IMG/VR virus record: IMGVR_UViG_3300031578_006468
Location: 1-55,660 of that record
DNA length: 55,660 nt
Strand: one strand, 5' to 3'
Source: a virus
Below, one piece after another: positions 1 to 55,660 of this stretch. The notes beneath the pieces were generated by a model, which made no database searches, had not been told where the DNA came from, and worked only from the letters and a program-made list of their open reading frames with translations. Every line of letters begins with the position of its first letter. Positions within the stretch are counted from its first letter, which is position 1. Position numbers and translations under genes: made by a program.

Positions 1-2
1 AA

Positions 3-830
3 TTTGAAAAAGAAGGTGCAGTTTTATTAAGTGATACTTATGTAAACTCAAAAACTCCTTTGAAGTATATTTGTTTGAATGGGCATAACAATACAATAAT
101 TTGGAATAGCTGGCAGAGGGGCAGAAGGTGCTCTATTTGTTCTGGCAGAGAGAGAAATTCTTTTGACTTTATAGAGAAGGAATTTAATAAAGAAGGTTAT
201 AAGGTAGTTTCTAATTATTATATTAATAATAAAACTAATATAGAATATATTTGTCCCCAAGATCATAGACATAATATTAGGTGGTGTAATTGGATACAAG
301 GACAGAGGTGTTCTTACTGTGCTGGTGTTGGTAGGCTTAATATAAGTCATGTTAGAAGATCATTTGAAGATGAGTATTATGTGCTTGTTTCTGAAGAATA
401 TGTAAATAATAGTACAAAATTAAAATATGTTTGTCCAGAAGGTCATGTTGGAAGTGTTAGTTGGATTAACTGGAAAAATGGAACAAGATGTGTTAAATGT
501 TATGATCTTAAAAGGTTTGGAGAGAATAATCCTTCTTGGAAAGGCGGTATTTCCTTCGAGCCCTACTGTGAAGTTTGGAAGGATAAAGAATATAAAGAAG
601 ACATTAAAGAGCGTGACGGTAATAAATGTTTAAATTCTTATTGTAGCTCTAAAAATCCAAATGACTTAGTGATACATCATATTGACTATAATAAGAAGAA
701 TTGCAGCCCTGAAAATCTAATTACGGTTTGTAGGGCTTGTAATGGCAGTGCTAATAAAGAAAGAAATTGGCATAAGGCCTGGTATCAAGCAATAATTAAA
801 AATAGATATAACTACGGGAGGATAAATTAA
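3..830 (+). CDS. HNH homing-type endonuclease with repeated zinc-ribbon modules (5' end outside window)
   Basis: The frame is open from base 3, so the gene starts upstream of the window; the TTG at 60 is internal. Three consecutive modules of about 55 residues are visible, each with a Y-(I/V)-C-x3-H core, a W-x2-W pair and a closing G-x-R-C-x2-C (cysteine pairs near 79-141, 251-320 and 431-501). They look like zinc-ribbon DNA-binding units. A C-terminal HNH nuclease follows: NPSWKGG at about 531, RDGNKC at about 613, the catalytic core VIHHIDY at about 667, and a CRAC pair followed by N near 730-745. This architecture is typical of free-standing phage homing endonucleases, which cut alleles lacking the insertion. 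It sits directly upstream of a virion gene and carries that gene's ribosome binding site (GGGAGG) in its last codons. Nuclease identity is firm; homing activity is inferred. Confidence 0.85.
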   Translation, partial: FEKEGAVLLSDTYVNSKTPLKYICLNGHNNTIIWNSWQRGRRCSICSGRERNSFDFIEKEFNKEGYKVVSNYYINNKTNIEYICPQDHRHNIRWCNWIQGQRCSYCAGVGRLNISHVRRSFEDEYYVLVSEEYVNNSTKLKYVCPEGHVGSVSWINWKNGTRCVKCYDLKRFGENNPSWKGGISFEPYCEVWKDKEYKEDIKERDGNKCLNSYCSSKNPNDLVIHHIDYNKKNCSPENLITVCRACNGSANKERNWHKAWYQAIIKNRYNYGRIN

Positions 831-1778
831 ATGGCAATAAGTATAGATACGCAAGATTTGCTGAACTACCCTGGAAATGTTAAAAGAGTCACTGCTGATC
901 AGGAGTCCCTTGTTCCAGCCGGAAATGAAGGGGACGAGGCATTCATGCTAAGTTTTTCTACCACTGCTTATAGTGACAATGTATCTAGAACCAGAATTCA
1001 GTCATATTATATCACTAATTTTAAGGCTGGGTGGTGTAAAAGTTCTGGATTTACTGGCACTAAATTTGCTTTAGATTCTACACACAATTCTATAGAAATA
1101 AAGATAGATTCTACTGTTAGTGGTATAAGTTCTGGATATTACAGAGTTACATTAGATCACGACAACGGTGTTCCTATGGATGGTGCTGTAGTAGCAGCAG
1201 ACCTAGAAACTAAGCTAAGGGCTGTGACACTGGATACTGGTGATGCTGGCTATTCTTTGGCTTATATGAACTCGTCTGTTGAATTTTCTGGAGGTAGGTT
1301 TTGGATAGTCTCTGGATCATTAAGTGGTTATTATTCGGGAGCTAATAAATCTGCAGTTAGAGTAAGAGCATCTTCTGTAAATGATTGTTCTGAAATTCTT
1401 GGTTTTAATCTCTCAACATCCAGTGAGGTTATAGCAGCTTCGTTAGTTAAAGAAGCTTTGGTAACTACAGCTGTTTCTGGTACGGTTTCAACACAGCTTA
1501 CTATTAATCAAAATGTGGGTGCTGTAGATAATGACCGCATGCTGATTACAGATGGAACAAATACGGATTATTTTCAAATAACAAGTGTTGTTGGTAATAC
1601 TACTATTAATTTTGAGGCAGCGGCGGTAACCAATAGTTATACGGCCAGTGGTGCTAAAATACAACTTTTACGTGAACAAGACCCAGACGCTGACCCAGCT
1701 TTGTGGTTTAATGATGTGGATAAAATTACCAGACATGGTATAAAAACTATAATTAATCAGATCGACTATAGTTCTTAA
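831..1778 (+). CDS. Putative virion (tail/baseplate) protein
   Basis: 315 residues, beta-rich, with no signal peptide or membrane segment. Residues about 78-195 form a domain also recognisable in the 523-residue protein at 11925: a hydrophobic strand, then SGYYRVTL, a VAADLETKL helix, and a strand ending in SGSL. Helix patterns of this A-A-x-L-x-x-x-L sort following a VTL strand occur in phage tail proteins. Residues about 207-285 form a second beta domain around TDGTNTDYFQITSV. The start is the ATG immediately after the upstream stop codon, preceded by GGGAGG. It opens the long virion-protein run. Structural assignment rests on composition, context and the shared domain; no precise function can be given. 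Confidence 0.6.
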   Translation: MAISIDTQDLLNYPGNVKRVTADQESLVPAGNEGDEAFMLSFSTTAYSDNVSRTRIQSYYITNFKAGWCKSSGFTGTKFALDSTHNSIEIKIDSTVSGISSGYYRVTLDHDNGVPMDGAVVAADLETKLRAVTLDTGDAGYSLAYMNSSVEFSGGRFWIVSGSLSGYYSGANKSAVRVRASSVNDCSEILGFNLSTSSEVIAASLVKEALVTTAVSGTVSTQLTINQNVGAVDNDRMLITDGTNTDYFQITSVVGNTTINFEAAAVTNSYTASGAKIQLLREQDPDADPALWFNDVDKITRHGIKTIINQIDYSS

Positions 1779-1781
1779 TAA

Positions 1782-2282
1782 ATGGCTGAGTACTTATTAA
1801 GAAATAGTCTCAACCCTGGAAAAGTTATAAAATGTGCCATAACGTTCAGGCAAATAATTAACAAGGGTGAAGAAGCTGAGCCTGTATGGTTGGTAGAGCT
1901 ACGAACTTTAGAGCCACATAAGAATGGCGGGGAGATACCTCCAGTTTATGTGCACTATACTTCAGCTAGTAATTTAGATGAGGCCATTAAGGAGGCTACT
2001 GAACAAATAGCTGCACAAGTAGATTGGGGAACATTGTATGATGATGTTCGTCCTCCATTCGTGTCATATAACTTTCCAACTACAGGTTCTGACGATGTTA
2101 GTATGTTTTCTAGTTTGATACTTGATATGGAAGAGGATCTTCCTGGAACTGGTATAGATCCAGATAGTATAGAAGTTACTATCAACGGTATAGATGTTAC
2201 GGATGAGGTAGATATATATGGAACACCTTATAATTATAGGCTTAGGTGGGACCCTAGTATAAGAGTTTTAGATTATTATTAG
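1782..2282 (+). CDS. Hypothetical virion-region protein
   Basis: 166 residues. It begins three bases after the previous stop and has no recognisable Shine-Dalgarno sequence of its own (upstream bases read TTCTTAATAA), so translation may depend on coupling to the gene before it. The N-terminal half has alternating strand patterns. The C-terminal half contains a V-S-Y-N-F-P-T segment and SIEVTINGIDVTDEVDIYGT, which resembles a beta-sandwich edge. No family is recognised. Position between virion genes suggests a small tail or baseplate component. Confidence 0.6.
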   Translation: MAEYLLRNSLNPGKVIKCAITFRQIINKGEEAEPVWLVELRTLEPHKNGGEIPPVYVHYTSASNLDEAIKEATEQIAAQVDWGTLYDDVRPPFVSYNFPTTGSDDVSMFSSLILDMEEDLPGTGIDPDSIEVTINGIDVTDEVDIYGTPYNYRLRWDPSIRVLDYY

Positions 2283-2290
2283 GAGGATTT

Positions 2291-2719
2291 ATGGCATCTG
2301 TTGTAGACTTTTTTGATTTTATTTGTAATACTTTAGATATAAGATTTTTTGCTGGGTTGGCTTGTTCTGAAACATCTTTGTTTCATAATAATATGAGTTC
2401 AGAATTTATGCATTATATACCTGCTACAAATGCCCAGATAGCAGTTGGTATGGTTAATGGTGCTACACTTGCAGGTATGAAATCCGCAGTGTTGATAGGT
2501 TCTAGTAAATTACGTGGGATAGATTTTACTTTTAATATTGATAATGAGATTCCACTTCTAGTGCTTGCTGTAGGTAAAGATCAGATAGTACTTAAAAATA
2601 ATATATATAATATTGTTATGCTAGATGATTTTGAGGTAAGTTTAAATAGAATAATTAATTATATTAATACTAGGAATAAACCTGGAATTTTACTAATAAA
2701 TACAGAGGTGTTAATATGA
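2291..2719 (+). CDS. Degenerate ThDP-enzyme pyrimidine (PYR) domain protein, decarboxylase alpha-subunit-like
   Basis: 142 residues matching the N-terminal (PYR) half of phosphonopyruvate decarboxylase or the alpha subunit of sulfopyruvate decarboxylase. The family order is FFxGVPDSLL, then xIIAANEGxAxxxAxG, then LxNSGLGN, then IPxLLLxGxRG. Here the same order reads FFAGLACSETSL (19-30), HYIPATNAQIAVGMVNG (41-57), LIGSSKLRG (68-76) and EIPLLVLAVG (86-95). The family's NEG motif, whose glutamate activates the cofactor aminopyrimidine, reads N-A-Q (47-49), so the catalytic Glu appears to be Ala. It is preceded by AGGAGG and its last bases overlap the next gene (ATGA, 2716-2719), so the two halves are translationally coupled. 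Homology is read from remembered family patterns; loss of activity is inferred. Its role among virion genes is unknown. Confidence 0.65.
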   Translation: MASVVDFFDFICNTLDIRFFAGLACSETSLFHNNMSSEFMHYIPATNAQIAVGMVNGATLAGMKSAVLIGSSKLRGIDFTFNIDNEIPLLVLAVGKDQIVLKNNIYNIVMLDDFEVSLNRIINYINTRNKPGILLINTEVLI

Positions 2720-3330
2720 AACGTTATTCTGCAGTAAGGATTTTAATACAGGCTTTGTCTGAGGAAGATGTGGCTATATTTATAGGAGAATCACTTAGTG
2801 CTGAGGCTTTTCTTTATGATCGGCCCGGCAATGTTTATTTATGTGATTACAATGATTGTATTAGTTTAGGTTTAGGTATAGCAATGTGCTCAGATAAGAA
2901 TGTATTTATTTTTTGTGAAGATTCATATTTTATTAGAAATATAAGTGAGTCTTTGCAGATAGGAGTAAGTAGATGTAAGAATATTTTTTTAGTTATTTTG
3001 ATAAGTGGTTATTATTTAAATATTGGAAAACACCCTACTATAACTAAAAGTATAATGTCTTTAAATGGTTTGTTGTTTAATATGGGTTTTATGGTGCATG
3101 ATTATAAACGTCATTTTAAAAACTCCAAGAACCCAGTAAAAGAGATAAGGGCAATATGGAGTAAAATTAATGGTCCTATGGCTGTTCTTCTTGATGTGGA
3201 TAGTGGGGTTTTAAAAACTAGTTCTGAGAGTATTATACCGTATAAAGACTCTTTGAAGAATCTTAGTAGTTTTATTACTAGAAACCAAGATTCACCTATC
3301 CTCTTTGAGGATGTAGTTAAGGAGGAATAA
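2716..3330 (+). CDS. Degenerate ThDP-binding (PP) domain protein, decarboxylase beta-subunit-like
   Basis: 204 residues matching the C-terminal, diphosphate-binding half of the same decarboxylases. It starts like the family (MKRYSAVRILIQAL) and continues with an SLGLGIAM helix (50-57) and the strand KNVFIF. The Mg-ThDP motif should be GDG followed some 25-30 residues later by an Asn pair. It is replaced by E-D-S (68-70) and L-I-S-G (95-98); only the Asp is kept. The following YYLNIGKHPT (99-108) aligns with the family's xxDSxGGQPT, and GPMAVLLDVDSG matches the late strand that closes the family fold. Start and stop are coupled to flanking genes (ATGA at its start). Together with the preceding gene it looks like a split pseudo-enzyme, possibly kept as a structural or ligand-binding module. 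Confidence 0.65.
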   Translation: MKRYSAVRILIQALSEEDVAIFIGESLSAEAFLYDRPGNVYLCDYNDCISLGLGIAMCSDKNVFIFCEDSYFIRNISESLQIGVSRCKNIFLVILISGYYLNIGKHPTITKSIMSLNGLLFNMGFMVHDYKRHFKNSKNPVKEIRAIWSKINGPMAVLLDVDSGVLKTSSESIIPYKDSLKNLSSFITRNQDSPILFEDVVKEE

Positions 3331-3333
3331 TAT

Positions 3334-4596
3334 ATGTCTTATGAAAATGTACGTCTGAGAAAACAAAATTTTGCCATGGTTGATGGTTATTTTTGGATGG
3401 TAGATGAGGATACTGATAGTATAGTGGTTAAAACTGATGACGGCACATTGGCTTATTCATATCCATTGGATACTACTATATCTCAAACAGTTAAATCTTT
3501 AGAGTATGATGGTAGAAATATATGGACTTTACGTTCTACTGGTACGGATCAAGTTACTATAGACCGCTGGTATATAAACAACTATGTTTGTACAAAAAGG
3601 AATAGTTTTAATTTTGTTCCCGGTCCCTCACATAAATATGATGTAGATACATTTGCTGTAGAGCATTATCATATAGCTTTCTCTGCTGACGAGGCTGCTG
3701 GCCAGTCCATACTAAGTATAACTGATGGTTCTAAAATATTAAGTGGTTATACTATAGTTTTAGGACCAAATATCCTTGGTCAGATTGAAGAAAAAACTGT
3801 CAGTTCAGCTTCATCAGGTTCTGTACAAATAAATGGTTCGACAACATATGAGTACTCTAGTGGAGATCCTATAAATTTTTATAAAAGGCTTTGGTTATTT
3901 AATAACTACAACGGTATAGACGCTACTACAGGGGCACTTTATTGTGCAGATGCTTATACTGGATCAATAATTACTAAATATGCCGGAGGTGCTTTTACTG
4001 ATATTGCTGCTTGCACATTTTTTGATGTTCCAAGGTATGCTTTAAATAGGGCTGTAGCTCCTGGTACAATAGAGCCTAAATATAACTCTTTGTGTTATAT
4101 AAAAAATACAAATATGATATTTTTAAATCCTGACGATTTAAATACTAGCTATGGTTCTATGACTATGGATAATATAGAATCTGATCAGGCAACAAATATT
4201 ACAGTTTATGATTTGACCATAGAAGGTACAAATGTATATAGATTACAGCGTAAAGCTACATATTATGGGGCAACATCTACTTTTGCTGATAATACGTATA
4301 ACTATCAACTTTCATCGTTAAATTCATTTATTACAAGTATAAGTCTTAGAGCTGACCCAGCAATATTACCAGCCAACGGTGTTAATCCGTCTGTTATAAC
4401 AGCTATAGTAAAAGATCAGTTCAACTTACCAGTACAACAAAAAGCAGTTTATTTCACTGATGATGACCCTTATGAGTTCGGTGGTATAACTACTTCACCA
4501 GCTAATACTAATGGAGATGGTGTGGCAGAAACTACATATATTGCTGGAAATACAGCTAGGGAAGTTAGAATTACGGCCACGGCACAACAAGATTAA
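3334..4596 (+). CDS. Virion surface protein with beta-propeller-like N-region and C-terminal Ig-like (Big_1) domain
   Basis: 420 residues. Residues 1-320 contain repeated strand clusters (SLEYDGRNIWTL, TGALYCADAYTGSIITKY, NITVYDLTIEGTNVYRLQRK), like a beta-propeller or fibre shaft. Residues about 328-419 form a typical bacterial Ig-like/invasin Big_1 domain: SLRADPAILPANGV, ITAIVKDQFNLPV, a G-x-x-T-T-S-P loop, then NGDGVAETTY and VRITATAQ. It is a paralogue of the next protein (shared FAVEH, GTNMxF and YRLQRK/YKLQKK blocks in the same order). AAGGAGG lies 9-10 bases before the ATG, within the previous gene's last codons. Likely a baseplate or fibre component displayed on the particle. Confidence 0.65.
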   Translation: MSYENVRLRKQNFAMVDGYFWMVDEDTDSIVVKTDDGTLAYSYPLDTTISQTVKSLEYDGRNIWTLRSTGTDQVTIDRWYINNYVCTKRNSFNFVPGPSHKYDVDTFAVEHYHIAFSADEAAGQSILSITDGSKILSGYTIVLGPNILGQIEEKTVSSASSGSVQINGSTTYEYSSGDPINFYKRLWLFNNYNGIDATTGALYCADAYTGSIITKYAGGAFTDIAACTFFDVPRYALNRAVAPGTIEPKYNSLCYIKNTNMIFLNPDDLNTSYGSMTMDNIESDQATNITVYDLTIEGTNVYRLQRKATYYGATSTFADNTYNYQLSSLNSFITSISLRADPAILPANGVNPSVITAIVKDQFNLPVQQKAVYFTDDDPYEFGGITTSPANTNGDGVAETTYIAGNTAREVRITATAQQD

Positions 4597-4639
4597 TAAT
4601 ATATAATTAAAACTAAAAGATACAAACGGTAAAAATTTA

Positions 4640-7405
4640 ATGGCAAATGAAAATATAGAAATACCTAATTCAAATTTTTGTATGGGACCACAAGCTGGTA
4701 CTATTTGTACCATAGATACTACTAATCCAAAAACTGTTTTGAAAATAAAAGATACTGGTGGTTCTACTATAATAGACCTTACATTGTCATCTAATATAGT
4801 AAACACTAATCCTAGATTAGAGTATGTTGGTCCAACTAATTTGCCTGGTTTAATAGACGAGTTAACTTTTTTTACGTTTGAAAAAGTGTCAAGTAGTACG
4901 TGTATGATAAAAAGGTGGCAAACCAGATTAGCATATAATGAGCTTTTACTTAAAGAACAGATAGTTAAATATTCTTCTGGTGATGATAGATTTAATGGTA
5001 TTGATTTTGCTGTAGAACATCACTTTAGAAAATTTACAGCTCCTAATGAGTATTATAATTATCTAAATATGGATAGCGTGGCTAATGTTAAAACTGGAAC
5101 TAAATTTTTTCTGGGCCCAAGTACAGATACTACTAATGAGGGCGCTACTGAGATAGCTACTGTTAGTCATGTTATAGATTATATAGGTGGAAAAAGAGTT
5201 TATCTAACTGCCCCACTAAAATATGAGTATGCGATAGATGATTCTATAATATTTTATAGTAATGTTTACATATATAGTTACGATGGTTACGGAGGCGATA
5301 GTGATAAAGGCACTTTATACAAGCTTGATGCTTATAACTGGAGAGTTGTAAGTATAGACACTAAGACTATATATAAGAGGGTAACTGCTTCAAGATGGTG
5401 TTCTTCGGTAGGAGCAGTGGCAAGTATTATGGGCACTAATATGTTATTTGTTAAGCCATATGACTCATACCTAATATGGAAATCTATGTTTTTAGGCAAT
5501 GTTGAAGACGATAATAACACAGTTTTTCCAGTTTATGATGTTATTTTTGATAATTATAGTATTTATAAGTTGCAGAAAAAAACAACTCTTAAAGATGATG
5601 AAGGAAATAAACAGACTTGGAATTGGTCAAAATTTAATTATCAAGAAGATAGCCTATTACCATACACAAGTAGTATAGTTACTTGGTTAGATCAATCTAT
5701 AGTAACTGGCTACTATAAGGAAGTGGATATTTATACGATAGTTAGAGATCAGTTTCACGTTGGTTTAAGAGATATTTATGTTGATTTCTACAAGACCGGC
5801 GATCAGGACGCGTTATTTGACCCACTGTCTGGTACAGTTATTTCTGATATAAATGGTGCTGCTTCTATAATTTATAGATCTGGTTCAAACTATGACGGCC
5901 ATACTGAAGTTACGACGAGATCTACAGGAAGTTCTAGTTCTACTGGAAGTTCTTACACGTGGACCTCAAATAATATCATAAGTTATGCAAATACTACTCC
6001 ACTATATGAAAAGATTTTTCAACTTAAAGAAGTATCTGAAGATATAGGGGGAATGGTTCAGGTTGAGAACGATTTTATATCTGATGTAAGTATGTTTGGA
6101 TACTCTTTTTTTACATCTCCAGGCGGCCCCTGGGGCAGTACTTTGTACAATGGCGGCGCTTATGTTGGAATAACTGAGGTAAAGAATCACTTACCTTTAT
6201 TATACTTGGGTGATGAAATACAAATAGACTCTCCTAAGGGCGGACCAGGTTATGGTTTTCATGTTTGGCCGTTTCCTACTTCTTCAAATGAAGGTCCGTT
6301 TTTTATCGGTGATAGAATAACTCAGGTTGAGGATGTTTCTTCTGAAAACCTAGTGAAAAGTGTGTCTAATTTTTTAATATATGATAAAGCAAATCCTGGA
6401 GATGAGAATGGGTATGTGCCATATTTAATTATAGTACAGCCAGAAGAAATTGGTAATGGTCAAATAAGCCAATTAAAATTAAGTTTACATACACATTGGG
6501 TAGATGGGAGTCCTTATGATACTCTGTGGACATATGTTAACGTAGATCAGTTTGTATTTGTTGAGGACGCTATTCCAAAATTCTGGAGTGAAAAAAATCC
6601 AGTTGGCACTAATATATGGATAAGACTTAGGCCTTTTGCGTTTAGTTTAGATAATAGCACATTACGTATGTGGGTTAGAGAATATTCTTATTTAGGAGAT
6701 ACTGGTTATTATGAAGTAACGGATAGAATAACTTTAGAGAATTTCGATGCTGGTAGTGATCTGTTAGGTATAGAAGTTACATATGATCCTCAGATAAGTT
6801 TTTTACATAACTCATTAGTTTTTGTGAGAATAGAGGTTTATGATGAATCTCTTACTCCTAACTTTATTTATACTGAATATTGGTTTAAAGTAACTCCTGA
6901 TTATAAAGTACCTTATTTATTAAATTTAGACCCCGATAGGGCTGATATTAATGTTCCAGTAGATTCTACTATATCATTTGAAATAAAAGACGAGGGTACC
7001 GGTCTTGATATGTCTACTTTAGAGTGTTTGTTAAATTCTAGAGTTATGGGACAAGAAGATTTATATATAGAAGAGTTTTCTAGGTATCATATTAAAGTTA
7101 CATATACCCCACCACAGATGCTTTATTTTGATAAAGAGTATAAGGTTACTGTTAAAATTACTGATACAGCCTACGAAGAAAATAGAATGAATGATTCATA
7201 CTCTTTTACTACAGCGTCTAGTAGTGGTGTAATAATAACAAACCCAATACCCGGTGTATGTAAAAGAGGTATGGGAAGATTTGAAGATGTAAAAGTCCTT
7301 GTTTTGGCCGGCGGAGATGGTGTAGATGAAGAGTCTATACGTATGCAAGTCTTTAATAGAGATGTTTTTCCAAATGTATTGCCAGTGATATACAGGATTT
7401 CTTAG
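4640..7405 (+). CDS. Large virion protein, paralogue of the upstream Ig-like protein
   Basis: 921 residues. Residues 1-340 repeat the architecture of the preceding protein, including FAVEH, GTLYKLDAYNWRVVS, MGTNMLFVKPYDS and YKLQKKT. Residues about 344-430 correspond to the Big_1-like domain (DIYTIVRDQFHVGLRD, SDINGAASIIYRSG). The middle is unassigned and beta-rich, with Pro/Gly loops. Residues about 755-860 form another Ig-like domain (DRADINVPVDSTISFEIKD, KEYKVTVKITDTAYE). The start lacks a good Shine-Dalgarno (ACGGTAAAAATTTA before the ATG), although the 43-base gap carries no other signal. The pair probably arose by tandem duplication followed by C-terminal extension. Confidence 0.65.
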   Translation: MANENIEIPNSNFCMGPQAGTICTIDTTNPKTVLKIKDTGGSTIIDLTLSSNIVNTNPRLEYVGPTNLPGLIDELTFFTFEKVSSSTCMIKRWQTRLAYNELLLKEQIVKYSSGDDRFNGIDFAVEHHFRKFTAPNEYYNYLNMDSVANVKTGTKFFLGPSTDTTNEGATEIATVSHVIDYIGGKRVYLTAPLKYEYAIDDSIIFYSNVYIYSYDGYGGDSDKGTLYKLDAYNWRVVSIDTKTIYKRVTASRWCSSVGAVASIMGTNMLFVKPYDSYLIWKSMFLGNVEDDNNTVFPVYDVIFDNYSIYKLQKKTTLKDDEGNKQTWNWSKFNYQEDSLLPYTSSIVTWLDQSIVTGYYKEVDIYTIVRDQFHVGLRDIYVDFYKTGDQDALFDPLSGTVISDINGAASIIYRSGSNYDGHTEVTTRSTGSSSSTGSSYTWTSNNIISYANTTPLYEKIFQLKEVSEDIGGMVQVENDFISDVSMFGYSFFTSPGGPWGSTLYNGGAYVGITEVKNHLPLLYLGDEIQIDSPKGGPGYGFHVWPFPTSSNEGPFFIGDRITQVEDVSSENLVKSVSNFLIYDKANPGDENGYVPYLIIVQPEEIGNGQISQLKLSLHTHWVDGSPYDTLWTYVNVDQFVFVEDAIPKFWSEKNPVGTNIWIRLRPFAFSLDNSTLRMWVREYSYLGDTGYYEVTDRITLENFDAGSDLLGIEVTYDPQISFLHNSLVFVRIEVYDESLTPNFIYTEYWFKVTPDYKVPYLLNLDPDRADINVPVDSTISFEIKDEGTGLDMSTLECLLNSRVMGQEDLYIEEFSRYHIKVTYTPPQMLYFDKEYKVTVKITDTAYEENRMNDSYSFTTASSSGVIITNPIPGVCKRGMGRFEDVKVLVLAGGDGVDEESIRMQVFNRDVFPNVLPVIYRIS

Positions 7406-7414
7406 GAGGTTTTT

Positions 7415-8068
7415 ATGGCAGAGCCAACAGTAACGTTCGGATTTAATCATACAGGTACGGATGTACCATGGACATATACAGGTTCAGGAGATCCTGAGGT
7501 TGGTGGGTGGAAAACTATAACACCTACCGATGATCTTTTGGTTTTCACGGGCGGCGGAATATTAGGCAGCTTATCAATTCCAACATGTGCTAGTGGTACA
7601 AGAGATGCAACAATAAGACCGAGTGCAACCTCGTATGTAATACCCCAAACCTATGTTGAAAAAGATATGATGTACCATGCACACTTAGTAGGCTATAATG
7701 TGAATAGATATGCTATGGGAGTTAGGATAGATGGTACTATGACCTCAGATCTCTACTTGGAAGCTTGGGATGATTTTAGTTTTAGTACAACAAATTTAGA
7801 AATATTGACTGGTACAACAAATAGCAGTAGTGCTAGTTTTATAAATGCTATAAGGACCACACTAGTAGAACCGCCATGGAGTCCAGGGTGGAACGGTTCG
7901 GATGTTGGGGCTGCATATTTGAGAGGGACAGATTATAGAATAGGTTTGAATAACACATCTGTAATAACGGATAGTACTGTATACTACAATATTTATATTC
8001 GTCTAGAGACAGACTGTTCTACGTTCCATGTTTTCCCGGTGATCGCATTTAGGTATCTCTATACGTAA
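7415..8068 (+). CDS. Putative virion protein
   Basis: 217 residues with a strong AGGAGG site. No named family is recognised. The C-terminal part shares a block with the protein at 8591: L-x-A-W-D-D followed by S-T, and a terminal F-x-Y-x-Y-T. This suggests a common C-terminal domain or assembly tail. The sequence is rich in Thr, Ser, Gly and aromatic residues, as expected for an extracellular phage beta protein. A structural role is inferred from composition and context. Confidence 0.6.
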   Translation: MAEPTVTFGFNHTGTDVPWTYTGSGDPEVGGWKTITPTDDLLVFTGGGILGSLSIPTCASGTRDATIRPSATSYVIPQTYVEKDMMYHAHLVGYNVNRYAMGVRIDGTMTSDLYLEAWDDFSFSTTNLEILTGTTNSSSASFINAIRTTLVEPPWSPGWNGSDVGAAYLRGTDYRIGLNNTSVITDSTVYYNIYIRLETDCSTFHVFPVIAFRYLYT

Positions 8069-8103
8069 TATACTTATTTTATAAATAATAAAAGGAGAAG
8101 GAT

Positions 8104-8577
8104 ATGCAAAAAATGAATATATCAGGCAAAGAACTACCAAATTTTAGCAACCTTGATGCAGTAGATGGTACTATTTTTGGTAGGCACAATAAGGTTAAAA
8201 GCATTAATCCGTATAAATGTAGATTTGTAGCTACGTACCCAGACGGTTCTGTAGTAAAAGGTTTAGATTTTTTCACAACTGGTTGGGATAATATACCACA
8301 AGGGTTGTCAAAACTAAGGTATGAACTTAGTACTGGGCATGTTATAGAAATACCAAAATACAAGGCTTATTTGCCCATGGTGGAGGTTTCTTTTGGTATA
8401 GACGGGTCTAGGGTATTCCACTCTATAAACGTCCATTGTCTGACCGATAGAGAGGTTGTAGTGTATAAGGTAGTTCTAAGACAAGACCAAATAGTTCCAC
8501 AAAAGATAGGAGATGTTATAATGAGTAAGTTACCGCTTCCGAAAGATATGAATAAATCTTGGAAGTACACAAGCTAG
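8104..8577 (+). CDS. Hypothetical protein in tail gene cluster
   Basis: 157 residues, preceded by GGAGAAGG. Visible features are a strand-rich middle (YKCRFVATYPDGSVVKGLDF) and a second strand group (VEVSFGIDGSRVFHSINVH). The N-terminus is polar and the C-terminus basic. An Asp-Gly-Ser hairpin recurs twice (YPDGSVV, GIDGSRV). No family assignment. Composition differs from the long adhesins (more Lys, Val and Pro, fewer Ser/Thr), so it may be an assembly or connector protein rather than a fibre. Confidence 0.55.
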   Translation: MQKMNISGKELPNFSNLDAVDGTIFGRHNKVKSINPYKCRFVATYPDGSVVKGLDFFTTGWDNIPQGLSKLRYELSTGHVIEIPKYKAYLPMVEVSFGIDGSRVFHSINVHCLTDREVVVYKVVLRQDQIVPQKIGDVIMSKLPLPKDMNKSWKYTS

Positions 8578-8590
8578 GGGGTAATTAAAT

Positions 8591-10138
8591 ATGGCTGTTA
8601 CTATTACATCAAAATTTTATCAAGATAGTACGTGGAAAGACATTTCTAAAGTAGTTTTCACAAGTCCTAATATAGATAATCCGGCTACAGCCGGAACAAG
8701 ATCTCATATTTTACCGGGCGAGGGAGATCTGGGCTTGTGGTATGAGGATACGTCTAATATGTACAGAATAGAGCCTTTTCAAGGAGTTACATCTTCAAGT
8801 TACTATAACTATGATATGATGAATCTAACAGAAATAGATCTTAATTCATTATCAACATCAGTAACAGTAACTGGTACTATTTATAACAGAGATATTCTTT
8901 ATGAATATATTAAAGATGGTTTGGGGTATACTGCAACTGGTTATTTACCTTTTGATATGGATGGCCCATCCAGCCCCGTTACTGAAACTCGTGTTAAATT
9001 ACAATATAGTAATGAAGAATCACACTCGAACAGTAAAGGACATTTACCATATATATATGTGGCTGAGATAGTGGCGCCAGGAGCTACTACTGTATCAGTT
9101 TATGATCTTTCTACTACTTTTGCGGTCCTTGATTCCTATAATAAGGCGTGGGTGGTTAATCAGATTGTAGGTGAAGAAGAATGTTATATTGATATAGACT
9201 TTGATAAGTCATATAAAATTACACGAGTATATATGAAGGGGCAATATTCTTATGATATTTCTGGTGGTGTTTATTTCAATAGAAGGTTTTTTGGGCATTA
9301 TAAAATACTTGGTAAGTTGGCTATAGATGATGAGTGGGTTGAAATTTATAGTGGGGCTAATACAACAAGTATAGATACCACCATCTTCTTGACAACAAAC
9401 GACAAATTTTTTAAATATTATAGATTACTTATACTAGACAACACTGGTTTAAGCACATCTTCGCCAGCTTTTAATCAGTCTTACTATGCTCTATCATATC
9501 TTCAATTTTCTATATATGATTACAATGAAATTCCTACTAGAACAAAACCACTATATAACTTCAAAACTAATGGTACTGCAGATATAATTTATATAGACAG
9601 TGTAACTAGTAATGGAGATTATACCTATGATTGTAGTATAGATTCCACCACCGGCTCTGGTATTGTAGCTGTTAGCGGGACACTTTATGGCTGGGGTTCT
9701 TTTACTGGGACTACTGATTATAATACTCAGGATAGTATAGTATTTGAAACAACAGTGGGCGAAGCATATAATTGTAGGTTAACTGCTTGGGACGATGTTA
9801 CTCATAGTACATTACTTAATGAACTGATTCAGGGGGATAAAGTTAGGGTTTCTGCTTTAGCTTTTTGTTGCTCGAATTCTAAATTAGAACCTAATGAAAG
9901 TTTTGATCCTAAACCGATAAACTTTGTCCATGGGCCTGTACAGAATAGAATTTTAAAAGGTAATACTGTAGATGTTACCACTAATCTTTATTATGGTGAT
10001 TTTGATATGGTTTACAGGTATGAGGACGATGTTTATGGTGATTTTTTAATGTTTAAACCTATGCTTTATGGAATGGATGATAGCATATCCTATGGGGTGC
10101 ATGATTATATAATAACTTTCCATTACTCGTACACGTAA
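8591..10138 (+). CDS. Virion protein with F5/8 type C (discoidin)-like domain
   Basis: 515 residues. Residues about 200-315 look like a galactose-binding/discoidin fold: CYIDIDFDKSYKITRVYMKG, then NRRFFGHYKILGK, WVEIYSG, and KYYRLLILDNTG, ending in LSYLQFSIYDYNE. This gives the family's order of edge strand, loop and closing strands. The C-terminal region shares the L-x-A-W-D-D block and the F-x-Y-x-Y-T terminus with the protein at 7415. It is preceded by GGGGGTAATTAAAT. Members of this fold bind carbohydrates or other surface ligands, so a host-surface-binding tail component is plausible. Confidence 0.65.
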   Translation: MAVTITSKFYQDSTWKDISKVVFTSPNIDNPATAGTRSHILPGEGDLGLWYEDTSNMYRIEPFQGVTSSSYYNYDMMNLTEIDLNSLSTSVTVTGTIYNRDILYEYIKDGLGYTATGYLPFDMDGPSSPVTETRVKLQYSNEESHSNSKGHLPYIYVAEIVAPGATTVSVYDLSTTFAVLDSYNKAWVVNQIVGEEECYIDIDFDKSYKITRVYMKGQYSYDISGGVYFNRRFFGHYKILGKLAIDDEWVEIYSGANTTSIDTTIFLTTNDKFFKYYRLLILDNTGLSTSSPAFNQSYYALSYLQFSIYDYNEIPTRTKPLYNFKTNGTADIIYIDSVTSNGDYTYDCSIDSTTGSGIVAVSGTLYGWGSFTGTTDYNTQDSIVFETTVGEAYNCRLTAWDDVTHSTLLNELIQGDKVRVSALAFCCSNSKLEPNESFDPKPINFVHGPVQNRILKGNTVDVTTNLYYGDFDMVYRYEDDVYGDFLMFKPMLYGMDDSISYGVHDYIITFHYSYT

Positions 10139-10215
10139 GATTTGGTGGAAAAACTTAAAAGATGCAGCGACTCTTATTTGATATTAAAATACTATTACTA
10201 AAAAGGATTGTTTTT

Positions 10216-10220
10216 AGGAA
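10216..10220 (+). promoter_or_regulatory. Ribosome binding site deciding the start at 10229
   Basis: AGGAA lies 8 bases before the ATG at 10229. The only Shine-Dalgarno-like bases near the alternative TTG (AGGA at 10204-10207) abut it with no spacer, so the ATG is preferred. Confidence 0.6.
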
Positions 10221-10228
10221 ATTTAACT

Positions 10229-11794
10229 ATGCCTGATGATACAAGTAAGGTTTGGGTAGACGTATCTTTTTCAGAAACTCTTGAAACAAATAGAGACGTA
10301 TTAGTATCTTTAGATCTTGGTTCGGCGGAAAATATTGGAGGATACTCCATACCAGTTATATATATTGCTGAGGAAGTTGAATATGACGAATATGATGTAG
10401 AGGTAGAATATTATCAAGAAACTTATGCGATTAATGAACTTAAAATTGTACCAAATGAATATTTTTATTTTCCTCCGCCCTTAAATGATGCTGTTATAAC
10501 GTCACTAGTAGAACTCAGTCTTGGAGACGATACTATAAGTGGAACCAACAATACAACTGCAGTTTATGAGACTGGTTATAGTTCCATTTCAGGCTCTATT
10601 GATAGTAGTGTGACTTTTATAGGTGGAAACAACTTTCCGGGTTTTTATGAAACCCCTGTTTACTTTTGGAATCAGCCCCCAGCTAGCGGAATATTAGAGT
10701 ATTGGGTAAACCATACTAACTTTTGTGGTAGTTACAGTAGTGGTCAAACACCAATACCTACACATGAGGCAGAATTAAGTTATTTAGCTCAATATGGCAC
10801 AACAGCCTCTGGTATAACCCCTGCAGCTATAGATATAATAGTTGATATAACCTTTGCTGGATGGGTAGATTGGATTTTTTATGCTGATGTCTATTCAACT
10901 ATTTTACACTTTGATGATTATTTTAATATTGAGGCTAATACTATAATTGGTGGTCTTTTGCCGCTTAACCTGGATGTTACAGCAGCAGCTTTAACTGTTA
11001 GTGGAACTACTTGTGACCTTTATTGTACTTTATTAAGTAATGATTATATAGATGCTGAAATGGAAGTAATTCCTGGCGGAATTGGGTATATAAGAAATGA
11101 TGTTTATTCGGCGTTAGAAAAAGTTGTGGGTATAGCTTTAAATGTGGATTTATACTCATTAAAAATCTCAAACTTTTCTTTAGATGAGGGAGAATATACA
11201 ACAGCGTCTGGATTTATATCAGTAGATATTACTGATGATGAATGCCCTGTCTCTACATCAGGAACATACTTTATGGTGGATGACCAACAAGTACCAGTAA
11301 CTTTTTCACCAATATCCGATGGTTATAGAATGTTTTATAACCCTGACGATGATTTTTCTTCTATAGAGGGGCCAGCTATTTTTACTGTCCATGCTGAGAA
11401 TACGTGTGATAAATATTTAGAGGTAGATTACTATTTAACTTTTGGATATTTAGTTGAATATTTTAATCATCCTGGTTTGAATACCAACATAGATTATGGG
11501 TTTAATAATAAAGTAGTTGTTAGAGTAACTGCTGAAGACTACGCAAGTTGCCCACAACTAAGTTCTTTAGCATGGGATTTTGAAAGTAAAGAATTATATA
11601 ATAATGATTTAAGTGCTAGCATAAATGGTAGATTCCATGCTTATGACTATGAAGAATTAAATGCTAGTATAAGTCCAATAAGTACGGCGTATTTTTATGG
11701 TAAGGAGATCAGTGTAGTAGTTAATGCTAAAGATTTTGCTGGTAATCAGATGGAGCCTTTAGTCTTGGTTTACAGAATTGAAAATAAACCATAA
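10229..11794 (+). CDS. Virion protein with C-terminal Ig-like domains
   Basis: 521 residues from the ATG at 10229. An upstream in-frame TTG at 10208 would add seven residues, but AGGAA at 10216-10220 is spaced 8 bases from the ATG, which decides the start. The N-terminal part is acidic (EEVEYDEYDVEVEYYQE). Residues about 320-521 show Ig-like strand patterns, including SLKISNFSLDEGEY, DQQVPVTFSPISDGYRM and a final ISVVVNAKDFAGNQ, close to the C-terminal Ig-like region of the 921-residue protein. It also holds two short DLSASING/ELNASISP units resembling the repeats of the protein at 39749. A tail or fibre protein is inferred. Confidence 0.6.
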   Translation: MPDDTSKVWVDVSFSETLETNRDVLVSLDLGSAENIGGYSIPVIYIAEEVEYDEYDVEVEYYQETYAINELKIVPNEYFYFPPPLNDAVITSLVELSLGDDTISGTNNTTAVYETGYSSISGSIDSSVTFIGGNNFPGFYETPVYFWNQPPASGILEYWVNHTNFCGSYSSGQTPIPTHEAELSYLAQYGTTASGITPAAIDIIVDITFAGWVDWIFYADVYSTILHFDDYFNIEANTIIGGLLPLNLDVTAAALTVSGTTCDLYCTLLSNDYIDAEMEVIPGGIGYIRNDVYSALEKVVGIALNVDLYSLKISNFSLDEGEYTTASGFISVDITDDECPVSTSGTYFMVDDQQVPVTFSPISDGYRMFYNPDDDFSSIEGPAIFTVHAENTCDKYLEVDYYLTFGYLVEYFNHPGLNTNIDYGFNNKVVVRVTAEDYASCPQLSSLAWDFESKELYNNDLSASINGRFHAYDYEELNASISPISTAYFYGKEISVVVNAKDFAGNQMEPLVLVYRIENKP

Positions 11795-11846
11795 TTTTAG
11801 TTACTTTATCTAACCTTATAATTGGTAGTGAGACTTATATTATTTG

Positions 11847-11865
11847 TTGCCCTAAGGCCGGGCAA
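11847..11865 (+). terminator. Stem-loop between virion genes (weak terminator or RNA-processing hairpin)
   Basis: A perfect 6-bp stem TTGCCC/GGGCAA closes a 7-base loop in the 130-base gap before the gene at 11925. Only three T follow (TTTAAC), so efficient intrinsic termination is doubtful. The hairpin could instead stabilise the downstream transcript or be a processing site. Confidence 0.35.
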
Positions 11866-11866
11866 T

Positions 11867-11894
11867 TTAACAAAAATATTAGCACAAGTATTGT
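11867..11894 (+). promoter_or_regulatory. Possible weak promoter upstream of the 523-residue virion protein
   Basis: TTAACA (11867-11872), a 16-base spacer and TATTGT (11889-11894) match the sigma70 hexamers at 5/6 and 4/6 positions. It lies just after the stem-loop and about 30 bases before the start codon, in one of the larger gaps of the virion region. Such matches arise easily in AT-rich DNA, so this is a tentative call. Confidence 0.25.
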
Positions 11895-11924
11895 TTTAAA
11901 ACGATATTAAGGAGGAATAAATAT

Positions 11925-13496
11925 ATGTGTGCAGCAATTACTAGATGGGTGGAGTATTCTGTAGATGCTTCTGGAACTGCAGGAACTGGTGGTGGAGTTC
12001 AAGAGGGCGTTGGAATACAAGGATATTCTCTGGCCACAGGAGCAACCGATAAAGATTTATTTAGTATAGGAGCTGGCAATAATAGGCTTTATGTCAGTAT
12101 GGATGGGGATTCGGGTTATGTTACTTTGGTCAGTGGTACTAATATGGACCCACGTTATGTAGCTAAAGATATATCTGAAAAATTACATAATTTAGGAAAA
12201 AATGACCCTTCGTATGACCAAGCACAATGTATATGGGAAAATAATAAATTAAAACTATATTCAGGCAGTCTAGGGTCTAGTTCATCATCTACTGTCGTTA
12301 GTGGTTCTAATACTGCCCATATAGAATTGGGTTGGGGAACAAAAACTGATGTTGGTGGTTCCAATAATAACCCAGCAACAAGTACTTTAAATCAGTATAA
12401 TGGTGGGGTTACAGTTTCTGGGGTCTACAATGGGTTTTTTGATGAAGTTTATACTATAGTGGTATGTAATAGTTGGACCATAAACACACCAGTAAAAGGT
12501 GGTTCTAACTCTTATACAGGTACCACAAGTGCAGGTGGAATTTATAACCACGCCTCGAGCATAACATATACTATAAACGTAGATACCACTAATGGTACTA
12601 CAATGGGCGGCGGAACTGGTAATGTTCCTAAAATATCTTGGACTTCTACTGGGAATGCCGATAATAGTAGTGCTGATGTGGAGCTTTTATATCCGAACTA
12701 TTGGTATAAGCTAGGAACTAAAGGGGCTATGATAAAATTTTCTGATGCTGTGTTTAATCATTGCCCGCCGGGAACTCCTGCTTGGACTGTGGCGTGTAGC
12801 TATCCACAATATACACATGGTACAAACACACAAGGTGCAGCTGGAGATGCTCAGTATATTTGGGGAAGCTCTAGGGGAGATGATTCTGGAAATAACCCAG
12901 TAACTACTAGTGAAGACGCGCTTACACAGCTTGGCAGCAGAGGTTTATATATAAAATTTACTGGGGATAATAACTTTAAGGCCGGCGATCAATTTAAAGT
13001 TATATGTACACCACCACAACCAAAATCTTATGATGTTACTAATATAAATTATGGGAATGTTACGGTTTCTACTGAGTCACCAGTTAAAGTTGTAATGTTT
13101 GAAATTTCTTCAGGCGCGGTTGAAATGAGTACTGTAAAGTTTGGACTACAAAGTCATGGTACTTTTCAACATCATTATGCGAATAACAGTGACACTAATT
13201 TTAGATTTGGTACCGTAGGTCCAGGCCAACCAAGTGGTTCATCACCATTAGATGGTAGAGAGTGGCGTGTTGATACAGTAGCTGCAGATATAGATAGTGA
13301 TACCCCACCAAGTTACTTTTATGGTACTAAGGCTAATTTAGCTGTAGTTGCAGATGCTGATGATAGTGAATCTATTGGGGCAAGTAGTTTTATGGGTATG
13401 GTATCTGATCCTATATTTTTAAATGTTAAATTAGGGGCTTCGGAAGTAGGAGCTAATAGTACAATTAATTATCGTATATTTTTTGACTACTCGTAA
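11925..13496 (+). CDS. Putative major tail/fibre-type virion protein
   Basis: 523 residues, very rich in Gly, Ser, Thr and Asn, preceded by AAGGAGG and by its own hairpin and possible promoter, consistent with strong expression. Residues about 43-138 share a domain with the protein at 831 (NRLYVSMD, SGYVTLVSG, RYVAKDISEKL, LYSGSL). The remainder is low-charge beta structure with several Gly-rich turns (MGGGTGN, STGNADNSS). The C-terminus, FFDYS, resembles the aromatic ends of the proteins at 7415 and 8591. It could be a tail-tube, decoration or fibre protein; the sequence alone does not discriminate. Confidence 0.55.
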   Translation: MCAAITRWVEYSVDASGTAGTGGGVQEGVGIQGYSLATGATDKDLFSIGAGNNRLYVSMDGDSGYVTLVSGTNMDPRYVAKDISEKLHNLGKNDPSYDQAQCIWENNKLKLYSGSLGSSSSSTVVSGSNTAHIELGWGTKTDVGGSNNNPATSTLNQYNGGVTVSGVYNGFFDEVYTIVVCNSWTINTPVKGGSNSYTGTTSAGGIYNHASSITYTINVDTTNGTTMGGGTGNVPKISWTSTGNADNSSADVELLYPNYWYKLGTKGAMIKFSDAVFNHCPPGTPAWTVACSYPQYTHGTNTQGAAGDAQYIWGSSRGDDSGNNPVTTSEDALTQLGSRGLYIKFTGDNNFKAGDQFKVICTPPQPKSYDVTNINYGNVTVSTESPVKVVMFEISSGAVEMSTVKFGLQSHGTFQHHYANNSDTNFRFGTVGPGQPSGSSPLDGREWRVDTVAADIDSDTPPSYFYGTKANLAVVADADDSESIGASSFMGMVSDPIFLNVKLGASEVGANSTINYRIFFDYS

Positions 13497-13572
13497 TAAT
13501 ATCAATAAGCTATATATTAAAACAAATTCTATATTCGATAATTAACTAATAGGAAAAGGGAGGACATAAGTC

Positions 13573-13788
13573 ATGCCACTATATGATCTAGTATGTAGCT
13601 GTGGCTACTCAAAGGAACAGGTATTAAAACTAAATGAAAAGGAGCCGATGTGCGACAAGTGCGGTCTTAAAATGGTTAAGGCTATGTCTACACCGGCTTT
13701 TATTTTAAAAGGTGCTGGCTGGTCAAAGGATAATTATGGTTTAAAGTCCAGTCCAAAAAAGAGTGGAGGTAATAAAAATGGTGCGTAG
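13573..13788 (+). CDS. FmdB-family zinc-ribbon protein
   Basis: 71 residues with the classic FmdB-like zinc-ribbon layout: MPLYDLVCSCG at the start (C8, C10), a second pair C27-x2-C30, then the family's conserved tail STPAFILKGAGW followed by a short basic, Gly-rich end. The family is annotated as putative regulatory proteins; its biochemical role is not settled, though the zinc site is clear. Start and RBS (GGGAGG) are unambiguous. The last 11 bases overlap the next gene. Placement inside a virion cluster may mean a role in late-gene control or in assembly, which is inference. Confidence 0.8.
   Translation: MPLYDLVCSCGYSKEQVLKLNEKEPMCDKCGLKMVKAMSTPAFILKGAGWSKDNYGLKSSPKKSGGNKNGA
13765..13769 (+). 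promoter_or_regulatory. Ribosome binding site inside the FmdB-like gene
   Basis: GGAGG is spaced 8 bases from the ATG at 13778. This favours that ATG over the in-frame GTG at 13763, which has no upstream purine-rich site. Confidence 0.65.
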
Positions 13789-14098
13789 AGATTTTAGAGG
13801 GTGGGAAGTTTACTATGCAGATGGAACAACTATTAATGAAGATCAAGCAGATTGGAATACCATATCTAAACAGGGTATAGCACGACTGGTGCTTCATTAT
13901 GACGGCCGCCAGTGGCATTTGGACGACAAGCCTGAGTATATTCAAAAGAAACAAGCCTCTGTTATTTCTAGCATACCTAATAGCTTTAGAATAGAATCTA
14001 GAAGTATAGGTTATTACGATGGTGTAGACAAAGTAATGTATACTGTAGATGAACATACTGGAAGAATGAAGGTTGAGGTTAAAAGTTCTAATAACTAA
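13778..14098 (+). CDS. Hypothetical protein overlapping the FmdB-like gene
   Basis: 106 residues, beginning MVRRDFRGWEVYYADG at the ATG chosen from the GGAGG at 13765-13769. It overlaps the upstream gene by 11 bases in another frame. The pattern W-E-V-Y-Y-A-D-G-T, then LVLHYDGRQWHLDDKPEYI and a closing IGYYDGVDKVMYTVDEHTG suggests a small beta-sheet protein of two similar halves. No family is recognised. Composition is normal for a soluble protein rather than a fibre. Tight coupling to the zinc-ribbon gene suggests joint expression. Confidence 0.6.
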   Translation: MVRRDFRGWEVYYADGTTINEDQADWNTISKQGIARLVLHYDGRQWHLDDKPEYIQKKQASVISSIPNSFRIESRSIGYYDGVDKVMYTVDEHTGRMKVEVKSSNN

Positions 14099-14120
14099 TA
14101 GGAGCCTATAATATTAAATA

Positions 14121-17100
14121 ATGGCCATTAATGTCGCTGATCTAATAAAAGAGTGGTGGAATAAGTATCAACCAGATCCAAGAGCCAACTACGATCTAGT
14201 TGTATCTACTACTAGAGAACAACTTGATACGGAAGGTATTATTAAGTACCCAGGTGGAGTAACTCAAAAAGTAACTAACTCTAACCTTCAAACTGGGGCT
14301 TGTCAATATTGGGTCAAGGGTTTGCCGGCTGTATGTACTAACTGGAATGGTCAGACGCTTATTTGTACAGCTGAATTTACTGATATAGTAGATAAACCTT
14401 CTGGATATGGATTAGGTAAATGTGACATGTTAGGCCGCCGCGACTGGTGTTCTAAATATACAGCTGCGGCTCCTGAAAATCTAGAAGAGTTTGTTTGTGT
14501 TGCTCCTTGTATAGAAAAAAGTGGTTTGGGTAGGCAAGAAGAAAATGAATTTGGTTCTTTAAGTTATAGGCCATTTTTGCCATCTGAAATAAGGGGGTAT
14601 AACGCAGACGAAGCTGGGGTAGGTAGATGTGATGGTTGGGGTATGGGCCGTTCAGATCAAGGACCTTATCTTTTAGTAGAGGATATATATACAGATAGGC
14701 CTATATGTAGACACTACAGACCACAACAGATGGGTTTTGGGGCAATACAGCCTAGACCTTACCCAGGTTCTACTACTCCAGGAAAACCATTTGATCCTGC
14801 TGTAAATAGGTTACCTACAACGCTTGAAGAACTACACGATGGATCTCCTTCAGACCCCCTTGTTAGGGCTACTATAAGGCTACCACACGCTTTTCAAATT
14901 TATAATTCAAGAGCTATGTATCAAAAATGCGCATATTGGGATGCAGATCTTCCATCTTTTTTTGAAATAGATAAATATGGTGGAGATCCTATAAATGATA
15001 TTATAAATTTGGATGAGGATATTTTTTGCATCTGTACGGAAGGGGAATTATGTGATCCATATAGAAATGTTGCGGAAGTTTGGCCTCCAGGAGTTCCATA
15101 CGTTCTATCTTCAGTTTGGGCTGGATATGGTGGTATAATTTGCAATGGAGCAAAGCCGGAGTGCCCGTGTTATACTGGTAAATGGATATATTGTAATGAT
15201 AACAATATGCGTGATGGTATGCGTGTAACTGCTGATCAAGTTTATGAGTTAAGGTTTTGGGCTTCTAATTGGTCCAGCCAAGATGAGTATGATAATTATT
15301 ATTTGACCAAGCCGGGCCGCACAGAAAATAGCTATGCTGATGAGTCTACTTCTGATATATATACTTTTACTGAGTGGGAAAAGTTTGATGGTACAAATCC
15401 TAATCAAAGTACGATGAGGGGTAAAAAACACCACATGTGTATGCCAGCTCCTCTAAATATGAGATGGTTTGATCCTAGTATTTATATAACTAAAGAGTTA
15501 GTAACTTATCCTAAGATAGGTACAAATACTGGTACAAATGTACAAAACTCGGGGGTTTCTTTTCCAACTTTAGTTAGAGAGCTTGAAGACCCAAAAGATT
15601 TTGTTCCTGACATATTTATAGTATATCCATATATGACAACTGATCCTTGGGATACAGTTGTGTGTGATGATAGTGATAAACCAGATTATTGTTTTCATGA
15701 TTCTAATGTTATGTCTGATACTTATATAACTTTTGCTGGTCATACTACATCAAGTAAAATGGTTTATGTTTTAAACTCAGAGCTGTGTCAATCATTAAAA
15801 GGCAGTAAGGCTAAAGAATATTTTGATTCATATACAAGAGCTACTCAAATACTTGGAACTGTTTGGGCTGATTATAATGAATCTGTAGAAAAACTTTTAG
15901 AAAACTGTATCGAGGAAAATGTAGGTATAGACAAAGTAGTTTCTAATGAAAGCGGTGTGTTTATACTTGATAATGTGGAGCTTAAACCTAATTCTGAGAA
16001 TAGATTCTACGTTATATGCAGATATTTCGAAGATGATTTTCCTTATTATACATTTAGAAAAATTAGAGTTATCGATAGGTATTGGGGAGCTCTTATAACA
16101 CAGACATCGGCTATTCATAGCCGCGGAGACGGAGTTGTATGGGTGGATTCGTTTCCATCTTATTTTTTGCCAGGTGTTGATATCGTAGGAAATGTATCAT
16201 CTACTTTGGGCATAGTTTCGACTGTTTTTTCTACTTACGCTTTGTATGTTTACAGTCTTACAGCAGGTAATAAGGCCTATTATTCTTATTGTATAAATGA
16301 ATATGAAGAGGAAGATAGTGATGTAGTTCATTGGTGTCAGATAGGTCCTACGGGGTATATTTGGGCCGAACTGGATAATATTCAAATATCATATTTATGG
16401 TCTTTAACTATTGTTGATGCATACATGGAACTAAGATCGGGAGACAACACTTCTGTTAATTTATGTGGCTCAACCGATAATAAAGTTCAGTTAACATTAG
16501 TCTTTCCAGAATCGGGCGTATCTGCAGAGGAAGCTTCTATGCAGAGGCTTTCTATACCACCGGATGCTATTATTCTAAAATCAGAAAACCCAATGGCGTT
16601 TTTTAATAGAGATTGGAAGTTAGTGGTTTCTTATAAATATAAAAGACTAGAAACATTCACCAATGAGTTTACAATATGGCCTACTAATATGACTGGCGAT
16701 AATCCATCTAACAATTTTGTAGAATCTCCTTATACTATAGAGCATGAGGAAGATTCTTCTACTTTCTCAATAAATAACGCTGGGGGTATTGCATCTAAAG
16801 GTACAGTGAAGGTTATGGCTTATATAGTTGATGAGGCTGGAAGAGTGCAGACAGCCGCAGCAACTAAAATGTTAATGCAGGGTTGCGAGCTGTTGTGTAG
16901 AAGTGTAGATATACGTTATAAATATTCTGCAGACGCTATAAAATATGATTTAGAGCCGTCTCGCGGATTTTTTACTTGGCGCGGTCCTCCTACTGTCAAT
17001 CAGAGTTCTGGGGATGGGGCTATACATACGTATAAAAATAAATGTGGTGATCACGACTGTAATGATCCATACAATTGTATAGGCCCTGTATGGTTTCCTT

Positions 17101-19628
17101 TCAACGATTGTACGTCATATGATTGGTATAATGTTGTAAATGCAGCTGCCCAATGTACAATGCCTATATCAGAAGGTAACGAGGCGGTAGCGCAGATGGG
17201 TGAAGGTGCTTGGAGGTATTGTCTTCCAGAAGAATATAGAGCAACGACTTCCATGGGTGGTAGTCAGTGGGCCGCAGCTTGTGCTACATCTTTTTATTTC
17301 CACTACAGTAAAGCATCGAGAGAAAGTGTTAGATTCACCGGTTCTGGTAGAAAAAGGGCTAAGATAGATGAGAATGAATATCAATTTAAGAAATGGACAC
17401 TGCCTCCCTTCGGAAATTCTGGTAGAGAGATGGTTGAAAGATATTTAATAAGAGATTATATATCTTTTATAGACTTATCTAGCCCCCACCCAGTTACAAA
17501 AAAAGAATATATGCCGATGGTTTTTGATATGGAAGATTTAATATCAGATGTTAATTGTTTTGTTAATGTGGATATTTTTTCTCCTTTAAATGAACCCTTT
17601 ATGGGTTTTTCTATGATAAATAATTACTTATCTGAAACTATCAATGAGAGCATGTCTTCAGAAAGGTATAGGTTTGATGATATAATTGATCCAGTTCGTC
17701 ATAATAGCTGTATGTATCCTTATCCCTTGGAAATTTTTGGGGGTGGGTTTTCTACTTCAAGATATAGTTTTAAAAATGAAAATCATATTTGGGCTTGGCA
17801 AGAATACTGGAAAAATATAGAACGCAACATTGACAGTACTTTAGAACAATTTAGATTTTTAGATTTATTAAGACCGTTATATTATTTCGATGCTAAAAAA
17901 ATTGAACATAGGTTTATTACAAGTGAGGGGGAACACACTATAACATTTAAACCACCAGAGTTTGAAGAAGACGAAGATGGTAATGTAAACATGAGTACCT
18001 ATCCTTGTATACAACTTGATAATGGAGAACCTAGATTTTTTGAACTAGTTTATACTAGTTATTCTGAAGAGAATGTAACGTGGATGGATGAATCTTCTGG
18101 GGGTTTTGTTGGTGGCTCTGGAGGCGATGGTGAAGGCGGCGAAGGTTCAGACCAGGGAGGTATATATGAGGAAGCTAATAATGGGCCTACTGAGAATGGT
18201 TTTACGGGTGGGAATGATCCACAGTGGTGTCATGATTTCAACACATTATTTGATAGTACAGCCATATATGGAGTAAGTGAGGAAAGATCTTTTTATATGG
18301 GCCAAGGAGATTTTGGAGGGGAAATATATGTTTATTATAATAGAGGACTTATAACAAATATTCCTAGAAACAGACTTGGATACTTACCAATGGATGTAAC
18401 ATATAACATAGAGGCCTCTATAGTTACTATAAGTGAAGATAATTCTACTATAATAGCTTATTGGAACATGGAAGATGTAGATACTATACCGGTAACTATA
18501 AATGTTGAAGGTATTTGGGGAATTAGTATGGGCAAAGTTTTTTCTAGGCCTGCTTTGTTGGCCAAAGAATCAAATCAACCTATGAATGGTGATGGTACTG
18601 TGTGGCCAGTGGGAGGAGACCTTATAGGTACTCTTAAATATAAGTCTGGTCAGCAAATGCCTGTGGCTAACTACAGTATAGATTTTGATTTGTCAAGATT
18701 ACCAGATAGAATGTTGAAAGATTTAAACTATTTTATAGTTCAGATTTCGGCTGCTCCAGGTCAAGAAATTAATGTTACAAGTATATCAGCCGATATGGCT
18801 AAGTATATAGAGGCAACAGAAACTATAAAAGTTTGGGAAAGAAAATATTTCGCTGGGCAAACTTCTTCTAGTTTAATTAATGCTGATGGCCCAAATTCAA
18901 GTCTTTATCGTACCCACGATTGGGATAGGAAGAATGCAGGGCAATATTTTCCCAATGAAAATATAACTCTTACTGAAGGTAACTATATATCTAAGCTTAA
19001 TATGGTAAGTTGTGGTGATCTATATCAGCATGATGAGAATATAGAATTAACTATAACTAATTTAAAGAAGCAAGAGTTGGAAGTTCAGAGAGAGTTATAT
19101 GAAGACGCGTATAACAGAGACTCGTATGATACTTTAAATTTTGTAGGAGTAATCCCCCCACTTATTAGAGACTGGTTTGTTAAAACTGGTGCATATTTAA
19201 GTAGAGCATCTAGATTAACATTAACATACGGAAAAATAAACTGGGATAGTAACAGTGTACAAGCGTCTTTACATCAAGAGGCTGACTTTTTTATGCCGGG
19301 CGGTCATTACTTCGCATGGTCTGAACATGGTTTTAGAACTAGGTGCTACATTTTAGGACCTGTAATGACTGTCTATGAAGTTGATTGGGTGCATTATAAA
19401 CATGGTGGAAAAGAGTCTACTTTAGATGCCGGCCATGCTTATGCCGGCTGGGGTAGACTAGAGTATTACGAGGGCAGACTTTGGCAAATGGGTCTTTCTG
19501 ATACTCCTTGGGATACTAGTGGTCATGATTTACTAACGCAATCTCAAGGTACAATATATGGTGGTTTTGGAGATCAAGCCGGCGGCCAGATGGACACCGC
19601 CCTGGGAGATCCACTAGCTTATGGATAG
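14121..19628 (+). CDS. Giant cysteine-rich virion protein
   Basis: 1835 residues. Unusually for a cytoplasm-assembled phage protein, it carries about 20 cysteines in the first 550 residues, including IFCICTEGELC and PECPC clusters, and a further dense group KCGDHDCNDPYNC near residue 975. A Gly-rich linker (GGFVGGSGGDGEGGEG, about residues 1325-1340, extending to about 1368) separates it from a C-terminal part of about 460 residues with beta-sandwich-like strands. A stop codon sits just before the ATG, so the start is fixed, but the nearest AGGAG is about 16 bases upstream, an unusually long spacer. The end overlaps the next gene by 8 bases. The cysteines could bind metals or form disulfides after release. 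A baseplate or adhesin role is inferred. Confidence 0.65.
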   Translation: MAINVADLIKEWWNKYQPDPRANYDLVVSTTREQLDTEGIIKYPGGVTQKVTNSNLQTGACQYWVKGLPAVCTNWNGQTLICTAEFTDIVDKPSGYGLGKCDMLGRRDWCSKYTAAAPENLEEFVCVAPCIEKSGLGRQEENEFGSLSYRPFLPSEIRGYNADEAGVGRCDGWGMGRSDQGPYLLVEDIYTDRPICRHYRPQQMGFGAIQPRPYPGSTTPGKPFDPAVNRLPTTLEELHDGSPSDPLVRATIRLPHAFQIYNSRAMYQKCAYWDADLPSFFEIDKYGGDPINDIINLDEDIFCICTEGELCDPYRNVAEVWPPGVPYVLSSVWAGYGGIICNGAKPECPCYTGKWIYCNDNNMRDGMRVTADQVYELRFWASNWSSQDEYDNYYLTKPGRTENSYADESTSDIYTFTEWEKFDGTNPNQSTMRGKKHHMCMPAPLNMRWFDPSIYITKELVTYPKIGTNTGTNVQNSGVSFPTLVRELEDPKDFVPDIFIVYPYMTTDPWDTVVCDDSDKPDYCFHDSNVMSDTYITFAGHTTSSKMVYVLNSELCQSLKGSKAKEYFDSYTRATQILGTVWADYNESVEKLLENCIEENVGIDKVVSNESGVFILDNVELKPNSENRFYVICRYFEDDFPYYTFRKIRVIDRYWGALITQTSAIHSRGDGVVWVDSFPSYFLPGVDIVGNVSSTLGIVSTVFSTYALYVYSLTAGNKAYYSYCINEYEEEDSDVVHWCQIGPTGYIWAELDNIQISYLWSLTIVDAYMELRSGDNTSVNLCGSTDNKVQLTLVFPESGVSAEEASMQRLSIPPDAIILKSENPMAFFNRDWKLVVSYKYKRLETFTNEFTIWPTNMTGDNPSNNFVESPYTIEHEEDSSTFSINNAGGIASKGTVKVMAYIVDEAGRVQTAAATKMLMQGCELLCRSVDIRYKYSADAIKYDLEPSRGFFTWRGPPTVNQSSGDGAIHTYKNKCGDHDCNDPYNCIGPVWFPFNDCTSYDWYNVVNAAAQCTMPISEGNEAVAQMGEGAWRYCLPEEYRATTSMGGSQWAAACATSFYFHYSKASRESVRFTGSGRKRAKIDENEYQFKKWTLPPFGNSGREMVERYLIRDYISFIDLSSPHPVTKKEYMPMVFDMEDLISDVNCFVNVDIFSPLNEPFMGFSMINNYLSETINESMSSERYRFDDIIDPVRHNSCMYPYPLEIFGGGFSTSRYSFKNENHIWAWQEYWKNIERNIDSTLEQFRFLDLLRPLYYFDAKKIEHRFITSEGEHTITFKPPEFEEDEDGNVNMSTYPCIQLDNGEPRFFELVYTSYSEENVTWMDESSGGFVGGSGGDGEGGEGSDQGGIYEEANNGPTENGFTGGNDPQWCHDFNTLFDSTAIYGVSEERSFYMGQGDFGGEIYVYYNRGLITNIPRNRLGYLPMDVTYNIEASIVTISEDNSTIIAYWNMEDVDTIPVTINVEGIWGISMGKVFSRPALLAKESNQPMNGDGTVWPVGGDLIGTLKYKSGQQMPVANYSIDFDLSRLPDRMLKDLNYFIVQISAAPGQEINVTSISADMAKYIEATETIKVWERKYFAGQTSSSLINADGPNSSLYRTHDWDRKNAGQYFPNENITLTEGNYISKLNMVSCGDLYQHDENIELTITNLKKQELEVQRELYEDAYNRDSYDTLNFVGVIPPLIRDWFVKTGAYLSRASRLTLTYGKINWDSNSVQASLHQEADFFMPGGHYFAWSEHGFRTRCYILGPVMTVYEVDWVHYKHGGKESTLDAGHAYAGWGRLEYYEGRLWQMGLSDTPWDTSGHDLLTQSQGTIYGGFGDQAGGQMDTALGDPLAYG

Positions 19629-20022
19629 TTTATTATATGACTTTATAAAATGTGATGATTGTGGCCAACAATTAGAACTTGACCCATCAAGCACTATGAA
19701 TGACTACCTAGAATACTTACCTTTAAATACTATAAATCTAAGTGATAGTGTGGATTCTATAATAGGAAGATATTTAGTGTATAAATGTTCATCATGTAAT
19801 AGTATTTATAAATTTACTTATAAAGAGATAGAGAAAGAATTACGTAAAAGAATAACTGAAAAACTTTTAATGCTTATGGCCAGATCTGTTTTAACAAAAA
19901 ACATATCGTTACATGATAAGTTTTTTATATATTGTGGTAAATGTGGTGGAGTAGATGGTTCCGGTAGTTGTACAATATCTGTATTTAATAACTGTGATAT
20001 AAAAAGGTTTCCATTACAATGA
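19621..20022 (+). CDS. Small zinc-ribbon protein
   Basis: 133 residues, overlapping the giant gene upstream by 8 bases and the next giant gene by 4 (ATGA). Two metal sites are visible: C11-x2-C14 with C56-x2-C59, and C105-x2-C108 with C117 and C125. A charged helix (YKEIEKELRKRITEKLLMLM) lies between them. No family is recognised. Its position between two enormous, overlapping virion genes suggests a stoichiometric partner or assembly factor for one of them. Confidence 0.6.
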   Translation: MDSLLYDFIKCDDCGQQLELDPSSTMNDYLEYLPLNTINLSDSVDSIIGRYLVYKCSSCNSIYKFTYKEIEKELRKRITEKLLMLMARSVLTKNISLHDKFFIYCGKCGGVDGSGSCTISVFNNCDIKRFPLQ

Positions 20023-23000
20023 GTTATAATGTTCTAAATTTTGATGGTAAAGTTGTTTCATCTAACAGGTGCCTACATGACTCAAACATAGGTTATGAGG
20101 TTGATTTTTCTGTTAATGGTGAGGTTGACGGATGGGTTTATTTTAATGGTATTCATACTTATGGTTGTTGGAATAACTTTTTGTTTGGGACATTATATGA
20201 CACACAAGCTGTTATTGGCCGCCATGAACCATTTGTACCAACTGCTGCCGACAGTTTTTATGTTATAAGGCTTGTTATGAAGTTAGTTTTAAAGGAGAGG
20301 GTTGGGGTACAGATTGTACCGTCTACTGGAAGAGTAGCTTGGAGAACATTAAGCAACCCATTGTGGGCTAATGATAAGCAGTATGATTTTGAAATATTTA
20401 ATGATGGTGAGTGGCATACTTATTTCATAAACTTAGCTGGAGAGCAGTGGTGGCAAGGAGATGTAAATGACCTTAGAATTTATCCTATTCTGGAAAATGG
20501 TGTAAGTGGTGATGAATTCTATATAAGAACTCTTGAAATTATCTCTACAGAAAATTATAAGTGTCTAAAAGTATCATGTGATTATTATGATTATTATACA
20601 CAGGATTGTGGTGGGATAGGTGAGAGAGGTTATTGTAAATCACGTCAATTACCAGCATATACTGACCAAGGTAATGTTTTTTCATTTGCAGAAACAAAAC
20701 TATATAGTGTTGTTGAAGGAGTCAATGACACCTTACTTGTAAATATAAATGGTTATGGTTTAGAAAATATTGTATTAGAGCCTATAAGTAGTTGCTCTGG
20801 AAACCGCATGGCTAGGATTTTGACAAAAGAAATATCCAAACTAGATGTTGGTGGGTATGCTGAATGTGATGTTGAGTATACTGATATGGGAGAATTTATA
20901 ATATACTCTGGAGTTTATGCTGACGATAGCACAGTTTCTATTGGAGATACCCAGTTAGCCAGAGATTTAAGCTTTTTTGATGATACCGGAACATATATAT
21001 TTACAAGACAAAGCGGTAGGTACCCAGCATCTGGGTTTATCCCTTACTCCTCATTCAAAATTAAATCCCATCAAATACAAACTTTATTAGATTCTAGTTC
21101 GGATACTGAATTTTATTTTAATCCTTTTATTTACAACGTGGAAGGAGGCCGCCGTGATTGGTTGAATATGGGTCTTGGCGCCCCTACTAAAGATATGAGA
21201 GCCAGTGTAAATGATGATAGTGGACTAGTTAATAGATATTATAATCAGATAAATAATGCTGGAAAAACTATAATTGATTTTACTCACCCATTTAATGCTA
21301 GTGGTAGAATAACTAAAATTTATGCTGCTGTTACTTTAGACACTTTTACGTCCGGCGATTGGGAACAACGCGATACATATGATGAGAATAGAAAAGAAAC
21401 ACAGCTTTCTACAGCTAAGATTATGTTTTTTAGGCCAAAAAAAGATGGTAGTATTAGAGTCCTACCGTTTGAGCTAGATATATTGGATAGAAACCACACC
21501 GCCGGCAAGCTTTATTCTGCAGTTCAGGAATATGTAGAAATGGATTGTGATATTTTTGTAAACAAAGGCGACCTAATAGGAATTTACAATGCTAATGTTT
21601 ATAAAGGCAGGTCAATTTCTGGTAAAGAGGTTGATGCTCTTTATTATCATATTAATGGTAAAGCAGTTGGGGTTTTAGATTTAGATACCCCTACTGGCCA
21701 AGGCTCTGGTGGGTTGCTATTGTACGCTTGTAGTGAGCAAAAACAAAATAGACTGGTACTAGATGTTGACCTTGGTAAGAGAGTCAACGTTAGAAGTGTG
21801 AAGATAGACGGGGAATCAACTGAAGAATTTTTGGATTATAATATAGCTAGATGTTTAGATATGGATTGGGAAGTAGATTTGTTTGGGGGTGACCATACTA
21901 CTGGTTATATAGTTACATATAGGCCTTTAGTTAAGGCTTATTACAATCATCCCAACCTGTATTACGGTAAGAATTGCTTAAATGATGGTATAAAAGTAGT
22001 CTCTGATGGTATATCAGCCGATAGTTTTAGTGTTAATTATGGTAATAGCGAGTCTGGCTATTACAATGTATTACACCAAAAAGACGGTGGTAAAGGGGTA
22101 GTACCAGTCGGAGCTAAATATTTTCAGGTAAATGGTGATTGTGAGTGGATAGGTGTATATCTACATGCTGGAAAAAGCGGCCCGTTTGTTATGCCGGATT
22201 TTCAAGATGATCCTATAGCTTTTACAATATTTTTTCCTTTTGGTAAGGAAAAACTTATATACAAGTCTAAAATATACTTTAAGGAAAGGTATAATTTCAG
22301 AAGTTTTGGGTTGTCAACATATAAAGGGAGTTACTATGTAAATGGTAATGCTGACGATCCCAGATTTGAGTATATTCCTTATAGAACTGATGGAACTAAT
22401 ACTCCTTGGACTAGAATTTCCTTAGATGGTCTTGATTATTTTCCAGAGGATGTTAATGCTTGGGCAGATTTGAACTTATACTTGGCCGACAATCCGTGTA
22501 AAGGTCATGTCGAGATAGAGACCGTAAGGGTAGATATACATAAATATGACTATGCTTTAGATTACTTTAGTGATTATGCTTATGAATTTTCTTCTACCAT
22601 AAGGATAACTAACAACGATCAGTTTACACAAGCCACTGCTGTAGATTGGAATACATTAGAACATCAATGGGAACCTTTGCCTACCTCAGGATTTAGATTT
22701 TACTGTAATCATCATCAATCTACAAAAATATGTGAATTTGAAGTTTTTTGCGTAGCTGAAAACATTGAGTCTTCAATAGCTGGCTCCATAGATGTGGCAT
22801 TTTCATCTTATGGTGATTATTGGTGGCCAACAAAGTACTCAAGTACTAGGAATAGTATAACTGCTTTTATAGGGGATACTCCTAGATACATAAATATAGT
22901 TGTAAAACCAATAACGGAGATTAATTTAAAAGATATATTTATAGACGTTAGCTACGAAGATGTTTTTATGGGGGATAAAGGTTGTCAATACTCTTTTTTT

Positions 23001-26000
23001 CCTGAGGAAACTAAGTTGGGTGTTGATAATTTACCACAACTAGTTAATTTTAAAAATGTCTATGGAAAACCACACAATTTATTTGTAGATATAGTTAATA
23101 ATTTGTTGCTTGATAGTGGTGCTGTATTTTTTAGTAAAATGAATAGCGGCCTGTCAATTGTTAATCCTGAGATAGGTGCTGATGCTTATTATAAAAAACA
23201 ACCAAACTATCCTGTGCTTAATTATGAAAGTAATGTTGCTATAAATTGCCCAGTATACTCTTTAAAAAATTTAGCAGTTGGTGCGGAGGCGTGGTTTTCT
23301 CATAATAAAGAGTATTCTTGGAGATATTGGGGCCAACTAGTTGATGGTAAAGATATAAATTTTTCTAATGTACCAAATACCAGAATTACTACAATGAATG
23401 TCCCAACGTTGATTAGAAGTAAGTGGTGGAAAGTTGGGGTTTTTGATCCAAGAGTGTCCTCCAAAATAAGAGAAATGCGAATTTATTTTCAAGGTGAAGA
23501 GATACTAGGTGTAAATTTTTATCATAGTAAAGGCCAAGACGCCTATAATTATCCAAACGAGGATACTGCTGTACATTTGAATAATATATTGGTTGATGGT
23601 AGTTATTATGTTATGACTGGTAATCAGTATATAGGGTTTGAGTTGCCTTCTATACAATCATTTGATCAGATAGTGATGTACCACGACTCTTTACTTGAAT
23701 ATGAGAATTCACATGCAAAAGCTGGAGTTGACAGCTCAACAATGCTTCTTATACAAGGGGATGGTGATACTTACCAAACCAACACTATAGTTGATTATAG
23801 TTATTATGAGCATGCAGTGTCAATAGTTGGAAACGGTATATACTGTGATGAGGAAGTATATGATGTAGGGAATTATACATTCAATAGAACTTTTGATAGT
23901 TCTGAAGCAGAAATTGTATCTGATGATTTTACAACATTTAGTGGTACAATTTGGACAAGTCTTATAAATACAACCATAGTAGATGGTAAGTTAAACGTAA
24001 CTAATAATACACAAGCTGGCCAGGCGGTTACAAATGATTATTTTTATGATAATTTTGATGTAACAATAGACTTAAATATAGAAGGAATAATAGATGATGA
24101 GGGCTGGGCCTGCCAAATGGAACTAGTTACTGCTAGTGGAACTAAAGCTAGAGTAGGTAGGAAATATACATCAGATAATACTGTTCAATTATTCTTTTCT
24201 AGTGTGTTTGATGGTATTATTTGGGAAGAGTTAGAGACTTATATTACCAATGATTTTTATGCATTAAAGCTTAGAATTTTACGTGACGGACTAATAACTT
24301 ATTTTTATGGTTGGGATAATGATGTTTTTTGGATATTTTTAGGAAGCTCCGAGGTATTAGGAACATCCCCCGTCAAAGTTAGACTAGTGTCTGATTATAT
24401 TGCACCTACTTCTGGGGTGACTACTGCAAGATTCGACAATTTTTATTTAATTAATACAGCACGGTGGCACGAAGAGTCAAACTATGGCTCAACTTTTACA
24501 TGTGTAAGTGGTACTTATCCTAATGGTTGGGCTTATTACTATGATATAGGGTGTTCAAATCGTAGTAATGACTCTGGCTATAAGACGCCAAAAGTATTTG
24601 AGGTTCAAGATTATCCAATAGACCATAAGTATACTTTTAATATGGAGTTTGTTTTAAATGTAGATAACTTTAAAAATAGTTCTGGCACAGAGTTAGATTA
24701 TTATAGTGATATTGGTATAGCTGTGGGTATTTTTGGACATCACATAGCTACTTATGGATATTTTCCATATCAAAGATATTTTACTGGCGCCCAGGTTTAT
24801 TTTTGCCCGACTAGAGTAGGTATAGCTATAAAAAATGATTGGAATAATCTCAGTGAAACTTATGTAGCACTTGAGCCCAGAGATGGTCCTTATTATTGTA
24901 GGTTTACCGGTGACGGTAATGGTAATTATAGTTGTTATGTGTGGACAGATGCGTTGGATGGGGCAAATCAAGTAGCTAATTTTTCTTTAACTAGTTCTTA
25001 CTTTTGGCAAGGAGTTAGAGTAGGTATTGGTAGTTGTTATTCTTATGTAACTTATACTGCTGTACCTCATGCTCTTGGTTGGATATCTGATTTAAACTTT
25101 ACATGTAATAAAGTTTTGGGTACGGTGTTCGGACAAAGTGCTATAAGATTTAATGCAGTTCCAGATGAAAAAATTTTAGTTGATTATGACAACAACCCAA
25201 ATTGTAATATATTTAAAGATGGTTTTGATTTTGATACTAAAAGATTTACTATAGATTTCTACATAAAGTTTGCTACTTTATTAAACGATAGTAGTTTTAC
25301 TCCTATACATATAATTAAAAGTTGGCATGAAGACCAGATATTTAGTGTTGGTACTCCTATACAGTACCCATCCTCTTGGATTTTTACTATAGAAAGAACG
25401 GATTATTTAACATACTATTGGAGATTTTATGTTAACGTTGGTGGTTATTGTAGAAGGGTAGTAAACTACTCTTTTACTCCAGAAATGCATAGGTGGTATC
25501 ATTTTTATCTCTGTAGAGGGCCGGCCAACGGTCAAATTGCTGATGTAGTATTATTGAGAGATGGTCATCAGATTTTTTATACTAATGATGACACTCAGCT
25601 GGCTCAAGAAATACTTTATTCTGGCCAGGATGTTTCTATAGGGCAGAATCTAGATGGTTGGCTAAGGGAAGTTAGAGTGTCTTCTGACTATACGCTTGGT
25701 GGTGGTCGCTGTGAAACTTCTAATACTAACTATTTTACAACCGCCAAATCAATACCTACAGCCCCATATGAGCATTATTATACATTATCTTTTTTTGAAA
25801 GTACAGATAATATACATTATGGTAAGGTTATGGATGTAGATGTTTTATTCGATAACAGTTATAGTTATCATGAAGAGTTTAGTGTTTGGAGTGAAAATTA
25901 TTATTCATACTTTGCTATAGACTTAGGCCAACGTTTTAATTTGGGGTTAGTTAGAAGCTACCCAGTAGATACAGCATTAGCTTTTTCAATTAATAGTAAT

Positions 26001-28997
26001 ATATTATATTCTAACAAAGATACTTCTGACCCAGTAGAAGCATTTCTTCTGACTGAGGGTGAAACGGAGCTTAGTACAGAATTTGAAGGACAAAACTACG
26101 ATTATCCATTCAACTGGATTAAAATGGATACAGATAGAGCAACCTCTTACATAATAGATGGTGGTTTTTATCAATTATGTAATCCTCTGGGAAGCCAGCA
26201 ATATTGTAAATCTAAATCTAAATTTCATTTTTATGGTGATTTTGATTTTTATATTAATTATGATCTAGGCACTACTCAAGTTACATCAAACAGTTGGAAT
26301 CTTAATATACAGCTGGAAGACATATATAGTGAGGATAGGAATATTAAGTTTATGAGGGGTTTTGATAGTGGAAATAGTAGGTATAAAGTTGATGTTAGGG
26401 ATGGTAGTCCTACTTGGACAAGTAAATATATTCTTAATAGTAATGATGCGCGGGGAACAATTAGGGTTGTTAGAAAAGGTTCAATATTTACATTTTATTT
26501 AAAAAATATAGATGAGGATGTATCTGAATTTGTTTTGTTATTTAGTTACCAATTTTCAAGTACATCTCTAGCTAAAGAGATGCAGCTTTATTTGGGCCTA
26601 GTTAGTGACACCAGCACGTATCCTAGAGTAGGGGCTTGGTGGAATAGTTTTGTAGTCAATTCTGCTGCACCAGTCTATAGTGATTACACAGATGCTAGAT
26701 GGTTGAGAGTAAAATTGTATAATGGTGATGGAGTTACTCGTACTATAAATAGTCTTGGTATATACCCAGATGTTTCTGTACAAAGAACTGAAGCTGGTCA
26801 ATATAATACTTATTGGGAAAGTCTAGGTACAGCTATAACAAGCTATGATAGTGCTGAAAATATAGCCCTAGGTGCTACTGTAAGTGGATCTAGTTATGTT
26901 GGTACTATGTTTCCTAGTAATGCCGTAAATGGGATAACAGCAAGTGGTGAGTTGGGCGATTGCTGGGGCGCTGATGAAGAAGCACATCCATGGCTAAATG
27001 TGTATTTTAACCAAATAGAATCTATATTTAGATTTAAAATATATCATGGATTTAATACAAGTGAGTCTGATAATCTGATACTTGACTATAGGATACAAAC
27101 TTCATTGGATGGGGTTTCTTTTACGACTATATTTGATATTAATGGTAATAGCAGTTTTTCTAGAACTCACGATTTGACTACTCCAGTACAAGCAAAGGTA
27201 GTAAGGTTTTATGTGGATTCCTATAAATCTAGAGATAGATATGTGTGGGCCGGAGAAGATGGATTTAAGTTTTGGAGTGGGGCAGTTTTAAGAGAGATAG
27301 AGATATATAAATATTATGGTTTTACAAGTATAAACAGTGAAGATTCTCCAATTATTGCAATAGATTTACAACAACCATATTTTATAAGTTCTCATTCGTT
27401 GATAGGAATAAATACTGAAAATACAACAACTGATTGGTCTAATAGTGATTCTAATTTTGCCTGGTCTAACAGTAATTTAGACGATCCACATAAAGTAACT
27501 TTTGGTGAGTGGTCCGCAGACCCTGGATATGCAAAATGGGCTGTAATTATGAGAAATACGGCTACTAAATTTCCTACTACTTCTGACGCCAAAGACTATT
27601 TAAAACACGTTGTTATAAAGGCTTCACCAGACGAGTCTGGTAGAAAGCCTAACCCAGTAGAATACCCATGGATGTGGCGATCTAATGTAAGTACTTTGAG
27701 CTATGATTATGGTACTATAACAGATGGTGATGTAAATAGGTCATTGAGGATAGATTATCCGGCCGGAATAGCTGCTGAGCATGTTAGGTTTATTGAGGGC
27801 GATCATTTTGATATAGATACTTCTGCTTCTTGGCGTGATGGTTTCGGTTTTAAATTATATGTTGATAATCTAGATAATTTAGATTTGAGTTATGGTTATT
27901 TTTATTTTGGCGGAAAAGATTATACATCTGGAAATTATCCAGTTGTTTATAGATGGAATATGACTACTTTTAGTGGAAGCTTAGTTAATGGGTGGAACAA
28001 CTTAAATTTAACTTTCTTATATGCAGATGACATTGTTTATACTGAACTTAGTGCACAGGATGGTAGAGATCCTAGAAGATTATACACTATAGATTGGGGT
28101 ACTATAGGTTTTATTTTTAGAGGTGTTGGGAATAATCTAAGACTTAACTTTGAAGAGTTTTATATAAAAAGAAATCATTTTGAGCACGGGAGTGCACCAG
28201 ATCAAAGAGGCCTATACCTACATACTACAGATATTATGAAAGTACATGTTGGTGAATTAGATTTTCATTCTGGCACAATAGAGTTTTGGATAAGGCCTGA
28301 TTGGAATTGGGATGGTAGGGATATATTTAATGATTTTAAATTTAGGACGTTGTTCCATTTTGGAAACGTAGCTAACGATATATTTGGTGCAGCAGTTTCT
28401 TCAAGAGGTTTAGAGGTTTATTACGGGAATTTGTTAAATGATTTTAATTTATTCATAGTTAGTGGATTTGGTTTTAATTCTATAGATAGGTCTTTTCATA
28501 TGGCTTTTGTTTTTTCAAACGATGGCACTAGAATAGGATCAGATGCTAGTACAATAAGGGTTTATATTAATAACTATCTTTTTGCAAAAAGTACTAATAC
28601 TTGGAGTGTCAGTGATGATAAACATTTTAATTTTGTTCTAGGAGGTCAAGGACTTCTGGCTCAAAAAACACAAGGATTTGACCCAACAGCTTCATCTATG
28701 GATGCAGTTGTTAGTAGGTTAAAAATATATAATTACTGTAAAACTGATTTTTCAGATTCTACATATGGTTCAATAGTTACACAAAGACGTTTAAGCAAAC
28801 CAAGTGATTTTATAGAGATATCTAAAGATAATGTAACCTTTTATAAGGTAGGAAGCACTGAGCTACCCTTCTTTTTTGAACAGGTTCCAGTAAACGATGA
28901 AATTCCTATATGGGTTAAAGTTAGATTACCTGAAAACTTAATTGGCGCTGAGAAACGTACTTCTAAAATACTAGGTAGTTGGGACGTGGGAGTTTAA
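20019..28997 (+). CDS. Giant multidomain adhesin-like tail protein (CBM-, LamG- and discoidin-like domains)
   Basis: 2992 residues. In order: a CBM-like domain (about 1-190; FNDGEWHTYFINLAGEQWW, LRIYPILENG); an unassigned beta-rich region; a concanavalin-like jelly-roll at about 1294-1481 (DGKLNVTNN to ARFDNFYLIN); a similar fold at about 1490-1700; a LamG-like domain at about 1742-1890 (FTIDFYIKF, HRWYHFYLCRG, LDGWLREVRVS); another jelly-roll at about 2040-2215; an F5/8 type C-like domain at about 2280-2420 (ENIALGATVSG, MFPSNAVNG, AKVVRFYVDS); a CBM-like domain at about 2530-2730; and a final LamG-like domain at about 2747-2900 (HSGTIEFWIRPDW). These folds commonly bind glycans or proteins, so this is probably a receptor-binding or tail-tip protein. 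The start overlaps the previous stop (ATGA). Confidence 0.75.
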   Translation: MSYNVLNFDGKVVSSNRCLHDSNIGYEVDFSVNGEVDGWVYFNGIHTYGCWNNFLFGTLYDTQAVIGRHEPFVPTAADSFYVIRLVMKLVLKERVGVQIVPSTGRVAWRTLSNPLWANDKQYDFEIFNDGEWHTYFINLAGEQWWQGDVNDLRIYPILENGVSGDEFYIRTLEIISTENYKCLKVSCDYYDYYTQDCGGIGERGYCKSRQLPAYTDQGNVFSFAETKLYSVVEGVNDTLLVNINGYGLENIVLEPISSCSGNRMARILTKEISKLDVGGYAECDVEYTDMGEFIIYSGVYADDSTVSIGDTQLARDLSFFDDTGTYIFTRQSGRYPASGFIPYSSFKIKSHQIQTLLDSSSDTEFYFNPFIYNVEGGRRDWLNMGLGAPTKDMRASVNDDSGLVNRYYNQINNAGKTIIDFTHPFNASGRITKIYAAVTLDTFTSGDWEQRDTYDENRKETQLSTAKIMFFRPKKDGSIRVLPFELDILDRNHTAGKLYSAVQEYVEMDCDIFVNKGDLIGIYNANVYKGRSISGKEVDALYYHINGKAVGVLDLDTPTGQGSGGLLLYACSEQKQNRLVLDVDLGKRVNVRSVKIDGESTEEFLDYNIARCLDMDWEVDLFGGDHTTGYIVTYRPLVKAYYNHPNLYYGKNCLNDGIKVVSDGISADSFSVNYGNSESGYYNVLHQKDGGKGVVPVGAKYFQVNGDCEWIGVYLHAGKSGPFVMPDFQDDPIAFTIFFPFGKEKLIYKSKIYFKERYNFRSFGLSTYKGSYYVNGNADDPRFEYIPYRTDGTNTPWTRISLDGLDYFPEDVNAWADLNLYLADNPCKGHVEIETVRVDIHKYDYALDYFSDYAYEFSSTIRITNNDQFTQATAVDWNTLEHQWEPLPTSGFRFYCNHHQSTKICEFEVFCVAENIESSIAGSIDVAFSSYGDYWWPTKYSSTRNSITAFIGDTPRYINIVVKPITEINLKDIFIDVSYEDVFMGDKGCQYSFFPEETKLGVDNLPQLVNFKNVYGKPHNLFVDIVNNLLLDSGAVFFSKMNSGLSIVNPEIGADAYYKKQPNYPVLNYESNVAINCPVYSLKNLAVGAEAWFSHNKEYSWRYWGQLVDGKDINFSNVPNTRITTMNVPTLIRSKWWKVGVFDPRVSSKIREMRIYFQGEEILGVNFYHSKGQDAYNYPNEDTAVHLNNILVDGSYYVMTGNQYIGFELPSIQSFDQIVMYHDSLLEYENSHAKAGVDSSTMLLIQGDGDTYQTNTIVDYSYYEHAVSIVGNGIYCDEEVYDVGNYTFNRTFDSSEAEIVSDDFTTFSGTIWTSLINTTIVDGKLNVTNNTQAGQAVTNDYFYDNFDVTIDLNIEGIIDDEGWACQMELVTASGTKARVGRKYTSDNTVQLFFSSVFDGIIWEELETYITNDFYALKLRILRDGLITYFYGWDNDVFWIFLGSSEVLGTSPVKVRLVSDYIAPTSGVTTARFDNFYLINTARWHEESNYGSTFTCVSGTYPNGWAYYYDIGCSNRSNDSGYKTPKVFEVQDYPIDHKYTFNMEFVLNVDNFKNSSGTELDYYSDIGIAVGIFGHHIATYGYFPYQRYFTGAQVYFCPTRVGIAIKNDWNNLSETYVALEPRDGPYYCRFTGDGNGNYSCYVWTDALDGANQVANFSLTSSYFWQGVRVGIGSCYSYVTYTAVPHALGWISDLNFTCNKVLGTVFGQSAIRFNAVPDEKILVDYDNNPNCNIFKDGFDFDTKRFTIDFYIKFATLLNDSSFTPIHIIKSWHEDQIFSVGTPIQYPSSWIFTIERTDYLTYYWRFYVNVGGYCRRVVNYSFTPEMHRWYHFYLCRGPANGQIADVVLLRDGHQIFYTNDDTQLAQEILYSGQDVSIGQNLDGWLREVRVSSDYTLGGGRCETSNTNYFTTAKSIPTAPYEHYYTLSFFESTDNIHYGKVMDVDVLFDNSYSYHEEFSVWSENYYSYFAIDLGQRFNLGLVRSYPVDTALAFSINSNILYSNKDTSDPVEAFLLTEGETELSTEFEGQNYDYPFNWIKMDTDRATSYIIDGGFYQLCNPLGSQQYCKSKSKFHFYGDFDFYINYDLGTTQVTSNSWNLNIQLEDIYSEDRNIKFMRGFDSGNSRYKVDVRDGSPTWTSKYILNSNDARGTIRVVRKGSIFTFYLKNIDEDVSEFVLLFSYQFSSTSLAKEMQLYLGLVSDTSTYPRVGAWWNSFVVNSAAPVYSDYTDARWLRVKLYNGDGVTRTINSLGIYPDVSVQRTEAGQYNTYWESLGTAITSYDSAENIALGATVSGSSYVGTMFPSNAVNGITASGELGDCWGADEEAHPWLNVYFNQIESIFRFKIYHGFNTSESDNLILDYRIQTSLDGVSFTTIFDINGNSSFSRTHDLTTPVQAKVVRFYVDSYKSRDRYVWAGEDGFKFWSGAVLREIEIYKYYGFTSINSEDSPIIAIDLQQPYFISSHSLIGINTENTTTDWSNSDSNFAWSNSNLDDPHKVTFGEWSADPGYAKWAVIMRNTATKFPTTSDAKDYLKHVVIKASPDESGRKPNPVEYPWMWRSNVSTLSYDYGTITDGDVNRSLRIDYPAGIAAEHVRFIEGDHFDIDTSASWRDGFGFKLYVDNLDNLDLSYGYFYFGGKDYTSGNYPVVYRWNMTTFSGSLVNGWNNLNLTFLYADDIVYTELSAQDGRDPRRLYTIDWGTIGFIFRGVGNNLRLNFEEFYIKRNHFEHGSAPDQRGLYLHTTDIMKVHVGELDFHSGTIEFWIRPDWNWDGRDIFNDFKFRTLFHFGNVANDIFGAAVSSRGLEVYYGNLLNDFNLFIVSGFGFNSIDRSFHMAFVFSNDGTRIGSDASTIRVYINNYLFAKSTNTWSVSDDKHFNFVLGGQGLLAQKTQGFDPTASSMDAVVSRLKIYNYCKTDFSDSTYGSIVTQRRLSKPSDFIEISKDNVTFYKVGSTELPFFFEQVPVNDEIPIWVKVRLPENLIGAEKRTSKILGSWDVGV

Positions 28998-28998
28998 T

Positions 28999-31941
28999 AT
29001 GAAATATAATGTTTTAGAAGGAGCTATTTGGTCATTAGATACTGTTAGTGGAACAAAGGATCTAGGCTTTTATGATATACATAGGTTGGCAGAATATGGA
29101 AATATTCCTATTACCACCTTAAGTGGGTCTGACATACTCATTATGGATTTTGATTTTGGTAGGAGGATACATCTTGATAGGTTTGAATACAAGTTTTACT
29201 CAGATACCCCCACACCATCAGATCTAGAGTTTTACTATAAGGAAGAGAATTTTGAAGATTTTACTCAGTTACCTACCTTAGTTTCTGGTACTAATACCTT
29301 TTTTACAACCATTTCTGGAGCTATTTTTGCCCCTAGATATTTTAGATTTAAACATACCGTCACTTCTTCTGGAACACTGTATGGTTTTAGGGCCTTAAAT
29401 GATGATAGTGTTGTTGATTTTGGAGAAACAGGCCTAGCTAGTTCAGAATCCATTGAGGTGGCCCGCGGCGGCGATGAATATATATCTACAGTTCCAATAT
29501 ACAACAGTAGTAATGTTATTGCTAATGCTTTTGTTACATTAGAGGCTGATTCAACTGAGATATATAATATAACATCTATTTCAGCTAACATAGATGGCCC
29601 TTGGCAAAAAGTCTATTCAGAAAGCGACACGATTTTAGATAAATATAATTACAGTTATGGTATAGCAAACCAAGTACAACTGCATAATGAAAATATTAGG
29701 ATTATTGGCACAGATGTTGATTATGGTGCAGGCTATGTTTCAAGGCTTACTGAGGGTACATATGAGACCCCTATATTTAAACTTGATGGTAATTATAATA
29801 ATATTTTTATTGATAAAGTTGGTGACCATGGTGGTTATTTAAGAGTTGACTTGGAAGATGCATCTGATACTATAGAGATACGTCATAGTGAAGAGGCCCC
29901 GACACCTTACGCCATCTTTAGGGAAATGAGACAGTCTGGTGCTACGGTAGGTTCTGTAGACAGGTGGTTGTACAGTGGTACTCTTAAAGGGTATGGTGCA
30001 CAAATAGGTGTTTCGATGCAGTCAGGTGGATTTACTCACTATAATTTAAGGGTAGATTCAGTAGGAGAACGTTGGGTAGGACATGTTTGTGAAGGATATC
30101 TTACTGGTTATGGTTCAGGAAATAATTGGTTTATTTCTGGGCCACTGGATTCAGCTAATTATTTGGAGATGAACCGCGCCTCATCGTATAATGCAATATT
30201 ACTAACTTGGTATGACTGTAGAATAGTATCTACTGGCGGATTTTGGGTACATTTCTTTAGTGAGGGCGGCAATACAAGTTTACCAGCATATAGGCCTGGG
30301 TACTATTTAATGTACCTAGATGCTGATTTAAATATATTATTTACATGGTATGAAATCAGCCAGCTACCTATTGGAAAATTTGATGCTGATTATGATGATA
30401 AATACTTATGGTATACGTTGCCAGACACAGCAACAGTCGTAAAGCTAAGTAATTCCGGAGAAGTTTTATTAACTTATGTTGATGAAGATATTTTAGGAAA
30501 TGTTGGTGGCATAGCTGTTATGCCTGATAAGGGCATAATGGTGTCTAACGGTAAAGATATACATAGAATTAAAAGTAGTGGGCTTTATTTACCTGAATAT
30601 AGCCTTTATGATGTATCTGATGAAAATATATCATACTTAGTTTTAGATGAAGATGGTAGTGAGGCTGTTTGGATTATAGATGGTTTGTTTGTGGCTAGAT
30701 TATATGTTTCTGGCGAGCATAAGGGAACATATGATTTTAAAATAGAGATGGTTTTTCCAGTTTATTTGGTGCCTACTCCAGATGGTGTGCTAGTATATTG
30801 TGCTGATACTAGTGATTTAGCTAATGGCTCGATGTCTGGATTTATATCTAAAATAAGTAGACGCTTGGAGGTTTACAGGGCCCCAGCATATAATGTTACA
30901 GGATCTTCTCCAGGCATTATATACCAAAAGTATACCGAAGAAAATTATTTATCTAAAACACCTTTAAGTATAGACCCATACTGGAGCAATTTAGAGTGGT
31001 ATAAAATATCTACTGATAATTATATATTTTCTGAAGATCAGTACTACCAAATACGACTTTTACTTAAAGATCAAAAACCAATAGATAGATATCCAGAATT
31101 AATAACTGACCCTACTGTAACCTATGTTAATTCAGATAGTTTTGATAATGGCAACATTAGACCAAGAGATGTTTTTTGGGGCGATTGGAAAAACTATCCG
31201 GCCCTAGATAGAGTTTATGTTGATACTGCTATTAATGATCTTATAATGACTCCTGATTGGACAACATCTACTAATTCATACATATCCACTAAAGATAGGG
31301 TTGTTTTTGGCCTAGCCGCAGCCGGAGTTTTAGATATATTGATTTATTACAAATTTGGTGAAAATGGTGTTGCCACTGGTAGAAATGAAAGATTTTATCT
31401 AGATGCTTACAGTGTTTCTGATGGTTTTGAAGGTGAATGGATAAAGTTCTATTGGAATATACCACATCCATATACCAGTGATAGTAGAGCATACTATAGA
31501 GACTCAGTTGGTAACCCCAGTTATACACAAAGGGTCATCATTTATGATAGTCTAAATCTGTATGACTCGGTATTTAGATTATATATTACTTCAACCCACT
31601 ATAGAATTTATTGGCTTTCTGAGGGTACTTGGGATTATGGTGGTTATGAAATCCCCATCGGAACAAACGATTTAGGTGATTTATTTTATTTTGTATTAAC
31701 TCATTATTCACAAAGCAGCCAAATGGTCGTGAAAAATTTTTATCTAAATCAGGGCTATGCCTATCACTACAAAGATAATCAGTTAATAAAATCAATTAAC
31801 CAGTCTAACTTATTGGAGATCTCTAATATATACCCAAATACTTCAAAAAATGCCTATGTTAAAACGCAAGTTCCAGAAACGTCCAGTGTAGGTTCTGATT
31901 ATAGTGTAGATTTAAAAGTTAATTGGAAGGTGCCAGTTTAA
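28999..31941 (+). CDS. Large virion protein with propeller-like middle region
   Basis: 980 residues. The N-terminal 130 residues resemble a discoidin-like fold (DILIMDFDFGRRIHLDRFEYK, read to APRYFRFKHT). A middle section at about 430-620 has repeated blades of the type FDADYDDKYLWYT, VVKLSNSGEVLLTY, NVGGIAVMPDKGIMVSN and LVLDEDGSEAVWIIDG, as in NHL/beta-propeller proteins. The C-terminal part contains beta-sandwich strands. GGGAG in the last codons of the previous gene serves as its ribosome binding site, with a one-base gap between genes. It is likely a partner in the same tail-tip assembly as its giant neighbour. Confidence 0.65.
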   Translation: MKYNVLEGAIWSLDTVSGTKDLGFYDIHRLAEYGNIPITTLSGSDILIMDFDFGRRIHLDRFEYKFYSDTPTPSDLEFYYKEENFEDFTQLPTLVSGTNTFFTTISGAIFAPRYFRFKHTVTSSGTLYGFRALNDDSVVDFGETGLASSESIEVARGGDEYISTVPIYNSSNVIANAFVTLEADSTEIYNITSISANIDGPWQKVYSESDTILDKYNYSYGIANQVQLHNENIRIIGTDVDYGAGYVSRLTEGTYETPIFKLDGNYNNIFIDKVGDHGGYLRVDLEDASDTIEIRHSEEAPTPYAIFREMRQSGATVGSVDRWLYSGTLKGYGAQIGVSMQSGGFTHYNLRVDSVGERWVGHVCEGYLTGYGSGNNWFISGPLDSANYLEMNRASSYNAILLTWYDCRIVSTGGFWVHFFSEGGNTSLPAYRPGYYLMYLDADLNILFTWYEISQLPIGKFDADYDDKYLWYTLPDTATVVKLSNSGEVLLTYVDEDILGNVGGIAVMPDKGIMVSNGKDIHRIKSSGLYLPEYSLYDVSDENISYLVLDEDGSEAVWIIDGLFVARLYVSGEHKGTYDFKIEMVFPVYLVPTPDGVLVYCADTSDLANGSMSGFISKISRRLEVYRAPAYNVTGSSPGIIYQKYTEENYLSKTPLSIDPYWSNLEWYKISTDNYIFSEDQYYQIRLLLKDQKPIDRYPELITDPTVTYVNSDSFDNGNIRPRDVFWGDWKNYPALDRVYVDTAINDLIMTPDWTTSTNSYISTKDRVVFGLAAAGVLDILIYYKFGENGVATGRNERFYLDAYSVSDGFEGEWIKFYWNIPHPYTSDSRAYYRDSVGNPSYTQRVIIYDSLNLYDSVFRLYITSTHYRIYWLSEGTWDYGGYEIPIGTNDLGDLFYFVLTHYSQSSQMVVKNFYLNQGYAYHYKDNQLIKSINQSNLLEISNIYPNTSKNAYVKTQVPETSSVGSDYSVDLKVNWKVPV

Positions 31942-34077
31942 ATGCCAGATTATGGAGAGCCTATAATAATATATGATTATATTTACAATAAACCTATTTA
32001 TTACACTGGAGAAGTGGTTGATGGGTCTGATGTTATAGCTAGGTTAGACTTAAATTCTACCAACTTTAATTTTGATTTACTTCAAGATACTGGTATTGAT
32101 TTTAGATTAATTGATAGTAGATATGGACCTTCTACCTTAAAGATGTGGATTGCTTTTTGGCATAAAACCATTATGCAGGCCACTATATTTTTTAAAATAC
32201 CAGATGTTTTTGAGAATAGTATTGACCTTATGGCATATTGGGGAAACGCAGAAGCTCCAGATGTGTCTGACCCAGAAGATTTAGAGTTTATATTCTATGA
32301 GAATTTTAATAGTATTTCACTGGATTCAAGTAAATGGATTCGTTGGAATTATGAGGAAATGCATGTAGATGGTTGGGGGTATAAATTACCATATTCAGAA
32401 AATTATCATTTAACTACAAAAACTTCTCCTTTATCAGGCCACAATTCTTGGAGAGTGGATATTGGTTTATATGGGGATTTTGGCACATCCGTCGACTACG
32501 ACACTGCGTGGGCGATGGCTGATCAAGGACTTGGTATTGTATTTCAAGGTATAGAAAACTCATTTACTATAGAATACATGTATAGTTACAGAATAAATAC
32601 GAATGTAGAGTTAGGAAGTAATAATTTTTCTTATACAGATGTTAATTATATAGGATTAAATTCTTATACGTACCAGGAGTGTAACATATCTTACGAAGAT
32701 TTTGAGGATGTTGTTAAAGTGGCTTGGAGAAACAGATCTAATGGTATGGAGGATACAGAAGTATCTTTATATAGAAAAGTAGAAGGAGATACTAGACTAA
32801 CTAATATAGATTTTTATGGTACTTACATAGGGTATTATCAGTATAGAGGCCCCACCCCAAGCTATGTAAGTTGGATGTGTATAAGGGAGTATGACCAAGT
32901 TACGGCAATTCTAGATGCTCGGGATTTATATATACCATATGAAGCTATTTTGCCAGGTACACAGGATTATAGAGAAGTTTTGCCTGATATAACAAATACT
33001 ATACTTCATCATGAAAGTTCTTTTGGTGGTGATCCATATAGGCTCTCTAATAATAGTTATAGTTCAGATTTTGACGTTTGGATTAGTGATGATAATGCTA
33101 CTCAACAGCCATTAGTTGGGCTTACTATACACACAGCTTGGGCGGATAATAATTTAGTGAGTAAAGGTTATGTACACTATGATTCAAGCCATGTTTACAA
33201 ATATAATGCGTCAAAATTATCAGATAGTGATACTGATAATATGGATAGAAATTTTTGGCATGCTGAGTCTACAAATGCTTGGGCTGCCATTAAATTTCCA
33301 AGTCAACAAATTGTAGGTGCCCTTAGAGTTAAATGCACTTCAGATCAGAATGCTTCCCCAAAGGATTTTATATTATATGGTTCTAACAGCAACCCTATAT
33401 ATAATTATAGCAGTAAAAATAAATTATTAGAAGGTACTTTTGCATATACTACAGATTGGCAATCCTATATTTTAACTAACGTTGGTTATTATAGATACTA
33501 TATATTACATGTTTTAAACACCCAGGGAAATGCTGATATAAAGATTCAAGAATGGCAATTAATGGAAAGTTTAGGCCGGGATAGAAAAAGTTATGTGTCT
33601 CAACTTAGATTGTCTCCGGCAACTTATAGTAATTGGAAATTTAATTTTCCCAAAGAGGTTTCTCTCCAAGGATCAGTAGATAATGTGAACTGGGATAATT
33701 TACTTGATTGGACTTATACATATACCCCGACTGTACAACACTATTATGGACTCGATTATTGGCAGATATTTTCCTTTAATCATAATGAAAAAGGTTATTG
33801 GTCATTTAGACTTTATTGTAGGGGTAATTGGGGAGCTATAGATGGTAGAATAATAATAGGAGAGTGGGAACTGAGAGAATTAGTAGAAGAAGCATATACA
33901 TATAGAATTTTGGCCGGCTCGAATGATATAAGTCAAATATGGGCTACTTCTAGTTGTAAGATCGAAGACACCCATGGTATTATGTTTGCAGCTAATGAGT
34001 ATTTTAACATGGTGTCTAATAATAAATTAATCAGTTATGAGGAGCTTCCAGAATACAATGATTTTAATGTTGTTTAG
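31942..34077 (+). CDS. DUF2341 and discoidin-like domain virion protein
   Basis: 711 residues, starting immediately after the previous stop codon. Residues about 25-115 match DUF2341: LDLNSTNFNFDLLQDTGIDF, then MWIAFWHKTIMQATIFFKIP and IDLMAYWGNAEA. This is followed by the YENFNSISLDSSKW start of a jelly-roll region. Residues about 440-540 (IVGALRVKCTSD, DFILYGSNSN, YYILHVLNTQG) and 550-690 (VSLQGSVDNVNWDNLLDW, FRLYCRGNWG, IIIGEWELREL) look like two F5/8 type C-like domains. DUF2341 is commonly found in large secreted or phage surface proteins. A receptor-binding or fibre role is inferred. Confidence 0.7.
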   Translation: MPDYGEPIIIYDYIYNKPIYYTGEVVDGSDVIARLDLNSTNFNFDLLQDTGIDFRLIDSRYGPSTLKMWIAFWHKTIMQATIFFKIPDVFENSIDLMAYWGNAEAPDVSDPEDLEFIFYENFNSISLDSSKWIRWNYEEMHVDGWGYKLPYSENYHLTTKTSPLSGHNSWRVDIGLYGDFGTSVDYDTAWAMADQGLGIVFQGIENSFTIEYMYSYRINTNVELGSNNFSYTDVNYIGLNSYTYQECNISYEDFEDVVKVAWRNRSNGMEDTEVSLYRKVEGDTRLTNIDFYGTYIGYYQYRGPTPSYVSWMCIREYDQVTAILDARDLYIPYEAILPGTQDYREVLPDITNTILHHESSFGGDPYRLSNNSYSSDFDVWISDDNATQQPLVGLTIHTAWADNNLVSKGYVHYDSSHVYKYNASKLSDSDTDNMDRNFWHAESTNAWAAIKFPSQQIVGALRVKCTSDQNASPKDFILYGSNSNPIYNYSSKNKLLEGTFAYTTDWQSYILTNVGYYRYYILHVLNTQGNADIKIQEWQLMESLGRDRKSYVSQLRLSPATYSNWKFNFPKEVSLQGSVDNVNWDNLLDWTYTYTPTVQHYYGLDYWQIFSFNHNEKGYWSFRLYCRGNWGAIDGRIIIGEWELRELVEEAYTYRILAGSNDISQIWATSSCKIEDTHGIMFAANEYFNMVSNNKLISYEELPEYNDFNVV

Positions 34078-34088
34078 GAGTATAAACT

Positions 34089-37000
34089 ATGTCAGTTTCT
34101 AGCTTTGTAGAATCTGTTGAATATATAGAATTTAATTTTAATGCTACTGATGCCAGTGTTAGTACAGATCTATCTAAAGGGCAGAATTATGAGAATTGTG
34201 TTCCGTTTTTTACCAGCCATTCACAAGGATATTATTATGATTCTAAATTTATGGATGTTTACTTTTCTGGCACAACTATTTCTGGAGTTCTAAACTGCCG
34301 TAGGTGGAATCAGAGGTCTAATACAGCTACAGTTAAATGTTATATAGTAGAATTTAATTCTACTGAAGTTAGGGTCCAACAAGGCACCTTTGATGTAACA
34401 AGTTCCACAACCGACACTGTAACGCTACCTACAACTATAAGCGGCGGTGTAGGAAAGGCTGCTATGTTACATGCTTGGAGAAGTAGTAGTGATCTCACGT
34501 ACATATCACCTCATGCTGTTAGAGGAAGGATTGTAGATACAACATCTATAGATTTTTATAGAAATAATACTAATGGAAGTTGTGATGGTCATTGGTTTTT
34601 ATTTGAAGATTTGGGTGAAAATTTTAAAGTAACACATAATCAAAGTTCTTTTGGGGCTGATGTAGAGGACTACATATATGCAGATAATACAGTTGTAGAT
34701 CATTTAAGGATGTTTTATTTTATTTCCTACGCTTCTGACTCCGTCTCATATCTTAGTAGAGAATCGTTTAGAGCATATCTTTTAGGCGAAAACGTCATAA
34801 GAATGGATAAATATGACGGTAACTATAATATTTATTATTATTTTCAAGTTTTTGAGTTTTTAGATACAACTAAAGTTTATACCCCATATGAGACCGACAC
34901 GCCACACGCTATTAATGCTAATGAAACTTCTTACCTTAGAGACCTTTCAAGTAACCAAGATAATAGAGTTCCTTTTAGATGGAACCATGAGACTTCTATT
35001 CCAGTTTATGGTGTGTTACAAGGCACCGGCAAAATAAGTACCTCAACTGAAGCATATAAGAACGGATTATTTACATCAATAGAACTTACTACAAGCAGTG
35101 GGGTTCTTTTCGAGCAAGACTCCATACCAGTACTAAATTCTCTTTCAAGTTATGCTATAGTAGATTGGGCAGGTATTGATATTGACCTCGGTACTAATGA
35201 CGATCCAATACCAGAAGGTTATGGTGTAGGAAAATCTTTTGTTAAATCTGTCGAGAATTTTAGATTTACACTAGAAGATTATTTTGGAGCAAAGGCTTTA
35301 TCTAAAGGCCAAGACTGGAGGAATTGTGTTATATTTGCTACTTTTAAATCTGGTGGTGCGACATACCAGTATCCTTCTTTCTATACAGTTTGTGTTTGGT
35401 TTGTAGATCCAGGAATAGTTTGTTTCAAACATTGGTACACAACTGCCTATCATATGTATATAGATGTTAGTGTGGTGGAATTTTGGCCAGATCAGGTTAA
35501 AGTTCAACATAAATTACAGGCTACAAGAGCTACTACTACCAATGTTACTATTGATGAGGTGTCAAATATAGAGAAGTGTTTTTTATTATCTAAAGTATTA
35601 TCTACAGATACTTATACTTATATGTACTATACTGCTACAAGAGTTTCATTTTTGGATGAGTCTACGGTTGAACTTTACAGAGAAGGCATCAATGGTAATT
35701 ATCCACACATGGTATTTTTTTCTGTAGTAGAAGATCTAGGAAATCATTTTGTAACCAAGCATTCTCTTAGAAACTGTGTATCTAGCAATGGGTGGCTGGA
35801 TGAAACATATAACTGGCCTATATACTCAACTTTTCATGTTTTTAGTTTTGCTACTAATTGTCCTTCTCCTTATCCAAGCAGAGGACATGTTAGATCTTAC
35901 TATAATAGAGAGTTTTATCCAGTTTATATGGATAAAAGTGATGGTAATTATTATTTGTATTGTTACGTAACTTTAGTTAAATTTGTGGATAATATGAATC
36001 ATATTCAAATGCTGTCGCCTGCACTAACTGGAGGAAATGACACTTCGTTACTTTATTATTCTACTGATGCTGTAGGGCATGAGAACGCTTTAACAGCTAT
36101 GCTCCCAGCACAGAGCGGTACGACAAGATGTGATACTACATCGGCGGATTATCTGTCTCAAGCCTTTGTGACTATGAGAATAACCGATTATGAAACTAGA
36201 GAAATAGAAGTTTCTAAATATGGTACGGCCGCTAATACCCATGTATATCCACTATTAATAGATTGGATAGGATATGATTATTATACTGATAATAATATAG
36301 TACCAATGACTAGAACAAGATCTGTTATCAATTCTATCCAAAGAGAAGAGTTGTCAGGAACTGGAACACTATGGAATATCTATTTAACTTTAGGTCAAAA
36401 TGTGGCCCAGTGTGTTCCTTTTATAACACGAACTGAGTATTCTTCTTCGCCAGATATGTCAGACCTTTATTTTGCTATATATAGGTATGAATCGCCTGAT
36501 CGATTTATTATGAGATATGGTGGAGCAGCAAATTCAAGTAGGGATATTCTATTAAATATATTTGAATTCTCTGAAGATATAAAAGTACAGTACGGTGATG
36601 GTTATTTCGCTGGTACATCGAAAAATTTTACTATAAATGAGGTAAATACTGAAAGAGCTTTTATAGTTTTTTATACACATACTTTGACTTCAAGTGTATA
36701 TAATAGTCCCATTAAAGTTTGTTCCTACTTCTCTAATTCAACCACAGTTACATTTACTAGATTCAACTCTACCGACTATATATTTATATCTTGGTATATT
36801 ATAGAGTGTACTGAAGAGGATGATTTTTGGAAAGTTCAGCATCTTTATAGAAATAGTGTTGGTGCCGGCACAGATATTTATTCTACCATGGATTATTTTG
36901 CTGATATGGATAGAAGTATTGTGCTGGCCTCTTGGAATACAAATGCGAATGACGACGATCCAGCTAGAAATTTATTTAGAGTTTACCATAGACAGGATGA

Positions 37001-37694
37001 TTTAATACAATTTAATAAAAGTGATGGTAACTATGGTATGACTGAGTTGAACACTCAGGTAATAGAGATAAGTGATAAATTATGTAATCTAGGTTTTAAA
37101 GTTACTTCAGATTATATAACTATGAGCGCTGGATCTTATACAACTATAGCATCATTAAAGAAAAGAGCTGGGGAAGAGTATGATCTAAATAGATCTATAG
37201 CATTACTTGCTTCTATGCAGGGAGAAACTAGAGTTGATACAACTAATCCTTCTTACTATGGAGAAGGAATATATAGACTTGATTTTGATGATGGAAATAC
37301 AGTAAGAATAACAAGAAATAGTTCTAGCACTGGCACGAATTCTTATGTATTTTTTTATGCATATCAATTGCCGGATTTTTATAAGTATTATATGGAAGGT
37401 TATGTTACTGAATTTGGAGAGCCAGCTTCTAGAGAGGTAAAAGCCTTTAGATCTTCTACGGGTATTGTGGTTGATAGTACTATATCTGTAAGTGGTACTG
37501 GATATTTTTTTCTGGAAACTCCTTATTATGAAGAACATGATGTTATTTGTTATGATAATGATGAAGGAAATAGTTTTAACCATTTAATTTATGGTAAAGT
37601 TCTTCCTGTTACCATATCAGGGTCTTTTGCTTTTAATCAAGGGTTAACTGCCTCTGGGATACCATATGCTGGGATTCCTTTGGGTAGACTATAA
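34089..37694 (+). CDS. Virion protein with three tandem ~360-residue repeats and carboxypeptidase-regulatory-like C-terminus
   Basis: 1201 residues. Three divergent copies of one module start at about residues 2, 378 and 738. Each opens with S-(F/V)-x-x-S-(V/I), then a (S/L)-x-G-Q-(N/D) and N/Q-C-V-(P/I)-F block (LSKGQNYENCVPF, LSKGQDWRNCVIF, LTLGQNVAQCVPF). Later each has a K-V-Q-(H/Y) strand and a D-x-S/Y-D-G-N-Y segment before a closing strand. Residues about 1100-1165 (YVTEFGEPASREVKAF, then STGIVVDSTIS) match the carboxypeptidase-regulatory-like/prealbumin fold often used in extracellular phage proteins. TAGGAG precedes the ATG. The threefold repeat suggests a spike or pseudo-trimeric arrangement, which is inference. 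Confidence 0.7.
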   Translation: MSVSSFVESVEYIEFNFNATDASVSTDLSKGQNYENCVPFFTSHSQGYYYDSKFMDVYFSGTTISGVLNCRRWNQRSNTATVKCYIVEFNSTEVRVQQGTFDVTSSTTDTVTLPTTISGGVGKAAMLHAWRSSSDLTYISPHAVRGRIVDTTSIDFYRNNTNGSCDGHWFLFEDLGENFKVTHNQSSFGADVEDYIYADNTVVDHLRMFYFISYASDSVSYLSRESFRAYLLGENVIRMDKYDGNYNIYYYFQVFEFLDTTKVYTPYETDTPHAINANETSYLRDLSSNQDNRVPFRWNHETSIPVYGVLQGTGKISTSTEAYKNGLFTSIELTTSSGVLFEQDSIPVLNSLSSYAIVDWAGIDIDLGTNDDPIPEGYGVGKSFVKSVENFRFTLEDYFGAKALSKGQDWRNCVIFATFKSGGATYQYPSFYTVCVWFVDPGIVCFKHWYTTAYHMYIDVSVVEFWPDQVKVQHKLQATRATTTNVTIDEVSNIEKCFLLSKVLSTDTYTYMYYTATRVSFLDESTVELYREGINGNYPHMVFFSVVEDLGNHFVTKHSLRNCVSSNGWLDETYNWPIYSTFHVFSFATNCPSPYPSRGHVRSYYNREFYPVYMDKSDGNYYLYCYVTLVKFVDNMNHIQMLSPALTGGNDTSLLYYSTDAVGHENALTAMLPAQSGTTRCDTTSADYLSQAFVTMRITDYETREIEVSKYGTAANTHVYPLLIDWIGYDYYTDNNIVPMTRTRSVINSIQREELSGTGTLWNIYLTLGQNVAQCVPFITRTEYSSSPDMSDLYFAIYRYESPDRFIMRYGGAANSSRDILLNIFEFSEDIKVQYGDGYFAGTSKNFTINEVNTERAFIVFYTHTLTSSVYNSPIKVCSYFSNSTTVTFTRFNSTDYIFISWYIIECTEEDDFWKVQHLYRNSVGAGTDIYSTMDYFADMDRSIVLASWNTNANDDDPARNLFRVYHRQDDLIQFNKSDGNYGMTELNTQVIEISDKLCNLGFKVTSDYITMSAGSYTTIASLKKRAGEEYDLNRSIALLASMQGETRVDTTNPSYYGEGIYRLDFDDGNTVRITRNSSSTGTNSYVFFYAYQLPDFYKYYMEGYVTEFGEPASREVKAFRSSTGIVVDSTISVSGTGYFFLETPYYEEHDVICYDNDEGNSFNHLIYGKVLPVTISGSFAFNQGLTASGIPYAGIPLGRL

Positions 37695-37709
37695 GGAGGA
37701 TTTTAATAA

Positions 37710-38711
37710 ATGTTAGCTATGTATATTAGTGCTAATCAATTTAAAGTAAATAATGACCTTACTGCTGATTTTACAGCGGGGCGAAGAATTAAAGCTGATT
37801 GTGGTAGTGATGGTGTAAAATACTCTACAATAGTTTCTTCATCATATTCCTCACAATATACTACTGTAACTATTGATGAAGAGGTCCTAACAGCTAACTT
37901 GATAGATATCCTCTATGGTATAATAAACGTAGGGCCAGAAGGATCTTTTCCAGAACATGTTCATGATGACACTGAGGGCCAGGGCGGTCAAATTAGTTTG
38001 TCAGATTTAACCAACAAAAGCTTTTTGAGTTTGACAGACAGAAGTTTTTTAAATTTAACCGATACCCCCTCTTCTTATGACGAGGGTAAATATCTAAGAT
38101 CTACTGTTGATGGCACTGAGTGGGTAACAGTCTCAGGAAGTTCAGCAGCCACTACGATCTTAGAACTTACTGACACACCTAGTTCTTATGATGAAGGAAA
38201 GTACCTCCGTTCAACAGCTAGTGGTATCGAGTTTGTAGATGTTAGTCAATATACTGAAGCAACTATAATAGCTGATAGTGATTTGTTTGTTCTTAGCTCG
38301 GCTGGTACTGATAAAAAACTTACGGGTGCTACATTTAAAGCCATATCTGGAACTTATAGGGAGGTTTTAGTATCCACAAGTGGTATTAATTTAACAGCTG
38401 ATCAGTGTCGTAGTTCTATTTTAAATAATGATGGTCAGCAAACAGAAAACATAGCCTACCTTCCAGATTGTGAAGAAGGTTTGAGCTCTACAGTAGAGAT
38501 AACTTCTGTTTCTGGTTCTTTTCATTTGAAACCAAAATCTAGTGATAAAATATTTTTAGATGGTGAGGAGCTAGATAATGGAGATAAGGTTAGTATAACA
38601 AGTCCAGTAAGTGGTAATTCATTTTCGTTTTATGCTGTTAAAAAGGGCAGCGTCTATTCTTGGAAAGTTGTTTCAGGTCCAAATACTACAGTAATTGATG
38701 GGGGTACATAA
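37710..38711 (+). CDS. Tail fibre protein
   Basis: 333 residues. It carries the typical fibre repeat LTDTPSSYDEGKYLRST followed by G-x-E-(W/F) at residues 116-138 and 153-175, plus a degenerate SLSDL/FLSLTD/FLNLTD run at 96-118. Such (L)TDTP-SSY-x-G-K-x-L repeats are common in long tail fibres. An HVH at 83-85 resembles the metal-coordinating HxH found in trimeric fibre tips of other phages, but here it is single. The C-terminal 100 residues form a compact beta region ending SWKVVSGPN. AAGGAGG lies 10 bases before the ATG; a second in-frame ATG lies three codons later. Confidence 0.75.
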   Translation: MLAMYISANQFKVNNDLTADFTAGRRIKADCGSDGVKYSTIVSSSYSSQYTTVTIDEEVLTANLIDILYGIINVGPEGSFPEHVHDDTEGQGGQISLSDLTNKSFLSLTDRSFLNLTDTPSSYDEGKYLRSTVDGTEWVTVSGSSAATTILELTDTPSSYDEGKYLRSTASGIEFVDVSQYTEATIIADSDLFVLSSAGTDKKLTGATFKAISGTYREVLVSTSGINLTADQCRSSILNNDGQQTENIAYLPDCEEGLSSTVEITSVSGSFHLKPKSSDKIFLDGEELDNGDKVSITSPVSGNSFSFYAVKKGSVYSWKVVSGPNTTVIDGGT

Positions 38712-38722
38712 AAGAATAGAAA

Positions 38723-39502
38723 ATGACAAATCAGTGGTATGATATAGAAAGCTGGCAGTGGACAGGTGATGACTCCAGGCAGTGGGGGTTTAGTACAACT
38801 GTTTCAGGTGCTGTAGGCTATGCTGGACTATATCAAATATTTACTGATGATGCTTATGTTTATGTGGCTACAACAAGCGGCCTTGAAATAATATCGACTT
38901 ATACAGAACAAAGGGAGTCTTTAGTTACATTTCCTTATGGGTTTACAACTGTATGGGCGGACGATGAGCGCGTTTTCTTGGGCACAGGCGGCTATGGTAT
39001 AAAAACAATAAATAAGTCTGATATAGGTCAAAGAGAGCTCTTCTGGACCCTATTAGACTATGTATTAGATCCTTTTATATCAAGTAACAATATACGTTAT
39101 CTTCATGGTAATCAAACAAAGCTTATTTGTTGTACGGATATAGGTATAGATATAATAAGAAGGGATACACATTACGTAACACATACAGAAATTTCGGGGG
39201 CCCAGAAATGTTTTGTGACTCCAACAAATGATTATTATTATTACACAGTATCTGGAACAGAATATTGGAGCATAAATAGATTAAATGGTAATACTAGCGA
39301 CTGGTCGTTACCAGATACTTATTATACAACTGGCTCTGGATTTTTAGGAGATGTGACTTGTTTAGTAGATTTTTATGTAACTGAACATACAGCAACTAGT
39401 GGAATAAATAACACATTGTTTTTAGCTACAGACAATGGTGTATACGTTTATGATGAGGGCGCAAATTTATACAATATATATACAACAAGTTCAGGAGTTT
39501 AA
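38723..39502 (+). CDS. Beta-propeller-like tail protein (larger part)
   Basis: 259 residues of propeller-type blades: YQIFTDDAYVYVATTSGLEI, FTTVWADDERVFLGTGGYGI, and TLFLATDNGVYVYDEG near the end. The next gene continues in the same reading frame after this TAA and one codon, and begins with another blade (FTSVWADP). So the two may be a single propeller protein split by a stop codon, or two subunits. The start has only a weak purine site (AAAAGAATAGAAA). Confidence 0.6.
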   Translation: MTNQWYDIESWQWTGDDSRQWGFSTTVSGAVGYAGLYQIFTDDAYVYVATTSGLEIISTYTEQRESLVTFPYGFTTVWADDERVFLGTGGYGIKTINKSDIGQRELFWTLLDYVLDPFISSNNIRYLHGNQTKLICCTDIGIDIIRRDTHYVTHTEISGAQKCFVTPTNDYYYYTVSGTEYWSINRLNGNTSDWSLPDTYYTTGSGFLGDVTCLVDFYVTEHTATSGINNTLFLATDNGVYVYDEGANLYNIYTTSSGV

Positions 39503-39505
39503 AAT

Positions 39506-39748
39506 ATGGCTGAACCTTATGTAATATTAGCTGGTACCAGCAAGAATTTTACATCTGTTTGGGCAGACCCTACAGCTAGTATAAATTCTGGTAATCTATA
39601 TGTAGCCACTAACGGTGCTGGAGCTTCTTTTTCTGTAGTAGATTTATCTAGAACAGTGTTGACAGATAGTTATCTTATAGATAAGAAGGGTGGTTTTGAC
39701 GAAGTTTTAGAAAGAACGGATATCATTGATATAAATATAGGAGTTTAA
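39506..39748 (+). CDS. Small propeller-blade protein, possible split-off C-terminal piece
   Basis: 80 residues, in the same frame as the preceding gene and separated from it only by TAA and one AAT codon. NFTSVWADP and NLYVATNGAGASFSVVDLS resemble the blades of the upstream protein (FTTVWADDERVFLGTGGYGI). AGGAG in the upstream gene's last codons sits well for independent initiation, which favours a real gene over a fragment. Probably a tail component acting with its neighbour. Confidence 0.55.
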   Translation: MAEPYVILAGTSKNFTSVWADPTASINSGNLYVATNGAGASFSVVDLSRTVLTDSYLIDKKGGFDEVLERTDIIDINIGV

Positions 39749-41998
39749 ATGAGCATAAACTATGTAGCACCAGTAAGCACTAATCTACCTTTCAATTTTA
39801 CTGGAAGTGGCTACACTGTTGATAGTAGAGAGTTGTTGTTCAGGTTTAAATATCCTAGTGGTTCTGGAAACCTACAGGCTGCCATAAATGTAATGCACCC
39901 ATACTGGTATGAAACTTATACCTATCCAAAGACCTGTCCCAAATATGTGGTTGGTTATAGGTCTGGTCGAGTTCAGATATTACAGGGTAGATGTACTTAT
40001 GGTGGCATAAGAGATATTAGAGGTATAATAAAAGGTTGGCAGATTAGCAACCTTTTAGCTAGTTTAGCAGCCCATGATCCTATTGATATTAGTGCTTATG
40101 TACATGCTTTTCAGACATCATACAGTACGTTGTTATCTATGTATTTACATACGTTTCAGACATCATCTTCTGATATAGCGGCCTATACTTATGGTTGGCA
40201 AACTTTAGACTTACCTACAACTATATCAACCCATTTACCAGGTAATATAAAATTTATTTTACGGCCTTGGTATTTAGAAGTGCCCCGTAATTTACAAGCA
40301 CTATCTTATGGTTGGCAAACCACTGATATTAGATTTAGTTTTTCAGGAACACACGATCCTGTAGATATATCTGCACATTTAACTGCAAGGCAACATGGAA
40401 TAGGCCTATTACCTGCTTCCACACATGCGTGGCATGAGAAATTTTTATCAGCAGCAGTGCATGCTAAAACTGCTTATGCAATATCAGCTTCCATTTATCC
40501 TATTCTAGCTGGTGAGTTGTTAGCCTTTATAAAATCTTATCCTCAAGAGTTCTTAAGTGCTTCTACACGTGGTTGGGGCGGAAAAGATTTAGGTGCTTAC
40601 TTAAATCAAATACTTTCTTATGACTTAGGTGCTACTATAAACGGTAGTACAGATATGTTTAGAAATTTAATTTCTAGAATAGTAGGTGTAGGATTTGAAA
40701 ACAGAGATTTATCTGGAAGTATATTACCATTTTATTGGGATCTATTATCCGCTAGCATTAGGGCAAAATATTTGGGGTATTTGGGTGCTAGTTTAGTATC
40801 TGTAAGACCAAAATATTTACCAGCCTTATTACATGCTTATACTACTCTTGATTTACAGGGTATAATATTAGGACAGGCCTACCCATATAATTTGGTAGGT
40901 ATTATAAACTCAGTTGGTTCTTGGTATACTCTTAGTGCTTCTATAATGTCTAAGCAGGATACTAGGATATATAGAATGTTGCCAGCTGTGATACATCCTT
41001 GGGAAGTTAGATACTTGTCAGCTTATCTACAAGCTGATAGATCATATGTTTTAGGTGCCTCTATAAGCTCACTAGGTTATGTAAGTAACCTTCGTGCTGC
41101 AATTAGTCCTAGAATGATAAGGCTTACTACTGTTGTGAATATTTCTACTCTGGCAAATAAAAATTTATCTGCAACCATAAATTACCCTTGTTTTAAAACA
41201 GGGTATTCATACTTAAACGCTCTTCTTTATGGTAGATATAAAGGTGATTTATATGCGTTTATAAGACCATTAATGTATGACTATAAACCAGCTACGCTTT
41301 CAGCCAGTATTGGTTGGGCGGATTCATATACTGTTATTGACAAATTTAAAATAAGTGTTATTGTAAAGAATAGTTCATACTTTGTTGAGGATAAGTACAG
41401 ATTGTTTATAAAAACTTTTGACGGCGGAAATCTTTTAAATGCATACGTACGTGGAACTTTAAGGTATACTGGTCTAAATGCTAATGTTGTAGGTGAAGAA
41501 CTAGCTTCATATACGTTTGATTCATATATAAAAAATAGAGAAACAGCTATTTATAGAACCTATGATGGGGTTTTTAAATCTTTTGAGACCATAGAAATGT
41601 CATTTAAATCCATAGTTAAAGATTACTATTACAGCCCAGCCGGAGACTACGCTTGGAGCAAGGATGTAATTGATAAATGGGTTCTGGATGTTAGAACATA
41701 TTTACCAGCAAATACAAAACTTAAACTTAAAAGAAGGCTACATAAAGCGACTAATTTGTATGATTTAAGAAAATTTACTAGTGTTGATGAGGCCATGCGC
41801 TTTGCTATAGCCTATGTTACTGAATATCCTCAAAACGATTTAATGGCTTATGTAAACAGTATAAATAATCTTAGTTTTTTAGGTGGAATTATAACCCCCA
41901 TGTACCAAGTAGATTCTAATGATTCGCTGGGCGCTTCAATAACACCATCAGGATTTACAGTAATTTTAGGATTAAATTCTTCTGTATCTAAACTTTAA
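39749..41998 (+). CDS. Virion protein built of about 33 short solenoid-like repeats
   Basis: 749 residues. Residues about 89-528 are nearly all one short unit of 12-16 residues with core (D/N/Y/T)-L-x-A-x-(I/L)-x-(G/P/S), for example DLGAYLNQILSY, DLGATINGSTDM, YLGASLVSVRPK, TLSASIMSKQDT and NLSATINYPC. Further copies recur near the C-terminus (SLGASITPSG). This periodicity suggests a beta-solenoid or stacked-sheet shaft. Its start uses the GGAG in the last codons of the preceding gene, directly abutting its TAA. It is the last virion gene before the replication block. Assignment as a tail or fibre shaft is inferred from architecture and position. Confidence 0.7.
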   Translation: MSINYVAPVSTNLPFNFTGSGYTVDSRELLFRFKYPSGSGNLQAAINVMHPYWYETYTYPKTCPKYVVGYRSGRVQILQGRCTYGGIRDIRGIIKGWQISNLLASLAAHDPIDISAYVHAFQTSYSTLLSMYLHTFQTSSSDIAAYTYGWQTLDLPTTISTHLPGNIKFILRPWYLEVPRNLQALSYGWQTTDIRFSFSGTHDPVDISAHLTARQHGIGLLPASTHAWHEKFLSAAVHAKTAYAISASIYPILAGELLAFIKSYPQEFLSASTRGWGGKDLGAYLNQILSYDLGATINGSTDMFRNLISRIVGVGFENRDLSGSILPFYWDLLSASIRAKYLGYLGASLVSVRPKYLPALLHAYTTLDLQGIILGQAYPYNLVGIINSVGSWYTLSASIMSKQDTRIYRMLPAVIHPWEVRYLSAYLQADRSYVLGASISSLGYVSNLRAAISPRMIRLTTVVNISTLANKNLSATINYPCFKTGYSYLNALLYGRYKGDLYAFIRPLMYDYKPATLSASIGWADSYTVIDKFKISVIVKNSSYFVEDKYRLFIKTFDGGNLLNAYVRGTLRYTGLNANVVGEELASYTFDSYIKNRETAIYRTYDGVFKSFETIEMSFKSIVKDYYYSPAGDYAWSKDVIDKWVLDVRTYLPANTKLKLKRRLHKATNLYDLRKFTSVDEAMRFAIAYVTEYPQNDLMAYVNSINNLSFLGGIITPMYQVDSNDSLGASITPSGFTVILGLNSSVSKL
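39848..41336 (+). repeat. Region coding tandem 12-16-residue repeats
   Basis: This stretch of the 749-residue gene encodes about 33 consecutive protein repeats with core L-x-A-x-I. The DNA copies have diverged, so the repeat is clear only in the translation. Confidence 0.6.
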
Positions 41999-42007
41999 AA
42001 AAAATAC

Positions 42008-42035
42008 TTGACAAATAAAATTTATGTATTATAAT
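42008..42035 (+). promoter_or_regulatory. Consensus sigma70-type promoter for the replication operon
   Basis: TTGACA (42008-42013), a 16-base spacer and TATAAT (42030-42035) match both hexamers perfectly. It lies in the 137-base gap between the last virion gene and the sliding-clamp gene, pointing rightward. No other site in the window is as good. Transcription by unmodified host RNA polymerase, probably early, is inferred. Confidence 0.8.
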
Positions 42036-42073
42036 TAGGACAAGGAAATATTATATATATCCATGAACAAACT

Positions 42074-42104
42074 ATGACATTTGTACTATTATATATAGTA
42101 TAAT
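42074..42104 (+). promoter_or_regulatory. Second promoter-like element
   Basis: ATGACA (42074-42079) and TATAAT (42099-42104) are spaced 19 bases, slightly long. The -10 is perfect and the -35 lacks only the first T. It could be a second start for the same operon. Confidence 0.35.
42084..42100. promoter_or_regulatory. Inverted repeat, candidate operator
   Basis: TACTAT and ATAGTA form a perfect 6-bp inverted repeat around TATAT, abutting and slightly overlapping the second TATAAT, about 50 bases downstream of the consensus promoter's -10. The position fits a repressor site. The AT-rich sequence makes chance palindromes likely. Confidence 0.3.
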
Positions 42105-42135
42105 ATTATTTTAATTAAATGGGAAAAGGTGTAAT

Positions 42136-43272
42136 ATGAATTTTAGTATAGACGCTGCAGCTCTTCAAAAGGCTGTCAAGGCTCTTAGTTCCATTGTTAG
42201 CTTCAATGCTGATGATTTTACTGGAGCATTTTTACTAGAAGCTTTTGACAACCAAGTAGTTTTTACAGCAAATAATGGTTCAAATGCCTTAGTTTTTAAA
42301 ACCTCTCTGGCCGAGATTGCAGAAGAGGGAACAACTGTTATACCCTATTCAAGAGTATCTTCGTTCGTGTCATCTTACAAACTCTGGGATGGTAAACTAG
42401 GGGTAAAGTTATTTAATATTTCTTCAGATAAACGTAATATTAAAATAACTACAGAAAGTTTTTATACTCCAAACAAGTCCTCCAAAGGTGACTCTAAATT
42501 ATCAACTTTAGACTCCGCTATAATACCCAAACCGTATAACCCTACCAGTGAAACTTTTCGAATAACTTCTAATATATTTAAAGAGGCTGTTAATAAAGTT
42601 TTTTCTATTATAGATCCCAAAGTTGATCAAGGATTTCCTGCTCTAAGAGGTATGTGTATTAAATTTAATAATGATAGTATAATTTTTGTAGGCTCTGATG
42701 GTGTGGCTTTATCTGAATATAGAACAGATAACAAAAGTGAGCACAAGGCCGGAGTATATATATTAAGCCATAGTTTTGTTAGTGGACTTAAGCCACTGTT
42801 ATATAATGATGTGTCTTTGTGTTGGGAAATTAAGGAGAACAAAGTTAGTGTTACTTTTGGTGATATAGTATATACCGGCCGTCTTTTGATAGGCCATGAT
42901 TTCCCATTATATGAGAACCAGATAAACGATTTTTGTAGTCACATAAATTTAAGTAAAGAATTTTTTGTTAGTTCTTTAGCATCATTTAAATCGTCCCTAT
43001 CGCCTGAAGATAATTCTAGAATTATTTTGGAATTAAAAGACAAACTGTTTAGTATATACAATGATTATGTAAGAGTAGATACTGAGCTAGATATTGCTGG
43101 TGGTTTATCCATTAAATCTGATGTTGATGGGGTTCGTTTAGCAAACATTGTAGGGTCTATAAGGGATGATTATATTATTCTGAAATTTCATGAGAAAAGT
43201 GAACATATTATTTTAGATTCAAGTACATTTAATAATCAAAAATCAATTATAAGAACATTGTCGAGTCGCTAA
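42136..43272 (+). CDS. dnaN: DNA polymerase III beta sliding clamp
   Basis: 378 residues, the usual clamp length, with the three-domain pattern of bacterial beta clamps. Recognisable family points are an N-terminal MNFSIDAAALQKAVKALSSIV, the middle-domain IIFVGSDGVALSEYR (the family's VATDGHRLA-like strand), a GRLLIGHDFPLYENQI block (the family's (L)IDGxFPdY), and a C-terminal tail ILDSSTFNNQKSIIRTLSSR ending in the family-like R. The clamp encircles DNA and tethers polymerase. Phages more often encode a PCNA-like or gp45-like clamp, so a DnaN-type one implies a bacterial-style replisome. GGGAAAAGGTG precedes the ATG. It is the first gene after the consensus promoter. Confidence 0.85.
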   Translation: MNFSIDAAALQKAVKALSSIVSFNADDFTGAFLLEAFDNQVVFTANNGSNALVFKTSLAEIAEEGTTVIPYSRVSSFVSSYKLWDGKLGVKLFNISSDKRNIKITTESFYTPNKSSKGDSKLSTLDSAIIPKPYNPTSETFRITSNIFKEAVNKVFSIIDPKVDQGFPALRGMCIKFNNDSIIFVGSDGVALSEYRTDNKSEHKAGVYILSHSFVSGLKPLLYNDVSLCWEIKENKVSVTFGDIVYTGRLLIGHDFPLYENQINDFCSHINLSKEFFVSSLASFKSSLSPEDNSRIILELKDKLFSIYNDYVRVDTELDIAGGLSIKSDVDGVRLANIVGSIRDDYIILKFHEKSEHIILDSSTFNNQKSIIRTLSSR

Positions 43273-43273
43273 A

Positions 43274-43867
43274 ATGAAAGAGGATAAATTTTTGTTAGCA
43301 TTGGGGGTTGCAATAAAGGACTGTACTCAGAAAAGTCTATTTGATTCTCCTAATATTGATCTTAAGTTAGAAGAAGCCTGTGTTAATTATTTAAGGTTTA
43401 GGGGATACAAGGTTACTAAACCTAAAACTTACAATACGAAGATAAAAAATCTAGATCATTTAATAGAATATTTTTATGCTAATCTAGACTCTAAGTATCC
43501 AGAATATCACAGTGCATCTTTTAATATATCACGTGATAGAGCCACCGCTAAACAATTTTTAGAGGCAAGAATGGTGTCAACTGGGGCCAGTAAGGAACAT
43601 TCTTTAAACGAGTGCGCAGAAATAATAAAAACTATTTTTGACCATGAAGAGGAGTTTAAATTTAAATATCAGATTTCTTTTTCTATATTAGGACAGTCTA
43701 ATTTAAAGTGGGTAACTGATAAAGCTATATCAATAATGAATAGAAAAATAGTTTCAAAAATGGAAGACGAGTTGGAAGAATTACAAAATAGAATAATAAA
43801 TGCACAAGGTACTGAAGACCTTGGATTTAAAGATTTAGATAGTTTGTTAGAGAAAATGGAGGATTAA
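43274..43867 (+). CDS. Conserved hypothetical protein of the replication operon
   Basis: 197 residues between clamp and recA, starting one base after the clamp stop, with little Shine-Dalgarno sequence, so probably translationally coupled. It is mostly helical with mixed charge. Notable segments are NLDHLIEYFYANLDSKYPEY, SRDRATAKQFLEARM and a SILGQSNLKWVTDKAISIMN block, followed by an acidic coiled-coil-like tail (MEDELEELQNRIINA). I recognise no named family. The context suggests a loader, adaptor or replication accessory protein, which is inference. Confidence 0.6.
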   Translation: MKEDKFLLALGVAIKDCTQKSLFDSPNIDLKLEEACVNYLRFRGYKVTKPKTYNTKIKNLDHLIEYFYANLDSKYPEYHSASFNISRDRATAKQFLEARMVSTGASKEHSLNECAEIIKTIFDHEEEFKFKYQISFSILGQSNLKWVTDKAISIMNRKIVSKMEDELEELQNRIINAQGTEDLGFKDLDSLLEKMED

Positions 43868-44956
43868 ATGACAAAGAAAAAAATAGTTATAAGTACAGGG
43901 GCAGATGATGAGTCAACTATAGAAAAAAAACTAGATTTGGCTCATAAAGCTATTATTAAAAAATATGGAGAGGTTGTTTTTTCTTTATCCGATCATGAAG
44001 ATATGGCAATACCAACCATAAGTACTGGAAGTCTAAGTATAGACAACGCTCTAGGTAATGGTGGTATGGGTTTTGGTAGGATATATGAAATTTTTGGCCC
44101 GCCAGGAAGTGGTAAGAGTACTTTAGCGGTAAATGTAGTTATTCAAGCTCAAAGACGTAAGTTGAGGGCTCTATATGTAGATGCTGAACATGCAGTAGAC
44201 CCAGATTTATTTAGAGCTTATGGTGTAGATACTGAGAAGCTTAAAATTGTTCAAGGGTTTGATGGGGAAGGGAACTTAGATATACTGGAGCATTATATAA
44301 AAACTGGGGCTTATAGTGTTGCAGTAGTCGACAGTGTTTCTGCACTAATACCACGTGATGAGGCAGAGGATGATATAGATAAAGATCATATGGCTTTACA
44401 AGCTAGACTTATGAGTAAGGCCCTTAGAAAAATAACTCCAATAGCAAACCAGACTAACACTCTTCTAATCTTTATAAATCAACTACGCTTAAAGATTGGT
44501 TCCTATGGTAATCCTGAAACTACTACTGGCGGAGAAGCCCTACCCTTCTATGCAACTGGTAGAATAGCTATAAGAGGCCCAGAAGCTAAGAGTAGAAGGA
44601 TCATTGATGCTTCCTCTGGAGAGGTTGTTGGTCATAAAACCGAGGTGGAGATAGTTAAAAATAAACTTGCTGCTCCATTTAAAAAAGCTAATATTAACTT
44701 AATCTATGGTAAGGGATATGATTACCATTGGGAAACTCTTGACTTGGCTACAAGTTTAGGTGTTGTAGATAAGGCCGGTTCTTGGTATAGATATCAAGAT
44801 GAAAATTTTGCTAACGGCGAATTAACTGCAGTATCTTTCTTTAAAGATATAAAAAATCATGATATGTATAAAAAAATTCGTGAAGAAACTTTGGAAAGAA
44901 CTGGATTAAAGGAGATATATGAGTTACATAGCAACCCAAGCCCAAAGCATCCTTGA
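43868..44956 (+). CDS. recA: RecA recombinase
   Basis: 362 residues. Walker A is GPPGSGKST (77-85), the catalytic region is LYVDAEHAVDP, Walker B is VAVVDSVSAL, and the DNA-binding loop 2 region is FINQLRLKIGSYGNPETTTG followed by GEAL. All are typical of bacterial RecA rather than T4 UvsX. It forms filaments on single-stranded DNA and drives strand exchange in repair and recombination-dependent replication. GGAGG sits 5 bases before the ATG, inside the preceding gene. The last 38 bases overlap the next gene. Confidence 0.93.
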   Translation: MTKKKIVISTGADDESTIEKKLDLAHKAIIKKYGEVVFSLSDHEDMAIPTISTGSLSIDNALGNGGMGFGRIYEIFGPPGSGKSTLAVNVVIQAQRRKLRALYVDAEHAVDPDLFRAYGVDTEKLKIVQGFDGEGNLDILEHYIKTGAYSVAVVDSVSALIPRDEAEDDIDKDHMALQARLMSKALRKITPIANQTNTLLIFINQLRLKIGSYGNPETTTGGEALPFYATGRIAIRGPEAKSRRIIDASSGEVVGHKTEVEIVKNKLAAPFKKANINLIYGKGYDYHWETLDLATSLGVVDKAGSWYRYQDENFANGELTAVSFFKDIKNHDMYKKIREETLERTGLKEIYELHSNPSPKHP

Positions 44957-45287
44957 TAAACTATTTCCAGCAAATCCTCATAGGAGAGTTTTTGCTGAAC
45001 ATTTTGTTAATTATAAAGGCACAAGGTTATTTTTTGATTTTTATGTAAAAGAGCAGTTGATGTTTTTTGAATGTCAGGGAGCCCAACATAATAAGTTTGT
45101 TAAACACTTCCATGGTACCGCGGATAATTTTAAGGCTCAGAAATATAGGGATAATCTAAAGATAGAATATGTTCAAGAAAATAATTTGTACTTAGTTAGA
45201 TTGTTTGAGAATGAGGAGTTAACAGTAGATTTAATTTCTAAAAAAATGCATAAAGCATTTGATAGTAAGTACAATTATAGTGACTAA
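44919..45287 (+). CDS. Small PD-(D/E)XK (Vsr-like) nuclease
   Basis: 122 residues. The core LFFDFYVKEQLMFFECQGAQ followed by H carries D-(x~13)-E-x-Q and Q-H, as in Vsr/homing-type PD-(D/E)XK nucleases. An F-H-G and a K-x-x-D-N-L-K segment then lead to YVQENNLYLVRL, matching the closing strand and helix of that fold. The ATG has AAAGGAGATAT upstream within recA, giving a 38-base overlap. Placement after recA suggests a recombination or repair endonuclease, though such small enzymes can also be homing nucleases. Active-site reading is mine; specificity is unknown. Confidence 0.7.
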   Translation: MSYIATQAQSILDKLFPANPHRRVFAEHFVNYKGTRLFFDFYVKEQLMFFECQGAQHNKFVKHFHGTADNFKAQKYRDNLKIEYVQENNLYLVRLFENEELTVDLISKKMHKAFDSKYNYSD

Positions 45288-45288
45288 A

Positions 45289-45307
45289 TTATGCCAAACT
45301 GGCATAA
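45289..45307 (+). terminator. Stem-loop after the nuclease gene
   Basis: A perfect 7-bp stem TTATGCC/GGCATAA with 5-base loop AAACT lies in the 58-base gap before the gene at 45346. No T run follows (GGGTTGATA), so it may be an RNA-processing or stabilising hairpin rather than a terminator. Confidence 0.35.
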
Positions 45308-45345
45308 GGGTTGATATCAGTTAATTTTAAAAAAGAGGTATAATT

Positions 45346-45630
45346 ATGGGTATTGAAGAAAGCAATGATGCTATAAAATACAGTAAAGATTGTGCTGACT
45401 TTAAATGTCTTAAAGATGGTACGATAGTTGGGGAGTATAAATATTGTGATTTAAGTTTACACTGCAGACAAATCGACATAGTATATGGTGGTAAGGCTGT
45501 GCCGATGGAAGCACATTATTTACCTATACTAGATGCAGCTGGAAATGTTATTGCTCATGAATTATTTTGTACTGGTATTTATGATAATAGGTCATTAAAA
45601 GAACGTTCCGAGGACGATAAAGTTTCTTAG
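45346..45630 (+). CDS. Hypothetical protein
   Basis: 94 residues with four cysteines (C17, C21, C30, C40) in the N-terminal half (KDCADFKC, KYCDLSLHC), which could form a metal site. A strand-rich second half follows (MEAHYLPILDAAGNVIAHE). It is acidic at the end. AGAGG is spaced 7 bases from the ATG. No family is recognised. It is the first gene after the stem-loop, inside the replication operon. Confidence 0.55.
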   Translation: MGIEESNDAIKYSKDCADFKCLKDGTIVGEYKYCDLSLHCRQIDIVYGGKAVPMEAHYLPILDAAGNVIAHELFCTGIYDNRSLKERSEDDKVS

Positions 45631-45642
45631 AGGGGTTGACAA

Positions 45643-46110
45643 ATGAACGAAGATGCATTATCTTTTACTAAAATTAAGATAAATAGTGATTTGTTAGATG
45701 AAATCTGGGGTTTAGATCCAAGGCAATTAGATTATGTTGATGGTGCAGTATTAAGTTCTTATGCCCTGGCTCTATCACAATATCTTGTATACTTTACATA
45801 TCAAAAAAATCTGACAAGGGCTGAGCAATACAGATTAAATAAAAATATTGATAGGCAGATAGCGTTGATTTTAGCTTCAGACAGGGTGGATTTAAAAAAA
45901 ATAAAGACTAAGACCGATATAAAAGAATATTTAATCTCTATTGATACTAATCTCATGGACATGCAGAGTAAATTAGATGGGATATACAAGGAGCTTCTAC
46001 AGGTTGAGGGTATAGATAAGGTTATGAGTGAGTTAATAGCTACTATTAAGAGGGAATTGACTAGAAGAGAGAATGAGTTATACCAAGTTAGACAGGAGAG
46101 AAGAAATTAA
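45643..46110 (+). CDS. Helical protein, possible UvsY-like recombination mediator
   Basis: 155 residues, almost entirely helical. The layout resembles phage recombination mediators such as T4 UvsY: an N-terminal INSDLLDEI/QLDYVDGAVLSSYA segment, a central basic patch (DLKKIKTKTDIKEYLISID), then a long amphipathic helix ending ELTRRENELYQVRQERRN. It lies between recA and dnaB, where a mediator would be expected. Sequence identity to UvsY cannot be asserted from reading alone. Alternatives are a helicase loader or a generic coiled-coil accessory protein. It overlaps the helicase start by one base (TAATG). Confidence 0.5.
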   Translation: MNEDALSFTKIKINSDLLDEIWGLDPRQLDYVDGAVLSSYALALSQYLVYFTYQKNLTRAEQYRLNKNIDRQIALILASDRVDLKKIKTKTDIKEYLISIDTNLMDMQSKLDGIYKELLQVEGIDKVMSELIATIKRELTRRENELYQVRQERRN

Positions 46111-47507
46111 TGGATGTTATAGGTTTTAAAGACCTTTTTTGTAGGCCCATGGATGAGCGAGCTCTAATAGCTTGCTGTATGAAAGATATATCTTATTATT
46201 TTTCAGTATGTTCTAAATTACGTCCAACAGACTTTCTCTATAGTCAACATGAGATGTTAATGTTTATTTTAGCTGAACTTTCTACAAGGGGATCTGAAAA
46301 ATTTGAACCTAACTTAGTTATAGCTGAGGCTTCAGCGAAGGGTATATTAGAAGATTGTGGTGGTATAAGGTATATAAAAACCATATATGATATGGCGGTA
46401 GACCCAGATAATTTTATACTTTATTTAGAATCTGTTATAGAATCTTCCACTAAATTTAAGTTGTATGGATTATTACATAATAATATAGAAAGAATATCAA
46501 GGAATTCTAAAGAGGGTTTATCCAGTGCTGATCTTTTAGGCGCAGTAGAGGGCGAAATACTTGATCTGTCTATGTCTGGTTGTAATATAAGTGAGCCTAT
46601 AGATTTTGCTGAAGGGATTTCGGAGTATATAGAAGCTAGGCGAAATAATAGAATAGAGCTTAGTGGTCTTTCTACTGGGTATCCCATACTTGACAAACAG
46701 ATAGATGGTATGATTAATGGTACACTTTTAGTTATTGCCGCCAGAAAGAAAATGGGTAAAAGTACTTTACTATCAAACATAGGTTTGCATGTTGCTTACA
46801 GACTTGATAAGCCTGTTTTGTATGTTGATACGGAGTTATCCTTTGAGGAGTGGCGGTCAAGATCTTTGTCTACTATATCTGGAGTTAAAGAGCGTGATAT
46901 TAAACACGGTGGTTATGATGATATGGCTTACCAGTCTTTAAAAAAAGCTGAACGTCTTATCAAGAAGAAAAAACTTTTTCATGAGTATATGCCTGGTTAT
47001 TCGGTTGATAAATTAGTAGCTTTATACAGAAAATACAAACACAAAGAAAATATAGGCCTAATAATTTTTGATTATTTGAAGGAGCCAGATAGTTCATCTG
47101 TTGATAGGCAAAGAAAAGAATATCAAATACTAGGAGATGTTACAACAAAACTTAAAGACCTTGCAGGAGAGATGGATATACCAGCTTTGACTGCTGTCCA
47201 ATTAAATAGAGCTAATGATATAGCCGATAGTGATAGGATAGCGAGATACGCTGATGTTGTATGCCTTTGGAGTGATAGAGAGAAAGAAGAGATAGAGATG
47301 GGGGGTGATTCTAGTGGCACCCATAAACTTATTATTAAGGATACTCGTAGGGGTGGCTCTACTAGTAATGAAGGTATAGGGTATATGTTCTTCAAAGAAT
47401 TTTTGAAGATTAAAGAGGTTCCTGTTGACAAGCAATATTTTTCTAATTTTAACAAAATAGTTAATAACGATAGTGCTTTGGTGGGGAATGATGAAGAGTT
47501 ATTATAA
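46110..47507 (+). CDS. dnaB: DnaB-family replicative helicase
   Basis: 465 residues. An N-terminal helical domain (RALIACCMKDISYYFSV, LRPTDFLYSQHEMLM) is followed by a RecA-like motor. Walker A is AARKKMGKST (210-219), Walker B is LIIFDYLK (D321), and there is a conserved Q before the N-R-A-N-D block and a K-D-T-R-R-G arginine region near the end. The Walker A replaces the usual G-R-P-S-M-G-K with A-R-K-K-M-G-K but keeps the key K-S/T. It unwinds DNA ahead of the replisome and pairs with the primase encoded next. Start codon overlaps the previous stop by one base. Confidence 0.88.
   Translation: MDVIGFKDLFCRPMDERALIACCMKDISYYFSVCSKLRPTDFLYSQHEMLMFILAELSTRGSEKFEPNLVIAEASAKGILEDCGGIRYIKTIYDMAVDPDNFILYLESVIESSTKFKLYGLLHNNIERISRNSKEGLSSADLLGAVEGEILDLSMSGCNISEPIDFAEGISEYIEARRNNRIELSGLSTGYPILDKQIDGMINGTLLVIAARKKMGKSTLLSNIGLHVAYRLDKPVLYVDTELSFEEWRSRSLSTISGVKERDIKHGGYDDMAYQSLKKAERLIKKKKLFHEYMPGYSVDKLVALYRKYKHKENIGLIIFDYLKEPDSSSVDRQRKEYQILGDVTTKLKDLAGEMDIPALTAVQLNRANDIADSDRIARYADVVCLWSDREKEEIEMGGDSSGTHKLIIKDTRRGGSTSNEGIGYMFFKEFLKIKEVPVDKQYFSNFNKIVNNDSALVGNDEELL
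47480..47486 (+). promoter_or_regulatory. Ribosome binding site for the primase gene
   Basis: GGTGGGG, inside dnaB, lies just upstream of ATGATG at 47488-47493. It favours these ATGs over the in-frame GTG at 47473, which has no purine-rich site. Which of the two ATGs is used cannot be decided. Confidence 0.5.
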
Positions 47508-48552
47508 ACAAAAAGAAGATGACAGTTGGAAAAACTTCAAAGAACAACTTGACTATCTAAAATATTCGGTAGATGCTCATTATTTATTAGAAAACTTAGG
47601 TGTTAAAGCTGAAAGAGAAACACCTAAAGAAATAAGGAGCTCTTGCCCAATACATGCTGGCGATAATAGAACTGCATTTAGGTTTAATAAACAAACACAT
47701 ACTTGGGTATGTTTTACACATAAATGTCACGATACTTTTGGTAATGACACCATAGGTTTAATAAGGGGTCTTTTAGGTTTAGATTTTATGGGTGCTGTGG
47801 CCTATTTAAAACAGCTTGTAGGTGATATAAGTGGTGTTGATTTTATAGAATCAAAACGTAAACGTGAAATAAATAGTTTTATGCAGTCTTATTCTAGTAT
47901 TACTATGAGACCAGATTCAGTAAATGAAGCATCTTTAGAGAAGTTTAAGGGCTATAGGTCTTCTTTTTTTAACAGCGATGGGTTTAAAAATGAGACACTA
48001 GATTACTTCGAAATTGCCGGCGGATGGAAAGATAAACAAGATTTAATTAGAGACATAATTCCAATAAGAGCTGAAACGGGTGAACTTTTAGCTTATAGTT
48101 TAAGAGATATAAGAAAAGACGTAGAAGCAGATGATAAATATATACTTACTCCGGGATTTGATAAGCAGAATTGTTTATATAATTTAGATAAAGTAGTAGA
48201 TATGGCTGATAAAGTTCCTATAATAGTTGTAGAAGGATTTAAAAGTGTTTGGCGCCTTTATGATTATGGAATAAAAAATGTAGTAGCTACTATGGGTTCA
48301 AGTATAACAGAGGGGCAACAGTTTTTATTATATATGTATGCTTTAAAGGGAGTTGTAGTTATGTTTGATAATGACATTGCAGGAGTTAGTGGTATAACTA
48401 AAGCTTTAGAGGATATGTCTAGTAAAGTGGATATTTTACCAGTATTTATACAAGAAGTTGATGAGAACGGTAATGGATTAGATCCAGCCGATTTAACAAA
48501 AGAACAAGTACATGAGTACTTGGATACTTATTTTATTAAAGGAGAAGTTTAA
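47488..48552 (+). CDS. dnaG: DnaG-type primase
   Basis: 354 residues from the ATG at 47488; a second ATG follows at once. The N-terminal CHC2-type zinc site is C53-P-I-H56 with C75 and C80 (WVCFTHKC). A Toprim domain follows, with E249 in IIVVEGFKSV and D294-x-D296 in MFDNDIAG, the metal-binding acidic triad. The protein is shorter than bacterial DnaG (about 580) because it lacks the C-terminal helicase-binding domain, as in many phage primases. It overlaps dnaB by 20 bases, so helicase and primase are co-translated. Confidence 0.88.
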   Translation: MMKSYYKQKEDDSWKNFKEQLDYLKYSVDAHYLLENLGVKAERETPKEIRSSCPIHAGDNRTAFRFNKQTHTWVCFTHKCHDTFGNDTIGLIRGLLGLDFMGAVAYLKQLVGDISGVDFIESKRKREINSFMQSYSSITMRPDSVNEASLEKFKGYRSSFFNSDGFKNETLDYFEIAGGWKDKQDLIRDIIPIRAETGELLAYSLRDIRKDVEADDKYILTPGFDKQNCLYNLDKVVDMADKVPIIVVEGFKSVWRLYDYGIKNVVATMGSSITEGQQFLLYMYALKGVVVMFDNDIAGVSGITKALEDMSSKVDILPVFIQEVDENGNGLDPADLTKEQVHEYLDTYFIKGEV

Positions 48553-48554
48553 TT

Positions 48555-48866
48555 ATGGACGGAGAAAACTTTGTAAATTTAAAGGGAACAATTCAGTGGC
48601 CAGAGCTAAAGACAGTAGGAGAGAAGAATAGTAAATTATTTAAAGGTAAGTTAGTTATTCCAATAGGGGACAAGGCCCAATATTTAAAAATAGCGGCCTG
48701 GAATAGTATTGCAGAAGGTTTAGATAGTTTACCTAAGGATGCATTTATACATATTCATGGCCATATTGAAGAGAGATCTTACGACGGTGCCTGTAAGCAT
48801 TGTGGCGGCCAAGAAAAAAAATATTGGACAGAGGTTGTAATTGATAACTTTGTTCAAATAGCTTAA
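48555..48866 (+). CDS. ssb: Single-stranded DNA-binding (OB-fold) protein with CxxC element
   Basis: 103 residues. NLKGTIQWPELK, KLFKGKLVIPI, YLKIAAWNSIAEGL and a late IHGHIEERSYD form an OB-fold SSB-like pattern (strand, W-x-E, then the K-x-x-A-W strand). A short insertion, C80-K-H-C83-G-G, precedes the final strand YWTEVVIDNF; with H66, H68, H70 or H82 it could bind zinc. There is no acidic C-terminal tail, unlike bacterial SSB. Position after the primase supports a replication SSB role. The symbol denotes function rather than close identity. Confidence 0.7.
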   Translation: MDGENFVNLKGTIQWPELKTVGEKNSKLFKGKLVIPIGDKAQYLKIAAWNSIAEGLDSLPKDAFIHIHGHIEERSYDGACKHCGGQEKKYWTEVVIDNFVQIA

Positions 48867-48876
48867 AGGGGTTATT

Positions 48877-49248
48877 ATGACAGACAACATTATTAAGGGA
48901 ACACCTCCTATGGTTTTATTGCCAGCTAAAAACTACGTGTTCAAAATTAGCAATGACCATTATACAATAACTTTACCAAGAAAAGGTACTTATAATGAGC
49001 TGGCACCAGAAATATTTGATGAAGATTCTGGAGAATTTGATTTGTTTGATGACGCTTCTAAAATATTATATACACCTTCTATTACTAAAGTGCTTTTTGC
49101 TACTAATAAATATCCAGACTTAAAATTTAATCAGTTTTTTGTCCCATACTCAATTCATTTTGATGATGATACTGTGACTTTGACTGGGCAGATAGCCGAC
49201 ATGTTATTGGTAAAGGAATCAGAAGAAGGTTGTGAGGAAGGAGAATAA
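48877..49248 (+). CDS. Hypothetical protein
   Basis: 123 residues with an acidic C-terminus (SEEGCEEGE). The middle is beta-rich (YVFKISNDHYTITLP, KILYTPSITKVLFATN, NQFFVPYSIHFDDDTVTLTG). AAAGGGG precedes the ATG. The stop codon falls just before the next start (TAATATG). No family is recognised; an accessory replication or nucleic-acid-binding role is possible by position only. Confidence 0.6.
   Translation: MTDNIIKGTPPMVLLPAKNYVFKISNDHYTITLPRKGTYNELAPEIFDEDSGEFDLFDDASKILYTPSITKVLFATNKYPDLKFNQFFVPYSIHFDDDTVTLTGQIADMLLVKESEEGCEEGE
49238..49243 (+). promoter_or_regulatory. Ribosome binding site fixing the start at 49250
   Basis: AAGGAG is 6 bases before the ATG at 49250. The in-frame GTG at 49232 lies upstream of it and has no site of its own. 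Confidence 0.65.
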
Positions 49249-49249
49249 T

Positions 49250-49606
49250 ATGGATTGTTTAATGTGTGGTAATCCTAATGCCTTGTTGGTTTTTACTGAA
49301 GTTGTACATTGTGATTGCTGTAGCGAGCCTAATGAGCTTATGTACTATGCCTGTAGAAATTGTGGTATTATTTGTACAGTTTTGGATGGAGAGCTTATAG
49401 ATAGCTCGGAAGAGCTTCCACTACCCTTTAAGACTATAATGCAAGAGCTGCTGGATAATGCTGAGTATGATTTAAGTGATATATGTACAGAAAAAACACC
49501 ACTAGAGATTATGCATAAATGTATAAAGTGTGAAACATTATCCTATGAGATAAAACCAAATTTATATCATTGCCCAGACTGTGGTTTTGAGTGGGAGATT
49601 AGATAG
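49250..49606 (+). CDS. Multi-zinc-ribbon protein
   Basis: 118 residues with several CxxC pairs: C3/C6, C21-D-C-C24, C35/C38, C91/C94 and C108/C111. The last four form a classic zinc ribbon (HKCIKCETL to [13 protein letters not shown]). An acidic helix ([20 protein letters not shown]) links the two metal clusters. The start is chosen from the AAGGAG at 49238. Its stop overlaps the next start by one base (TAGTG). No exact family; nucleic-acid or protein binding is inferred from the ribbons. Confidence 0.65.
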
Positions 49607-50394
49607 TGAAAGATTATTACGAAATGTTAGGTGTTAATCGTGAATCTTCTAAGGAAGATATTAAAAAAGCTTATAGAAGATTATCTATGAAACACCATCC
49701 AGATAAAAATCCAGGCAATAAAGAGGCTGAGGATAAGTTTAAAGAGATAAACGAAGCGTATTCTACACTTTCAGATGATGATAAACGTAGATCATATGAT
49801 AATCCAAATCCATTTGACAATATAATGAAGGGCTTTTCTGGATTTGGTAGTTTTAGACAGCAACCACGTAGGCCAAATATTAATGACCCTAGGCAGGGAC
49901 AAATTATAGGTATAGAGGCTAAAATCCCTCTAAAAATATTTTTGTTTGGTGGTGTTTTTAGCACGTCTATTAGCTATGAGCAAGGTTGTGCTGTTTGTAG
50001 TGGGAAGGGTTTCAGTGAAAGCTCAGAGTGTGACATGTGTCACGGTGGTGGTTTCATACAGCATGTAGAGAGAAGACCTGGATTTATGTCTACATCGTCA
50101 ACCCCTTGCCCTAAATGTAGGGCAATGGGAGTAATAGGTAAGAATTCTTGTAGTGAGTGCTCTGGTAAAGGTACTGTCAAAGTAGATAATAAAAATTTTA
50201 GTTTTAATATAGATCAAAATCCAAACATAGGTACTAGAGTTATTCTTAGAGGTGAGGGCAGAGCCGGTCTTAATGGTGGCCCCAATGGTGATGTTATACT
50301 GGTTGTTTCTGGTATACAATTTCCAGACTTAAATAAACTTAATACAGAAAGTTTGGAACAATTTAAAGGTATTATTGAGGAGTTGGATGCTTAG
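49606..50394 (+). CDS. dnaJ: DnaJ (Hsp40) co-chaperone
   Basis: 262 residues, starting at GTG with GGGAG 8 bases upstream. The J domain (1-66) keeps H31-P32-D33 in MKHHPDKN, needed to stimulate DnaK. Four zinc repeats are complete: C128-x2-C131, C142-x2-C145, C168-x2-C171 and C182-x2-C185 ([32 protein letters not shown]). The C-terminal substrate-binding region (about 75 residues, including [14 protein letters not shown]) is shorter than in bacterial DnaJ (about 375 total). Located among replication genes, it might help assemble or remodel the phage replisome through host DnaK. That use is inference; identity is firm. Confidence 0.92.
50377..50380 (+). promoter_or_regulatory. Ribosome binding site deciding the RuvC-like start
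   Basis: GAGG at 50377-50380, 6 bases before the ATG at 50387, favours that start over the TTG at 50375, which overlaps this site. Confidence 0.55.
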
Positions 50395-50911
50395 AATTCT
50401 TAGTCTAGATATATCAGCTTCGACAACTGGTTGGGCATTTACGTTAAGTACACCTAACAGTAAGTTTAAGTTTGGAACTATAAAAACTAGTCCTAAGATT
50501 ACGAGGGCACAAAGACTTGTCAGTTATAGGAATGATTTAATAAAAACCATTGATAAGTTAAACCCAACACATATAGTTATAGAAGATGTTTACTCTGGGT
50601 TAAATGTTAAGACCCTAGTACTATTAGCAAAGTTTGCCGGAGTCACTGAGGAAGTTTGTTTGTCAAGAGCCAGAATAGAACCTTACATAATACATACAAA
50701 CACTGTTAAGGCCTATTTTAAAGCTAAAAATAAAGAGAATTTGTTTGATTTTATTTTAAACATATTTAGTTTCAATATAGAAAAGTTTAAATTTAAAACA
50801 CACAACGATATTACAGATTCGTTAGCACAATTGTTGTGTTATTGTGATAATGTTTTAGAATGTAGAAAATTTAGAGACGAGAAGGAATATGGTTACTTAT
50901 ATGGGGTATAA
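50387..50911 (+). CDS. ruvC: RuvC-type Holliday junction resolvase
   Basis: 174 residues, the family length. Acidic residues fit the RuvC active site: D8 in [13 protein letters not shown]66 in [10 protein letters not shown], and D141/D144 in [14 protein letters not shown]. The start chosen from the GAGG at 50377 overlaps dnaJ by 8 bases. It cleaves four-way junctions in recombination intermediates, fitting with recA nearby. Sequence is divergent from bacterial RuvC between motifs. Confidence 0.85.
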
Positions 50912-50913
50912 AA

Positions 50914-52080
50914 ATGGCTAAAAAAATAAAATTGAGTGCAACTAGAATAAATACTTTTTTATCTTGTAAGCAAAAGTATTGGTTTTCGTATTATGATAAG
51001 CTACCTAAGCTGTCTAATCCAGCTTTTAAGTTAGGTTTAGCTGTGCATGAACCACTAGAGCTTGCTGGTAATATATGGATAGAAAAAGGTAAGTTTTCTA
51101 AAGCTAGTATTAAAAAAATATTAGAAAAGTACGATGAAGTTTCTGTAAGAGAGGGTATAGAAGATCACGAAGTGCATCTTGAAGGAAAGAACCTGGTTAA
51201 GAAAAGGTTGGCAGACTTTGTTTCGGGCAAAAAAATAATAGGATTAGAAATAAAGTTTGGTTTTTGGGGCGAAGACGGTGGTCAAGATGTAGTTTCTGAT
51301 TTAGGTGTACCCCTAATGGGTTCTATAGATAAGGTGGAAGAGGTTGATGATGAAACTGTTCTAATTATAGACTATAAAACTTCTAAAACTGCTCCTACTG
51401 GTTCACAGATGAAGTCTGATATACAGCTTTCATTGTATGACTTAGTTGCAAGAAAGCTATTTCCTAACTATAAACGGGTGGTTTTAGCGTTAGATTTACT
51501 TAAGTCAGAAATTTTATATACATATAGGACTGATGAGCAGAGACAAGAATTTGAAGAGTACTTAAAGGCGGTCTATGACAGTATGCTAAATTTAAAATCA
51601 GAGGACGTCAGGGCATCTTTAAACGTTTTTTGCCCATGGTGTGATTTTAAAGATTATTGCACCACATATCAAGAGGCTTGTGAGAAATCAGACTACACAT
51701 TCTTACCCACCATGAATTATGATGACGCTGCTCTAGTAGCAGAGTGGGAAATGGTAAAGTCTGTTAAAAAGATTTTGGAAAGCAGAGAAAGAGAATTATC
51801 AATGGTTATGATAGAGAAAATAAAGAAGGATGCTAAGAATTTAGCAGGTTTGGATAAAGAAATATACATAAGACAAAACGCAAGATCTAGTTATGATCTA
51901 GAGACTGTCTTTAAAGCAGTTCCACCTGAAGACTTTTCTAGTTTAGTTAATCTAGATAAGAAATCAGTTGAGTCTTACATGGAACTAAACCCTTCCGTAA
52001 AGGAAATTATATCTAATACTGTTACTACTAATTATACTACACCGTTTTTGGCTTCAAGGAAAGTTAAAGGGGGTAATTAA
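50914..52080 (+). CDS. PD-(D/E)XK exonuclease with predicted Fe-S cluster (Cas4/AddB-like)
   Basis: 388 residues. Motifs in order are C18 in FLSCKQKYWF, H45 in GLAVHE, D139 in GSIDKVE, D153-x-K155 in IIDYKTSK, Q171-x3-Y175 (QLSLYDL) and the cysteine triplet C240-x2-C243-x5-C249 (CPWCDFKDYC). Together these match the RecB-like/Cas4/AddB nucleases in which four cysteines hold a 4Fe-4S cluster. The C-terminal third is helical and unassigned. Such enzymes resect DNA ends for recombination. It starts two bases after the RuvC gene with GGGG upstream. Confidence 0.85.
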   Translation: MAKKIKLSATRINTFLSCKQKYWFSYYDKLPKLSNPAFKLGLAVHEPLELAGNIWIEKGKFSKASIKKILEKYDEVSVREGIEDHEVHLEGKNLVKKRLADFVSGKKIIGLEIKFGFWGEDGGQDVVSDLGVPLMGSIDKVEEVDDETVLIIDYKTSKTAPTGSQMKSDIQLSLYDLVARKLFPNYKRVVLALDLLKSEILYTYRTDEQRQEFEEYLKAVYDSMLNLKSEDVRASLNVFCPWCDFKDYCTTYQEACEKSDYTFLPTMNYDDAALVAEWEMVKSVKKILESRERELSMVMIEKIKKDAKNLAGLDKEIYIRQNARSSYDLETVFKAVPPEDFSSLVNLDKKSVESYMELNPSVKEIISNTVTTNYTTPFLASRKVKGGN

Positions 52081-52082
52081 AG

Positions 52083-52697
52083 ATGTGGGTAGTGTGTTGT
52101 AGGTGTGGTAAGCACAAAGCTCTCTGGGAGTTCAACAGAAGAAGTGGTGATCCCTTTAGCATACAACGTTATTGTAGATTTTGTCAAAATAATCACAATA
52201 AAAAATATAAGAAAGATAATGTTCTTTATATATCAGGCTATAGAAAAAAGTATAATAGAGAGCATAGTGAAGATATAAGGAAATATAATATAAATTATCA
52301 CTTTGAACACAGAGATGACATACATAAAAGACAAAAACTATATCGTAGATTTAATTTGGATCGAGATGCTTTACGATCTTCTAAACGCAGAGCCGTAAAG
52401 TTAAATCAATCTGTTAAATTGACTAAAGATGAGAAGTATAGAATTGGATTGTTATACAAATGGGCAGATGTTTTGGGTCAAGATTTTCAGGTAGACCATA
52501 TAATACCGTTATCTAAGGGTGGTTTACATCACCCCGATAATATGCAGGTTATTCCTAGAATTCAAAATATTAAAAAGAAAGACAAAGATCCGAAGAAGTT
52601 TTATGGGAAATATTATAATTTTATTACTAATGGAGATATAAAAGATGACAAGAGATATACAACAACAAAAGAAAATAAAAGTCTTAGCATACTGTGA
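52083..52697 (+). CDS. HNH endonuclease (homing-type) overlapping a glycosyltransferase gene
   Basis: 204 residues. The N-terminal zinc ribbon is C5-x2-C8 with C31-x2-C34. A basic, helix-rich middle carries repeated HxxD-I/HxxDxxK-like segments (HSEDIRKY, HRDDIHKR). The C-terminal HNH motif is D138-H139 (FQVDHIIPL), N153 (HPDNMQVI) and N162 (IQNIKKKD). The final 53 bases overlap the next gene, whose ribosome binding site lies inside this one, so this gene may have been inserted and acquired a stop codon downstream. Homing activity is inferred. Confidence 0.85.
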   Translation: MWVVCCRCGKHKALWEFNRRSGDPFSIQRYCRFCQNNHNKKYKKDNVLYISGYRKKYNREHSEDIRKYNINYHFEHRDDIHKRQKLYRRFNLDRDALRSSKRRAVKLNQSVKLTKDEKYRIGLLYKWADVLGQDFQVDHIIPLSKGGLHHPDNMQVIPRIQNIKKKDKDPKKFYGKYYNFITNGDIKDDKRYTTTKENKSLSIL

Positions 52698-53934
52698 TAG
52701 TCCTACGTGTGCGACTGGTTTTGGGACAGTAAGTCGTAATATTTTAAGTGGGTTATACGCCACTGGTAAGTATGATATAGATGTTCTTGGGATAAATTTT
52801 TGGGGAGATCCACATAATTTTCCGTTTAGAATTTGGCCTACTGCAATAAATAATGATAGAGATCCATATGGCCGCAAAAAAGTTTTTGATATGATTCCTC
52901 AGATGGATTTTGATATTTTATTTTTTTTGCAGGATACATTTATACTAGAATTTTTGCCAGATTTACACAATAGACTTAGGAAAGGTGGAAAACAGTTTAG
53001 GTCTATTTGCTATTTTCCAATAGATGGCCCGCCAAAGGAGCAGTGGTTACTTAATGTAAATGTGTGTGATGTTCCAGTTGTTTACTCAGAATATGGTAAA
53101 GCTGAAGCAGTTAAAATAATTCCTAGTATGGAAAATATATTGACAGTGCCTCATGGCGTTAATACCTCAGAATATTTTGTATCTGGTGAAAAAGATAGGT
53201 TGGCTTTTAGATCTCAGTTTTTTGGTTCTAAAGCAGATAATTTTATTTTTACAAACCTTAATAGAAATCAGCAACGTAAAGATATACCAAGAACTATAGC
53301 TGCTTTTTATGAGTTTAAAAAGCAAGTACCAAATTCAACTTTATATTTACATATGGCTAAACAAGATCAAGGTTGGGATTTACCGGAAGTAGTTAAAGCA
53401 TATAATATGGATATAACAAGTGATGTTATATTCCCTGAAAATTTCGGCCCGAACCAGGGTTTTCCAAGACAAGTGGTAAATATGGTTTATAATGCAAGTG
53501 ATTGTATACTTAGTACTACTCTTGGTGAGGGTTGGGGTCTAAGTTGGCTCGAAGCTATGGCAACAAAGACGCCTATTATTATGCCAGCTAATACAGCGAT
53601 AGTTGAAAACATAACTAAGGATAGGGGTTGGTTAGTGGATTGTGGAACTAATCCTAGTTTATTTACAGTAGTACCTAATGATAATGAGGTTGTGCGGCCT
53701 TTAGTGGATGTTGAATCTATGGTTAAAACCATGTTAGAAATTTATAACAACCCGGCCGAAGCTAAAAGAAGAGCTGAAAATGCTTATGCTTGGGTACATA
53801 CTAATATGACGTGGGAAAATAGTATAGTTCCTAAATGGTTAGAAATATTTAACTCTGCTTACAACAGTCTTCAAAAGGGTGAAAGTATATCTACTAAATT
53901 GACTGCTAATACTATAGACGCAGAAAAATTCTAA
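52645..53934 (+). CDS. GT4-type glycosyltransferase
   Basis: 429 residues with a GT-B layout: an N-terminal donor/acceptor half (VLAYCDSPTCATGFGTVSRN, VPHGVNTSEYF), then FIFTNLNRNQQRKDIPRTI, the nucleotide-sugar loop, and the E-x7-E motif E295-GWGLSWL-E303 followed by AMATKTPIIMP. This motif is typical of retaining family 4 enzymes that use NDP-sugars. Its start has GGAG 9 bases upstream, inside the HNH gene. Targets could be DNA bases, the phage's virion glycans, or host surface sugars. Proximity to a thymidylate-synthase homologue makes DNA modification plausible, not proven. Confidence 0.85.
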   Translation: MTRDIQQQKKIKVLAYCDSPTCATGFGTVSRNILSGLYATGKYDIDVLGINFWGDPHNFPFRIWPTAINNDRDPYGRKKVFDMIPQMDFDILFFLQDTFILEFLPDLHNRLRKGGKQFRSICYFPIDGPPKEQWLLNVNVCDVPVVYSEYGKAEAVKIIPSMENILTVPHGVNTSEYFVSGEKDRLAFRSQFFGSKADNFIFTNLNRNQQRKDIPRTIAAFYEFKKQVPNSTLYLHMAKQDQGWDLPEVVKAYNMDITSDVIFPENFGPNQGFPRQVVNMVYNASDCILSTTLGEGWGLSWLEAMATKTPIIMPANTAIVENITKDRGWLVDCGTNPSLFTVVPNDNEVVRPLVDVESMVKTMLEIYNNPAEAKRRAENAYAWVHTNMTWENSIVPKWLEIFNSAYNSLQKGESISTKLTANTIDAEKF

Positions 53935-53958
53935 ACCGTATCTAAGAAGGAATCATAG

Positions 53959-54702
53959 ATGATTAAACAAGTAGTAATAGAAGCAATAGATATACCAGAT
54001 GCTTGGTTCCAATGTGTGAATGCAGTACAAGAATATGGGTTTAAATATGAAATCCAACAAGGTAGTTATGTTGGGCAGACAAGATTAGAATTTGATTTTA
54101 TAACAATAGTAATTAAGAAAGCATATTCTGAACCATATGATTTAATGCTTCCACAAATTCCAGCTCATTTAAATATTCCCAATCCTGTAGCCAATGGATA
54201 TGTCGAGGAGTACTTACCTTATTTAATGACAGATGCTATAGATGAAAAAGAGCAGTACACTTATGGAAGTAGAATTACTAATTCTCAAGATATAGATTTT
54301 GAGAAAGATAATTATTATATAACTGATTATGGTGATGAGTTCTTATCTTTGCATGGGTATATAAATCAAATAGACCATTTTATTAAAGTACTAAAAGAAA
54401 CACCAAATACTAATCAAGCAATACTTCAGGTAGGACAACCACAAGATTGTTTGTTAGATGACCCACCTTGCTTGCGACATATTGATATGAGAGTAAAGGA
54501 AGGTGAACTAATCTTCTATCCGTATTTCCGATCTTGGGACTTGTGGGGAGGATTCCCTGCTAACTTAGCAGGTATAGCAGTACTACAGAAATATATGGCA
54601 GATGAAATAGGTGTAAAAATTGGCGAGATTATAGCTTCATCAAAAGGATTACATCTATACGGATATGTAGAAGAACTTGCAAAACTAAGAACAGGTAAAT
54701 AA
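53959..54702 (+). CDS. Thymidylate synthase homologue, archaeal type
   Basis: 247 residues. The match is to the methanogen-type thymidylate synthase or its hydroxymethylase relatives: an N-terminal PDAWFQCVNAVQEYGFKYE, catalytic C171 (DDPPCLRHIDM), the R191-S-W-D-L-W-G-G-F-P-A-N202 block and H232-L-Y234. N202 corresponds to the Asn that reads the uracil base in dUMP-specific enzymes; hydroxymethyl-CMP enzymes have Asp there. It transfers a one-carbon unit to C5 of a pyrimidine nucleotide. It lies between two glycosyltransferases, so it may make either dTMP or a 5-substituted base for later glycosylation. AAGGA precedes the ATG. Confidence 0.82.
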   Translation: MIKQVVIEAIDIPDAWFQCVNAVQEYGFKYEIQQGSYVGQTRLEFDFITIVIKKAYSEPYDLMLPQIPAHLNIPNPVANGYVEEYLPYLMTDAIDEKEQYTYGSRITNSQDIDFEKDNYYITDYGDEFLSLHGYINQIDHFIKVLKETPNTNQAILQVGQPQDCLLDDPPCLRHIDMRVKEGELIFYPYFRSWDLWGGFPANLAGIAVLQKYMADEIGVKIGEIIASSKGLHLYGYVEELAKLRTGK

Positions 54703-54720
54703 AATAATTAGGGGTGTTAA

Positions 54721-55660
54721 ATGGAGATTAAAGGTATAAAGTATGTGGCACCGTGTTTAGATAACTCAGGATATGGTCAAGCTTCGCGTGGAAATATACT
54801 AGCACTTAATAAGCTAGGTATACCATTAACTGTAAAACCAGTAACTTTTGAAGCATTAAGACCAGATCTTGGAAAAGATGGTGAGATAATAAAAAGTTTA
54901 ATCAGTAAAGACATTGATTATAATGTAGTTATTGTGCATACTACTCCAGAATTCTGGAGTACACATATAGAAGATAATAAGCTTAATTTAGGCTACACTA
55001 TATGGGAGACTAGTAAACTTCATCCTAGTTGGAAAAATTATATAAATTATAATATAAATGCTGTAATGGTAGGATGTGAATGGAATGTAGAAGTATTTAA
55101 AAACAGTGGTATAACCAAACCTATATTTGTAGTTCCGCATGGTATAAATATAGCAGCTTTTGACAGCATAAACGATTTTAATATTAGAGGTTTAGCAGAA
55201 AACACCTACACTTTTTATAGTATTTTTCAGTGGGTTGAACGCAAACATCCCATCGCTCTTTTAAAAGCATATTGGTATGCGTTTCAGAACAATGAAAACG
55301 TTGCTTTGGTTTTAAAAACTTATAGAAGCGATTATAGTGATAGTGAGAAAGAGGCTATAAGGATTACCTTAAGAAGATTGAGGGAAGTTACTGTATTTAA
55401 TAATTATCCACCTGTATTTTTACTACCAAACATGTTAACCAGCGATGAGATATTAGGTCTACATAAACGTGGTGATTGTTATACATCGCTTGACAGGGGG
55501 GAGGGTTTTGGCTTAAGTCCTTTTATGGCCGGCGCAGTTGGTAACCCTATTATAGTTACTGGCTTTGGTGGCAGTACTGAATATGCTAAAGAAGACAACA
55601 GTTATCTAGTAGACTATCAGCTTACGCCAGTCAATGGTATGCCATGGAGCCCTTGGTATA
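54721..55660 (+). CDS. Second GT4-type glycosyltransferase, partial (3' end outside window)
   Basis: The frame stays open to the right edge (313 residues visible). It has the GT-B halves (YVAPCLDNSGYGQASRGN at the start; VPHGINIAAF; FYSIFQWVERKHPIALLKAY; MLTSDEILGLHKRGD). The equivalent of the E-x7-E motif reads E261-GFGLSPF-M269, so the second glutamate appears to be Met. PIIVTGFGGSTEY follows. TAGGGGTG precedes the ATG. It resembles the first glycosyltransferase in layout and probably acts in the same pathway. Confidence 0.8.
   Translation, partial: MEIKGIKYVAPCLDNSGYGQASRGNILALNKLGIPLTVKPVTFEALRPDLGKDGEIIKSLISKDIDYNVVIVHTTPEFWSTHIEDNKLNLGYTIWETSKLHPSWKNYINYNINAVMVGCEWNVEVFKNSGITKPIFVVPHGINIAAFDSINDFNIRGLAENTYTFYSIFQWVERKHPIALLKAYWYAFQNNENVALVLKTYRSDYSDSEKEAIRITLRRLREVTVFNNYPPVFLLPNMLTSDEILGLHKRGDCYTSLDRGEGFGLSPFMAGAVGNPIIVTGFGGSTEYAKEDNSYLVDYQLTPVNGMPWSPWY

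Follow-up and report, generated by a model that had tools for sequence, protein, structure and literature searches.

A phage tail-block gene pair of ThDP-enzyme descent with graded loss of the active site

Two coupled genes in the tail gene block of a phage form a pair that is a member of the ThDP superfamily by descent and fold and that lies, by score, motif and partners, outside the phosphonopyruvate/sulfopyruvate decarboxylases. The pair was found in the window, the whole stretch of DNA analysed here (55,660 nt; IMG/VR record IMGVR_UViG_3300031578_006468, positions 1 to 55,660), and this copy, judged by its sequence, appears to be a pseudoenzyme. Our favoured reading, to which we give slightly less than an even chance, is that the pair has been neofunctionalised into a mostly non-catalytic ThDP-fold protein whose present role would be that of a late binding or assembly protein associated with the tail. 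Few cofactor enzymes are understood as well as the ThDP enzymes, and to our knowledge no ThDP-fold pseudoenzyme of phages is known; the open-access literature searched, itself only part of all literature, gave no earlier description of such a phage pair. Here, one syntenic family spans a copy whose cofactor motif is intact and copies without it, and the order of the losses, together with the point at which catalysis turned dispensable, can be read and tested in small proteins.

Homology, fold and active site of the window pair

The alpha gene (2291..2719, plus strand; 142 aa) encodes a PYR-domain-like protein, degenerate and shortened, that is related to ComD/RhiE and to the N-terminal half of AepY. 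The beta gene (2716..3330, plus strand; 204 aa), whose start overlaps the alpha stop by four bases (ATGA), encodes a PP-domain-like protein, likewise degenerate, that is related to ComE/RhiF and to the C-terminal half of AepY. Both open reading frames lie where a sequence-only reading of this DNA had placed them, with the lengths it gave. Against NCBIfam, window alpha matched TIGR03845 (sulfopyruvate decarboxylase alpha, E=1.1e-5) and window beta matched TIGR03846 (sulfopyruvate decarboxylase beta, E=3.7e-10), at 25.4 and 40 bits, far under the curated cut-offs of 147.95 and 221.5 bits, respectively; the highest score among the phage members, 77.5 bits, is also under the curated family cut-off. 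Profiles built from six phage copies hit the corresponding chains of RhiEF, namely 9iz3_A for alpha (E=3.5e-8) and 9iz3_B for beta (E=1e-8). AF2 models were computed from six-row alignments, with alpha and beta as single chains, and reached pLDDT values of 90 and 80. The top Foldseek structures were 9iz4_A/9iz3_A for alpha (9iz4_A, E=9.1e-8) and 9iz3_B for beta (E=5.6e-9). The pair thus contains a PYR and a PP domain of alpha/beta fold in that order, and the proposal that the two genes correspond to the PYR and PP halves of a decarboxylase-like pair is supported by significant profiles and by best Foldseek matches to the matching RhiEF chains.

The same reading had named the lack of a ThDP match, or a match to an unrelated Rossmann-like family, as grounds for abandoning it; profiles and Foldseek favour ThDP enzymes. 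That an unrelated Rossmann-like pair came to look like ThDP enzymes by chance is extremely improbable. Single-sequence scans of Pfam and PHROGs gave no match for window alpha or beta, and the first PDB phmmer matches of window alpha were methyltransferases (E about 0.01), both of which speak for such a pair; yet each half independently matches the corresponding subunit of one two-subunit enzyme, by profile and by fold and with the gene order preserved, and the syntenic beta protein of the related record L024 passes Pfam TPP_enzyme_C. The independent matches of both halves led us to reject chance likeness.

Active-site residues were compared with five canonical sequences, comprising two split pairs and three AepY proteins. 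Around the catalytic Glu column (N-E-G), window alpha reads T-N-A-Q, with Ala at residue 48 (2432..2434, plus strand). In beta, residues 68-70 (2917..2925, plus strand) are E-D-S in place of G-D-G, the canonical DGDGA being aligned with C-E-D-S-Y and Asp69 retained, while residues 96-97 (3001..3006, plus strand), which include the position of the second Mg ligand, are I-S in place of D-N. The Asp-to-Ser spacing of 28 equals the canonical Asp-to-Asn spacing. All of the changes predicted from the sequence (N-A-Q, E-D-S and I-S, with the Asp kept) were recovered in these alignments. Window alpha is also devoid of the QNSGLGN motif and of the entire RG...EPQH..MG loop. A working ThDP enzyme is expected to carry GDG-X(about 26)-N(N) in the PP domain and a catalytic Glu in the PYR domain; the window has E-D-S...I-S and Ala48 instead. 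Some active ThDP enzymes, such as glyoxylate carboligase, do without the catalytic Glu, so its absence alone is not decisive. Taken by sequence, the window pair shows what is expected of a pseudoenzyme: a conserved fold, missing catalytic residues and purifying selection.

Family members and gradient of active-site loss

A direct search gave one relative, L001, at 51% identity. Further members were retrieved through the downstream and one upstream neighbour gene, which gave 15 related viral records including L001; a short contig beyond these 15, L030, stops before the place of the pair. A neighbour gene also led to L042, a 3.5-kb contig in a Parcubacteria MAG of the bacterial genome collection. 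The pair is present in 12 of these 16 sequences (the 15 viral records plus L042), which together with the window makes 13 pairs: window, L001, L004, L005, L006, L007, L011, L012, L016, L019, L022, L024 and, as the thirteenth, L042. In L042 an HNH endonuclease gene (L042:1255-2100) splits alpha from beta. The binning of this contig with a Parcubacteria MAG is a weak host hint and possibly a mis-binning. Four relatives (L015, L017, L020 and L028) carry the neighbours and no pair, and in L007, L016 and L019 the pair directly follows the 315-aa-type neighbour gene rather than the 166-aa-type gene. Because it is missing in four relatives and occupies two slightly different sites, the pair is not indispensable to the tails of the group as a whole.

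Each record bearing the pair gave a single TIGR03846 match, which led us to reject a second, canonical copy elsewhere in these phages. Neither the window proteins nor the neighbour gene had a match in INPHARED, a pattern search of the bacterial genome collection gave no close relative, and two more viral scans with sub-alignments recovered no further family member. The only low-E-value INPHARED match of L024 beta was MT836947, a bacterial phosphonate operon that is not phage-like. This record (MT836947.1, our L040) is labelled Bacteriophage sp. in GenBank and looks bacterial, with YidC-like, PEP mutase/cytidylyltransferase-like, AepY and aminotransferase genes.

Along the family, the active site is lost in steps. 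L024 retains both the G-D-G...D-N cofactor motif and the catalytic Glu. Its beta protein passes Pfam PF02775 (TPP_enzyme_C) with 40.4 bits against a cut-off of 21.9, and its alpha protein matches PF02776 (0.0026); these two matches root the phage family in true ThDP enzymes. L011 and L012 read G-E-G...D-N and L022 reads N-D-G...A-T, all with the Glu, which is also kept in L005, L006, L007, L019 (motif EDY..VT) and L042, where the first glycine and the Asn are gone. In the window, L001, L004 and L016, the Glu is gone as well as the cofactor motif. The GDG...DN signature is thus complete in L024, partial in L011 and L012 and lost in the other 10 copies, and the Glu is absent only in copies already without the cofactor motif. 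The degenerate active site noted in the earlier reading is confirmed for the window; it is not a fixed property of the pair, since the lineage forms a gradient in which L024 keeps every one of these residues and 9 of the 13 pairs keep the Glu. The QNSGLGN and RG...EPQH..MG motifs of alpha are absent from all 13 pairs, the loop being deleted. Throughout the family the first metal-ligand position is acidic (11 Asp, 2 Glu), and the second is N in 3 pairs, S in 6, T in 3 and C in 1, a pattern given which a residual metal or cofactor site may persist. In a tree with canonical enzymes, the canonical branch joins beside L024, with modest support for the inner nodes. Parsimony on this tree requires a minimum of three Glu losses, and every position of the cofactor motif other than the acidic one must have changed twice or more.

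Both frames are open in every pair. The sequence-only reading had argued for coding constraint from an open frame in one genome, which is weak evidence; the 13 intact pairs provide firmer support. Alpha and beta average 34% identity versus about 53% for the two neighbours, showing that the pair evolves faster. Second codon positions are the least variable, and dN/dS between the window and L001 is near 0.39 for alpha and 0.20 for beta, rough values since dS is near saturation. Fold-supporting columns stay (e.g. alpha G57; beta G54, A56, G124 and G153), and pocket columns are lost. Moreover, at least 11 of the 13 phage copies agree at 23 positions that most canonical enzymes do not conserve; seven of these are invariant in all 13 (alpha C12, F20, M35 and P44; beta G24, S85 and C87). 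These phage-specific positions argue against a mere relic and suggest that a new function was already in place in the common ancestor, L024 included.

Alignment and a pattern search also delineated a C-terminal extension of beta (3208..3327, plus strand), which in several relatives contains a (T/S)(S/A)(L/M)(F/Y)VPP-like stretch not seen in canonical enzymes; in the window copy this region has diverged (SPILF). The TSLFVPP-like stretch is found at the beta C-terminus of L005, L006, L011, L012, L022, L024 and L042 and is a possible docking peptide. When a VPP-like motif was sought in the other proteins of these loci, it was present in beta only.

Tail gene block and candidate roles

Upstream of the pair in the window lie a conserved 315-aa gene (831..1778, plus strand), found at the same place in related phages with or without the pair and duplicated in L007, and, directly 5' of alpha, a conserved 166-aa gene (1782..2282, plus strand; 62% identity to the L001 copy) that also occurs in relatives without the pair. 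Directly 3' of beta is a conserved gene (3334..4596, plus strand; 79% identity to the L001 copy) with a C-terminal Big_1 (bacterial Ig-like) domain (PF02369, E=4.2e-10), whose product is probably of the adhesion or fibre type. Neighbouring genes in the window encode large proteins matching Big_1, DUF2341 and, weakly, F5/8-type-C; a PHROG tail match lies at 37710-38708. The same neighbour block surrounds the pair in all 13 cases, with genes mostly tightly packed or overlapping. In L007 the 315-aa-type and Big_1-type genes are each duplicated (L007:4415-7473 and 7986-10487), and the pair sits between the 315-aa-type copies. Near the pair, HNH-type genes are inserted among the tail genes, at sites that differ between the two phages (window 60-830, L001:13405-14028). 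The tail/fibre block of the window also includes a 2,992-aa ORF (20019-28997). Elsewhere in the window, a DnaJ-like gene with a J domain and a zinc-finger-like region (49606-50394) lies in a phage replication block, adjoining RecA/UvsX-, DnaB-, primase- and sliding-clamp-like genes.

Distal-tail genes usually sit downstream of the tape measure. In the L001 record a tape-measure ORF runs without interruption for about 8,640 aa and ends about 7.5 kb upstream of the pair, which places the pair in the block downstream of the tape measure. The giant frame of about 8,640 codons (L043/L044, G001 4085-30046) matches the PHROG tape-measure with an E-value of 1.7e-57. Giant frames upstream of the tail block were also seen in G003 (L045/L046, about 8,053 codons) and G007 (L047/L048, about 8,085 codons). 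The claim of a tail-gene context is thus borne out by the Big_1 neighbour downstream and by the tape measure of a syntenic relative. A promoter/terminator scan gave nothing above shuffles, and no promoter belonging clearly to the pair was seen. None of the 15 related records, some of which are fragments, contains PEP mutase, in agreement with the earlier remark that no metabolic partner is nearby, and a class-V aminotransferase match was obtained in 1 of 11 records, about 60 kb from the pair. Neither of the expected pathway partners, PEP mutase and AEP transaminase, was thus found nearby in these partly fragmentary records. An intact phosphonate or coenzyme M pathway gene was ruled out by motif loss together with the absence of PEP mutase.

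We propose that the ancestor was a ThDP-dependent pair resembling phosphonopyruvate/sulfopyruvate decarboxylases, which would have entered the distal-tail block of long-tailed phages. The pair would first have taken on a role with no need for decarboxylation, since the substrate-side motifs are missing even from the copy that has decayed least. Decay of ThDP binding and of the catalytic Glu would then have followed independently in several lineages, leaving the window pair as a pseudoenzyme. An alpha-beta complex like that of RhiEF probably still assembles. Because the pair is encoded with tail genes, its role is most likely late and tail-associated, and the selected property would be a protein (or small-ligand) surface and not catalysis. 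That the active site wore down stepwise while both proteins were kept suggests that the present job of the fold needs no original chemistry. A more specific version, which we regard as possible if somewhat doubtful, is that the tail module of very long-tailed phages took up the pair as a component of the particle, either structural or binding a receptor or the host, the relatives representing successive stages of the conversion, with the cofactor site intact at one end and wholly lost at the other. If so, they would form a natural series of enzyme-to-virion-protein conversion and, with the pair in the particle, a clean case of a metabolic enzyme turned virion part. Against the favoured tail-associated role, the absence in four relatives and the faster evolution fit an accessory protein equally well, and the residues at the two metal-ligand positions would allow a residual metal or cofactor site.

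The same absence, the two slightly different sites and the fast evolution are what host conflict would produce, and the fold is that of a subunit of an oligomeric host enzyme class. The pair could accordingly be host-directed, non-catalytic cargo acting on a host ThDP enzyme by binding or poisoning it (e.g. by mixed subunit assembly) or on another host target, its tail location being incidental. We consider this unlikely: all 13 pairs occur only in the same tail block, mostly packed or overlapping and with no clear own promoter, and since even L024, the least derived copy, is only about 28-38% identical to cellular enzymes, co-assembly with host subunits is not an obvious possibility.

An altered working enzyme or ligand binder, whose pocket holds a metal with ThDP, a thiamine derivative or another anionic ligand, is likewise given a low probability. 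The invariably acidic first metal ligand with N, S, T or C at the second, the Glu in nine copies, the intact GDG..DN of L024 and the L024 beta score above the TPP_enzyme_C cut-off all speak for it, and L024, L011 and L012 may still be ThDP binders. The window, however, is without the Glu, both GDG glycines, the Asn, the QNSG motif and the EPQH loop, and at least three independent losses of the Glu imply that this residue is not needed. Progressive loss of active-site residues, patchy presence among relatives and evolution faster than that of the neighbours would also characterise a relic in decay, that is, an acquired metabolic pair without use awaiting deletion. This is quite improbable, as stop codons would be expected at a mean identity of about 34%, whereas all frames are intact, codon positions carry a purifying signal and new lineage-specific invariant residues occur in all members. 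We retain, tentatively, the reading of a late tail-associated binding or assembly protein.

Comparison with known two-domain ThDP enzymes

The closest known system is RhiEF, the heteromeric phosphonopyruvate decarboxylase of Bacillus subtilis ATCC 6633 (PDB 9iz3/9iz4; review PMC12141560). As in the phage pair, two small subunits, PYR-like then PP-like, are encoded by separate adjacent genes, and RhiEF is the best fold match for both halves. RhiEF is active and binds ThDP at the heterotetramer interface, whereas the window pair, part of a tail operon, is missing the Glu, GDG, DN, QNSG and EPQH elements. The sulfopyruvate decarboxylase ComDE (TIGR03845/TIGR03846) likewise has split genes and provides the best curated profile for each half, but the phage pair scores far under the family cut-offs, has lost the motifs and stands in a tail context. 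AepY, the single-chain phosphonopyruvate decarboxylase of aepXYZ operons, contains both domains in the same order and is among the best plasmid matches of the L024 copy (about 28-30% identity). In contrast to the phage pair, AepY is fused, has intact motifs and is encoded beside PEP mutase and/or AEP transaminase. The ThDP-dependent alpha-imino acid decarboxylase AzcBC (PDB 9u8q-s), among the next-best fold matches, is also a split PYR/PP pair; unlike the phage proteins, it is, going by its PDB title, an active ThDP enzyme, and it is not part of a phage tail block.
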